Origin: Rhodoferax sp.
Lineage (GTDB): Bacteria > Pseudomonadota > Gammaproteobacteria > Burkholderiales > Burkholderiaceae_C
Length of the DNA stretch: 36,669 nucleotides
Direction of reading: 5' to 3'
Assembly (NCBI GenBank): GCA_021738345.1
Contig: JAIPCE010000012.1
Coordinates: forward strand, 1 to 36,669
The notes beneath the pieces were generated by a model. It did not search any database. It saw only the letters and a list, made by a program, of their open reading frames with translations, and was not told the origin of the DNA. The position numbers were made by a program, and so were the translations under genes. Below are positions 1 to 36,669 of this stretch, in pieces (the stretch's first letter is position 1; every line of letters begins with the position of its first letter).

Positions 1-1
1 C

Positions 2-2410
2 AGCAACCAGCCAGAACCCGAGCCTGCCAAAGACTGGCTGCTGGATGTGCGCATGCGTGCCAAGCTGTTTCGGGCAGATTCCACCTCGCTGTTGCTGGAA
101 GACCTGGGGCTATTGACACTTAGCTTGCGCCAACACCTCAAGGACCGAGCCAAGTTTTTCCGGTCCAAAGAGCGCCAAGACCGCCTGAAACGTTTGCTCT
201 TGCCCAATGACAGTGCCATGGACCTGGATCGCAAGATGCTCGCGGTGTTGACCCGTGCGGATCGCCCTGAATTGTTTGCCATGCTGCAGCAAATCTACGG
301 TGCATGGGTTGCCGATGACATTGCAGACCTGTCAGCAGTGCCAAAAGTCTGGCAAGACATCGCCGCTAATGAGCTCACCGCATCGTTTTGGGCCTTGGTG
401 CAAGAGCATTTTGGCTATGCCGATGCTCAACCCAGCTTGCGTGACCTCTTGCTGCGTGTTCTGGTGACAGACTTTTGCCGGTCTCTGGATGCCCAAGCGC
501 CTCGCCAACTGGTGCACCTGGTGTTGCCTGATCGCGCTTTGGCAGCCAATGCCTCGGTGTTTGCCTCGCGTTGGCGATCGGACCTGGCGCATTTTGCCTC
601 CTACAACGCCTTGGCCAGTGCCATCGCTAAAGAGCTGGACCTGGGCACCTTGTTGATGGGCTTTAGCGCCGAGCAGCTTGCCGACTCCATGACCTTTGAA
701 GACGCTGAACTGCGTGTGGTGCAAGACCTCAAACAGCGCATTGTGGGCGGTGCCGGGGCCAATATGGATGCGGTACGTGCCTTGATGGCAAGGCGGCGCG
801 ATGGCCATTGGGCCAATCCCCTGATGGCAAGTGCCAATGAACGGACCAGGGCTCTGACCGCTTGTTATGACGCACTCACGGCAGCGGCAGACTTCTTTGC
901 CCTGAAGGCAGAACACGGTGACGGATTCAGCTTTGCCGATGCTGGAGCTGCGTTTGAGCACTATCGTGATGCACTGTTCCGGTTCGATCAGTTGTACCGC
1001 AACTTCCAGGTGGCAGCCGATGCCGTGGAACCCATGGGTTGGGCGGTTTTGCATGGGCTACGGCAAACCATTGAAGGCGTTTATTCCGGTTGGTACATCC
1101 CGCAGTTGAGTGTGGCGTGGGAGAAAGTGCTGGAAGGACCCCAAGGCTTGCTTCGCAACTGGTATCTGTCAGGGGTGGCACGGCAACAGCATTTCTTTGA
1201 GAACAAGGTGATGCCGCTCTTTGATGGCAGCACCAAGCGGGTGTTTGTCATCATCTCCGATGCCTTGCGCTTTGAAGTGGCCCATGAGTTGACCCAGCAC
1301 ATCAAGAGCAAAAACCGCTTTGTGGCCTCGTTGGATGCCATGCTGGGTGTGTTACCCAGTTACACCGCTTTGGGGATGGCTGCTTTGCTACCGCACAAAA
1401 CCTTGGCTTACAAGGAAGGTGTCCATCTTGATGTGCTGGCCGATGGTCACTCGGTGGCATCGCTAGAGCAACGCAACGAACACCTCAAAGCCTTTGGTGG
1501 TATGGCGATCAAGGCAGAAGACCTGATGGCTTTGGGCAAGGACAAGGGCCGGCAATGGGTCAAAGACCAGCGACTGGTCTACATTTACCATGACCGCATC
1601 GACATGACCGGCGACAAGCAGGCCTCAGAGACCAAGACCTTTGAGGCGGCGGCCAAGACGATTCAGGAGTTGGTCCAGCTTTTGGGCTTTGTCATCAATT
1701 CGCTCAATGGCTCCACCGTGTTGGTCACCGCAGACCATGGCTTCATGTACCAAGAATCTGCCCTGGATGAGGCTGACAAGTCCACGCTGGACGACAAGCC
1801 CTCTGGAACCCTCAAAGCCAAGAAGCGCTATTTGCTGGGTCGCAATTTGGGTGCGACTTCCAAGGCATGGTCGGGCAATACTGCAGTCACCGCTGGAACG
1901 ATGCCTGTCGCAAGCCTGGATTTTTGGGTACCCAAGGGAGCAAGCCGCTTCCACTTTGCCGGGGGTGCACGTTTTGTGCACGGTAGCGCCATGCCACAAG
2001 AGGTGGTGGTACCGGTTATCAGCGTGCGCGTGAGTGAGTCAGACAGTGCCAAAACCCGGTACGTGAGCGTAAGCCTGTTGGGCAGCGTCAACAAGGTGGT
2101 GACCAACACCCAAAGATTTGAGTTCATCCAGACCGATGCGGTCAGCGAGAGAATCTTGGCCAGAACGGTGCAGGTGTCTCTGCGAGATGCCCAAGACGGC
2201 GACAAGCCGATCAGCGATGTGCAAAGCATCACCTTTGACAGCACTTCACAATTGCTGGATGAACGTAAACGTTCCATCTATCTGACCGTGCTTGCAGGTG
2301 CGCATGATCCCAGCAAACACTATGACCTGGTGCTGCGCGATGGGTCCAGCAAGGTGGAAATCCTGCGCGTTCCCATCAAGGTGGATCTCGCCTTTGGCAA
2401 TGATTTTTGA
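2..2410 (+). CDS. pglZ: BREX-1 phosphatase-like protein PglZ (5' truncated by window edge)
   Basis: PglZ is the alkaline-phosphatase-superfamily component of BREX phage-defence systems. The reading frame is open from base 2, upstream of the first in-frame ATG at 47 (residues SNQPEPAKDWLLDV precede it), so the gene begins outside the window. About 800 residues are visible, against roughly 850 for the family, so only a short N-terminal piece is missing. Counting from the ATG at 47, the superfamily metal-binding signatures are ISDALRFE near residue 405 and VTADHGFMY near residue 565. The stop is 9 nt before brxL on the same strand, which is the usual BREX type 1 order (pglX, pglZ, brxL). The remaining BREX genes should lie upstream of the window. 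Assignment to type 1 rests on the brxL partner. Confidence 0.93.
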   Translation, partial: SNQPEPEPAKDWLLDVRMRAKLFRADSTSLLLEDLGLLTLSLRQHLKDRAKFFRSKERQDRLKRLLLPNDSAMDLDRKMLAVLTRADRPELFAMLQQIYGAWVADDIADLSAVPKVWQDIAANELTASFWALVQEHFGYADAQPSLRDLLLRVLVTDFCRSLDAQAPRQLVHLVLPDRALAANASVFASRWRSDLAHFASYNALASAIAKELDLGTLLMGFSAEQLADSMTFEDAELRVVQDLKQRIVGGAGANMDAVRALMARRRDGHWANPLMASANERTRALTACYDALTAAADFFALKAEHGDGFSFADAGAAFEHYRDALFRFDQLYRNFQVAADAVEPMGWAVLHGLRQTIEGVYSGWYIPQLSVAWEKVLEGPQGLLRNWYLSGVARQQHFFENKVMPLFDGSTKRVFVIISDALRFEVAHELTQHIKSKNRFVASLDAMLGVLPSYTALGMAALLPHKTLAYKEGVHLDVLADGHSVASLEQRNEHLKAFGGMAIKAEDLMALGKDKGRQWVKDQRLVYIYHDRIDMTGDKQASETKTFEAAAKTIQELVQLLGFVINSLNGSTVLVTADHGFMYQESALDEADKSTLDDKPSGTLKAKKRYLLGRNLGATSKAWSGNTAVTAGTMPVASLDFWVPKGASRFHFAGGARFVHGSAMPQEVVVPVISVRVSESDSAKTRYVSVSLLGSVNKVVTNTQRFEFIQTDAVSERILARTVQVSLRDAQDGDKPISDVQSITFDSTSQLLDERKRSIYLTVLAGAHDPSKHYDLVLRDGSSKVEILRVPIKVDLAFGNDF

Positions 2411-2419
2411 GAATTCTGC

Positions 2420-4474
2420 ATGACATCGATTCCTACCCCAACCCCGACTGAACCTGTGGCCGACAGCAGTCTGGACGCGCTTCTGAACACCCACTTTGCC
2501 GGCAAGGTGGTGCGCAAAGACCTGACCAAGCTTATCAAGGAAGGTGCCAATGTGCCGGTCTATGTGCTGGAGTACCTGCTGGGCATGTACTGCGCAAGCG
2601 CCGACGAGGGGGTGATTCAAAACGGCATGACCAACGTCAAACGCATCCTCAGCGAAAACTATGTGCGTCCCGACGAAGCCGAAAAGGTCAAGTCCAAGGT
2701 GCGTGAGAGCGGCACCTACAAGGTCATCGACAAGATCACACTGCGGCTCAACGAGAAGCGCGACGTGTACGAGGCTCTGTTGTCCAACCTGGGGGTCAAG
2801 AACGCCGAGATTTCTGACACCTACGCCCGTTTGTACGAAAAGCTGTTGGTCGGTGGCATCTGGTGCATCGTCACCCTCAAATACCAGTTTGAAGAGGACC
2901 AAAAGGGCTCACCTTTTGCGGTGACCGAGCTCAAGCCGATCCAGATGCCCAATATGGACATGGCCGCGCTATTCGAAGCCCGCAAAGCCTTTAGCGACGA
3001 ACAATGGATAGACGCCCTGATCCGCTCCACCGGCATGGAGCCTAGCCACTTTAGGGAGCGGGCCAAGTGGCATTTGCTGGCCCGCATGATTCCCCTGGTG
3101 GAGAACAACTACAACTTTTGTGAGCTCGGTCCACGCGGCACCGGAAAAAGCCACATCTACAAGGAGATTAGCCCCAATAGCATTCTGGTCTCGGGTGGTC
3201 AGACCTCGGTGGCCAACCTGTTTTACAACATGGGTGCGCGCAAAGTGGGCTTGGTCGGGCTGTGGGATGTGGTGGCGTTTGATGAGGTGGCCGGCATTCA
3301 CTTCAAAGACCATGACGGCGTGCAAATCATGAAGGACTACATGGCATCAGGCTCCTTTAGCCGGGGCCGGGAGTCGATCAACGCCAGTGCATCCATGGTG
3401 TTTGTCGGCAATATCAACCAAAGCGTGGAGTCACTGGTAAAGACCTCGCATTTGCTGGCACCGTTTCCCGAAGCCATGATTGATTCTGCGTTTTTTGACC
3501 GTTTCCATGCCTATGTGCCGGGCTGGGAGATACCCAAGATGCGACCGGAGTTCTTCACCAACCAATACGGCCTGATCGTCGATTATCTGGCCGAGTACCT
3601 GCGGGAGATGCGCAAACACAGCTTTGCCGATGCCATTGACAAGTGGTTCAAGCTGGGCAACAACCTCAACCAGCGCGACACCATTGCTGTGCGCAGAACG
3701 ACTTCAGGCCTGTTGAAACTGGTGTGCCCCAATGGTGAATACACCAAGGAGTCGGTACGCAAATGCCTGGAATACGCCCTGGAGGCTCGTCGCCGGGTGA
3801 AAGAACAGCTCAAGAAGATTGGTGGCATGGAATTCTTTGATGTGCATTTCAGCTATATCGACCTCGAAGATGGTGTTGAGCGCTTTGTCACCGTGCCCGA
3901 ACAATCCAGCGGTGCCCTGGTGCCAGAAGGACGCTTGCAACCCGGAACGTTGCACACCATCAGCATGGGCACCTCGGAAATGCCGGGCATTTACCGCATC
4001 GAGATCCAATCGATTGCGGGCACTGGCAAGGCCAACGTGTCAGGTGTGGCCCCACGAGAGGCAGTAAGGGTGGCGTTTGACTACTTCAAGGCCAACTGCT
4101 CGCGGGTGAGTGCGTCCATCAAACCTGGTGAGCGGGATTTTCATACGCACCTGGTCGAGCTCCAACACACCGGCGCTCCCCAGGCGTTCACGCTGGCCAG
4201 CTTTATTGCGTTTTGCTCTGCCGCATTGACCAAACCTGTGCAATCCCAATTGGCCGTGATGGGTGACATGAGCCTGGGCGGAACCATCGTGCAGGTCCGC
4301 AATCTGGCCGAAAGTCTGCAGGTGGCCTTTGATGCCGGTGCTAAACGGATATTGCTGCCCATGTCCAGCGTTACCGATATTCCAAGCGTACCGGGTGAGC
4401 TCTTTGCGAAGTTCCAGACCAGCTTTTACTCTGACCCGGTGGATGCGGTGTTTAAGGCACTGGGGGTGGAGTGA
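2420..4474 (+). CDS. brxL: BREX-1 AAA+ Lon-like protein BrxL
   Basis: BrxL is the terminal gene of type 1 BREX loci: an AAA+ ATPase with a C-terminal Lon-protease-like fold, required for phage exclusion in several systems. The 684-residue length is normal for the family. A Walker A-like motif, GPRGTGKS, lies near residue 237 and a Walker B-like segment, VVAFDEVAG, near residue 288. The C-terminal 130 residues align with the Lon S16 core (VMGDMSLGGTI, then RNLAESL). At the place where Lon carries its catalytic lysine (GGLKEKL) this protein reads RNLAESL, and the GPSAG serine loop is not recognisable, so peptidase activity is doubtful. The start ATG follows pglZ by 9 nt, implying cotranscription, although no strong Shine-Dalgarno is visible. 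It converges on the helicase gene across a large palindrome. Confidence 0.95.
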   Translation: MTSIPTPTPTEPVADSSLDALLNTHFAGKVVRKDLTKLIKEGANVPVYVLEYLLGMYCASADEGVIQNGMTNVKRILSENYVRPDEAEKVKSKVRESGTYKVIDKITLRLNEKRDVYEALLSNLGVKNAEISDTYARLYEKLLVGGIWCIVTLKYQFEEDQKGSPFAVTELKPIQMPNMDMAALFEARKAFSDEQWIDALIRSTGMEPSHFRERAKWHLLARMIPLVENNYNFCELGPRGTGKSHIYKEISPNSILVSGGQTSVANLFYNMGARKVGLVGLWDVVAFDEVAGIHFKDHDGVQIMKDYMASGSFSRGRESINASASMVFVGNINQSVESLVKTSHLLAPFPEAMIDSAFFDRFHAYVPGWEIPKMRPEFFTNQYGLIVDYLAEYLREMRKHSFADAIDKWFKLGNNLNQRDTIAVRRTTSGLLKLVCPNGEYTKESVRKCLEYALEARRRVKEQLKKIGGMEFFDVHFSYIDLEDGVERFVTVPEQSSGALVPEGRLQPGTLHTISMGTSEMPGIYRIEIQSIAGTGKANVSGVAPREAVRVAFDYFKANCSRVSASIKPGERDFHTHLVELQHTGAPQAFTLASFIAFCSAALTKPVQSQLAVMGDMSLGGTIVQVRNLAESLQVAFDAGAKRILLPMSSVTDIPSVPGELFAKFQTSFYSDPVDAVFKALGVE

Positions 4475-4582
4475 AGATGGTAATACCGATTAGTGATCAA
4501 TCAGTGCTCGCACAAAGCCACTTCACAGTCGGATTAATTCTCCTTGTGCCGTGTACGCTCGGCCATCAAGGTGCACTTAGGA

Positions 4583-4735
4583 GTCGAGCAACAATAACTT
4601 GAACAGTCTGGACGTACTGGCGGGCGCACTGCGTCGTTGCAAACCGCTTGTGCAGCCAAGCTGCACGGCGCGCTTTGCGCCTCGCATTGCATACCTCCAG
4701 TACGCCCATCTTTGTCCAACTTATTATTGCTCGAC
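4583..4735. repeat. 153-bp near-perfect palindromic repeat between convergent genes
   Basis: The left end starts GTCGAGCAACAATAACTTG. The reverse complement of the right end starts GTCGAGCAATAATAAGTTG, and the two arms stay alignable for about 41 bp (through CGTACTGG). The palindrome continues inward to a perfect apex stem, GTGCAGC-CAA-GCTGCAC, at 4650-4666, which is almost exactly the centre. It fills the gap between brxL (+) and the helicase (-). It could be a non-coding mobile (MITE/REP-like) element and may also act as a bidirectional terminator. I see no flanking target duplication I can be sure of and no coding capacity. Confidence 0.75.
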
Positions 4736-4742
4736 CCCTTAA

Positions 4743-7700
4743 TCATGCGCTTAACCGGATGTTGCCATCGGTTTCAACGATTCTTAGGGTATCCCGAAGT
4801 CCTTGTATGGCCAGCCCAACCCGAGCTACGGCTGGCGCGGTCGCCGATGACATACCTACAAGGCGGCATACGGAGCGGGCTACGTCTTGGCGGGGTGCGC
4901 TGCCAGCCTGGTGCAGCACCTGCAAAACAATCGCAGATATTTCTTCCAGGCAAACCTCATCAATATGCCGTTTGGACGCGGCAGTGTGATCAGCAATGCG
5001 AAAGTGACTGAGAGAGGCAGGCTGCACTGATTTCGGCCAGTAAAAGGTCGTCGAGTTTTCGTAGGTCTTGCTTGCCGCAGTAGGCAGCAATGCTTTTAGC
5101 CGCTCGACAATTCGCGAGCCTGTGCGCTCGAGGCCCCATGCTCGGAACACCTTTCTGAACAAAACCGCCTCAGAGAGAGGGCCTTCGACCTCTATGACCT
5201 GTGCCAATTGCTCAGCAAGCAACGCACCGCTGCTGAACGCGTAGAAGGCGTTAGCACCTCTGCTGCTCAAAGTCACCGGACCAAAAATTGGCATGGCTTC
5301 GACCGCAAGCTGACGTTCCTCTGGCGCGGGCGGGTGCGGCGCAGATTCCGGTTCCTCGTTCTGAACAACTTCTACCGTAGCTTCGTCAGCGGTTCGCTCT
5401 CCATCTTGCATAAAGGCCTGCAGCCGTTCAAGAATTTTCTTTACTTCACCTTCGGGATTGAGCCACCAGTCAGTGGACCAAATTCTGTGAATGCGCCAGC
5501 CAAGACCTTCCAGAACGTGTTGGCGCAATCGGTCTCTGTCCCGTGCCGTGGCACCCGAGTGATAGGTACGCCCATCACACTCGATGCCAACCAGGTAGCG
5601 TCCGCGCGCCCTTGGGTCAACTACGCCAATATCAATGCGGTAACCTGAACAGCCGACTTGAGGGTGTACTTCCCAATTGTGGCTGCGCAATAACTCGATG
5701 ACTGCAGTCTCGAAGGGACTATCCGGAGCCGAGCCAGTGGGCATGCGCTGCTCAACCAAAGCATGTGGTCCTTTGATTGCGAATTCAAGGTAGTGCTTCA
5801 AGTCTCGAACTCCGGCTGCACGCACTTTCGCGAGTTCGATTTGCTCAGGCATGAGCGAGCTGTAAATGACCACGGCTTCGCGAGCGCGGGAAATGGCAAC
5901 ATTCAATCGGCGATGCCCACCCTCGCCATTGAGGGGACCAAAGTTCATGCTGGTCTTGCCAGTTGCATCAGGTCCGAAGGTAATGGAGAAGAAGATGACG
6001 TCCCGCTCATCGCCTTGCACGTTCTCTAGATTTTTGATGAACAAGGGCTCATGCGAACGTGCGGCGATTGCACGGTCTAGCTCCAGGTTTGTCCGGCGAC
6101 GGGCATCTAACAGTGTCTCGATGAGTGCCTGCTGCGGTTGGTTGAAGGTGACCACACCAATGGTGAGATGAGCTTTTGCAGGCGTCAGATAGTGCGTTTC
6201 AATTCCCTTGACGATGGCCTCTGCCTCAATTCGATTTGTGCGGGTGGCACCACGGTCGTAGACTCCATTGACCCGCTCAAATTTGACAGCGACATCATCC
6301 GTAACTGGCGACGGGAAGGTGACCAAGCAGGAGTCGTAATAGCGGACGTTGCTGAAAGTAATGAGACTTTCATGGCGGCTGCGATAGTGCCATTGCAAGC
6401 TCAGGCGGTTCATGCCCGCACCGAGACACTCGTCCAGAATGCTTTCAAGGTCTTCTACCTGTTCGTCCCCCGCGCCATCACTGTCGGTCGACTTGCCGAA
6501 AAAATTAGTTGGAGGCAGCTGCTTGGGGTCCCCGACTACAGCCAATTGTTTTCCACGCGCAATCGCACCGACGGCGTCCCACACCGGGATTTGGGAGGCC
6601 TCGTCAAACACCACCAGGTCAAATGGAGCATACCCAGCGTCCAGATACTGGGCAACCGACAACGGAGACATCAGCAGGCAAGGCTTGAGTTTTGGGAGTA
6701 ATGTGGGCAAGCCTTGGACCAACTGGCGTACAGGCATGTGTTTGCGCTGCTTTTGAAGCTCCCGCCTCAAGCGGCCGAGTTCACTGTCTGCCCCGACCAT
6801 CGCCCCGGTCGCCGTGGGAATTCGACCAGACAAAGTGGCAACGATGTATTTCTCGGTCAACTTCTGGAATTTGGTGTCCGCCTGACGGAATTCGCGAATC
6901 TTGCGCGCATGGTCGGCGCTGGAAAACTCGCGCAGGATGGGGTCAATGTCCAGAACCTTCTTCAGCCACCAGTCGCAATAGCTGAAATTAAAGTGTGCTT
7001 CCAGGTCCGGCAATTCGACTGCACCCGCTTCCAGGCTGGAAACCAGGCCTTGAAGCCCCTGTGACAGAGCCTTGTCTCGCACATTGCGCCACAGGCACCA
7101 AGCGCGCAGCTTCTGCTTGGCCAAATTCCACCCAATAAGCACACCTTGAATACGCGCCAAAGCGCCGTCAGCGCCCGGAGGACCTGACAAGGGCTGGCCC
7201 GGCTGTGCAAGCGCGTCCAGGACATCATTCTTCTGGCGCACCTCACGCCAGGCATCCCGATACGCAAGCAGCGCCCGTCCGACAGAACCTGATGTTGCCA
7301 AGTGGGCTCGGTTTTCAGTTACCAAGGCTTGGAGGCTCAAGCGCAAGGCACTGATGACCCGAGGGTCTGTGCCCGCGACCTGGGTGACTGCATCCGAGAA
7401 TTTCTGCGCCCAGAGTGCGTGGGCAGTCAGTGCGGACCAGTCTGTTTGTATGCCGTCATACGCACCCTGTAGTAGGGCTTGCGCCTCGGCGTGCATGGAT
7501 ACCAGAACTTGGTCTTCGTCATTGACATCCGCCAAAGCATCAATCATGGACTCAGTCTGTTGGGCTGTTGGGCGAAGACCGTCCGTCCGAAAAGCAAGCA
7601 GTCTGCCGAAGACAGCTCTTTTTGCAAACCACGACTTCGGCCACCACGCCAATTTGGCTTGAGCCCACTGCGCCTTCAAATCTGCCGCATTCAGCTTTGC

Positions 7701-10655
7701 AAGCTGTGGTGTCCACCCGGGGCCTGCACGTTCCCAATGGGCGCTGCGTGCTGTCCCGTGCTTGGCCAGTGACTGCACCAAGGCTCGTACGCGGATGTCA
7801 TGCGCCTGTCTTGCAAGACACTCTGGGACTTTTGGTGCTGCCAGTAGCACGTCAGCAAGTTGGTCGAGGGCGGCATAACCCTCTAGGCTCAGTCCCGATG
7901 TCGGATGTTTGATGAAATCACCAACAACTTGGGATTTATCCGTTAAGGATTGGATGGCTGTGTCTAGCAATTTGGCTGCAGAACCAAGCGCGTCGCTCCA
8001 GCTGGGCGACCACTCTGATTTTCCAATATGGGCAAGCGGATGGCCACTTAAGGGACCAAGGTCTTGCGCCATGGCAGACATACGCCGAGACGTTTCGCGC
8101 AGTCCTTCGAGCTTTTCCGCTGAATGGGCAAATGCATCAGGCCAAGGCATAGAAGATGGCACTTGGCCTGAACACTCTATGCAGGTCCCTATGGCCGAGA
8201 AGACGGTCAAACCGTTGGGGTAGTCCTTGTGTAAGGCAGCTACCAACCCATTCAAGTCCTGTCGCAGTTGCCCCAATCGTTCCGCTTCGCGCGCCCAGTC
8301 GCTGGCGGTGCGCTCGGCTGTGGTATCAAGTGCCCGTCCGAGTTGCTGCAACACTTCGACTTTTCTTGCCTTGGACGAGTGAAGTTCCAGACAGAAAGGA
8401 CCCAAGCCAATGTCATTCAACCTGCGGTGTACTACCTCGAGTGCAGCCATTTTCTCCGACACAAACAATACCGTCTTGCCCTTGGCCAAGTTGTGCGCAA
8501 TCAGGTTGGTGATGGTCTGGCTCTTACCGGTGCCTGGCGGGCCTTCAAGCACCAAATCACGGCCCACGTCTATGGCGCAAATTGCCTTCAGTTGGGAAGA
8601 GTCTGACAGCAATGGTGTCAGGATGTCTTGTGGCGGATGCGTTGCATCGAGTTGGTCGAATTCACCACGATTGCTTTCACGGGCAAAGGCCTCTCCAGGG
8701 TTTTCAATTAAGTGCTTGACGACGCGGTTGGACTTTAGCTGCTCGGTGCGGTCCTGCAGGTCTTTCCACATGAGGTGCTTCTTGAAGGAGAAGATACCTA
8801 GATGGGCCTGTTCGAGAACCTCCCACTTTGCAATCTCACGCACCGCGAGCCGGAAGGACTGAAGGACTTTGGAAACATCAATACCCTTGTCATCGGTCGC
8901 AACAATATCCAGGCCTGCAATGCGCAACTCAAAACTGTTCTTAAGCAGTTGCAAAAGAGTGGGATTGACAATGGCTTCGTCATCGTGCCGGCGCATCCGA
9001 AATCCAGAGCGAACGGATTGGCGCTCAAGAGTTACGGGGACCAGCAGAATGGGGGCCAGGTGTTTTGACTCAGCCTCCTCAGTTTCAGTCCACTCAAGCA
9101 GGCCAACAGCCAGGAAAAGGGTATTCGCACCGCCTTCTTCCAATCCCGTTCGGGCTGCATTGAAGATTGTCAACAGAATGCCGTCCAGCAAATCTTGGTT
9201 GATGTTGGCCAGAAGCTCCTTGTTTGCAAGGGCCTCCAAAGCCATGTCGTCCAGGGCGGTGCGGCCACTCTTGCTTGCATGGACCTTAGCGGAGCGAGGG
9301 TCATTGCCCTCCATGATTGCAGGAAGCGGGCGAATCTTGAACTCGGAGCCATCCGAAAGTGCATCCTCCAGGCCAGTCAGGTTTGGTGCAATGAATTGAA
9401 GCGTTGACTTGGTCGACTTGAAATTCAGGAGTCGATTGCGAAGTGTCAAATCAAGGAGCTTGGACTTCCAGTTTGAGAGCCGCCCTTCTGGTGTGTCGTC
9501 GAAATCGAGCTTGATGGGTGTCAAGAACTCTGGGTCCAAAGTCGGCATTAAAGGCGTGGCTTCGATCGCGCTAGGCGCTTGAGCGTCGTCGGGCGAGAGC
9601 AGCTTTGTCGGGGCTGAACGGGAGGGCAGCGGCTTGATCTGAACTTCACGAGCGCGGTGAATGTCGACTGCGTATCGGAAAGTTTCATTTTCCTGCAGAT
9701 GCTCATTCCCCCGTTCCAGAGCGATGCGCAGCGACATACGACGGGTGTGGTGTTGTGCAACACCGGTCGTCTCGAAGGCCAGAAACTCACCGCTGTCGAC
9801 TCGTTTTCGGACCGCCTGAATATCGTCTTGCAGCGGGTCTGGAAAGCAGGCCGAGTGCAACCACACGCCAACCCAGGCGTGGCCCTCCTTAAAAAGCACC
9901 ACTGGCCGCAATCCAGCCTGTTCAAGACAGGAGCAGAAGAGCATGGTGAGGTCCAAGCAGGTTGCAACCCGACCCTCAAGGATTCGGTCGGGCGTGCGTA
10001 TCTTCTGGCCGTCGGTGCCAAAAGAAGCAGGCGGCTCTGCGTACTGAAGGTTTTCTGCGGAAATCGTGCTGTAGATAGCCGACACTTGCTTCCAAACGAC
10101 ATCCCGGCTTTTTGACTGGTAGCCATTCATCGATAGTTCGTTGTACTGAGACCGGAGCAACTTTGATGACTTGCCGATAAGAACATCAATGGCCGGGTTG
10201 TTGGGCATGCAGAATGCCGCCAGCAGCTCGGGCAATGCCCTGGTCCCAGCCCACTGGTCGTAAGCCAACACTTGGATGGCGTTGGACTTGTTGGCTAGTT
10301 CAATGGAGTCAAGCAGTACGGATACGATGACCGAAGCATTGATTGATTCCTGCAGGTCGGCCAAGTAAGAGTGGTCTGGCCGAAGGTCGATGGGGGAGAT
10401 TTGGCGCGTTTCTCCCGAAGCTAACCGGTCAAAGCGCAACTTCGTAGCTTGCGCAAATCCAGGATTACAGACAACGAGTACCTCAAGTCCCTCAAGCATG
10501 GCATTGCCGTGGTTGGTAAGGCGCAGGGACCTGATCACCGGGACAGAGTTTTGAATAGATGCGTACCCAAGGGTCACATCGGATTCAATTTCTATCGCTA
10601 CGTTCTCTGGAGCAACTTCTGCTGAAGTACTCGCCTTATTGCTCACAATCTCCAT
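4743..10655 (-). CDS. Giant SF1 (Upf1-like) helicase with DUF4011-type N-terminus, Vsr-like nuclease segment and DUF3320-type C-terminus
   Basis: This 1970-residue protein carries superfamily 1 helicase motifs: Walker A GPPGTGKS near residue 708, DEAS Walker B near 1350, VVGDPKQLPP (motif III) near 1378, NVQGDERDVI (motif V) and RRLNVAISRARE (motif VI) near 1587. The roughly 640 residues between Walker A and B are a large insertion. An N-terminal transglutaminase-like stretch (ATCLDLTMLFCSCLEQAGL) is near residue 235. Downstream of the helicase, GIECDGRTYHSG near residue 1693 with RDRLRQHVLEGLGWRIHRIWSTDWW resembles the Vsr/MTES_1575-type endonuclease fold. The C-terminal part (about 1810-1890) resembles DUF3320. 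Such proteins are frequent in defence islands, and this one abuts BREX. It is probably a separate anti-invader nuclease-helicase, but no function has been shown here. The ATG start has an AAGGGG sequence about 9 nt upstream. Confidence 0.88.
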   Translation of the reverse strand: MEIVSNKASTSAEVAPENVAIEIESDVTLGYASIQNSVPVIRSLRLTNHGNAMLEGLEVLVVCNPGFAQATKLRFDRLASGETRQISPIDLRPDHSYLADLQESINASVIVSVLLDSIELANKSNAIQVLAYDQWAGTRALPELLAAFCMPNNPAIDVLIGKSSKLLRSQYNELSMNGYQSKSRDVVWKQVSAIYSTISAENLQYAEPPASFGTDGQKIRTPDRILEGRVATCLDLTMLFCSCLEQAGLRPVVLFKEGHAWVGVWLHSACFPDPLQDDIQAVRKRVDSGEFLAFETTGVAQHHTRRMSLRIALERGNEHLQENETFRYAVDIHRAREVQIKPLPSRSAPTKLLSPDDAQAPSAIEATPLMPTLDPEFLTPIKLDFDDTPEGRLSNWKSKLLDLTLRNRLLNFKSTKSTLQFIAPNLTGLEDALSDGSEFKIRPLPAIMEGNDPRSAKVHASKSGRTALDDMALEALANKELLANINQDLLDGILLTIFNAARTGLEEGGANTLFLAVGLLEWTETEEAESKHLAPILLVPVTLERQSVRSGFRMRRHDDEAIVNPTLLQLLKNSFELRIAGLDIVATDDKGIDVSKVLQSFRLAVREIAKWEVLEQAHLGIFSFKKHLMWKDLQDRTEQLKSNRVVKHLIENPGEAFARESNRGEFDQLDATHPPQDILTPLLSDSSQLKAICAIDVGRDLVLEGPPGTGKSQTITNLIAHNLAKGKTVLFVSEKMAALEVVHRRLNDIGLGPFCLELHSSKARKVEVLQQLGRALDTTAERTASDWAREAERLGQLRQDLNGLVAALHKDYPNGLTVFSAIGTCIECSGQVPSSMPWPDAFAHSAEKLEGLRETSRRMSAMAQDLGPLSGHPLAHIGKSEWSPSWSDALGSAAKLLDTAIQSLTDKSQVVGDFIKHPTSGLSLEGYAALDQLADVLLAAPKVPECLARQAHDIRVRALVQSLAKHGTARSAHWERAGPGWTPQLAKLNAADLKAQWAQAKLAWWPKSWFAKRAVFGRLLAFRTDGLRPTAQQTESMIDALADVNDEDQVLVSMHAEAQALLQGAYDGIQTDWSALTAHALWAQKFSDAVTQVAGTDPRVISALRLSLQALVTENRAHLATSGSVGRALLAYRDAWREVRQKNDVLDALAQPGQPLSGPPGADGALARIQGVLIGWNLAKQKLRAWCLWRNVRDKALSQGLQGLVSSLEAGAVELPDLEAHFNFSYCDWWLKKVLDIDPILREFSSADHARKIREFRQADTKFQKLTEKYIVATLSGRIPTATGAMVGADSELGRLRRELQKQRKHMPVRQLVQGLPTLLPKLKPCLLMSPLSVAQYLDAGYAPFDLVVFDEASQIPVWDAVGAIARGKQLAVVGDPKQLPPTNFFGKSTDSDGAGDEQVEDLESILDECLGAGMNRLSLQWHYRSRHESLITFSNVRYYDSCLVTFPSPVTDDVAVKFERVNGVYDRGATRTNRIEAEAIVKGIETHYLTPAKAHLTIGVVTFNQPQQALIETLLDARRRTNLELDRAIAARSHEPLFIKNLENVQGDERDVIFFSITFGPDATGKTSMNFGPLNGEGGHRRLNVAISRAREAVVIYSSLMPEQIELAKVRAAGVRDLKHYLEFAIKGPHALVEQRMPTGSAPDSPFETAVIELLRSHNWEVHPQVGCSGYRIDIGVVDPRARGRYLVGIECDGRTYHSGATARDRDRLRQHVLEGLGWRIHRIWSTDWWLNPEGEVKKILERLQAFMQDGERTADEATVEVVQNEEPESAPHPPAPEERQLAVEAMPIFGPVTLSSRGANAFYAFSSGALLAEQLAQVIEVEGPLSEAVLFRKVFRAWGLERTGSRIVERLKALLPTAASKTYENSTTFYWPKSVQPASLSHFRIADHTAASKRHIDEVCLEEISAIVLQVLHQAGSAPRQDVARSVCRLVGMSSATAPAVARVGLAIQGLRDTLRIVETDGNIRLSA

Positions 10656-10755
10656 TAAATCGACCCCTTCGGCATTTGGTATCCATAGCGCAAAACTGAT
10701 TGGTTTTGCCGTCAGTCGGATTCTGATGGTAATTCATTTTCTTGATTGCAGGCCT

Positions 10756-10977
10756 TCAGTTGGACAGAAAAAAGCTTGGTGGCTCACCGTTTCCCGTGTA
10801 CAGGGTAAAACCATCGACCAGCGCAATTAATTCACGAAAGTCACACGCGAGCTCAGCTTTGGCCTCCGAGGTACCAATTTTTCCTTGACTATAGAGCAAT
10901 AGCGTTTCTTCGTGCTCTGCAGTTAATTGGCGAGTTCGCCGTTCTGCCATCTTGCTTCTGGCGTTCACTAAATTCAT
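10756..10977 (-). CDS. Small hypothetical protein upstream of the helicase
   Basis: An ORF of 73 codons; an internal ATG at 10950 would give a 64-residue product starting MAERRTRQLT. It is not recognised with confidence. The segment LYSQGKIGTSEAKAELACDFRELI has the spacing of a small helix-turn-helix like those in UPF0175-type antitoxins, which would fit a regulator, but this is only a pattern resemblance. A TATATAGT sequence at 10983-10990 (minus strand) could be a -10 element for the longer start. The ORF points toward the helicase gene with about 100 nt between them, so they may share a transcript. It could equally be a chance ORF. Confidence 0.35.
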   Translation of the reverse strand: MNLVNARSKMAERRTRQLTAEHEETLLLYSQGKIGTSEAKAELACDFRELIALVDGFTLYTGNGEPPSFFLSN

Positions 10978-11636
10978 GAGTTCACTATATACCCATTCTG
11001 GGAAAAATAACCAAGCACCCGATTATCAAGGACCAACCTGATTCGCTCCACCATACCAATGCCAAAGAATTCACCAAATCTGTTCTTGATCTCTGTTGTA
11101 CTGAATGTCTTCATCGAATGATCTCTGTACTGCTATTTATACCGACATTACTCACATATTAAATAATTTATGCCAAGCCTCGTCCAACGAGGTGCACAAC
11201 CACAAGTCCGCCATTTCTGTCTACAGTCCATGGCACTTGGCAGATTTAAGAGGATTTTATGAGCACAGCGACGTTGAGGGCTTAATCTGTGGCTGGTTTA
11301 TCTGCGACCTCGGTGCTGGGGGGCGAGCCCGTGTTGCACGCAGTTCCGAGCTCGGTGCTTGAACCTAGATTCCTCAGTTGACCGCTTACTTTTGTTGGTA
11401 ACTCCGCATGAACACTTACTTTATTGGCCTTGTAGGGTGTCACCTTTTGGGTGACAGCGCTACGTGCCCGATTGAGCCGCTGGCAACGCGCCTGGGTCGT
11501 TGTTCCTCCTAGCAGGCAGTAGCTTGCAGCGTCGTCTCGCCTACCCAGACAATCGGCTTTTTGTAGGCTGCCCACGGCCGCCAGCAGCCCACTCGGGCAC
11601 GTCCAACTGAGGAATTTTAGGTAATCCTCAGTATAT
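10978..11636. other. Gene-poor stretch between the helicase region and ccdAB
   Basis: About 660 nt without a convincing gene. The base composition of the first half is more AT-rich than its surroundings. An 85-codon plus-strand ORF at 11105-11362 has no recognisable domain and no clear ribosome binding site. The second half is the inverted-repeat element listed separately, which includes a 7-bp hairpin (TGTCACC-TTTTG-GGTGACA) at 11438-11456. The stretch is best read as decayed accessory DNA. Confidence 0.5.
11363..11622. repeat. Inverted-repeat-bounded ~260-bp element (MITE-like)
   Basis: The left end reads ACCTAGATTCCTCAGTTG (11363-11380). The right end (11604-11622), reverse-complemented, reads ACCTAAAATTCCTCAGTTG, so the termini form an 18/19-bp inverted repeat with one small difference. 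The roughly 220 bp inside are GC-rich, with no transposase and no intact gene. A non-autonomous transposable remnant is the simplest reading. No target-site duplication is evident. Confidence 0.5.
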
Positions 11637-11927
11637 CTACGGACTACCTTTAGTCAAATCTCCGGCGTCCCGCCAAGGGTCAATTGATATAAGCATCTCA
11701 AGGTCAAAGTCCAAAGCCAAAACACCCCCGCTTCGTGAAAACCCTTTCCCGCCGTCGACAGCATCTTTGGCGCTCACAGTCAGCCAACATTGCGCAGTCG
11801 CCCGCCATCGATCTGCATCGACACGCGTTTGCAAACCGGCTATGTGGTCGCTTTGCACATCCAAAAAGAAGGAAATGAGCGCTCGGCTGGCATTGTCAGG
11901 GTTGGCGTATACGTCAAAGCGTGCCAT
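11637..11927 (-). pseudogene. ccdB: CcdB-family toxin with replaced/divergent C-terminal two-thirds (probably inactive)
   Basis: The frame starts at ATG 11927, one base after the ccdA stop. It opens with a typical CcdB N-terminus: MARFDVYANPDNA, then FFLDVQSDHIAGLQTRV, about the first 38 residues. After LQTRV the protein should continue with the VVPL... core and end in the helix that contacts GyrA. Instead it reads DADRWRATAQCWL and onward to a TKGSP C-terminus that I cannot align to CcdB. The total of 96 residues is near the normal size, so this looks like a recombination or replacement rather than a simple early stop. CcdB poisons DNA gyrase through its C-terminal residues, so this version is likely non-toxic. 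Confidence 0.65.
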
Positions 11928-11928
11928 A

Positions 11929-12201
11929 TCAAAACTCGCGACGGCCATCACCCGCAGATTGACCCCAATTACGGTATTGAGCGAGTGGAAGGCCGTGCTG
12001 GGCAATGTGGTCGTTGTAGGCTGCAATCGCTTCCTGGTTGTCTTCGTTCCACTTGGCCCAATAGCGGCGCCGAACTTCATCGGCCAACAATTCATTGACC
12101 GTTTGCGACAGGTTCATGCCCAATTGACGAGCGGCATCCAACAAGCCGGTATTCAATGACAAATTCGTTGCCCTTCTGGGCGAGCTGTCAAACTTCAACA
12201 T
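11929..12201 (-). CDS. ccdA: Type II antitoxin, CcdA family
   Basis: This 90-residue protein has the CcdA layout. A ribbon-helix-helix N-terminus (residues about 10-45: NLSLNTGLLDAARQLGMNLSQTVNELL) binds the operon operator. The acidic C-terminal segment (WAKWNEDNQEAIAAYNDHIAQHGLPLAQYR) normally wraps and neutralises CcdB. The last dozen residues (NWGQSAGDGRREF) extend past the usual end, so the C-terminus may have shifted. The start ATG at 12201 is preceded by AAGGTG. It is the first gene of the operon and its stop is 1 nt from the ccdB start. Repeated TGCGCATA boxes upstream are a likely self-operator. It may persist as an orphan antitoxin given the damaged partner. Confidence 0.85.
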   Translation of the reverse strand: MLKFDSSPRRATNLSLNTGLLDAARQLGMNLSQTVNELLADEVRRRYWAKWNEDNQEAIAAYNDHIAQHGLPLAQYRNWGQSAGDGRREF

Positions 12202-12216
12202 CGTTACACCTTATCA

Positions 12217-12243
12217 ACTATGCGCAAACTATATGCGCATGGC
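12217..12243. promoter_or_regulatory. Repeated TGCGCATA boxes upstream of ccdA (putative operator)
   Basis: On the minus strand the ccdA leader carries TGCGCATATAGT followed by TGCGCATAGTT, two copies of TGCGCATA, one of them inside the palindrome ATGCGCAT. A TATAGT hexamer overlaps them and could be the -10. This fits autorepression by the CcdA ribbon-helix-helix. The assignment is by position and repeat structure only. Confidence 0.5.
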
Positions 12244-12342
12244 ACTTTGATTTTGTTTGCGTACACAGGAACGTTGTCGCCTTATGCGGCACGACGCTTT
12301 TGTGCATCGACAAGGCAGCTTGCAACAGCCGTGTTACACTTA

Positions 12343-12362
12343 TTGTAATTGAGCAATTACAA
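12343..12362. promoter_or_regulatory. Perfect 20-bp palindrome in tetR promoter (putative TetR operator)
   Basis: TTGTAATTG-AG-CAATTACAA is an exact inverted repeat ending 5 nt before the tetR start codon. A TTGCAA hexamer at 12320-12325 lies 17 nt upstream of TTGTAA at 12343-12348, a possible -35/-10 pair, so the palindrome overlaps the putative -10. This is what an autoregulated TetR-family operon looks like. Confidence 0.7.
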
Positions 12363-12367
12363 AACCA

Positions 12368-13003
12368 ATGACGCAACCCAAACGCCCCAAACTTGCGACC
12401 GAAGTGCGGCAGGCCAGCCTGATGGAGGCGGCGTTGCGGCTGGCAGCGCGCCATAGCCCTATGCACATCACCACCGCGGATCTGGCACGTGAGGTGGGTC
12501 TGACGCAGGGGGCGGTTTTTCGGCACTTTGCCAGCAAGGAGTCGATCTGGACTGCGGTCATGGATTGGACGACCGCGCAACTGATGGCACAGTTGCGTGC
12601 TGCGGCCGATTCGGCTTCGCCCGCTGGCAGCGGTGCCCAACCGCTAGCGGCGCTGCGGGCGGTGTTTCTTGCCCATGTGGCGTTTGTGGTGGAGTATCCG
12701 GGCGTGCCACGCGTCATCTTTCAGGAACTGCAACATGCCGAGGACTCGGCCTTACGCGCCAAAGTGCGCGGCCTGATGCAGCAGTACCGCGCGTTGCTCG
12801 CCGAGCTGCTGGCCCAGGCCCAGGCGCAACAGCTGCTGCAACCCGGCACCGATTTGCAGGCCGCAGCGGTGCTGCTGATTGGTTCCGTGCAAGGGCTGGT
12901 GATGCAGTCCATGCTGGGCGGCCGGGTGGACACCTTGGCTGAACAAGCGCCAGGTGTCATCTCTATTTATCTGCGTGGACTGACTGCAAAGGATCCCACT
13001 TGA
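12368..13003 (+). CDS. TetR/AcrR family transcriptional regulator
   Basis: A 211-residue protein with a TetR N-terminal helix-turn-helix at residues about 15-60 (EAALRLAARHSPMHITTADLAREVGLTQGAVFRHFASKESIW) and a helical ligand-binding C-terminal domain. Members normally repress efflux genes and release DNA on binding a small molecule. It is first in a four-gene plus-strand operon and overlaps the adaptor gene by 4 nt. A perfect 20-bp palindrome over the promoter is the obvious operator. No strong Shine-Dalgarno precedes the ATG, so a near-leaderless transcript is possible. Confidence 0.93.
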   Translation: MTQPKRPKLATEVRQASLMEAALRLAARHSPMHITTADLAREVGLTQGAVFRHFASKESIWTAVMDWTTAQLMAQLRAAADSASPAGSGAQPLAALRAVFLAHVAFVVEYPGVPRVIFQELQHAEDSALRAKVRGLMQQYRALLAELLAQAQAQQLLQPGTDLQAAAVLLIGSVQGLVMQSMLGGRVDTLAEQAPGVISIYLRGLTAKDPT

Positions 13004-14217
13004 AACCCCGTTTCATCACCGTTCGTCGCCTGGGCCTCGGTGCCCTGGTCTTGCTCGTTTTGGCAGCACTGGCGTTTGTTTTGACCCGCACCGGTCCGCT
13101 GGCCGCGACCCGCGTCACCGTTCAGACGGTCAAGGAGGCAAGCCTCACGCCCGCCATCTTCGGCATTGGCACGGTCGAGGCCCGGCGCAGCTGGATGCTC
13201 GGGCCGACGGTCGCCGGGCGGGTGCTCAGCGTCAAGGTCGACGTGGGCGACAGGGTCAGGGCCGGGCAACTGCTGGCTGAAATAGACCCGGTCGATCTCG
13301 ACCAGCGGCTTGCCGCGCTGGATGCCGCACTAGAGCGCGCCCGCAACGGGCAACGCGCTGCGCAAGCCCAGGTAGCGGACGCGAACGTACGGCGCGAGTT
13401 GGCCAGCCTCAATGCCAAACGCAACCAAGACCTGGCCGCACAAAACTTTATCAGCGCGGGCGCACTGGAGTCGCGCCTGCAAGAAAAAGCCTCGGCCGAG
13501 GCCGCGCTCCAGTCGGCACAAGCCAATCTTGACGCCAGCGGCTCCGACCTGGACCGACAAAGGGCCGAACGTGCGGCGCTGCAACAACAGCGTGCCAACC
13601 TGCGCCTGCTGGCCCCGGCGGACGCCGTGGTATCGAGCCGCGATGCCGAGGCCGGTTCCACCGTCGTTGCAGGTGCGCCGGTGCTGCGGCTGATAGACCC
13701 CAATAGCCTTTGGATCAAGCTGCGCGTAGACCAAGGTCGGTCTGCAGGTCTAAAAACTGGGCTCCAAGCCAAAATCAGCTTACGCTCACAACCCGGCGTG
13801 GAGCGCTCCGGGCTTGTGGCACGGGTCGAGTTGCTGGCCGACAGCGTCACCGAAGAACGTCTTGCCCAGGTGGCATTTGACAGTTCACCCAGCGGCGCAG
13901 ACCCTGGCGCCTCGGTTGGCGAGCTTGCTGAGGTCGAGCTGCAATTGCCGCCCACACCCGTGCTGCCGGTGTTGCCCAATGCCAGCATTTCGCGCTTGCA
14001 GGGCCAGACCGGGGTCTGGCGCATAGAAAACGAGCAGCCCGTATTTGTGCCGGTACGGCTCGGTGACGGCAGCCTGAACGGCCTGGTGCAGGTCGTCGAG
14101 GGGGTCAAGGCCGGCGACCGGGTGGTGGTCTACAGCCACAAAGCTCTGGTGCCGGGTGCCCGCATTCAGATTGTGGATGCGCTGGTAAAGCCTGCGGCCC
14201 AGGGCAATACGCCATGA
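13000..14217 (+). CDS. HlyD/MacA-type periplasmic adaptor of an efflux system
   Basis: A 405-residue membrane-fusion protein that links an inner-membrane transporter to the outer membrane. One N-terminal membrane helix (residues about 9-28) anchors it. The first lipoyl half (AGRVLSVKVDVGDRVRAGQLLAEID) is at about 72-96, an alanine/glutamine-rich coiled-coil hairpin at about 98-200, the second lipoyl half at about 200-233, then a beta-barrel and membrane-proximal domain. The start is TTG at 13000, overlapping the tetR stop as TTGA; no later start keeps the membrane helix. It also overlaps the permease start as ATGA, so tetR, adaptor and permease are translationally coupled. No outer-membrane channel gene is in the window. 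Confidence 0.9.
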   Translation: MKPRFITVRRLGLGALVLLVLAALAFVLTRTGPLAATRVTVQTVKEASLTPAIFGIGTVEARRSWMLGPTVAGRVLSVKVDVGDRVRAGQLLAEIDPVDLDQRLAALDAALERARNGQRAAQAQVADANVRRELASLNAKRNQDLAAQNFISAGALESRLQEKASAEAALQSAQANLDASGSDLDRQRAERAALQQQRANLRLLAPADAVVSSRDAEAGSTVVAGAPVLRLIDPNSLWIKLRVDQGRSAGLKTGLQAKISLRSQPGVERSGLVARVELLADSVTEERLAQVAFDSSPSGADPGASVGELAEVELQLPPTPVLPVLPNASISRLQGQTGVWRIENEQPVFVPVRLGDGSLNGLVQVVEGVKAGDRVVVYSHKALVPGARIQIVDALVKPAAQGNTP

Positions 14218-15407
14218 TCAGCCTGGCCGGGCGCGATATTGCCCATAGCTGGAGCAAATTCTTGCTCACCGGCATCGGCCTCGGCCTGTTGATTGGCGTC
14301 ACGTTGACCATGGCCGGGGTCTACCGTGGCATGGTCGACGATGCCCACGCACTGCTCAACAACAGTGGTGCCGACCTCTGGGTGGTACAAAAAGACACGC
14401 AGGGCCCCTACGCAGAGGCGTCCAGTCTCAAGGACGATGTGGTGCGCAGCATTCGGGGTATGCCAGGTGTGGCCCAGGCCAGCAATGTGACCTACTTCAC
14501 CATGCAAGTCCAAAAGCACGACGGCAGCGATACCCGCGCCATGGTGGTCGGCAGCGAACCCGGCCCCGGCAGTGCGCCCGGGTATTTGCTGGCCGGACGG
14601 CACCTGACGCGCGGCCACTTTGAAGCAGTAGCCGATATCAAGACTGGCTTTGAACTAGGCGAACGCATACAAATCCGCCGCCACAGTTACACCGTGGTGG
14701 GCCTGACCCAGCGCATGGTGTCGTCCGGCGGCGACCCCATGGTGTTTATTGCACTCAAAGACGCGCAAGAAGCCCAGTTCCTTAAAGACAACGACGCGAT
14801 TTTGAACGACCGCACCCGCACGGCCGCCAGCCCTGCCTTCAACCGCCCGGGTGTGCCTGGTCTGCTGGAGGCAGTGCAGTCGCTGCAAAGCAGCAGCCAC
14901 AATGTCAACGCCGTGCTGGTGCAACTGGCACCTGGTTTTGATCCCGAGCAGGTGGCGCAGCCGATCCGGCGCTGGAAGCACCTGGGCGTCTTCACCCGCG
15001 AGGGCATGGAAGACATTTTGGTGGCCAAGCTGATTGCTACCTCGGCCAAACAAATCGGCATGTTTCTGGCCATACTGGCAGTGGTCAGTGCGGCGATTGT
15101 GGCCTTCATCATCTACACCATGACGCTGGGAAAAATTCGCGAAATTGCGGTGCTCAAACTCATAGGCACACACAATCTCACGATTGCCAGCATGATCCTG
15201 CAGCAGGCGCTCGGGCTCGGTCTGATAGGCTTTGTGGTGGGCAAAGTGGCAGCTACCCTGTGGGCACCGGTGTTTCCCAAGTTTGTTCTGCTGCTGACCC
15301 AGGACGCGCTGCTGGGACTGGTCGCCACCCTGTTGATTTGTGCACTGGCCAGCACGCTCGCAATCCGTGCGGCGCTCCAGGTCGACCCGGCGACCGCCAT
15401 TGGCTAG
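14214..15407 (+). CDS. ABC transporter permease, FtsX/MacB/DevC type
   Basis: A 397-residue protein with the FtsX-like topology: one N-terminal membrane helix (about 17-38), a large periplasmic domain (about 45-275) containing GADLWVVQKD, and three C-terminal helices (about 283-306, 327-350, 365-388). With the adaptor and the ATPase it forms a tripartite efflux pump of the MacAB/DevBCA kind, using ATP-driven conformational change in the periplasm. The start ATG overlaps the adaptor stop. The substrate cannot be told from sequence. Confidence 0.9.
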   Translation: MISLAGRDIAHSWSKFLLTGIGLGLLIGVTLTMAGVYRGMVDDAHALLNNSGADLWVVQKDTQGPYAEASSLKDDVVRSIRGMPGVAQASNVTYFTMQVQKHDGSDTRAMVVGSEPGPGSAPGYLLAGRHLTRGHFEAVADIKTGFELGERIQIRRHSYTVVGLTQRMVSSGGDPMVFIALKDAQEAQFLKDNDAILNDRTRTAASPAFNRPGVPGLLEAVQSLQSSSHNVNAVLVQLAPGFDPEQVAQPIRRWKHLGVFTREGMEDILVAKLIATSAKQIGMFLAILAVVSAAIVAFIIYTMTLGKIREIAVLKLIGTHNLTIASMILQQALGLGLIGFVVGKVAATLWAPVFPKFVLLLTQDALLGLVATLLICALASTLAIRAALQVDPATAIG

Positions 15408-15417
15408 CCCGACTGTG

Positions 15418-16164
15418 ATGCAACACCCAACCCCACCCCAGAGCCGCGCACCCGGCCAAGCCGGCGGTATTCACATCGAAGGCCTGCGCAAGGTCTACGG
15501 CCATGGCGACACGGCAGTAGAAGCGCTCAAGAACGTCAATTTGCAGGTGGCACCGGGCGAAGTGGTGGGGTTAGTAGGGCCGTCGGGTTCGGGCAAGAGT
15601 ACCTTGCTCAAGTGCCTGGGCGCCATCATCGAGCCCACCTCGGGCCGCATGACCCTGGGTCAGGATATCATTTATGAGGACGGCTGGAAAGTGTCCGACC
15701 TGCGCACCCTGCGGCGTGACCGCATTGGCTTTGTGTTTCAGGCGCCGTACCTGATTCCTTTTCTGGATGTTACCGACAACGTGGCCCTGCTTCCCATGCT
15801 GGCAGGCCGGCCCAACGCACAGGCGCGGGCCAAGGCGCTGGAGCTGCTTAAAGCGCTGGACGTGGCCCACCGCGCCCAGGCCCAGCCCTCGCAGCTTTCG
15901 GGCGGCGAGCAGCAGCGCGTCTCGATTGCCCGGGCGCTGGCCAACAACCCACCGGTCATTTTGGCCGACGAGCCGACCGCGCCACTCGACAGCGAGCGCG
16001 CGCTAGGCGTCATGCGCATCCTCAACCAGATGGCCCAACATGCCCAAACCGCCATTATTGTGGTCACCCACGACGAAAAAATCATCCCCACGTTCAAACG
16101 GATTTACCATATTCGCGATGGTGAAACGGTAGAGGAAGTTGGACTGGGCAGACACCTATCCTGA
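15418..16164 (+). CDS. ABC transporter ATP-binding protein (LolD/MacB-like)
   Basis: A 248-residue nucleotide-binding subunit for the upstream permease. Walker A GPSGSGKST is at residues 54-62, the Q-loop at FVFQAPYL, signature LSGGEQQ at 160-166, Walker B VILADEPT at 180-187 and the H-loop in VVTHDEK. The D-loop reads PLDSE rather than the common SLD/ALD. I chose ATG 15418 (or the adjacent GTG 15415), which follows the permease stop by about 10 nt. An in-frame GTG at 15340 would add a run of residues that overlaps the permease and does not look like a real N-terminus. Confidence 0.92.
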   Translation: MQHPTPPQSRAPGQAGGIHIEGLRKVYGHGDTAVEALKNVNLQVAPGEVVGLVGPSGSGKSTLLKCLGAIIEPTSGRMTLGQDIIYEDGWKVSDLRTLRRDRIGFVFQAPYLIPFLDVTDNVALLPMLAGRPNAQARAKALELLKALDVAHRAQAQPSQLSGGEQQRVSIARALANNPPVILADEPTAPLDSERALGVMRILNQMAQHAQTAIIVVTHDEKIIPTFKRIYHIRDGETVEEVGLGRHLS

Positions 16165-16197
16165 CACGCGCTAGACTCGCGCATTAGGAAAATTAAC

Positions 16198-16560
16198 ATG
16201 ACCAAGCGCGCACCCACCAGGACCATTGGCCCCATCACCGAGCCCGACCGCATGTTTGAAATGGCGGCGGAGCTGTTCAGCGTCTTGTCGGCCCCCATGC
16301 GACTGCGGATCATCCGCAGCGTCTGCGATGCCGAGAAGAATGTCACCGAGTTGCTCAGTGAAATCAAGACCACCCAACCCAATATGTCGCAACACCTCAA
16401 CACCTTGTACAAGGCAGGTGTTTTAGGCAAGCGGCGCGAGGGTGTGCAGATTTATTACCGCGTGATTGACCCCCGCGTGACGGACCTGTGCCATGCAGTG
16501 TGCGCCCACGTGACGGACGACCAGACGGCGAAGCTGCGGGCTGTAGAGTTATCAGTCTAA
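16198..16560 (+). CDS. ArsR/SmtB family regulator (first of two paralogues)
   Basis: A 120-residue winged-helix repressor with the recognition region NVTELLSEIKTTQPNMSQHLNTLYKAGVLGKRREGVQIYY at about 48-87. Cysteines are at 43, 98 and 102; the residue at 43 falls in SVCDAEKNV and is conserved in the paralogue at 22983-23288 (SLCESEKNV). ArsR proteins of this kind sense metals, metalloids or reactive sulfur through cysteines; which applies here cannot be decided. A good ribosome binding site, AGGA, lies 8-9 nt before the ATG. It sits 33 nt after the ABC ATPase gene and about 150 nt before the octaheme cytochrome, so it may control either neighbour. Confidence 0.9.
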   Translation: MTKRAPTRTIGPITEPDRMFEMAAELFSVLSAPMRLRIIRSVCDAEKNVTELLSEIKTTQPNMSQHLNTLYKAGVLGKRREGVQIYYRVIDPRVTDLCHAVCAHVTDDQTAKLRAVELSV

Positions 16561-16592
16561 AGAAGTCATATTTATCCGAATATCAGCAAGCA

Positions 16593-16634
16593 CTGATTTA
16601 AATCAATGCGGGTTTCTACCTAGAAGACCACAAT
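16593..16634 (+). promoter_or_regulatory. FNR/Anr-type box and putative promoter of the octaheme cytochrome operon
   Basis: CTGATTTAAATCAA at 16593-16606 matches the FNR consensus TTGAT-N4-ATCAA at 9 of 10 defined positions and contains the perfect palindrome TGATTTAAATCA. A CACAAT hexamer at 16629-16634 (4 of 6 matches to TATAAT) is where a -10 should be if the box is centred at -41.5 (class II activation), with a start site near 16641. The cytochrome ATG is 71 nt further on. This predicts anaerobic induction. Confidence 0.7.
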
Positions 16635-16711
16635 GCCTTTACCACGTTCGAGCCCGGTCTAGCTTAGTCATCTGACAGCGCAGCGCCAGGCTCTTTTACA
16701 GAGGTAAGGCA

Positions 16712-18307
16712 ATGCGAATTTCATTTTTCAAGGCGATGCTGTTGGCGGCTGTCATGGTCACCACGGCGCACGCGGCCACTCCCACGGCAGCGGTCACGCT
16801 CGCCAAATCCACCGCAGACCACAGCAAGTTCAAGGAACTCAATCGGCCCTTTGACTCGGGTCCCGAGGTCACCAAGGCCTGCTTGGGCTGCCATACCGAA
16901 GCGGCCAAGCAAATCCACCAGACCCAGCACTGGACCTGGGAGTACGCCAACCCCCAGACCAAGCAGGTGCTGGGCAAGAAGCATGTGGTGAACAACTTCT
17001 GTACTTCGGTCAAGTCCAACGAGGCGGCCTGCAACAGCTGCCACATTGGCTACGGCTGGAAGGACGCCAGCTTTGACTTCACCTCAGAGGTCAATGTCGA
17101 CTGCCTGGCCTGCCACGATGCGACCGGCCGCTACAAAAAGCCCTCGGGCTTTGCTGGGCACCCGGTCACCAAGGACACCGAGTTTCCTGCGGGCTCGGGC
17201 AAGATCGTCAAGGGCATCAACCTGACCGAGATTGCGCAAAAGGTCGGACCCACCAAGCGCACCAACTGTGGTTCGTGCCACTTCTACGGCGGTGGTGGCG
17301 ATGCCGTCAAGCACGGCGACCTCGACAGTTCGCTGGAAGCACCCAACAAAGAGCTCGATGTGCACATGGACGTGGACGGCAACAACTTCAGTTGCGCAAC
17401 CTGCCACAAGACCGATGGCCACCAAGTGCCCGGCAGCCGCTACGCCCCCACCGCCAAGGACAAAGACCCGGCCCACCTGCGGGGCAAGGCCGAAACCACA
17501 AACCCTGCGACTTGCCAGGCCTGCCATGGCCAGGCACCGCACCAGCAAGCCAAGATCAACGACCACACCAACAAGCTGGCCTGCCAGACCTGCCACATCC
17601 CGGCCTATGCACGCGGTGGCCAACCCACCAAGATGACCTGGGACTGGTCCACCGCCGGACGCCGTGACAAGGACGGCAAGCCCATCACCGAAAAAGATGA
17701 CGACGGCTACGACACCTATCTGTCAACCAAGGGCAATTTCACCTGGAAAGAAAACGTGGTGCCCGAATACATCTGGTTCAACGGCACGGTCAAGTACACC
17801 CTGATGGGCGACAAGATCGAGAAGGGCGACAAGCCCACCAAGATCAACGCCTTTGAAGGCAGCGCCACCGACGGCAAGTCGATGATCTGGCCGATCAAGA
17901 TGTTCCGTGGCAAACAGGTCTATGACCCAGTCAACAAGTCCCTGGTGATTACCCACCTGGCTGGCAATGACGACACCGCCTTCTGGAAAAACCTGAACTG
18001 GGACAAGGCCGTGGCTGCTGGCATGGCCAAGACAGATGTGGCCTTCTCGGGCAAGCTGGACTTTATTGAGACCGAGAGCGCCTGGCCCATCACCCACATG
18101 GTGGCTCCCAAGGAAAAGGCCGTGGGCTGTGTTGAGTGCCACACCAGCAATGGCCGCCTGGAGAAGATTGATGGCGTGTACCTGCCCGGTCGCGGCAGTG
18201 ACCACCCCAGGTGGCTCGAACTGGGTGGCTGGGCGCTGGTGCTGCTGACCCTGGTCGGTGTGACCGGCCACGGCCTGATTCGTCTCGTATCCAACAAACG
18301 CAAATAG
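16712..18307 (+). CDS. Octaheme c-type cytochrome, tetrathionate reductase (OTR) family
   Basis: A secreted multiheme cytochrome of 531 residues. The signal peptide (residues 1-21, ending TTAHA) is followed by eight CxxCH haem-attachment sites starting at C57, C107, C131, C186, C228, C268, C291 and C473, the count and grouping of the OTR family described from Shewanella. OTR reduces tetrathionate, and also nitrite and hydroxylamine, in vitro. A hydrophobic segment near the C-terminus (about 505-526, GGWALVLLTLVGVTGHGLIRL) followed by NKRK should anchor it on the periplasmic face of the inner membrane. It is first in a plus-strand operon with cytochrome b 19 nt downstream, behind an FNR-type box. 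The true substrate in this organism is unknown. Confidence 0.93.
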   Translation: MRISFFKAMLLAAVMVTTAHAATPTAAVTLAKSTADHSKFKELNRPFDSGPEVTKACLGCHTEAAKQIHQTQHWTWEYANPQTKQVLGKKHVVNNFCTSVKSNEAACNSCHIGYGWKDASFDFTSEVNVDCLACHDATGRYKKPSGFAGHPVTKDTEFPAGSGKIVKGINLTEIAQKVGPTKRTNCGSCHFYGGGGDAVKHGDLDSSLEAPNKELDVHMDVDGNNFSCATCHKTDGHQVPGSRYAPTAKDKDPAHLRGKAETTNPATCQACHGQAPHQQAKINDHTNKLACQTCHIPAYARGGQPTKMTWDWSTAGRRDKDGKPITEKDDDGYDTYLSTKGNFTWKENVVPEYIWFNGTVKYTLMGDKIEKGDKPTKINAFEGSATDGKSMIWPIKMFRGKQVYDPVNKSLVITHLAGNDDTAFWKNLNWDKAVAAGMAKTDVAFSGKLDFIETESAWPITHMVAPKEKAVGCVECHTSNGRLEKIDGVYLPGRGSDHPRWLELGGWALVLLTLVGVTGHGLIRLVSNKRK

Positions 18308-18326
18308 TCTGATCGGAGAAATAACC

Positions 18327-18932
18327 ATGTCACGCGTCTACCTGTTCAAACCCTTTGAGCGTTTCTGGCACTGGTCGCAAGCGGCCCTGATCATCACCAT
18401 GCTGGTCACCGGCTTTGAGGTGCATGGCACGTACAGCCTGCTGGGCTTCGCGAAAGCCGTCAACACCCATACGATTGCCGCTTGGACCCTGGTGGGCCTG
18501 TGGATCTTTGCGATCTTCTGGCACTTTGCCACCGGTGAGTGGCGCCACTACATTCCCACCACCGACAAGATCGTGGCGATTGCCAACTACTACTCCTCGG
18601 GCATTTTCAAGGGCGAGGCCCATCCGTTCAAGCCCAGCAGTGTCAACAAGCACAACCCGCTGCAGCGCCTGACCTATCTGGCAGTACTCACCCTGCTGAG
18701 CCCGCTGATCTGGGTGACCGGGGGGCTGTATCTGTTCTACGCGAGCTGGGGTGCACTGGGCCTGGACTGGCTCAAACTCGAAAGGGTGGCAGCCGGCCAC
18801 ACGCTGGGTGCCTTCCTGATGCTGGCTTTCCTGATTTCGCACCTGTACCTGGCCACCACCGGCCACAAGATTCACTCCCAGGTCATGGCAATGATCACCG
18901 GCTGGGAAGACCTCGGACATGAAGCCAAGTAG
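18327..18932 (+). CDS. Cytochrome b (b561/HydC/PhsC-like membrane subunit)
   Basis: A 201-residue integral membrane cytochrome with four helices (about 14-32, 47-69, 115-138, 156-177). Histidines at 15, 48, 66, 158 and 172 lie in or next to the helices and can provide bis-His haem ligation, as in hydrogenase and thiosulfate-reductase cytochrome b subunits. It is placed directly after the octaheme cytochrome with a GGAGAAATAACC ribosome binding site, so it most likely oxidises quinol and hands electrons to that protein. The porin gene follows after about 43 nt. Confidence 0.9.
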   Translation: MSRVYLFKPFERFWHWSQAALIITMLVTGFEVHGTYSLLGFAKAVNTHTIAAWTLVGLWIFAIFWHFATGEWRHYIPTTDKIVAIANYYSSGIFKGEAHPFKPSSVNKHNPLQRLTYLAVLTLLSPLIWVTGGLYLFYASWGALGLDWLKLERVAAGHTLGAFLMLAFLISHLYLATTGHKIHSQVMAMITGWEDLGHEAK

Positions 18933-18975
18933 CTTTCGCGTCCGAATCACACATTTACCAAGTAAGGAGTACTCC

Positions 18976-20784
18976 ATGGACACCCGTTTCAAGAAAAACA
19001 TGCTCGCAGCCCTGGTGGCGGGCATACTGATGCCTGTTGCCGCCCAGGCAGCTGAGGCCGATTTGCTCAAGCGTATTGATGCCATGGCCAAGGAAATCGA
19101 ACTGCTCAAGGCCCAGGTCAAGGCCGATCGCGAAGTCGCTGCCAAGGCGCAGGCACCTGCGCCCAAGGCCGATGTCGCGGCCATCGACGAACTCAAGAGC
19201 CAAGTCAAGAAGCTCGAAGACAAGTCTCTGAGCAAATGGCTGACGGTAGGCGGTGACTACCATTTCCGCCTGGATTCGCTCAAAGGTGAAACCCGGACCT
19301 TTACCGATGTCAACGCCACCTTCAACAAGGCCGCCCAGGCACTGCAGGGCGACTTTTTTGGCAACCCGTCCACTACGCCGGGTTCGTCGAGTTATTTTGG
19401 CGCACCGCAAGCTGGCGGCATGTCCACTGCCGGTGCGCTGTCGGCGCTGATGGCTTTCCAGCCGGCAATGAATGGCGTGGCAAGCTTCGACCAGGCGCTC
19501 GCCTTTTTGGGCAGCCCGACGGGGCAATTAGCCAAGGGGCTGGGTAGCTTTGCCGCCACCGTGCCGGCCTACAAGCCTGAAAACAGCAGCCTGATGAGTA
19601 ACCGCTTTGGTCTCGACCTCAACGCCAAGGCGACCCAGGATGTCAGCGTGACGGCCCACTTGCAGATGTACAAGGTATGGGGCGCACAAAACGAAAGCGC
19701 CCTCACCAACGGTGCCTCGGCCCCCTACTTTGCCGACCGGGTGGGCGTGTTTGATGGCACGCTGAGCCGGGTCCCTTCCACCAGTTACCTCAATGTGGAC
19801 CGCGTCTACGCCACCTGGAGCAATATCGCCGACCAGGAAATGTGGTTTTCGGTCGGGCGGCGTCCCTCCACGGGCGGTGCCCCCAGCAACCTCAAGAACA
19901 ACAATCCACGCCCCGGCAATGGTGGCACCCCGTCGCTATTGGTTGACTATGCCTTCGATGGCATGACGCTGGGCTATGCGCCCGAGATCGATGCCCTGCC
20001 CGGTGCCTATGCCAAGCTTTGTTATGGCCGTGGCTTTGACAGTGGCTACAGCAACCCCACCAACTCGCTGTCGGATACCGACATGTTTGGTGTCTCGATT
20101 ATCCCGATCGATACCGACCCCCTGCGCGTCTGGTTGCAGTGGAACCGTGGCATGAACATCTTTGATGCGCCAACCATGAACAACACCTATTTTGGCAACA
20201 CGGCAGCGCGTACCAATCTGGGCGACATTGACTGGTATGGCTTGGGCTTCATGAGCACCTTCAAGAAGGTCGGACCGGGCAATTTGCATGTCTTTGGTGA
20301 CTGGGGTATGAGCGTCACCCACCCCAACAACAATGTGTCGGCACAGTTTGGCTTCCAGGGTCTGATGACCGGCGGCTTCTTTAACCCCGAAGCACCCACC
20401 AGCAAGACCGGCACCGCCGTCGCACTCGGGCTGCGCTACGACCTGCCCTCTAAGACCATGTTTGGCCTGGAGTACAACCACGGCTCCAAAGACTGGATCA
20501 CCTTTGCCCCGGCAGCCGACGACATGTGGACCTCCAAGGTCGGCGCGCGCGGCGATGTGGTTGAAGCCTATGTCATCCAGGAACTCGATCGCATGCCGAT
20601 TTCCTCGTACTTCAGCAAGGCCTTCTTCCGTCTGGGCTTCCAGCGCTATGACCTCAAATACACCGGTTCCAACAACTGGGTCGGTGCGCCGGTTGCCATC
20701 TCCGATGTCAATGGCCAGATGATGACCATGACCCCGCTGGAGAGCGCCACCAATATTTATGCGACGTTCGACGTCAAATTCTGA
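18976..20784 (+). CDS. DUF3373 / ExtI-like outer-membrane porin
   Basis: A 602-residue predicted outer-membrane beta-barrel. The signal peptide covers residues 1 to about 25 (ending AAQAA). A coiled coil (LLKRIDAMAKEIELLKAQVK onward to KKLEDK) at about 27-85 is of the periplasmic kind seen before some porin barrels. The remaining ~500 residues alternate like beta strands and end in a terminal phenylalanine (YATFDVKF), as outer-membrane proteins do. I recall DUF3373 proteins being named ExtI in Geobacter clusters linked to selenite/tellurite reduction; that match is from memory. The start at 18976 has AAGGAG 6 nt upstream; an in-frame upstream ATG at 18919 would spoil the signal peptide. Confidence 0.82.
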   Translation: MDTRFKKNMLAALVAGILMPVAAQAAEADLLKRIDAMAKEIELLKAQVKADREVAAKAQAPAPKADVAAIDELKSQVKKLEDKSLSKWLTVGGDYHFRLDSLKGETRTFTDVNATFNKAAQALQGDFFGNPSTTPGSSSYFGAPQAGGMSTAGALSALMAFQPAMNGVASFDQALAFLGSPTGQLAKGLGSFAATVPAYKPENSSLMSNRFGLDLNAKATQDVSVTAHLQMYKVWGAQNESALTNGASAPYFADRVGVFDGTLSRVPSTSYLNVDRVYATWSNIADQEMWFSVGRRPSTGGAPSNLKNNNPRPGNGGTPSLLVDYAFDGMTLGYAPEIDALPGAYAKLCYGRGFDSGYSNPTNSLSDTDMFGVSIIPIDTDPLRVWLQWNRGMNIFDAPTMNNTYFGNTAARTNLGDIDWYGLGFMSTFKKVGPGNLHVFGDWGMSVTHPNNNVSAQFGFQGLMTGGFFNPEAPTSKTGTAVALGLRYDLPSKTMFGLEYNHGSKDWITFAPAADDMWTSKVGARGDVVEAYVIQELDRMPISSYFSKAFFRLGFQRYDLKYTGSNNWVGAPVAISDVNGQMMTMTPLESATNIYATFDVKF

Positions 20785-20817
20785 TTGTCTATTTTCATTT
20801 TTTATTAGGAGCACACC

Positions 20818-21138
20818 ATGAAATCCAAAATTTCCTCACTCATTCTGGCCGCTGTTTTGGGCTTGTCAGGCGCAACCTTCTCCGCCAGCGCGTTCGCTGA
20901 CGAAGGCAAGATGGTCGGACCGGTCACCAAGATCACGCTGGCTGCCGACGGTAAGTCCGCCACGGCCATCATGAAGGATGCCAAGTCAGGTGAGTCCACT
21001 ACGCTCACGGTCACCGACGCGCTGACCCTCGACAAGTTCAAAGACAAACGCATTGTCGAAGGTGACGAAATCCGCGCCCGCTGGGAAAAAGACGGCAAGA
21101 ACACCAGCAAGTCGTTCAAGAAAACTGCCGGCTGCTAG
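20818..21138 (+). CDS. Small periplasmic protein, ExtJ-like
   Basis: A 106-residue secreted protein. The signal peptide is about 1-27 (ending SASAFA). The mature part is small, charged and beta-rich (VGPVTKITLAADGKSATAIM, then LTVTDALTLDKF) and ends KSFKKTAGC with a single terminal cysteine. I believe it corresponds to the small ExtJ proteins that follow ExtI porins in selenite/tellurite-associated clusters, judged by position and general pattern rather than a search. AGGAG at 20807-20811 gives good spacing to the ATG. It lies 33 nt after the porin and is surely in the same transcript. Confidence 0.75.
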   Translation: MKSKISSLILAAVLGLSGATFSASAFADEGKMVGPVTKITLAADGKSATAIMKDAKSGESTTLTVTDALTLDKFKDKRIVEGDEIRARWEKDGKNTSKSFKKTAGC

Positions 21139-21144
21139 AGCGCC

Positions 21145-21174
21145 TTTCACAACCGTTCACACCGGTTCACACCA
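21145..21174. repeat. Three 10-bp tandem repeats (TTTCACAACC / GTTCACACCG / GTTCACACCA)
   Basis: Three successive 10-bp units share TTCACA and a CC pair near the end. They start 6 nt after the ExtJ-like stop and sit in a 119-nt intergenic gap inside an otherwise compact operon. A GGGGC...GCCCC stem follows at about 21183-21206. One helical-turn spacing would suit side-by-side protein binding, or the region may shape mRNA stability; neither is shown. Confidence 0.55.
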
Positions 21175-21257
21175 AGCACTCCTGGGGCGCTGTCTCCTGG
21201 CCCCGGGGTGTTGCAAGTTTCAGGGAGACAACTATCCCTTGATTTAGGAGTTTCGTG

Positions 21258-22319
21258 ATGAAACGCATTGTTTTAGCAGTCGCCCTGGCACTCGCAGGCA
21301 TAACGTCCACCACCGTCTGGAACGTCAACGCGGCAGAAGTGAAAATGGAAGCCGATGAGATCGCCAACGAGCAAATGGTCTCGTTCTACGAGAAGGGCTT
21401 GATCGGCAAGAGCGTCTGGGTAGTCGACAGCCGGCCAGCCGGCAAATTTATCACCGGGCACATTCCCGGGTCCGTGAGCCTGCCACTCGACGTACTCATG
21501 AAAGACCCGAGCAGCGCAGACAAAGTGGGTGCGCCCAAAAATGGCAAAGTGATCTTCTATTGCGCCGGCCGCGAGTGCACCTTGTCTGTTGATTCTGCGG
21601 CAATTTTCAGAAAAATGGGTTACTCCGATGCCTGGGTCTACCGCAACGGCGTACCGGGCTGGAACCAGAAAGCCCAGCCGCTGCTCGCAACCGATGCCTA
21701 CCTGAAGAAAGGCAACCTGATTCTGCTCGACACCTCAGCGGGTAAGGAAACCATCGTTTCTTCGAGCAACAAAACCGTCCAGATCTCCATGGACGAGCTC
21801 AAGGGTGCCAAGGGCAAGAGCGTGCTGGCCGATTTGTCCAAAAACGCGCCGCTGGTCGTGATTGGTCGTGGCGACATGGAAGCCGTCAATGCCACGCTGG
21901 AAGAGCTGCGCGAGCTCGATTTCCGCCGTCTCGCATACTTTCCACTGGCCGCCTGGAAAGAGGCCCTGGGCACTGCGCCTGCAGCCACTGCCGTGACCTG
22001 GGCGCCGGTGTATGCGCCGGGCCAGGTATCGCCCAAAGCCTTTGAAGAGGCTGTGGCCGCAGGCAAGTTCATTCTTGATGTGCGTCCCGCGGCAGACTAT
22101 GCGAGGGGTCACTTCAAGGGTGCGATGAGCCTGCCGATTGAAGAGATGGAAAAGGACTTTGCAAAAATACCCAAGGACGTTCCGGTCTTTGTGAACTGCG
22201 CAACCGGTGCCAAGAGCCAGAAAACCTACGACATCCTGGGCCGCAAGGGCTACACCAACATTGCCTTCCTGGATGCCGAGATTTCCTGCAAGGGCGAAGC
22301 CTGCACCATCAAGGAATGA
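21258..22319 (+). CDS. Secreted triple-rhodanese protein, ExtH-like
   Basis: A 353-residue exported sulfurtransferase-like protein with a signal peptide (1 to about 26, ending NVNAA). Three rhodanese modules are visible. Module 1 (about 35-140) has the active loop FYCAGREC with C102. Module 2 (about 150-238) has VVIGRGDM where the catalytic cysteine loop should be, so it is degenerate. Module 3 (about 255-345) has VNCATGAKS with C314. Two further cysteines (344, 349) near the C-terminus could bind metal or form a disulfide. Rhodaneses move sulfane sulfur or bind selenium/tellurium oxyanion products. Position after the porin and ExtJ-like gene supports the ExtH label. The ATG at 21258 with AGGAG 7 nt upstream is preferred to the adjoining GTG. 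Confidence 0.85.
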   Translation: MKRIVLAVALALAGITSTTVWNVNAAEVKMEADEIANEQMVSFYEKGLIGKSVWVVDSRPAGKFITGHIPGSVSLPLDVLMKDPSSADKVGAPKNGKVIFYCAGRECTLSVDSAAIFRKMGYSDAWVYRNGVPGWNQKAQPLLATDAYLKKGNLILLDTSAGKETIVSSSNKTVQISMDELKGAKGKSVLADLSKNAPLVVIGRGDMEAVNATLEELRELDFRRLAYFPLAAWKEALGTAPAATAVTWAPVYAPGQVSPKAFEEAVAAGKFILDVRPAADYARGHFKGAMSLPIEEMEKDFAKIPKDVPVFVNCATGAKSQKTYDILGRKGYTNIAFLDAEISCKGEACTIKE

Positions 22320-22328
22320 GCGTTTCCC

Positions 22329-22961
22329 ATGGCCATGGCACCGCACTCTAGAGCAACCTGGCGAACGGCTGCCGTGGCATGCAAGCCGGTCCTTGTCCTC
22401 CTGACCTGGATCGCCTTGCTGGCACCAGGCCAGGCAGCCGAGCCCGAGCTCTTGCGCATGATCGGACAGAGCAAGCAGTTCATTGTGCAGACCCCGTCTG
22501 GCCCTTTCACCATCACGCGCAACAAGACCGCTTGTGCCTTCAACAAGGGCGCGTTGCAACCGCTGGTTCCCCTGCCGGGGGTGCAGCCCGTCACCGAAAT
22601 CGAGGTTCTGCATGCGCTCAACGATCCGGCGACCATGGTGATTGACATGCGCGACGAAGAAGACCCGCTGGACGCTACCATCCCCAACAGCTACCACATT
22701 CCCTACAACGAGATCGAAGACCGCATGGGCGAGGTGGGGTGCGTGTCGATTGGCAAAAACCAGTGGGACTGCGCCCAGGCCGCGCGCATTGTGGCCTTTT
22801 GCTACGGCCCCATGTGTCTGCAAAGCCCCGCCGGCATCACCAACCTGGTACGCATGGGTTTTCCGGTGGGCAAAATTGCCTACTACCGGGGCGGCCTGAT
22901 GGACTGGGAAGCGCTGGGGCTGACCACGGTCCGGGGCAGCCGACCGACCCTCCGGAAATAG
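22329..22961 (+). CDS. Secreted single-domain rhodanese-like protein
   Basis: A 210-residue protein. The N-terminus is hydrophobic (residues about 19-37, ending APGQAA), consistent with export, after an unusually long charged stretch, so the second ATG (22335) could be the real start. The rhodanese fold spans about 85-200: the VIDMRDEED entry, the HIPYNEI strand, the active loop FCYGPMC with C158 and C163, then YYRGGLMDWEALGL. The CxxxxC pair in the loop and extra cysteines (69, 138, 148) suggest a redox-active site. It follows the triple rhodanese by 9 nt and belongs to the same operon. It is a different subfamily from its neighbour, not a duplicate. Confidence 0.87.
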   Translation: MAMAPHSRATWRTAAVACKPVLVLLTWIALLAPGQAAEPELLRMIGQSKQFIVQTPSGPFTITRNKTACAFNKGALQPLVPLPGVQPVTEIEVLHALNDPATMVIDMRDEEDPLDATIPNSYHIPYNEIEDRMGEVGCVSIGKNQWDCAQAARIVAFCYGPMCLQSPAGITNLVRMGFPVGKIAYYRGGLMDWEALGLTTVRGSRPTLRK

Positions 22962-22982
22962 AACACACGGGGTGTAAACACC

Positions 22983-23288
22983 ATGCCAGCCGCGGCAAAA
23001 CAGCAATTGATCAGGCAATGTGAGCTCAGCGCCTTGCTGTTTGGCGTGCTGTCTGCACCACTTCGGCTTCAGATCATCAGCAGCTTGTGCGAATCCGAGA
23101 AAAACGTCAGCGAACTATTGTCAGAGATCAACACCACCCAACCCAATATGTCCAACCACCTCAAGACCCTGTACCAAGCAGGTCTTCTGGGCAAACGCCG
23201 CAAGGGCGTTCAAATGTATTACTACTTGGCCAACCCGCACCTGCGCGAGGATCTCTTTCAAATCTCCAGGTGGGTTCCATCGGCCTGA
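22983..23288 (+). CDS. ArsR/SmtB family regulator (second paralogue)
   Basis: A 101-residue winged-helix protein clearly paralogous to the one at 16198-16560: both share LFxVLSAPxRLxII, the EKNVxELLSEI segment, TTQPNMSxHLxTLYxAGxLGKRRxGVQxYY. Cysteines are at 13 and 36; C36 matches C43 of the first copy, while the C-terminal cysteines of the first copy are missing. It closes the redox operon 21 nt after the second rhodanese, and a GGTGT-AA-ACACC inverted repeat lies directly before its ATG. Likely an autoregulator of the operon or part of a two-repressor switch. Confidence 0.9.
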   Translation: MPAAAKQQLIRQCELSALLFGVLSAPLRLQIISSLCESEKNVSELLSEINTTQPNMSNHLKTLYQAGLLGKRRKGVQMYYYLANPHLREDLFQISRWVPSA

Positions 23289-23357
23289 GTGGGGCCTTCG
23301 ACCCAGTGATTCGCGGTGGGTGCGCTATCGCTTACCTACCCTGCAAAACATGCTTGC

Positions 23358-23699
23358 TCAGCGGCTCACTGGGCTACCCCTACCAGTAGGGCGGCGGTAT
23401 TCCCAGTTGCCGTCGGGGCTTTCCTTGAAGTCCATTTTTTCCCAGAACTCGCGGGCGTTGAAGCGGACCCGGTCGGCGATCAGCAACGGATAGCGTGCCT
23501 TGAGCATGGCAATCGCGGCCGCACCATAGCCATTGCGCTGGTATTCTGGAAACACCTGTATCGAATAGACGATAGCCTTTTCGGCCAGCAGGCGGCATCG
23601 AATATTGCCAATGCGCGCATCGGGCAGGTCGATGTCGATTCGGTCATAGCCGACCAATGAGCCGCGGCGATTTTCGGTAAATTTTGGCACCTGTTTCAT
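23358..23699 (-). CDS. GNAT-family N-acetyltransferase
   Basis: A 113-residue compact GNAT protein. The acetyl-CoA loop is present as VFPEYQRNGYGAAAI (about 49-63), preceded by a strand (AIVYSIQV) and followed by a helix and the ARYPLLIADRVRF strand; the C-terminal FWEKMDF is typical. The acceptor cannot be predicted. It is shorter than most GNATs (about 140-160), lacking part of the N-terminal region. It lies 18 nt after the deacetylase-like gene on the same strand, so the two are probably cotranscribed. Confidence 0.82.
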   Translation of the reverse strand: MKQVPKFTENRRGSLVGYDRIDIDLPDARIGNIRCRLLAEKAIVYSIQVFPEYQRNGYGAAAIAMLKARYPLLIADRVRFNAREFWEKMDFKESPDGNWEYRRPTGRGSPVSR

Positions 23700-23717
23700 G
23701 CTGTTATCGGCGGTGTG

Positions 23718-24491
23718 TTACTCAAAGCCGCGGCAAAAGGCCAGCGCATTCTTGCCCAGGTCGGGCAGGTAGTAGCCCCCCTCCAGCACCGCGAAACGTC
23801 GCTGATGCCCCAGGCGGATGGCATAACCCTGCAACAGACGCCCGATAGTGAAGAAGTCTTCGGTGCTGAGCTTTCCACCAAGGTCGTGAATGTAGGCATC
23901 GAAACCCGCAGACACCGCCAGCAGGTCAACCTGCGGCGCAGTCTTGAGGCGATCTTCGAGGTTTTGCAGCAGTTCGGCGGCGCTGTTGCCATAGGTGTTG
24001 TAGACCGTCGCGCCCGGCCAGCCTCGCAGCACGTCCTTGGTGCCGTCTCCGGTGTGCTGGTCAAAGTCGACCACAAAGGCGGAGTTGATCTGTCCGGCAT
24101 CGCGCAGGCGCAGCAAGGCCAGTGCCACGTTGCTGAAGGTGCAGTGCCCCCAGGCCTGGGCCCGGCTCGCATGGTGACCTGGCGGGCGTACGCAGGCAAA
24201 GGTGGGTTCACCAATCAGCGCCAGATCGGATGCAAAAATTGCCCCGCCTGCCGCCAGTGCCGCCATGGCATAGAGGCGCGGCTTGTTCTGTTCGATGGCG
24301 CTAACATGGGCTTCGGTATGGGCGCGCAACAGGTCGACCCTGGTTGCGGCGGCGGGTATGACGATCTCGTAGCGGCCCTCGTCCCGCAGGGCGTTGATCA
24401 GGTTGACCAGGCGCCCCTCGGCGGCACCGTTGTCAAATTCATCCTCGGAGTAAAAGGACTGGTGAAAGTCTTCGTGAAAAATAACGCGCAT
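23718..24491 (-). CDS. Histone deacetylase-family amidohydrolase
   Basis: A 257-residue zinc hydrolase of the HDAC/acetylpolyamine amidohydrolase/acetoin-utilisation superfamily, smaller than the usual 300-370. Motifs seen: RPPGHHA (H106, H107 general base pair), VVDFDQHTGDGT (D144, H146 as zinc ligands), SAGFDAY (D198, third ligand) and LEGGYY (catalytic tyrosine near 240). The loop reads DQHTGDGT instead of the common DVHHGNGT, but the metal ligands are kept, so activity is plausible. Substrates may be acetylated proteins, polyamines or other small amides. It is paired with a GNAT gene immediately downstream. Confidence 0.9.
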   Translation of the reverse strand: MRVIFHEDFHQSFYSEDEFDNGAAEGRLVNLINALRDEGRYEIVIPAAATRVDLLRAHTEAHVSAIEQNKPRLYAMAALAAGGAIFASDLALIGEPTFACVRPPGHHASRAQAWGHCTFSNVALALLRLRDAGQINSAFVVDFDQHTGDGTKDVLRGWPGATVYNTYGNSAAELLQNLEDRLKTAPQVDLLAVSAGFDAYIHDLGGKLSTEDFFTIGRLLQGYAIRLGHQRRFAVLEGGYYLPDLGKNALAFCRGFE

Positions 24492-24553
24492 GCTGGAGAA
24501 TGCAGGGGGTAGCCGGACCCTGATTTTAAGCGAAACAGACCGTCAGCCGCGTG

Positions 24554-25771
24554 TCAGCCGGGGTGCAAGACCTTGGCCACGGGGTTGGTGCGCAGCCGGT
24601 AGGCGTCGGGCATGCCTGAACCGAGCAAGGGGCGCAGATAGAGGCGAAAGGCGTCGGTCACATCGGTGCCGCTGGCGGTAATGAAATGGTCTTCCATGAC
24701 ACGGGTCTTGCCGGCCACGGTCTCGATCGGCAACAGCTCATAGTCGACCGAGTAAAAGCCGGTGCGTTTGATTGCCACCGAACCATCGTTCTTACCCCAC
24801 ATCGCAAATTGCACGGCTTTTTCGCCGACTTCGCGCGCTTCTCGCTGGTCCACGTCAGACACACAGCCGATGAACGAGCGCTGCAAATAACCCAGGGTAT
24901 CGCCGCGCACCCGCTTGATGCCCAGCTTGGTCTTGATTTCCTCGCACAGCAAGTCGGCCAGCGCGCCGCTGCCCGAGAGCTGCACATTGCCATGCGCGTC
25001 ATGTTCGAGGTCCTTGGCTAAAAGGGCTGCAATCGGTGCCCCCGAACTGTCGTGAATCCCCTCAGAGACGGCAATCACACAGCGCCCCAGTCGCTCGTAG
25101 GTGGCCTTGACATCGGCGAGAAATTTTTCCAGCACAAAGGTACGTTCGGGCAGGTAAATAAGGTGCGGGCCGTCGTCGGGAAACTTCTTGCCCAGCGCCG
25201 AGGCGGCAGTTAAAAAGCCCGCATGGCGGCCCATCACCACGCCCACATAGACACCAGGCAGTGCCGCGTTGTCCAGGTTCGCGCCGGCAAAGGCCTGGGC
25301 CACAAACCGCGCCGCCGAGGGAAAGCCCGGCGTGTGGTCGTTACCGACCAAGTCGTTGTCTATGGTTTTTGGAATATGGATGCAGCGCAGGTCGTAATTG
25401 GCCTTGCGCGCCTCACCACTCACAATCGCCACGGTGTCGGAGGAGTCATTGCCGCCGATATAGAAAAAGTGCCCAATTTCATGGGCTTGTAACACTTTGA
25501 AAATCTCCTGGCAATATTTCACATCAGGCTTGTCCCGCGTGGAGCCCAGTGCGCTTGATGGGGTGCTAGCCACCAGCTCCAGGTTGTGGCTGGTCTCCTG
25601 GGTCAGGTGCACAAAGTCTTCGTTGATGATGCCGCGCACGCCATGGCGCGCCCCATACACGTGCTCAATGCCGCGAAAGCGCCGGGCCTCCAAGGCAACG
25701 CCGACCAGCGACTGGTTAATGACGGCGGTGGGGCCACCGCCTTGCGCGACAAGAATCTTTCCAGAAGCCAT
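24554..25771 (-). CDS. pfp: 6-phosphofructokinase, PPi-dependent type
   Basis: A 405-residue enzyme that interconverts fructose 6-phosphate and fructose 1,6-bisphosphate. Motifs: GGGPTAVINQS (11-21), GGND (106-109), PKTIDND (134-140), MGRHAGF (180-186). The lysine in PKTIDND, instead of the glycine of bacterial ATP-PFK, and the Asn-Asp in GGND point to pyrophosphate as phosphoryl donor, which makes the reaction reversible. The length also fits that group rather than the 320-residue ATP enzyme. CTAAGGA provides a ribosome binding site before the ATG at 25771. It follows GAPDH on the same strand but beyond that operon's terminator, so it probably has its own promoter in the 149-nt gap. Confidence 0.9.
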   Translation of the reverse strand: MASGKILVAQGGGPTAVINQSLVGVALEARRFRGIEHVYGARHGVRGIINEDFVHLTQETSHNLELVASTPSSALGSTRDKPDVKYCQEIFKVLQAHEIGHFFYIGGNDSSDTVAIVSGEARKANYDLRCIHIPKTIDNDLVGNDHTPGFPSAARFVAQAFAGANLDNAALPGVYVGVVMGRHAGFLTAASALGKKFPDDGPHLIYLPERTFVLEKFLADVKATYERLGRCVIAVSEGIHDSSGAPIAALLAKDLEHDAHGNVQLSGSGALADLLCEEIKTKLGIKRVRGDTLGYLQRSFIGCVSDVDQREAREVGEKAVQFAMWGKNDGSVAIKRTGFYSVDYELLPIETVAGKTRVMEDHFITASGTDVTDAFRLYLRPLLGSGMPDAYRLRTNPVAKVLHPG

Positions 25772-25857
25772 ACTGAATCCTTAGGGTAATTAAAGAAGGT
25801 GACCGGGAGCATCCTAGCAAAACCAGGTCTTGCGCATTGGGATGCGGCCTTGGCGCG

Positions 25858-25893
25858 TAAAAAAGCCCGCACCGGGGAACCCCGTGCGGGCTG
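25858..25893 (-). terminator. Rho-independent terminator of the tkt-gap operon
   Basis: On the minus strand AGCCCGCAC-GGGG-TT-CCCC-(g)-GTGCGGGCT forms a 13-bp stem with a 2-nt loop and one bulge, followed directly by TTTTTT. It lies 28 nt beyond the gap stop codon. Confidence 0.9.
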
Positions 25894-25920
25894 GATCAGA
25901 TACCTGACCTGAAGCTTGGT

Positions 25921-26943
<1,023 letters not shown>

Positions 26944-29004
26944 TTAACTTTTTGCCAATGCGGCTTGCACCGTGTTGGCCACGTTTTCCGGCGTAAAGCC
27001 AAAATGGGCAAATAGCACGGGGGCCGGGGCCGATTCGCCGTAGCTGTCAATGCCGACAACTGCCGCGCAGCCATATTTCCACCAGCCACCGGTGCAGCCC
27101 ATCTCCACTGCCACGCGCGGTACGCCTTTGGGCAGCACCGCGGCTTTGTAGGCGCTTGGCTGCTGGTCAAAAGTGGTGGTGCTGGGCATGGAGACCACGC
27201 GCACCGCGATCTTGCGGGTGGCAAGCAATTGCTGGGCCTGAATGGCGAGCTGCACTTCGGAGCCGGTGGCAATCAGGACCGCCTGGGGTTTTTTCTTCAG
27301 GCCTACCTGGGCCGGCTCGCTGAGTACATAGGCCCCCTTGCTGATGGCGTCGAGGCCACAGGCCTCGGGGGCGAGCGAGGATTCGGCCTTGGCGACGTAA
27401 GCAATGTTCTGGCGTGACAGCAGCAGCGCTGTGGGCTTGTTCCTGTTTTGCAGGGCCACGGTCCAGGCCACGGCGGTTTCGGCGGTGTCGCCGGGGCGCC
27501 AGACATCCAGGTTGGGGATCAGGCGCAGGCTGGCGGCGTGCTCTATGCTTTGGTGCGTGGGACCGTCTTCGCCCAGGCCAATGCTGTCGTGGGTAAAGAC
27601 ATGGATTACGCGCTGTTTCATGAGCGCGGCCATGCGAATGGCATTGCGGCTGTAGTCGCTAAACGTCAAGAAGGTGCCGCCATAGGGAATAAAACCACCG
27701 TGCAGTGCGACACCGTTCATGATGGCAGCCATGCCGAACTCGCGCACACCATAGTTAATGTGGCGCCCACCGATGTCCTCTGCGGTCTTGACCACGGCAC
27801 CCTGGGTGTCAAAGCGCAAGGGCGGCGTGCTTTTGGTGTTGGTGAGATTGGAGCCTGTGAGGTCGGCCGAGCCACCAAGCAATTCCGGCAGGGCCGCAGT
27901 GAAGGCTTCGAGTGCCAATTGCGAGGCCTTGCGCGAGGCCAGGGTTTCGGCCTTGGTATGCGCAGCCACCACGGCATCCACAGCGGTCTGGACAAAGTTC
28001 TTGGGCAAATCGCCCTTCATGCGGCGCAGTAACTCTTTGGCCAGTGTCGGATAGGCGGCCTTGTAGGCGGCAAAGCGGATGTTCCACTCGGACTCTAAGG
28101 CCTTGCCCTGGGCTTTGGCGTCCCAATCGGCATAGACTTCTTTGGGGATGACAAAGGGCTTGTGGGGCCAGTCCAGGCGCTCGCGCGTCAGGGCAATTTC
28201 TTCGGCACCCAGGGGTTCGCCATGCGCCTTGGAGGTATTGGCGCGGTTCGGGCTGCCGCGGCCAATTTGGGTTTTGCAAATAATCAGCGTGGGGCGGTCA
28301 GTTGACTTGCGGGCCTCTGCAAGGGTGTTGGACACCAGCTCGGTGTTGTGGCCGTCAATCGGGCCCAGCACATTCCAGCCGTAGGCCACAAAGCGCAGCG
28401 CCGAGTTGTCGGCAAACCAGGGCGACACTTGCCCGTCAATTGAAATGCCGTTGTCGTCGTACAGCGCAATCAGCTTGTTGAGTTTCCAGGCACCTGCGAG
28501 CGACGCGACTTCGTGGCTGATGCCTTCCATCAGACAGCCGTCGCCCAGAAAGGTGTAGGTGTGGTGGTCCACCACAGTGTGGCCGTCGCGGTTGAACTCG
28601 GCCGCCAGCAGCTTCTCGGCCAGCGCCATGCCCACGGCATTGCTCACGCCCTGGCCTAGCGGACCGGTGGTGGTTTCGACTCCTGGGGTAACGCCCACTT
28701 CAGGGTGGCCGGCGGTCTTGCTGTGCAGCTGGCGAAAGTTTTTGAGTTCGGCCATGGGTAGCTTGTAACCGCTCAGGTGCAGCACGGCATAGATCAGCAT
28801 CGAGCCGTGCCCGTTGGAGAGCACAAAACGGTCGCGGTTGAGCCAATGGGGGTTGCCGGGGTTGTGGCGCAGATGCCCGCTCCATAGCGCAACCGCCATA
28901 TCTGCCATGCCCATAGGCGCGCCGGGGTGGCCGGAGTTGGCTTGTTGCACGGCATCCATTGCGAGTGCGCGAATGGCGTTAGCCATGGTGAGTGTGTTCG
29001 CCAT
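26944..29004 (-). CDS. tkt: Transketolase
   Basis: A 686-residue thiamine-diphosphate enzyme that moves two-carbon units in the pentose phosphate or Calvin pathways. Visible: [18 protein letters not shown] near the N-terminus, the ThDP/Mg motif GDGCLMEG with the paired N residue in [10 protein letters not shown], and [14 protein letters not shown] in the pyrimidine domain. I chose ATG 29004, with GGAG 9 nt upstream; the in-frame TTG at 29013 would lie right against that GGAG. It is cotranscribed with gap. No Calvin-cycle-specific gene (RuBisCO, phosphoribulokinase) is nearby, so a housekeeping role is more likely. Confidence 0.97.
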
Positions 29005-29208
29005 AAGGGGCAACTCCAGGGTAGATGGGACCGAACGAATTGCGCTATTTTACCGAGCTGTGAAGCGACACCAAAAACCAAGGCAGCGCAGCCCATGCAG
29101 GGCCTGTACCTAAGCGCTACCGGGCGGCGGCCCGAGTCCTGCCTGCACAGCTTTGGCGGTGACTGTACGGGCAATGTGGATGCACTTCAGCGTGAAGCCG
29201 TTCTCCAG

Positions 29209-29979
29209 TCAGGTTTGCAGCAGCGCGTCGTGCAGCGCGACAAACTCCTGGGTCAGCTTGTGGTTGGGGTCCATGAAGATCATGGGCAGCGACTGCTCGT
29301 GGGATTCGCGAATCCGCACCGACGCGCTCAGATAGGGCTGCAGCACCGGCAGGCCTTCGTCTATCAGCTCCTGCACCATGCGCTGGGGCAGGTTGGCGCG
29401 GGCCTGGAACTGGTTGACGATGATGCCTTCGACCTTGAGGTCGGCATTGTGGTCGGCCTGAATTTCCTGCACGTTTTCCAGCAGGGTATAGAGCGCGCGG
29501 CGCGAGAAGTCGTCGCAGTCAAAGGGAATCAGGCAACCTTGCGCTGCAATCAGCGCGCAACGGGTATAAAAGTTCAGGGCCGGTGGTGTGTCGATGTAAA
29601 TATGGTCGTAATCGTCGGCCAGCAGCTCAAGCGCATCACGCAGCTTGTAAATTTTGTGACGCGATTCGAGCTTGCCATGCAGCTCGTCGAGCTGCGGGCT
29701 CGACGGCATGACATCCAGGCCTTCCCACTGGGTTTTGACGATGAATTCGCTGGCGGCCTTGTCCCGGATCGTGAATTTGAGGCTTTGCTCAAAAAATTCG
29801 GCCACATGGGGCAAGTCCTCGGGCATGTCGGCGCCCAGCAGGTAACGCGTGGAGTTGCCTTGCGAGTCCAGATCGATGACCAGGGTGCGCAGCCCTTGCC
29901 AGGCGCTGATGGCGGCCAGGTTACAGGTAATGGTGGACTTGCCAACGCCACCTTTTTGGTTAAAAACGACATGCTGCAT
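29209..29979 (-). CDS. ParA/MinD-family ATPase (orphan)
   Basis: A 256-residue deviant-Walker ATPase: KGGVGKST at 9-16, the A' segment VIDLDSQGNSTR near 40-50 and YIDTPPALNFY around 125-135. Such proteins position chromosomes, plasmids or protein cargo by ATP-dependent DNA binding. No parB or parS-like partner is seen next to it, and the neighbours are transketolase and a cation ATPase, so it is probably not a plasmid partition cassette. I chose ATG 29979 because KGGVGKST then begins at the usual residue 9; an in-frame extension to 30108 overlaps the upstream gene and adds unrelated sequence. Confidence 0.9.
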   Translation of the reverse strand: MQHVVFNQKGGVGKSTITCNLAAISAWQGLRTLVIDLDSQGNSTRYLLGADMPEDLPHVAEFFEQSLKFTIRDKAASEFIVKTQWEGLDVMPSSPQLDELHGKLESRHKIYKLRDALELLADDYDHIYIDTPPALNFYTRCALIAAQGCLIPFDCDDFSRRALYTLLENVQEIQADHNADLKVEGIIVNQFQARANLPQRMVQELIDEGLPVLQPYLSASVRIRESHEQSLPMIFMDPNHKLTQEFVALHDALLQT

Positions 29980-30014
29980 GGGATTTGTCCGGTTATTGGA
30001 GACAGGGGGCAAGT

Positions 30015-32669
30015 TTACCGGGCGGGCGGCATCCCGCCGCGTTCGCTCCGCCGCCAGGCCTTTTCGACTTCCACTACCACCCAGACCACCGAAGAGGCTG
30101 CCAGACAAATCAGCAACTCAGAGGCAGACAGCGGCTGGGTCTTGAAGATGGGGTTGAGGGCGGGCACATAAATGGTGGCCATTTGCAGCGCAAAGGTGAG
30201 CGTGACGGCTCCGAGCAGCGGGCGGTTGCTGGCCAGGCCCAGCTGCCACAGGGGCACGGACTCGGAGCGGATGGCCATCACGTGGGCCATTTGCGACAAG
30301 GTGAGTACGGTAAACACCATGGTTTGCCAGTGTGCAAGGCCGCTCGCCAAGGCCCAAGCTTGCACCCCCAGACACAGGGCACCAATGAGCAGACCGACGC
30401 CCAGCACGTGTTGCCACATGCCGTGCGCAAACAGGTTTTCGCGCGGGGGTCGCGGCGGGCGCTGCATGATGCCGGGCTCTGCCGGCTCGGCGGCCAGCGC
30501 CAGCCCGGGCAGGCCGTCGGTCACCAGGTTGACCCAGAGAATGTGAATCGGCAGCAGCGGCACCGGCAGCAACAGCAGGGGTGCCAGAAAAATGGTCCAG
30601 ATTTCGCCCGAATTTCCGGTCATGGCATAGCGCACAAACTTGCGGATGTTGTCGTAAATGCGACGGCCCTCGCGCACCGCCTTGACGATGGTGGCAAAGT
30701 TATCGTCGAGCAGTACCAGGCTGGAGGCCTCACGCGCTACGTCGGTGCCGCCGCGGCCCATCGCCACCCCGATGTCAGCGGCTTTGAGCGCGGGCGCGTC
30801 GTTGACACCGTCACCCGTCATGGCGACAAACTCGCCATGTGCCTGCAGCGCCTGAACGATGCGGATTTTTTGCGCCGGGTCGACCCGGGCGTAGATGCGC
30901 ACCGTGCGCACCTGCGCCATCAGCGCGTCGTCGCTCAGGCCCGCCAGGTCGGCCCCGGTCAGCACGGCCGCTTGAGCGTCTTGTACCAAGCCCAGTCGCA
31001 GCGCTATGGCGCGCGCCGTGGCTGGGTGGTCGCCCGTGATCATGACCGGGGTAATGCCCGCCACCTGACATTCCTGCACTGCGGCGGCCGCCTCAGGCCG
31101 CGCCGGGTCCATCAAGCCAACCAGTCCGATGAAGCACAGATCGGTCTCCATCGCTTGGGTGTCGTTGCCATTTTCAGGCAGGTGGTCATAGCTGCGCCGC
31201 GCTACCGCGAGCACGCGCAGGCCCTGCGCGGCCATGGCCTCAGAACGTGCCAGCCAGGTCGCGCCGTCAAACCTTGCTAGAGGCGCCAACTGCTCGCCGT
31301 GCCAAGTTGCTGTGCACTGAGGAATCACCGCCTCGGGTGCCCCCTTGGTGTAGGCCAGAAAACCCAGCGGCGTGCGGTGGAAGGTGGTCATGCGCTTGCG
31401 TATCGAGTCAAACGGCTGCTCGTGCACCCGGGGCCATTGCGCCTCCAATGCTGCCTTGTGGATACCGCCAGTGGCCGCTGCCTCGGTCAGTGCGGTCTCT
31501 GTGGGGTCGCCTTGCCAGCTGCCGTCGGCTGCCAAATGAGCGTCGTTGCACAGCGCCACTGCACGCAATAGTTCCTTGGAATCTTGTTGCGGGTCGACCG
31601 GGACCAGCGCTTCGGCCTGCATGCGGTTTTGCGTGAGGGTGCCAGTTTTGTCAGAGCAGATGTAAGTGACCGAGCCCAGCGTTTCGACCGACGGCAGACG
31701 GCGGATCAGCGCGTTGACCGACACCATGCGCCGCGCACCCAGCGCCAGCAGCACCGTGACCACGGCCGGCAGTGCCTCGGGTATGGCAGCAACCGCCAGG
31801 CTGATGGCCAGCAGCAGCATCTCCAGCGCCGACTCGCCGCGCAGCACGCCAACCATAAAAATCACCGCACAAATCGCCAGCACCACGAGTGCGACGCGCT
31901 TGCCAAAAGCCGCCAGTCGCAACTGCAACGGGGTGCTGCGACTCTCGCCCTGGTCGAGCAGGGTCGCAACCTTGCCAAGCTCGGTGGCACGACCGGTCGC
32001 CACCACCAGGCCATGCGCCCGCCCGTGGGTGGCAATGGTGCCCTTGAAGGCCATGTTGAGCCGGTCGCCCAGCGCATGTGAGCCCCCCTGCAGGACGTTG
32101 GCGTGCTTGTCTACCGTGACCGATTCACCGGTGAGTGCAGACTCGTCGACCTTGAGCTGCGCGGTCTGGAGCAGCCTCAGATCCGCCGGAACCTGGTTGC
32201 CAGCTTCGAGCACCACAATGTCGCCGGGCACCAGCGCGTGTGCCGGCACCTGCTGCTGCTCGCCGCTGCGCAGTACCGTGGCCTGTGCGGCTGATAGTCG
32301 TTGCAGCGCGGCCAGCGCCTGATCGGCACGCCAGGCCTGTACCAGGCCAATGCCGGCGTTGAGCAGCACAATGACCAAAATCACCAGCGTGTCGACCAGG
32401 TCGCCAATCACGCCCGAAATGACGGCAGCAGCAATCAGCACCAGGATCATGAAGTCGCTAAATTGCGCCAGCAGCAGCGACCACACACTGCGGATCGCGC
32501 CTGTTGGCAAGGCGTTGGCGCCAAACTGCAGGGTAAGCTGATCGACCTGGTGCGCATCCAGCCCCTTGCTGGAGTCGACCTGGTGGGCCTGCACCAGTTC
32601 GTGGGCCTCGCGCAAATGCCAGTCGCCAGCGCTTGGAACGAAGGTGGGAGGGGGTGTGGGTGGGGTCAT
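30015..32669 (-). CDS. P-type cation ATPase, P2A (Ca2+-type)
   Basis: An 884-residue ion pump of the inner membrane. Motifs: TGES of the actuator domain near residue 180, PEALP in helix M4 just before the catalytic SDKTGTLT near 340, TGDGVND near 621, and NLVTDGLPGLALA in M6. The M4 PEALP and the M6 N-x-x-T-D residues match SERCA-like calcium pumps more than MgtA or copper pumps, and there is no N-terminal metal-binding domain. ATG 32669 (MTPPTPPP) was chosen; a TTG at 32702 would add eleven residues. Ca2+ export is an inference from these residues. ParA follows 35 nt downstream. Confidence 0.9.
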   Translation of the reverse strand: MTPPTPPPTFVPSAGDWHLREAHELVQAHQVDSSKGLDAHQVDQLTLQFGANALPTGAIRSVWSLLLAQFSDFMILVLIAAAVISGVIGDLVDTLVILVIVLLNAGIGLVQAWRADQALAALQRLSAAQATVLRSGEQQQVPAHALVPGDIVVLEAGNQVPADLRLLQTAQLKVDESALTGESVTVDKHANVLQGGSHALGDRLNMAFKGTIATHGRAHGLVVATGRATELGKVATLLDQGESRSTPLQLRLAAFGKRVALVVLAICAVIFMVGVLRGESALEMLLLAISLAVAAIPEALPAVVTVLLALGARRMVSVNALIRRLPSVETLGSVTYICSDKTGTLTQNRMQAEALVPVDPQQDSKELLRAVALCNDAHLAADGSWQGDPTETALTEAAATGGIHKAALEAQWPRVHEQPFDSIRKRMTTFHRTPLGFLAYTKGAPEAVIPQCTATWHGEQLAPLARFDGATWLARSEAMAAQGLRVLAVARRSYDHLPENGNDTQAMETDLCFIGLVGLMDPARPEAAAAVQECQVAGITPVMITGDHPATARAIALRLGLVQDAQAAVLTGADLAGLSDDALMAQVRTVRIYARVDPAQKIRIVQALQAHGEFVAMTGDGVNDAPALKAADIGVAMGRGGTDVAREASSLVLLDDNFATIVKAVREGRRIYDNIRKFVRYAMTGNSGEIWTIFLAPLLLLPVPLLPIHILWVNLVTDGLPGLALAAEPAEPGIMQRPPRPPRENLFAHGMWQHVLGVGLLIGALCLGVQAWALASGLAHWQTMVFTVLTLSQMAHVMAIRSESVPLWQLGLASNRPLLGAVTLTFALQMATIYVPALNPIFKTQPLSASELLICLAASSVVWVVVEVEKAWRRSERGGMPPAR

Positions 32670-32720
32670 AGGTGTGCGGTGCCGGTTACTGCTGGCTCGC
32701 AACAGTGGGTTTCAACACAG

Positions 32721-32775
32721 GATAAATTTGTTCTCGCGCAAAGTCGTTGATTAACCGTCTGAGAACGAATTTACC
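32721..32775. promoter_or_regulatory. Inverted repeat in the divergent intergenic region upstream of the P-type ATPase
   Basis: GATAAATTTGTTCTC (32721-32735) pairs with GAGAACGAATTTACC (32761-32775): 13 of 15 positions pair around a 25-nt spacer. Both arms are next to copies of GGGTTTCAAC (32708-32717 and 32778-32787), so a 70-bp unit is partly repeated. It lies 52 nt upstream of the ATPase start and could be a regulator site or a transcript structure. The rest of 32670-33057 is AT-rich with no gene. Confidence 0.45.
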
Positions 32776-32994
32776 TTGGGTTTCAACGCATCCATTATTG
32801 CCTGTACAAAATCTCCATACAGTGCAATTGTGGGGCTTTCCCTGGGGAGTTCGGCGGATGTTCGGTCCGACCTTCGTTGTTTGTATGGAAAAAATGTACT
32901 TCGGGCGCGACGCGAGGCCTTTTGTCGCCGTCTATCTTTCTATATTTCAATTTTAAGTTATTGATTTTCATGGATATTTTTGATTTTTTTGAAA

Positions 32995-33011
32995 TTGGCA
33001 TGGCTAATGCT
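32995..33011 (+). promoter_or_regulatory. Sigma-54-type (-24/-12) promoter for the receiver-membrane fusion gene
   Basis: TGGCATGGCTAATGCT has GG at 32997-32998 and GC at 33009-33010, exactly 10 nt apart, and matches the RpoN consensus TGGCACG-N4-TTGCW at all but two defined positions. It lies about 47 nt before the ATG, in an AT-rich tract. RpoN promoters need an enhancer-binding activator; none is encoded in the window. Confidence 0.7.
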
Positions 33012-33057
33012 TATGACTGTTCATCTTAAGTTAGAGATGCAAGCCAAGGAGTAAATC

Positions 33058-33915
33058 ATGAGCGCACTTCGTCAAGTTTTGGTTGTGGATGATGACCCAG
33101 TCGTGGGCAAGAGCTTCAACCGTGTTTTGTCCCAAAAAGGGTATGTGGTCGTCACCGCCGACAACGCTGCCCAGGCACTCGAAAAAATGCGCGAGCAAGA
33201 ATACGATGTCGTGTTTTCTGACATCAAGATGCCCGGCATGAGCGGCATTGAACTGGCCGAAGAAATCAAGGCCCGCCGCCCCTGGACCCCTGTCGTCATC
33301 GTCACCGGATACGGCTCCACCGACAACCAGGCGCGTGCCAAGGCCGCTGGTGTCTCGGCTTTCCTGAACAAGCCCCTGTCGCCCGAGATGATTGAAGAAA
33401 GTGCCGCCCAGGCGCTGCTGCAAACCGCCCCCGTGGCCGCAGTGGCAGTATCTAGCTTGGCAGCCAATGAAGAAATTCCGGTCGAAGTGGTCAAGGAACG
33501 TAGTCGCTTGGTGAATATTGCGCTGTTTTTGGCAGCCCCGTTCATCGGTCTGGTGTATGCCATGGCGCTGCCTTTGGTTGGAATGGCCATGCTGCTTGGT
33601 ATCGCTGGCAAGGCATTGGCGAAGTACCCTGCCGGTGCCGCGACTTTATCGTTCCTCAAGAACGCCGGTCTGTTGCTTGCCGCACCGTTCATCGGCTTGG
33701 CTTATGCGGTGGCGCTGCCTTTCATTGGCATGGGCATGTTGCTCTACACCGGTGGCCGCGCTTTGGTCAAGATGCCCGCCGCACGCAACGCAGCTTTGCT
33801 GGTTACCGCTCCGTTCATCGGTCTGGTGTTTGCAGTCACCCTGCCAGTGGTCGGTGCCGCCATGTTGATCGGCGTCGGTTCCAAGGCCGCATTTGCCAAG
33901 GCAGCCGTTCGCTAA
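33058..33915 (+). CDS. CheY-like receiver domain fused to three membrane-hairpin repeats
   Basis: A 285-residue protein. Residues 5-122 are a complete response-regulator receiver: acidic pair D11/D12, phospho-acceptor D55 in FSDIKMPG, T83 and K105 (NKPL). Instead of a DNA-binding or enzymatic output there is a linker (about 123-150), then three copies of a ~32-residue hydrophobic unit at about 159-190, 209-240 and 250-281, each built on APFIGLxxAxxLPxxGxxML followed by a GKAL-like basic end. Each unit could form one or two membrane segments. AAGGAG at 33046-33051 sets the ATG. Preceded by a sigma-54-type promoter and followed by a terminator, so it is monocistronic. No kinase is adjacent; the output is unknown. 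Confidence 0.88.
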   Translation: MSALRQVLVVDDDPVVGKSFNRVLSQKGYVVVTADNAAQALEKMREQEYDVVFSDIKMPGMSGIELAEEIKARRPWTPVVIVTGYGSTDNQARAKAAGVSAFLNKPLSPEMIEESAAQALLQTAPVAAVAVSSLAANEEIPVEVVKERSRLVNIALFLAAPFIGLVYAMALPLVGMAMLLGIAGKALAKYPAGAATLSFLKNAGLLLAAPFIGLAYAVALPFIGMGMLLYTGGRALVKMPAARNAALLVTAPFIGLVFAVTLPVVGAAMLIGVGSKAAFAKAAVR

Positions 33916-33936
33916 ACCTTCTCTACCGTAAAGAAC

Positions 33937-33958
33937 CCCCGCCCAGGCGGGGCTTTTT
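33937..33958 (+). terminator. Rho-independent terminator after the receiver-membrane fusion gene
   Basis: CCCCGC-CCAG-GCGGGG at 33937-33952 is followed by C and TTTTT. It lies 21 nt after the stop codon. Confidence 0.9.
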
Positions 33959-34021
33959 ACGTTCCGATCGCGTCATCACTCACCTCCTAACGCAGCGGCC
34001 TGATGTCAAACTCCCTCCCAT

Positions 34022-34051
34022 CCGTCATTCCAGCGAAGGCGGGGATGACGG
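34022..34051. repeat. Short palindromic (REP-like) repeat overlapping the start of the TlpA-like gene
   Basis: CCGTCATTCC-(agcgaaggcg)-GGGATGACGG is an imperfect 30-bp palindrome of the very common CGTCATTCCxGCGAAxGCGGGxATGACG class found scattered in many proteobacterial genomes. When translated it gives the PSVIPAKAGMT peptide often seen at spurious N-termini. Confidence 0.8.
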
Positions 34052-34962
34052 CACATCAACGTCTTGGCGCGAGAAAATATACACTGCGAAGCGCCCACCA
34101 AGGACTTTCTCTGAACCTTCTTTCCATTTCCATTGGCCCGATAGCCCTGCCGGTTTTACCGGTTCTGCTTTTACTCTCCCTCTGGGGCGTGTCGCTGGTG
34201 GCCGCAAGCGTGGCGCGCAGGACCAGTTTGGCGCACGTCGATGCGCAGCAGCAGGCGCAGTCTGCGAGCTCGGTGGTTTTCCATGCGGCCATTGCCGGCG
34301 GACTGGCCGCCCGCGTGGTGTACCTGATGGCAAATTTTCAGTCTTACCAAAGCGCACCGCTGGCCATGCTCGACATCAGAGACGGTGGCTGGAATATGCT
34401 GGCGTGGGCGCTTGTAGGCGTTGGGTGGCTGGTAGTTGCCGCCGTCAAACACCCACAACTGCGAAAAGCCCTCTTCGGCGCCGGGTTGGCGTGTGCCGCC
34501 ATGGCCCTCGTGGCCTGGGCGCTGTCGGTGCTGCACACGTCCACCTCGCTTCCGGCAGCACAACTGCATCCACTGGAGCGCGAAAACGAATCCATCACAT
34601 TGACGCAGGCGGCCCGGGGCCGCCCGGTGGCGGTCAATTTGTGGGCGACCTGGTGCGGACCGTGCAGACAAGAAATGCCGACTTTCGCTGCGGCACAGCG
34701 CCAGCACCCGGAGCTAGGCATCCTGTTTGTCAACCAGGGTGAATCAGCCAGCGTGGTGCGCCGCTACCTCGCAGCGCACGGTCTCGCCATCAGCGACGTG
34801 CTGCTCGACCCCAGCGCCAAACTCGGACCCTTGGTTGGCTCCCAAGGCTTGCCGACCACGCTGTTCTTTGATGCCAAGGGCAAGCAGGTCGATGCCCACT
34901 TCGGTGCGCTTAATGCCGCCGCGCTAGAAAGCCGACTCCGCACGCTGGCAAACAATCGTTGA
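34045..34962 (+). CDS. Lgt-like membrane domain fused to a TlpA-type thioredoxin
   Basis: A membrane-bound disulfide reductase-like protein of 305 residues from this start. The N-terminal half has several membrane helices in a pattern resembling prolipoprotein diacylglyceryl transferase (ISIGPIALPVLP near 28-40, then a segment with MLDIRDGGW). The C-terminal half is a periplasmic thioredoxin domain with active site WATWCGPCRQEMP near 200-212 and the cis-proline LPTTLFF. Such proteins reduce disulfides in the periplasm, often for cytochrome c maturation. The start is uncertain: ATG 34045 lies in the REP-like repeat with a fortuitous GAAGG, and ATG 34003 is also open but encodes the rest of the repeat. 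The original start has probably been altered by the repeat. Confidence 0.82.
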   Translation: MTAHQRLGARKYTLRSAHQGLSLNLLSISIGPIALPVLPVLLLLSLWGVSLVAASVARRTSLAHVDAQQQAQSASSVVFHAAIAGGLAARVVYLMANFQSYQSAPLAMLDIRDGGWNMLAWALVGVGWLVVAAVKHPQLRKALFGAGLACAAMALVAWALSVLHTSTSLPAAQLHPLERENESITLTQAARGRPVAVNLWATWCGPCRQEMPTFAAAQRQHPELGILFVNQGESASVVRRYLAAHGLAISDVLLDPSAKLGPLVGSQGLPTTLFFDAKGKQVDAHFGALNAAALESRLRTLANNR

Positions 34963-35375
34963 GTCGGGGCACTTGATGAAGTCGAGCTACAGCGCGCCTC
35001 ATTGGTCTACTCTGGGAAGGCGACTCGGACCGGCCAGTCGCAGAGCGTACACCAAACGCATCACATCAGATGTGCGGGCAGGTACGCCAAATTGAACACG
35101 CTGTGGCAATGTTGCCGCAAGCCCAGCAACACGTACCCGCCATCGGCGGCGGGTAAAGGCCACTGCCCCCCAACACGCCAACCAAGGCATGGGTCATGAC
35201 ATGTCTTTGACACGGCCACTGCAAGGGCAAACCAAAGAAAACGCGTGAGGCCTGGCACGATTCGGCATACTCGCCACACAGCTTACAGGTTCAGGCAAAC
35301 CATCGCTGGCCCTTGCCGCAACCTTTTGGTGCCTCGCTGCAAACTGACCAGCAAACCTTTTTTTCAAGGGTATTC
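34963..35375. other. 413-nt intergenic stretch, no gene recognised
   Basis: I see no coding sequence with domain similarity. A perfect 6-bp stem (GCGACT...AGTCGC) is at 35020-35041. TTGACA occurs at about 35209-35214 but without a convincing -10 at the right distance. The short ORFs in this stretch look accidental. Confidence 0.5.
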
Positions 35376-36065
35376 ATGAACAAAAACAAGTGGATTTTGA
35401 TGGGCATCATCGCTGCGGGCGTGGTCGTTTTCTTTGCGTTGGACCTTTCACGCTTTTTCAGCCTGGCCTTTATCAAAGAAAGCCAAGCCACTTTTTCGGC
35501 CCTGTACACCGACAAACCCTTGACCGTGACTGCGCTGTTTTTCGCGGTTTATGTGCTCATCACCGCCCTTTCTCTGCCTGGAGCAGCCATCATGACGCTG
35601 GCCGCAGGGGCCAGTTTTGGCCTGGTATGGGGCACGGTGGTGGTGTCGTTTGCGTCCACTCTGGGGGCCACGCTGGCCATGCTGGTGGCGCGCTATGTGC
35701 TGCAAGACAGCATTCAGGCCCGCTTTGGCCGCAAACTGGCGGACATCAACAAGGGCATCGAGAAAGAAGGCACGTTCTACCTCTTCACACTGCGACTTAT
35801 TCCCGTCATTCCATTCTTTGCACTAAACCTGCTGATGGGCCTGACCCGTATGAAAATCTGGACCTTTTTCTGGGTCAGCCAGGTGGGCATGTTTGCGGGC
35901 ACTGTGGCCTATGTAAACGCAGGCACCCAAATTGCGAAGATTGACTCGCTGCGGGGCATTTTGTCGCCCGCGCTGCTGGGCTCGCTTGTGGCGCTGGGGC
36001 TGCTGCCGCTGGTGGTCAAGAAGCTGCTGGACATGGCCAAACGTCGTCAGGTGTATGCCCGCTGA
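35376..36065 (+). CDS. TVP38/TMEM64 (DedA-superfamily) membrane protein
   Basis: A 229-residue inner-membrane protein with the family core: LITALSLPGAAIMTLAAGASFG, then GATLAMLVARYV, RFGRKLADINKGIEKEGTFYLFTLRLIPVIPFFALNLLMG and a C-terminal GTVAYVNAGTQIAKI. It has about five or six hydrophobic segments. Family members are implicated in lipid scrambling or membrane homeostasis. ATG 35376 follows AAGGG by 5 nt and gives a proper Lys-rich membrane-protein start. The stop TGA at 36063 is in the same frame as the flavoprotein remnant that follows; elsewhere this membrane domain is often adjacent or fused to such an oxidoreductase. Confidence 0.9.
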   Translation: MNKNKWILMGIIAAGVVVFFALDLSRFFSLAFIKESQATFSALYTDKPLTVTALFFAVYVLITALSLPGAAIMTLAAGASFGLVWGTVVVSFASTLGATLAMLVARYVLQDSIQARFGRKLADINKGIEKEGTFYLFTLRLIPVIPFFALNLLMGLTRMKIWTFFWVSQVGMFAGTVAYVNAGTQIAKIDSLRGILSPALLGSLVALGLLPLVVKKLLDMAKRRQVYAR

Positions 36066-36548
36066 GCCAACCAGCGCCCGACAAGTTTTGACCGCAACCT
36101 GATCGTTATTGGCACGGGCGCGGGTGGGCTGGTCAGCGCCTACATTGCAGCGGCCGTCCAAGCCAAGTTCACGCTGATCGAGGCGCACAAAATGGGCGGC
36201 GACTGCCTGAACTACGGTTGTGTGCCCAGCAAAGCCCTCATCAAGAGCGCCAAACTGGCGCACCAGATGCGCCACACCGGGCGCTACGGCCTGACCGACG
36301 CCACACCCGCCTTCAGCTTCAAAGCCGTGATGGCGCGGGTGCACGATGTCATCAAGGCGATTGAGCCGCACGACAGCATCGAGCGTTACACCGGCCTAGG
36401 CGTGGAGGTGTTGCAGGGCTACGGGTTGGAAGAACAGCGCATTCCCACCCACCGCACCGTGGACACCAACGACTACCTGCAAACCCTCTACCCCAATATC
36501 TACGCCGCAGGCGACGTGGCCGGGCCTTACGGGTGCGACTCAAAGTGA
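36066..36548 (+). pseudogene. Decayed FAD-dependent disulfide oxidoreductase (mercuric reductase/lipoamide dehydrogenase-like), internally deleted and 3' truncated
   Basis: The frame directly after the TVP38 stop reads FDRNLIVIGTGAGGLVSAYIA (FAD-binding GxGxxG), then MGGDCLNYGCVPSKALI with both redox cysteines, up to about 36420 (GVEVLQGYG). It then jumps straight to LEEQRIPTHRTVDTNDYLQTLYPNIYAAGDVAGPY, which in intact proteins lies roughly 170-200 residues further on. The NAD-binding domain is thus missing, and after GPY the sequence ends in GCDSK and a stop, so the dimerisation domain is also lost. No normal start codon precedes the GxGxxG; the only in-frame ATG (36192) is past it. The 3' break lies next to the inverted-repeat element. 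Confidence 0.85.
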
Positions 36549-36571
36549 TGTGGAATCTTATTCCCTCGCCC

Positions 36572-36669
36572 CAGCGGGGAGAGGGTTAGGGTGAGGGGTG
36601 GATGTTTTGCATTCTTGAGGGAAGTCTGGAACCTGAGCCAGCCCCCTCACCCCAGCCCTCTCCCCGCTG
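36572..36669. repeat. Inverted-repeat element at the window end (GC-rich, continues beyond)
   Basis: The left arm 36572-36598 begins CAGCGGGGAGAGGG and ends GGTGAGGGG. The right arm 36643-36669 is its reverse complement with two differences in 27 positions. The 44-nt loop has no coding content. This resembles the abundant CCCTCACCCTAACCCTCTCCC-type intergenic repeats of proteobacteria. It starts 24 nt after the decayed oxidoreductase, and the right arm reaches the last base of the window. Confidence 0.8.

Follow-up and report, generated by a model that had tools for sequence, protein, structure and literature searches.

Gene content of the cluster

The window, i.e., the whole stretch of 36,669 nucleotides that we analysed, comes from Rhodoferax sp. 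(contig JAIPCE010000012.1) and carries at positions 16198-23288 a cluster of eight plus-strand genes in the order arsR, OTR, cytochrome b, DUF3373 barrel, 106-aa secreted protein, two rhodaneses and a second arsR. A sequence-only reading had listed the same genes, and the open reading frame list and profile searches bore out all eight. The octaheme OTR-family cytochrome (16712-18307, 531 aa, eight CxxCH motifs) scores 646 bits against TIGR04315 (curated cut-off 375 bits), covers the whole model (1-440) and matches S. oneidensis OTR (1sp3) with a phmmer E of 1.2e-116. Both proteins belong to the same family and have eight hemes, and the alignment places equivalents of Cys64, Asp150 and Lys153 in the Rhodoferax OTR, with Cys97 (TGT, 17000-17002) standing for Cys64 and Lys200 (17309-17311) for Lys153, which we take to be the lysine ligand of catalytic heme II. 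Unlike S. oneidensis OTR, the Rhodoferax OTR ends in a hydrophobic helix (judged by eye) and adjoins a cytochrome b (18327-18932; PF01292, 81 bits), presumably the quinol-oxidising subunit, which is PhsC-like (best NCBIfam match PhsC NF011582 at 113 bits, under the cut-off of 204). The Shewanella OTR is soluble. It receives its electrons from CymA through STC (PMC4484225), and the Rhodoferax operon differs further in having a porin, a small protein and rhodaneses besides.

The outer-membrane barrel (18976-20784, open frame from 18919) passes PF11853 (DUF3373) with 497 bits at a cut-off of 26.1 bits, and its AlphaFold2 model (pLDDT 69.9) has an N-terminal helix and ca. 16 strands. The small secreted protein (20818-21138) has 106 aa, a signal-like N-terminus, no Pfam match, a predicted OB-like fold (matches weak, best E 0.004, CcmE among them) and a cysteine as its last residue (KTAGC-COOH). 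This K[TA]AGC end recurs in 74 of 74 complete copies (the count omits L075 and L124, which have no stop within the contig), and a terminal Cys is found in 0/312 of the other homologues in these loci. Because of the predicted OB-fold and this invariant end, sequence and model suggest a periplasmic thiol carrier, i.e., a candidate new type of periplasmic sulfur carrier. The larger secreted rhodanese (21255-22319; PF00581, two significant stretches) does belong to the rhodanese family, and of the three modules previously read into it two bear candidate active-site cysteines (C103, C315) and the middle is Cys-less (none between residues 108 and 315). The other secreted rhodanese (22329-22961; PF00581, 28 bits) has a single domain with the motif CYGPMC.

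The cluster is bounded by two ArsR/SmtB-family regulators, one at 16198-16560 (HTH_metalloreg 75 bits, cut-off 55; HTH_5 41 bits; cysteines 43, 98 and 102) and the other at 22983-23288 (profile match). Against the BigR sulfite-sensing repressor model NF040642 they score 57 and 49 bits (cut-off 155), and their identity as TsoR/BigR was rejected as the scores fall under the cut-offs. Upstream of OTR lies an FNR/ANR-type box, CTGATTTAAATCAA (16593-16606, plus strand), with one mismatch to TTGATNNNNATCAA. Of 46 relatives (rows with less than 350 nt upstream excluded), 29 have such a box ahead of OTR, with 0.5 expected from shuffles that preserved single-base content only, and in 25 of the 29 the first heme motif follows at a distance of 276-296 nt. 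The gene set is probably oxygen-regulated.

A Cys/TGA exchange site near heme II

Cys97 stands 10 residues ahead of the heme-II motif, in the sole mostly-Cys non-heme column of the OTR alignment. Across 152 aligned OTR-family rows this column holds 126 Cys, 25 in-frame TGA and one Thr, the last in a 13-heme fusion (L281) that is over the TIGR04315 cut-off, and the Lys153 column holds Lys in all 152. The alignment began with 138 of 154 OTR matches (the 16 omitted being 14 low-scoring second-family octahemes, the partial L076 and the over-long L035), to which a further 14 of 70 over-cut-off matches were added (13 Cys, one Thr). Three sub-cut-off OTR matches contain a stop, TGA in G929 and G1043 and TAG in G819.

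All 25 in-frame TGAs fall at the one column. They are followed by SECIS-like hairpins: over the 53 nt that start at the TGA the mean folding z is -1.6 (25 related rows, z <= -1.5 in just 11), as compared with 0.09 for 33 Cys-bearing rows from the phylum of the TGA rows (p 1e-6). On the OTR tree, which comes from a quick search and has several long branches, Cys and Sec must have been exchanged four times, each exchange being required by well-supported branches. A tRNA-Sec of at least 59 bits was detected in 22 of 24 TGA genomes, but since 33 of 36 genomes without the TGA have it as well, it does not discriminate and was dropped as a test (it is present in nearly all 60 genomes, and the search is noisy, with all 14 controls matched and 5 over cut-off). 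The predicted Sec-OTRs, which are relatives of the Cys-bearing Rhodoferax OTR, combine an in-frame TGA at the Cys column, a SECIS-like hairpin and tRNA-Sec, and they are candidates for heme-based selenoenzymes in the phylum of G765 as sampled here. The column points to one active-site cysteine that would be selenocysteine in other bacteria, and with its four changes on the tree it singles out one OTR residue and argues for sulfur chemistry.

What appears to be new here is that Cys and TGA exchange at one position immediately ahead of catalytic heme II. In the open-licence PMC literature, as far as the texts available to us go, Sec in OTR is represented by one table row without a site, that of the GenBank-annotated Sec-containing TIGR04315 protein WP_331457571.1, whose motif column is blank; the row establishes that a Sec-containing OTR exists, and the available part of that source gives no site, SECIS, distribution or mechanism (PMC13188914).

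Conservation of the gene set and its neighbours

Locus tallies were taken over the best 80 of 243 DUF3373 relatives and therefore lean to close relatives, many of these 80 being Rhodoferax or Geobacterales. Cultured carriers among them are Zoogloea ramigera NBRC 15342 and Propionivibrio dicarboxylicus DSM 5885 (loci L120 and L132). Within the best 80, barrel and small protein occur together in 77 loci, the contig ending at the barrel in the three others, and OTR lies within 6.5 kb of the DUF3373 gene in 56. DUF3373 is scarce, i.e., 3/399 genomes of the family and 4/369 of the class (own genome included), yet OTR is nearby in 56 of these 80 closest relatives, so their pairing is not a matter of chance. 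Conserved synteny, which the sequence-only reading had named as a check, is thus present among related loci. For 48 of the 50 well-flanked loci among the best 80, OTR, a second octaheme or a polysulfide-reductase-like molybdoenzyme is found within 6.5 kb. The same reading knew of no described system with exactly this gene set in a betaproteobacterium, and among the papers listed by searches of the open-licence PMC literature we recognised none describing it. The set is not limited to this organism. Within its own genus OTR or DUF3373 occurs in one of five sampled genomes, i.e., the own genome alone, and the set is therefore accessory there.

The proposed respiratory unit of quinol, cytochrome b and membrane-anchored OTR gains support from a cytochrome b within 6 kb of 22/25 Sec-OTRs, 16/30 Cys-OTRs (phylum of G765) and 25/28 other family OTRs. 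The part given to rhodaneses holds for some loci: they are encoded in 38 of the best 80 and in 23 of the 50 well-flanked loci among them, and as they are absent within 6.5 kb from the remaining 27, and none of the 25 Sec-OTRs has one within 6 kb, they are not obligatory. ArsR homologues are present in 27 of the best 80 barrel loci (absent from 53) and near 13/25 Sec-OTRs. G121 lacks one, as do the surroundings of all 30 Cys-OTRs from G765's phylum.

Several neighbours have sulfur-related matches. A PsrA/PhsA-type Mo enzyme occurs in 5 of the best 80 loci; that of locus L117, the sole one tested, has 2vpw as its closest solved chain (675 bits vs 128 for ArrA) and remains under the PhsA cut-off (493 vs 694 bits). 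Selenite reductases occur among PsrA-like enzymes. In other loci OTR and cytochrome b adjoin a YeeE/YedE sulphur transporter, a monoheme cytochrome c and a rhodanese (L033), a marginal DsrE match stands next to DUF3373 and OTR (L249), or dsrMKJOP-like genes are present (L070, judged by eye). Judged by their sequence matches, the neighbouring genes speak for sulfur rather than selenium or tellurium.

Selenium, nitrogen or extracellular acceptors

The porin and small protein had been taken for an ExtI/ExtJ-like pair, and the cluster does recall Geobacter extHIJKL in combining a rhodanese, a barrel, a ca. 105-aa small protein and a multiheme cytochrome (PMC5877670, PMC6148476). Geobacter ExtI, however, belongs to Porin_O_P and NF040900, not DUF3373, and ExtKL is a pentaheme selenoprotein of a family other than OTR. 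At E<=0.01 the porin has no match to NF040900 (ExtI, cut-off 150) and the small protein none to NF040942 (ExtJ, cut-off 52.5), whereas authentic ExtI and ExtJ, as positive controls, reach 718 and 80.5 bits. Together with hhalign probabilities of 0.7% for porin vs ExtI and 11% for small protein vs ExtJ (common to both just size and a C-terminal GC), these failed NCBIfam models led us to reject ExtI/ExtJ homology. OTR has no listed match to NF040886 (ExtKL), and in the two of 12 searched genomes with ExtKL over cut-off (own genome not among the 12) its contig differs from that of the DUF3373 gene. For two tested Geobacterales loci with porin, small protein and cytochrome, identity as ext clusters was ruled out; their octaheme (455-463 aa) is of a second family, at 149 and 155 bits below the TIGR04315 cut-off.

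Because the ExtI/ExtJ models failed, the suggested link to selenite and tellurite loses its main basis, and the earlier interpretation stands in part, i.e., for the respiratory unit, the synteny and, at some loci, the rhodaneses. In a respiration or detoxification of these oxyanions they would enter through the barrel and be reduced by OTR, and the Se(0) or selenosulfide formed would be bound by the small protein and the rhodaneses, on the model put forward for the Geobacter ext genes; the ArsR regulators in the cluster and the GC end that the small protein shares with two ExtJ proteins would suit it, as would the impaired reduction of both by a Geobacter extI mutant (PMC5877670). We consider it unlikely, given the failed models, the mostly sulfur-type neighbours and the separate contigs of ext and DUF3373 genes in G765 and G766. 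An ammonifying or nitrosative-stress role appears more doubtful still: S. oneidensis OTR reduces nitrite and hydroxylamine too in vitro (PMC4484225), but the neighbours are rhodanese, DsrE-, YedE- and PsrA-like. NrfA-type heme chemistry, moreover, has no need for Cys/Sec. To a porin-cytochrome conduit reaching an extracellular acceptor, e.g., Fe(III), we give the least credence. It could account for an outer-membrane barrel adjoining a multiheme cytochrome and for the many Rhodoferax and Geobacterales among the best 80 of 243 relatives, but the cluster is without an outer-surface cytochrome, OTR has its hydrophobic C-terminal helix and sits beside cytochrome b, and the ca. 16 predicted strands find their best Foldseek matches in general porins (BpsOmp38/PorB/Omp32-type, TM just 0.30-0.36 by query length), with no MtrB among the 50 matches listed; these matches lend an MtrB-type conduit no support.

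Proposed role in sulfur respiration

What OTR does in nature has, to our knowledge, been an open question ever since the enzyme was described as acting in vitro on tetrathionate, nitrite and hydroxylamine. For the Rhodoferax cluster we lean towards an anaerobically induced, quinol-dependent periplasmic reductase of an S-S oxyanion or chain (tetrathionate, thiosulfate or polysulfide), and the gene set likely lets freshwater bacteria respire a sulfur compound in the periplasm. The sequence-level basis consists of the gene set, its conservation, the FNR-type box and the nearly invariant Cys/Sec site. FNR would switch the operon on without oxygen, the ArsR proteins may sense sulfur species, and the anion would enter via the DUF3373 porin. 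This family, so far without an assigned function, would thereby gain a role that can be tested, that of the porin in sulfur respiration. Electrons from quinol would pass through cytochrome b to the membrane-anchored OTR, where the heme-II thiolate (selenolate in other bacteria) could attack the S-S bond and retain an S-substituted intermediate to be reduced by the lysine-ligated heme, much as in TsdA. The sulfane sulfur might then be taken away by the rhodaneses and by the small OB-fold protein through its C-terminal Cys.

A wider proposal, which we regard as possible rather than probable, is that OTR-family octahemes are thiol/selenol enzymes with the single Cys/Sec by the lysine-ligated heme II as true catalytic nucleophile; compounds with an S-S (or S-Se) bond would therefore be their natural substrates. 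Their partner in Betaproteobacteria and Geobacterales would be a new periplasmic relay (DUF3373 anion porin, OB-fold carrier holding the chalcogen on its C-terminal Cys, rhodaneses) that is swapped among terminal reductases unrelated to each other, namely OTR, the second octaheme and PsrA-type molybdoenzymes.

Parts of the proposed sulfur respiration have known counterparts. TsdA likewise has an active-site Cys at a heme and an S-thiosulfonate intermediate, but is a diheme protein of another family whose Cys is a heme ligand (PMC5146829). The OTR-cytochrome b pairing was already proposed for Thermosulfurimonas dismutans, where the adjoining TDIS_1882/1883 were put forward as a membrane-linked tetrathionate reductase, with no porin, rhodanese or active-site Cys/Sec discussed in the available part of that paper (PMC4911364). 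Dethiobacter clusters encode an octaheme cytochrome with rhodaneses, this octaheme having just 20-23% identity to Otr/SirA and no porin being mentioned in the portion available to us, and DealDRAFT_1917 is up on thiosulfate (PMC10376724).

Gene content and synteny of the cluster

The window is one contig of 36,669 bases from a draft genome of 4.87 Mb in 346 contigs. Profile searches confirmed the eight plus-strand genes (16198-23288) and the families that the sequence-only reading had given them, with ArsR genes at both ends: an OTR octaheme cytochrome (646 bits to TIGR04315, cut-off 375), a cytochrome b (PF01292), a DUF3373 barrel (497 bits), a secreted protein of 106 aa with no Pfam match, and two rhodaneses, the latter a single rhodanese ahead of the second ArsR. 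The former belongs to the rhodanese family as described, but its three supposed modules are two Cys-bearing modules flanking a Cys-less middle. The OTR respiratory reductase is of a known kind; the barrel, the thiol-ended, predicted OB-fold protein and the rhodaneses are new additions.

Between arsR1 and OTR lies an FNR-type box, CTGATTTAAATCAA (16593-16606). Defined as TTGATNNNNATCAA with at most one mismatch, 120-520 nt ahead of the first heme motif, such a box precedes 29 of 46 barrel-linked OTRs versus 0.5 expected (at a distance of 276-296 nt in 25 cases), although these are not independent events because the sequences are related; other OTR groups have it in 5/28, 1/24 and 1/32 cases. 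The ArsR regulators presumably respond to a sulfur ligand.

Among 399 genomes of the family (Burkholderiaceae_C), OTR was found in 27 and DUF3373 in three, i.e., the window's own, G121 and G317. The order OTR-cytochrome b-porin-small protein-rhodanese-rhodanese is retained in G121, with no ArsR found within the 19.5 kb read, and everything from cytochrome b onward is retained in G317, whose contig stops at the expected OTR start. ArsA-, ArsC- and ACR3-like genes (by eye) adjoin the G121 copy (L032:270-3654). In the class, four of 369 genomes carry DUF3373, the window's own included; the other three, all of family f117, have the small protein as well as the barrel, no OTR appearing within the 19.5 kb read, and one of their barrel loci (L070) adjoins dsrMKJOP-like genes (by eye).

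A scan of an 84,980-species collection gave 243 barrel relatives, and the best 80 of these 243 were analysed. Their carriers include Rhodoferax, Ramlibacter, Zoogloea, Propionivibrio, other Betaproteobacteria and Geobacterales. Within 6.5 kb of the barrel in these best 80 we found the small protein in 77, OTR in 56, cytochrome b in 55, rhodanese in 38, ArsR in 27, a second octaheme in 13 and a PhsA/PsrA-like molybdoenzyme in five; OTR, cytochrome b and small protein occur jointly in 50, with rhodanese too in 29. Conserved synteny, which the earlier reading had proposed as a check, thus holds for barrel, small protein and a reductase: in the 50 of the 80 loci with at least 3 kb on both sides, the small protein is always present, rhodanese is present in 23, and OTR, second octaheme or molybdoenzyme in 48 (exceptions L110 and L125). 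Since OTR or DUF3373 occurs in only one of five sampled genomes of the window's genus, the set is accessory there, and it is plausibly mobile.

A cysteine or probable selenocysteine at the catalytic heme

Alignment to the Shewanella oneidensis structure 1sp3 equates Cys97 of the window protein with OTR Cys64 and Lys200 with Lys153, the ligand of heme II. Heme II is described as the catalytic heme of OTR (PMC4484225). In the phylum of Geomonas oryzae (345 genomes surveyed), 60 genomes had OTR over the cut-off, and all 70 matches were read; 25, across 24 genomes, contain a single in-frame TGA (L211-L230, L251-L255). In a first alignment of 138 OTRs from that phylum and proteobacterial relatives, the Cys64 column holds 113 Cys (93 TGC, 20 TGT), 25 TGA and no other residue; 14 rows added later hold 13 Cys and one Thr, making 126 Cys, 25 TGA and one Thr in 152. 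Judged by these sequences, OTR appears to have Cys or Sec at the catalytic heme in all but one family row. Lys153 is invariant (138/138, then 14/14), and Asp150 is D in 125, E in six, N in six and L in one of the 138 rows, among which no further non-heme column is mostly Cys and TGAs elsewhere are confined to the vicinity of row ends. Thr at the site belongs to L281, which has 13 hemes; L281 and L271-L280 are OTR-family proteins with 12-13 CxxCH in open frame, and among them Thr stands at the site only in L281.

In the TGA rows, the 53 nt that start at the TGA fold more stably than their dinucleotide shuffles (mean z -1.6; 11/25 at z <= -1.5, one above 0), whereas the corresponding stretch of Cys rows gives mean z 0.09 in that phylum (3/33 at z <= -1.5) and 0.12 elsewhere (4/80); the difference has p 1e-6 and 4e-9, respectively, for rows that are related. 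The stems of these SECIS-like hairpins begin 17-21 nt from the T of TGA and resemble CTGGTGC-AGGT-GCACCAG in 22 of 25 rows (loop AGGT or AGTT) and CAACGAG-GCT-CGTTG in the remaining three. On a quick ML tree built without the site, four Cys/Sec changes are required, each of them imposed by well-supported branches. tRNA-Sec scoring at least 59 bits is found in 22/24 TGA genomes and 33/36 others, which is compatible but not discriminating. Among the open-licence papers searched, a Sec-OTR is mentioned once, in PMC13188914, as a table row without motif.

Neighbours within 6 kb, on contigs that are in some cases short, were counted for 25 Sec-OTRs, 30 same-phylum Cys-OTRs and 28 other family OTRs: in that order, cytochrome b accompanies 22, 16 and 25, ArsR 13, 0 and 2, DUF3373 0, 8 and 0, and rhodanese 0, 2 and 5.

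Partner proteins

The sequence-only reading had called the porin and small protein ExtI/ExtJ-like. That identity is rejected, as neither matches the NCBIfam models NF040900 (ExtI) or NF040942 (ExtJ) at E <= 0.01, while authentic Citrifermentans bremense proteins score 718 and 80.5 bits, and profile comparison gives 0.7% probability for barrel-ExtI and 11% for small protein-ExtJ. Authentic ExtI is Porin_O_P in Pfam, whereas the window barrel is DUF3373. ExtKL exceeds the cut-off in two of 12 searched genomes, Geomonas oryzae and C. bremense, in both with an in-frame TGA and on a different contig from the single DUF3373 gene. The two clusters share a rhodanese, a barrel, a protein of ~105 aa ending Gly-Cys and a multiheme cytochrome, a likeness that we read as analogy only.

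For the DUF3373 barrel the predicted model (pLDDT 69.9) shows ~16 strands, a helix at the N-terminus and an inserted helical segment. Among the matches listed, none of which is MtrB, the solved structures most like it are porins of the BpsOmp38, PorB and Omp32 type (E 4e-10; TM 0.3 by query length, 0.5-0.6 by target length); it may be a selective porin. Structure prediction gives the small protein a five-stranded OB-like barrel (pLDDT 76; fold matches weak, best E 0.004). All 74 complete copies end in K[TA]AGC, the three f117 copies likewise end GC, and a terminal Cys occurs in 0/312 other homologues from the same loci; the protein could serve as a carrier. L090 has two copies of it (4454-4771, 5424-5741).

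The second octaheme-type family (~455-463 aa, 7-8 CxxCH, e.g., L152:12249-13634) scores 149 and 155 bits against TIGR04315, below cut-off, and shows a conserved MCN[GA]ND motif by eye. L140, L142 and L145 each combine, in one cluster, the barrel, the small protein, a rhodanese, this second octaheme and a PsrA-like molybdoenzyme.

Substrate

A second layout in the family, complete in L033, runs OTR-cytochrome b-monoheme cytochrome c-sulfur transporter-rhodanese; a transporter resembling it is recognisable by eye in L036, and L034, L036 and L037 have a rhodanese too. In L249 (3713-9285) a distant DUF3373, a marginal DsrE match (23.4 bits against a cut-off of 22.7), a monoheme cytochrome c, OTR and cytochrome b stand in a row. 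PsrA/PhsA-type enzymes lie alongside the second octaheme in the three loci L140, L142 and L145; L117 and L149 have such an enzyme but no second octaheme there. The enzyme of L117 is closest to polysulfide reductase 2vpw (675 bits) and falls under the NCBIfam PhsA cut-off. Selenium instead of sulfur would fit the analogy to the ext cluster, and some PsrA-like enzymes are selenite reductases. We infer a sulfur compound because of the rhodaneses, the sulfur-type neighbour genes and the Cys/Sec site, for which TsdA with its Cys-S-thiosulfonate, as described in PMC5146829, offers a precedent. A Dethiobacter octaheme encoded beside rhodaneses is described as up on thiosulfate (PMC10376724).

Flanking genes

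Directly upstream of the cluster (12368-16164) lie a TetR regulator, a MacA/HlyD-like adaptor, an FtsX/MacB-like permease and an ATPase. Ten of the 80 barrel loci (best 80 of 243) have an exporter of that type close to the cluster; it occurs at the G121 cluster, partially at G317 and, as a distant relative, upstream of the TGA-bearing OTR in L226, and is possibly a functional partner. At the contig's left end is a BREX-type defence island with PglZ and BrxL genes (47-4474; 959 and 1144 bits), adjoined by a helicase-like protein of 1970 aa on the minus strand (4743-10655) that matches the PADLOC candidate PDC-S37 with 1332 bits.
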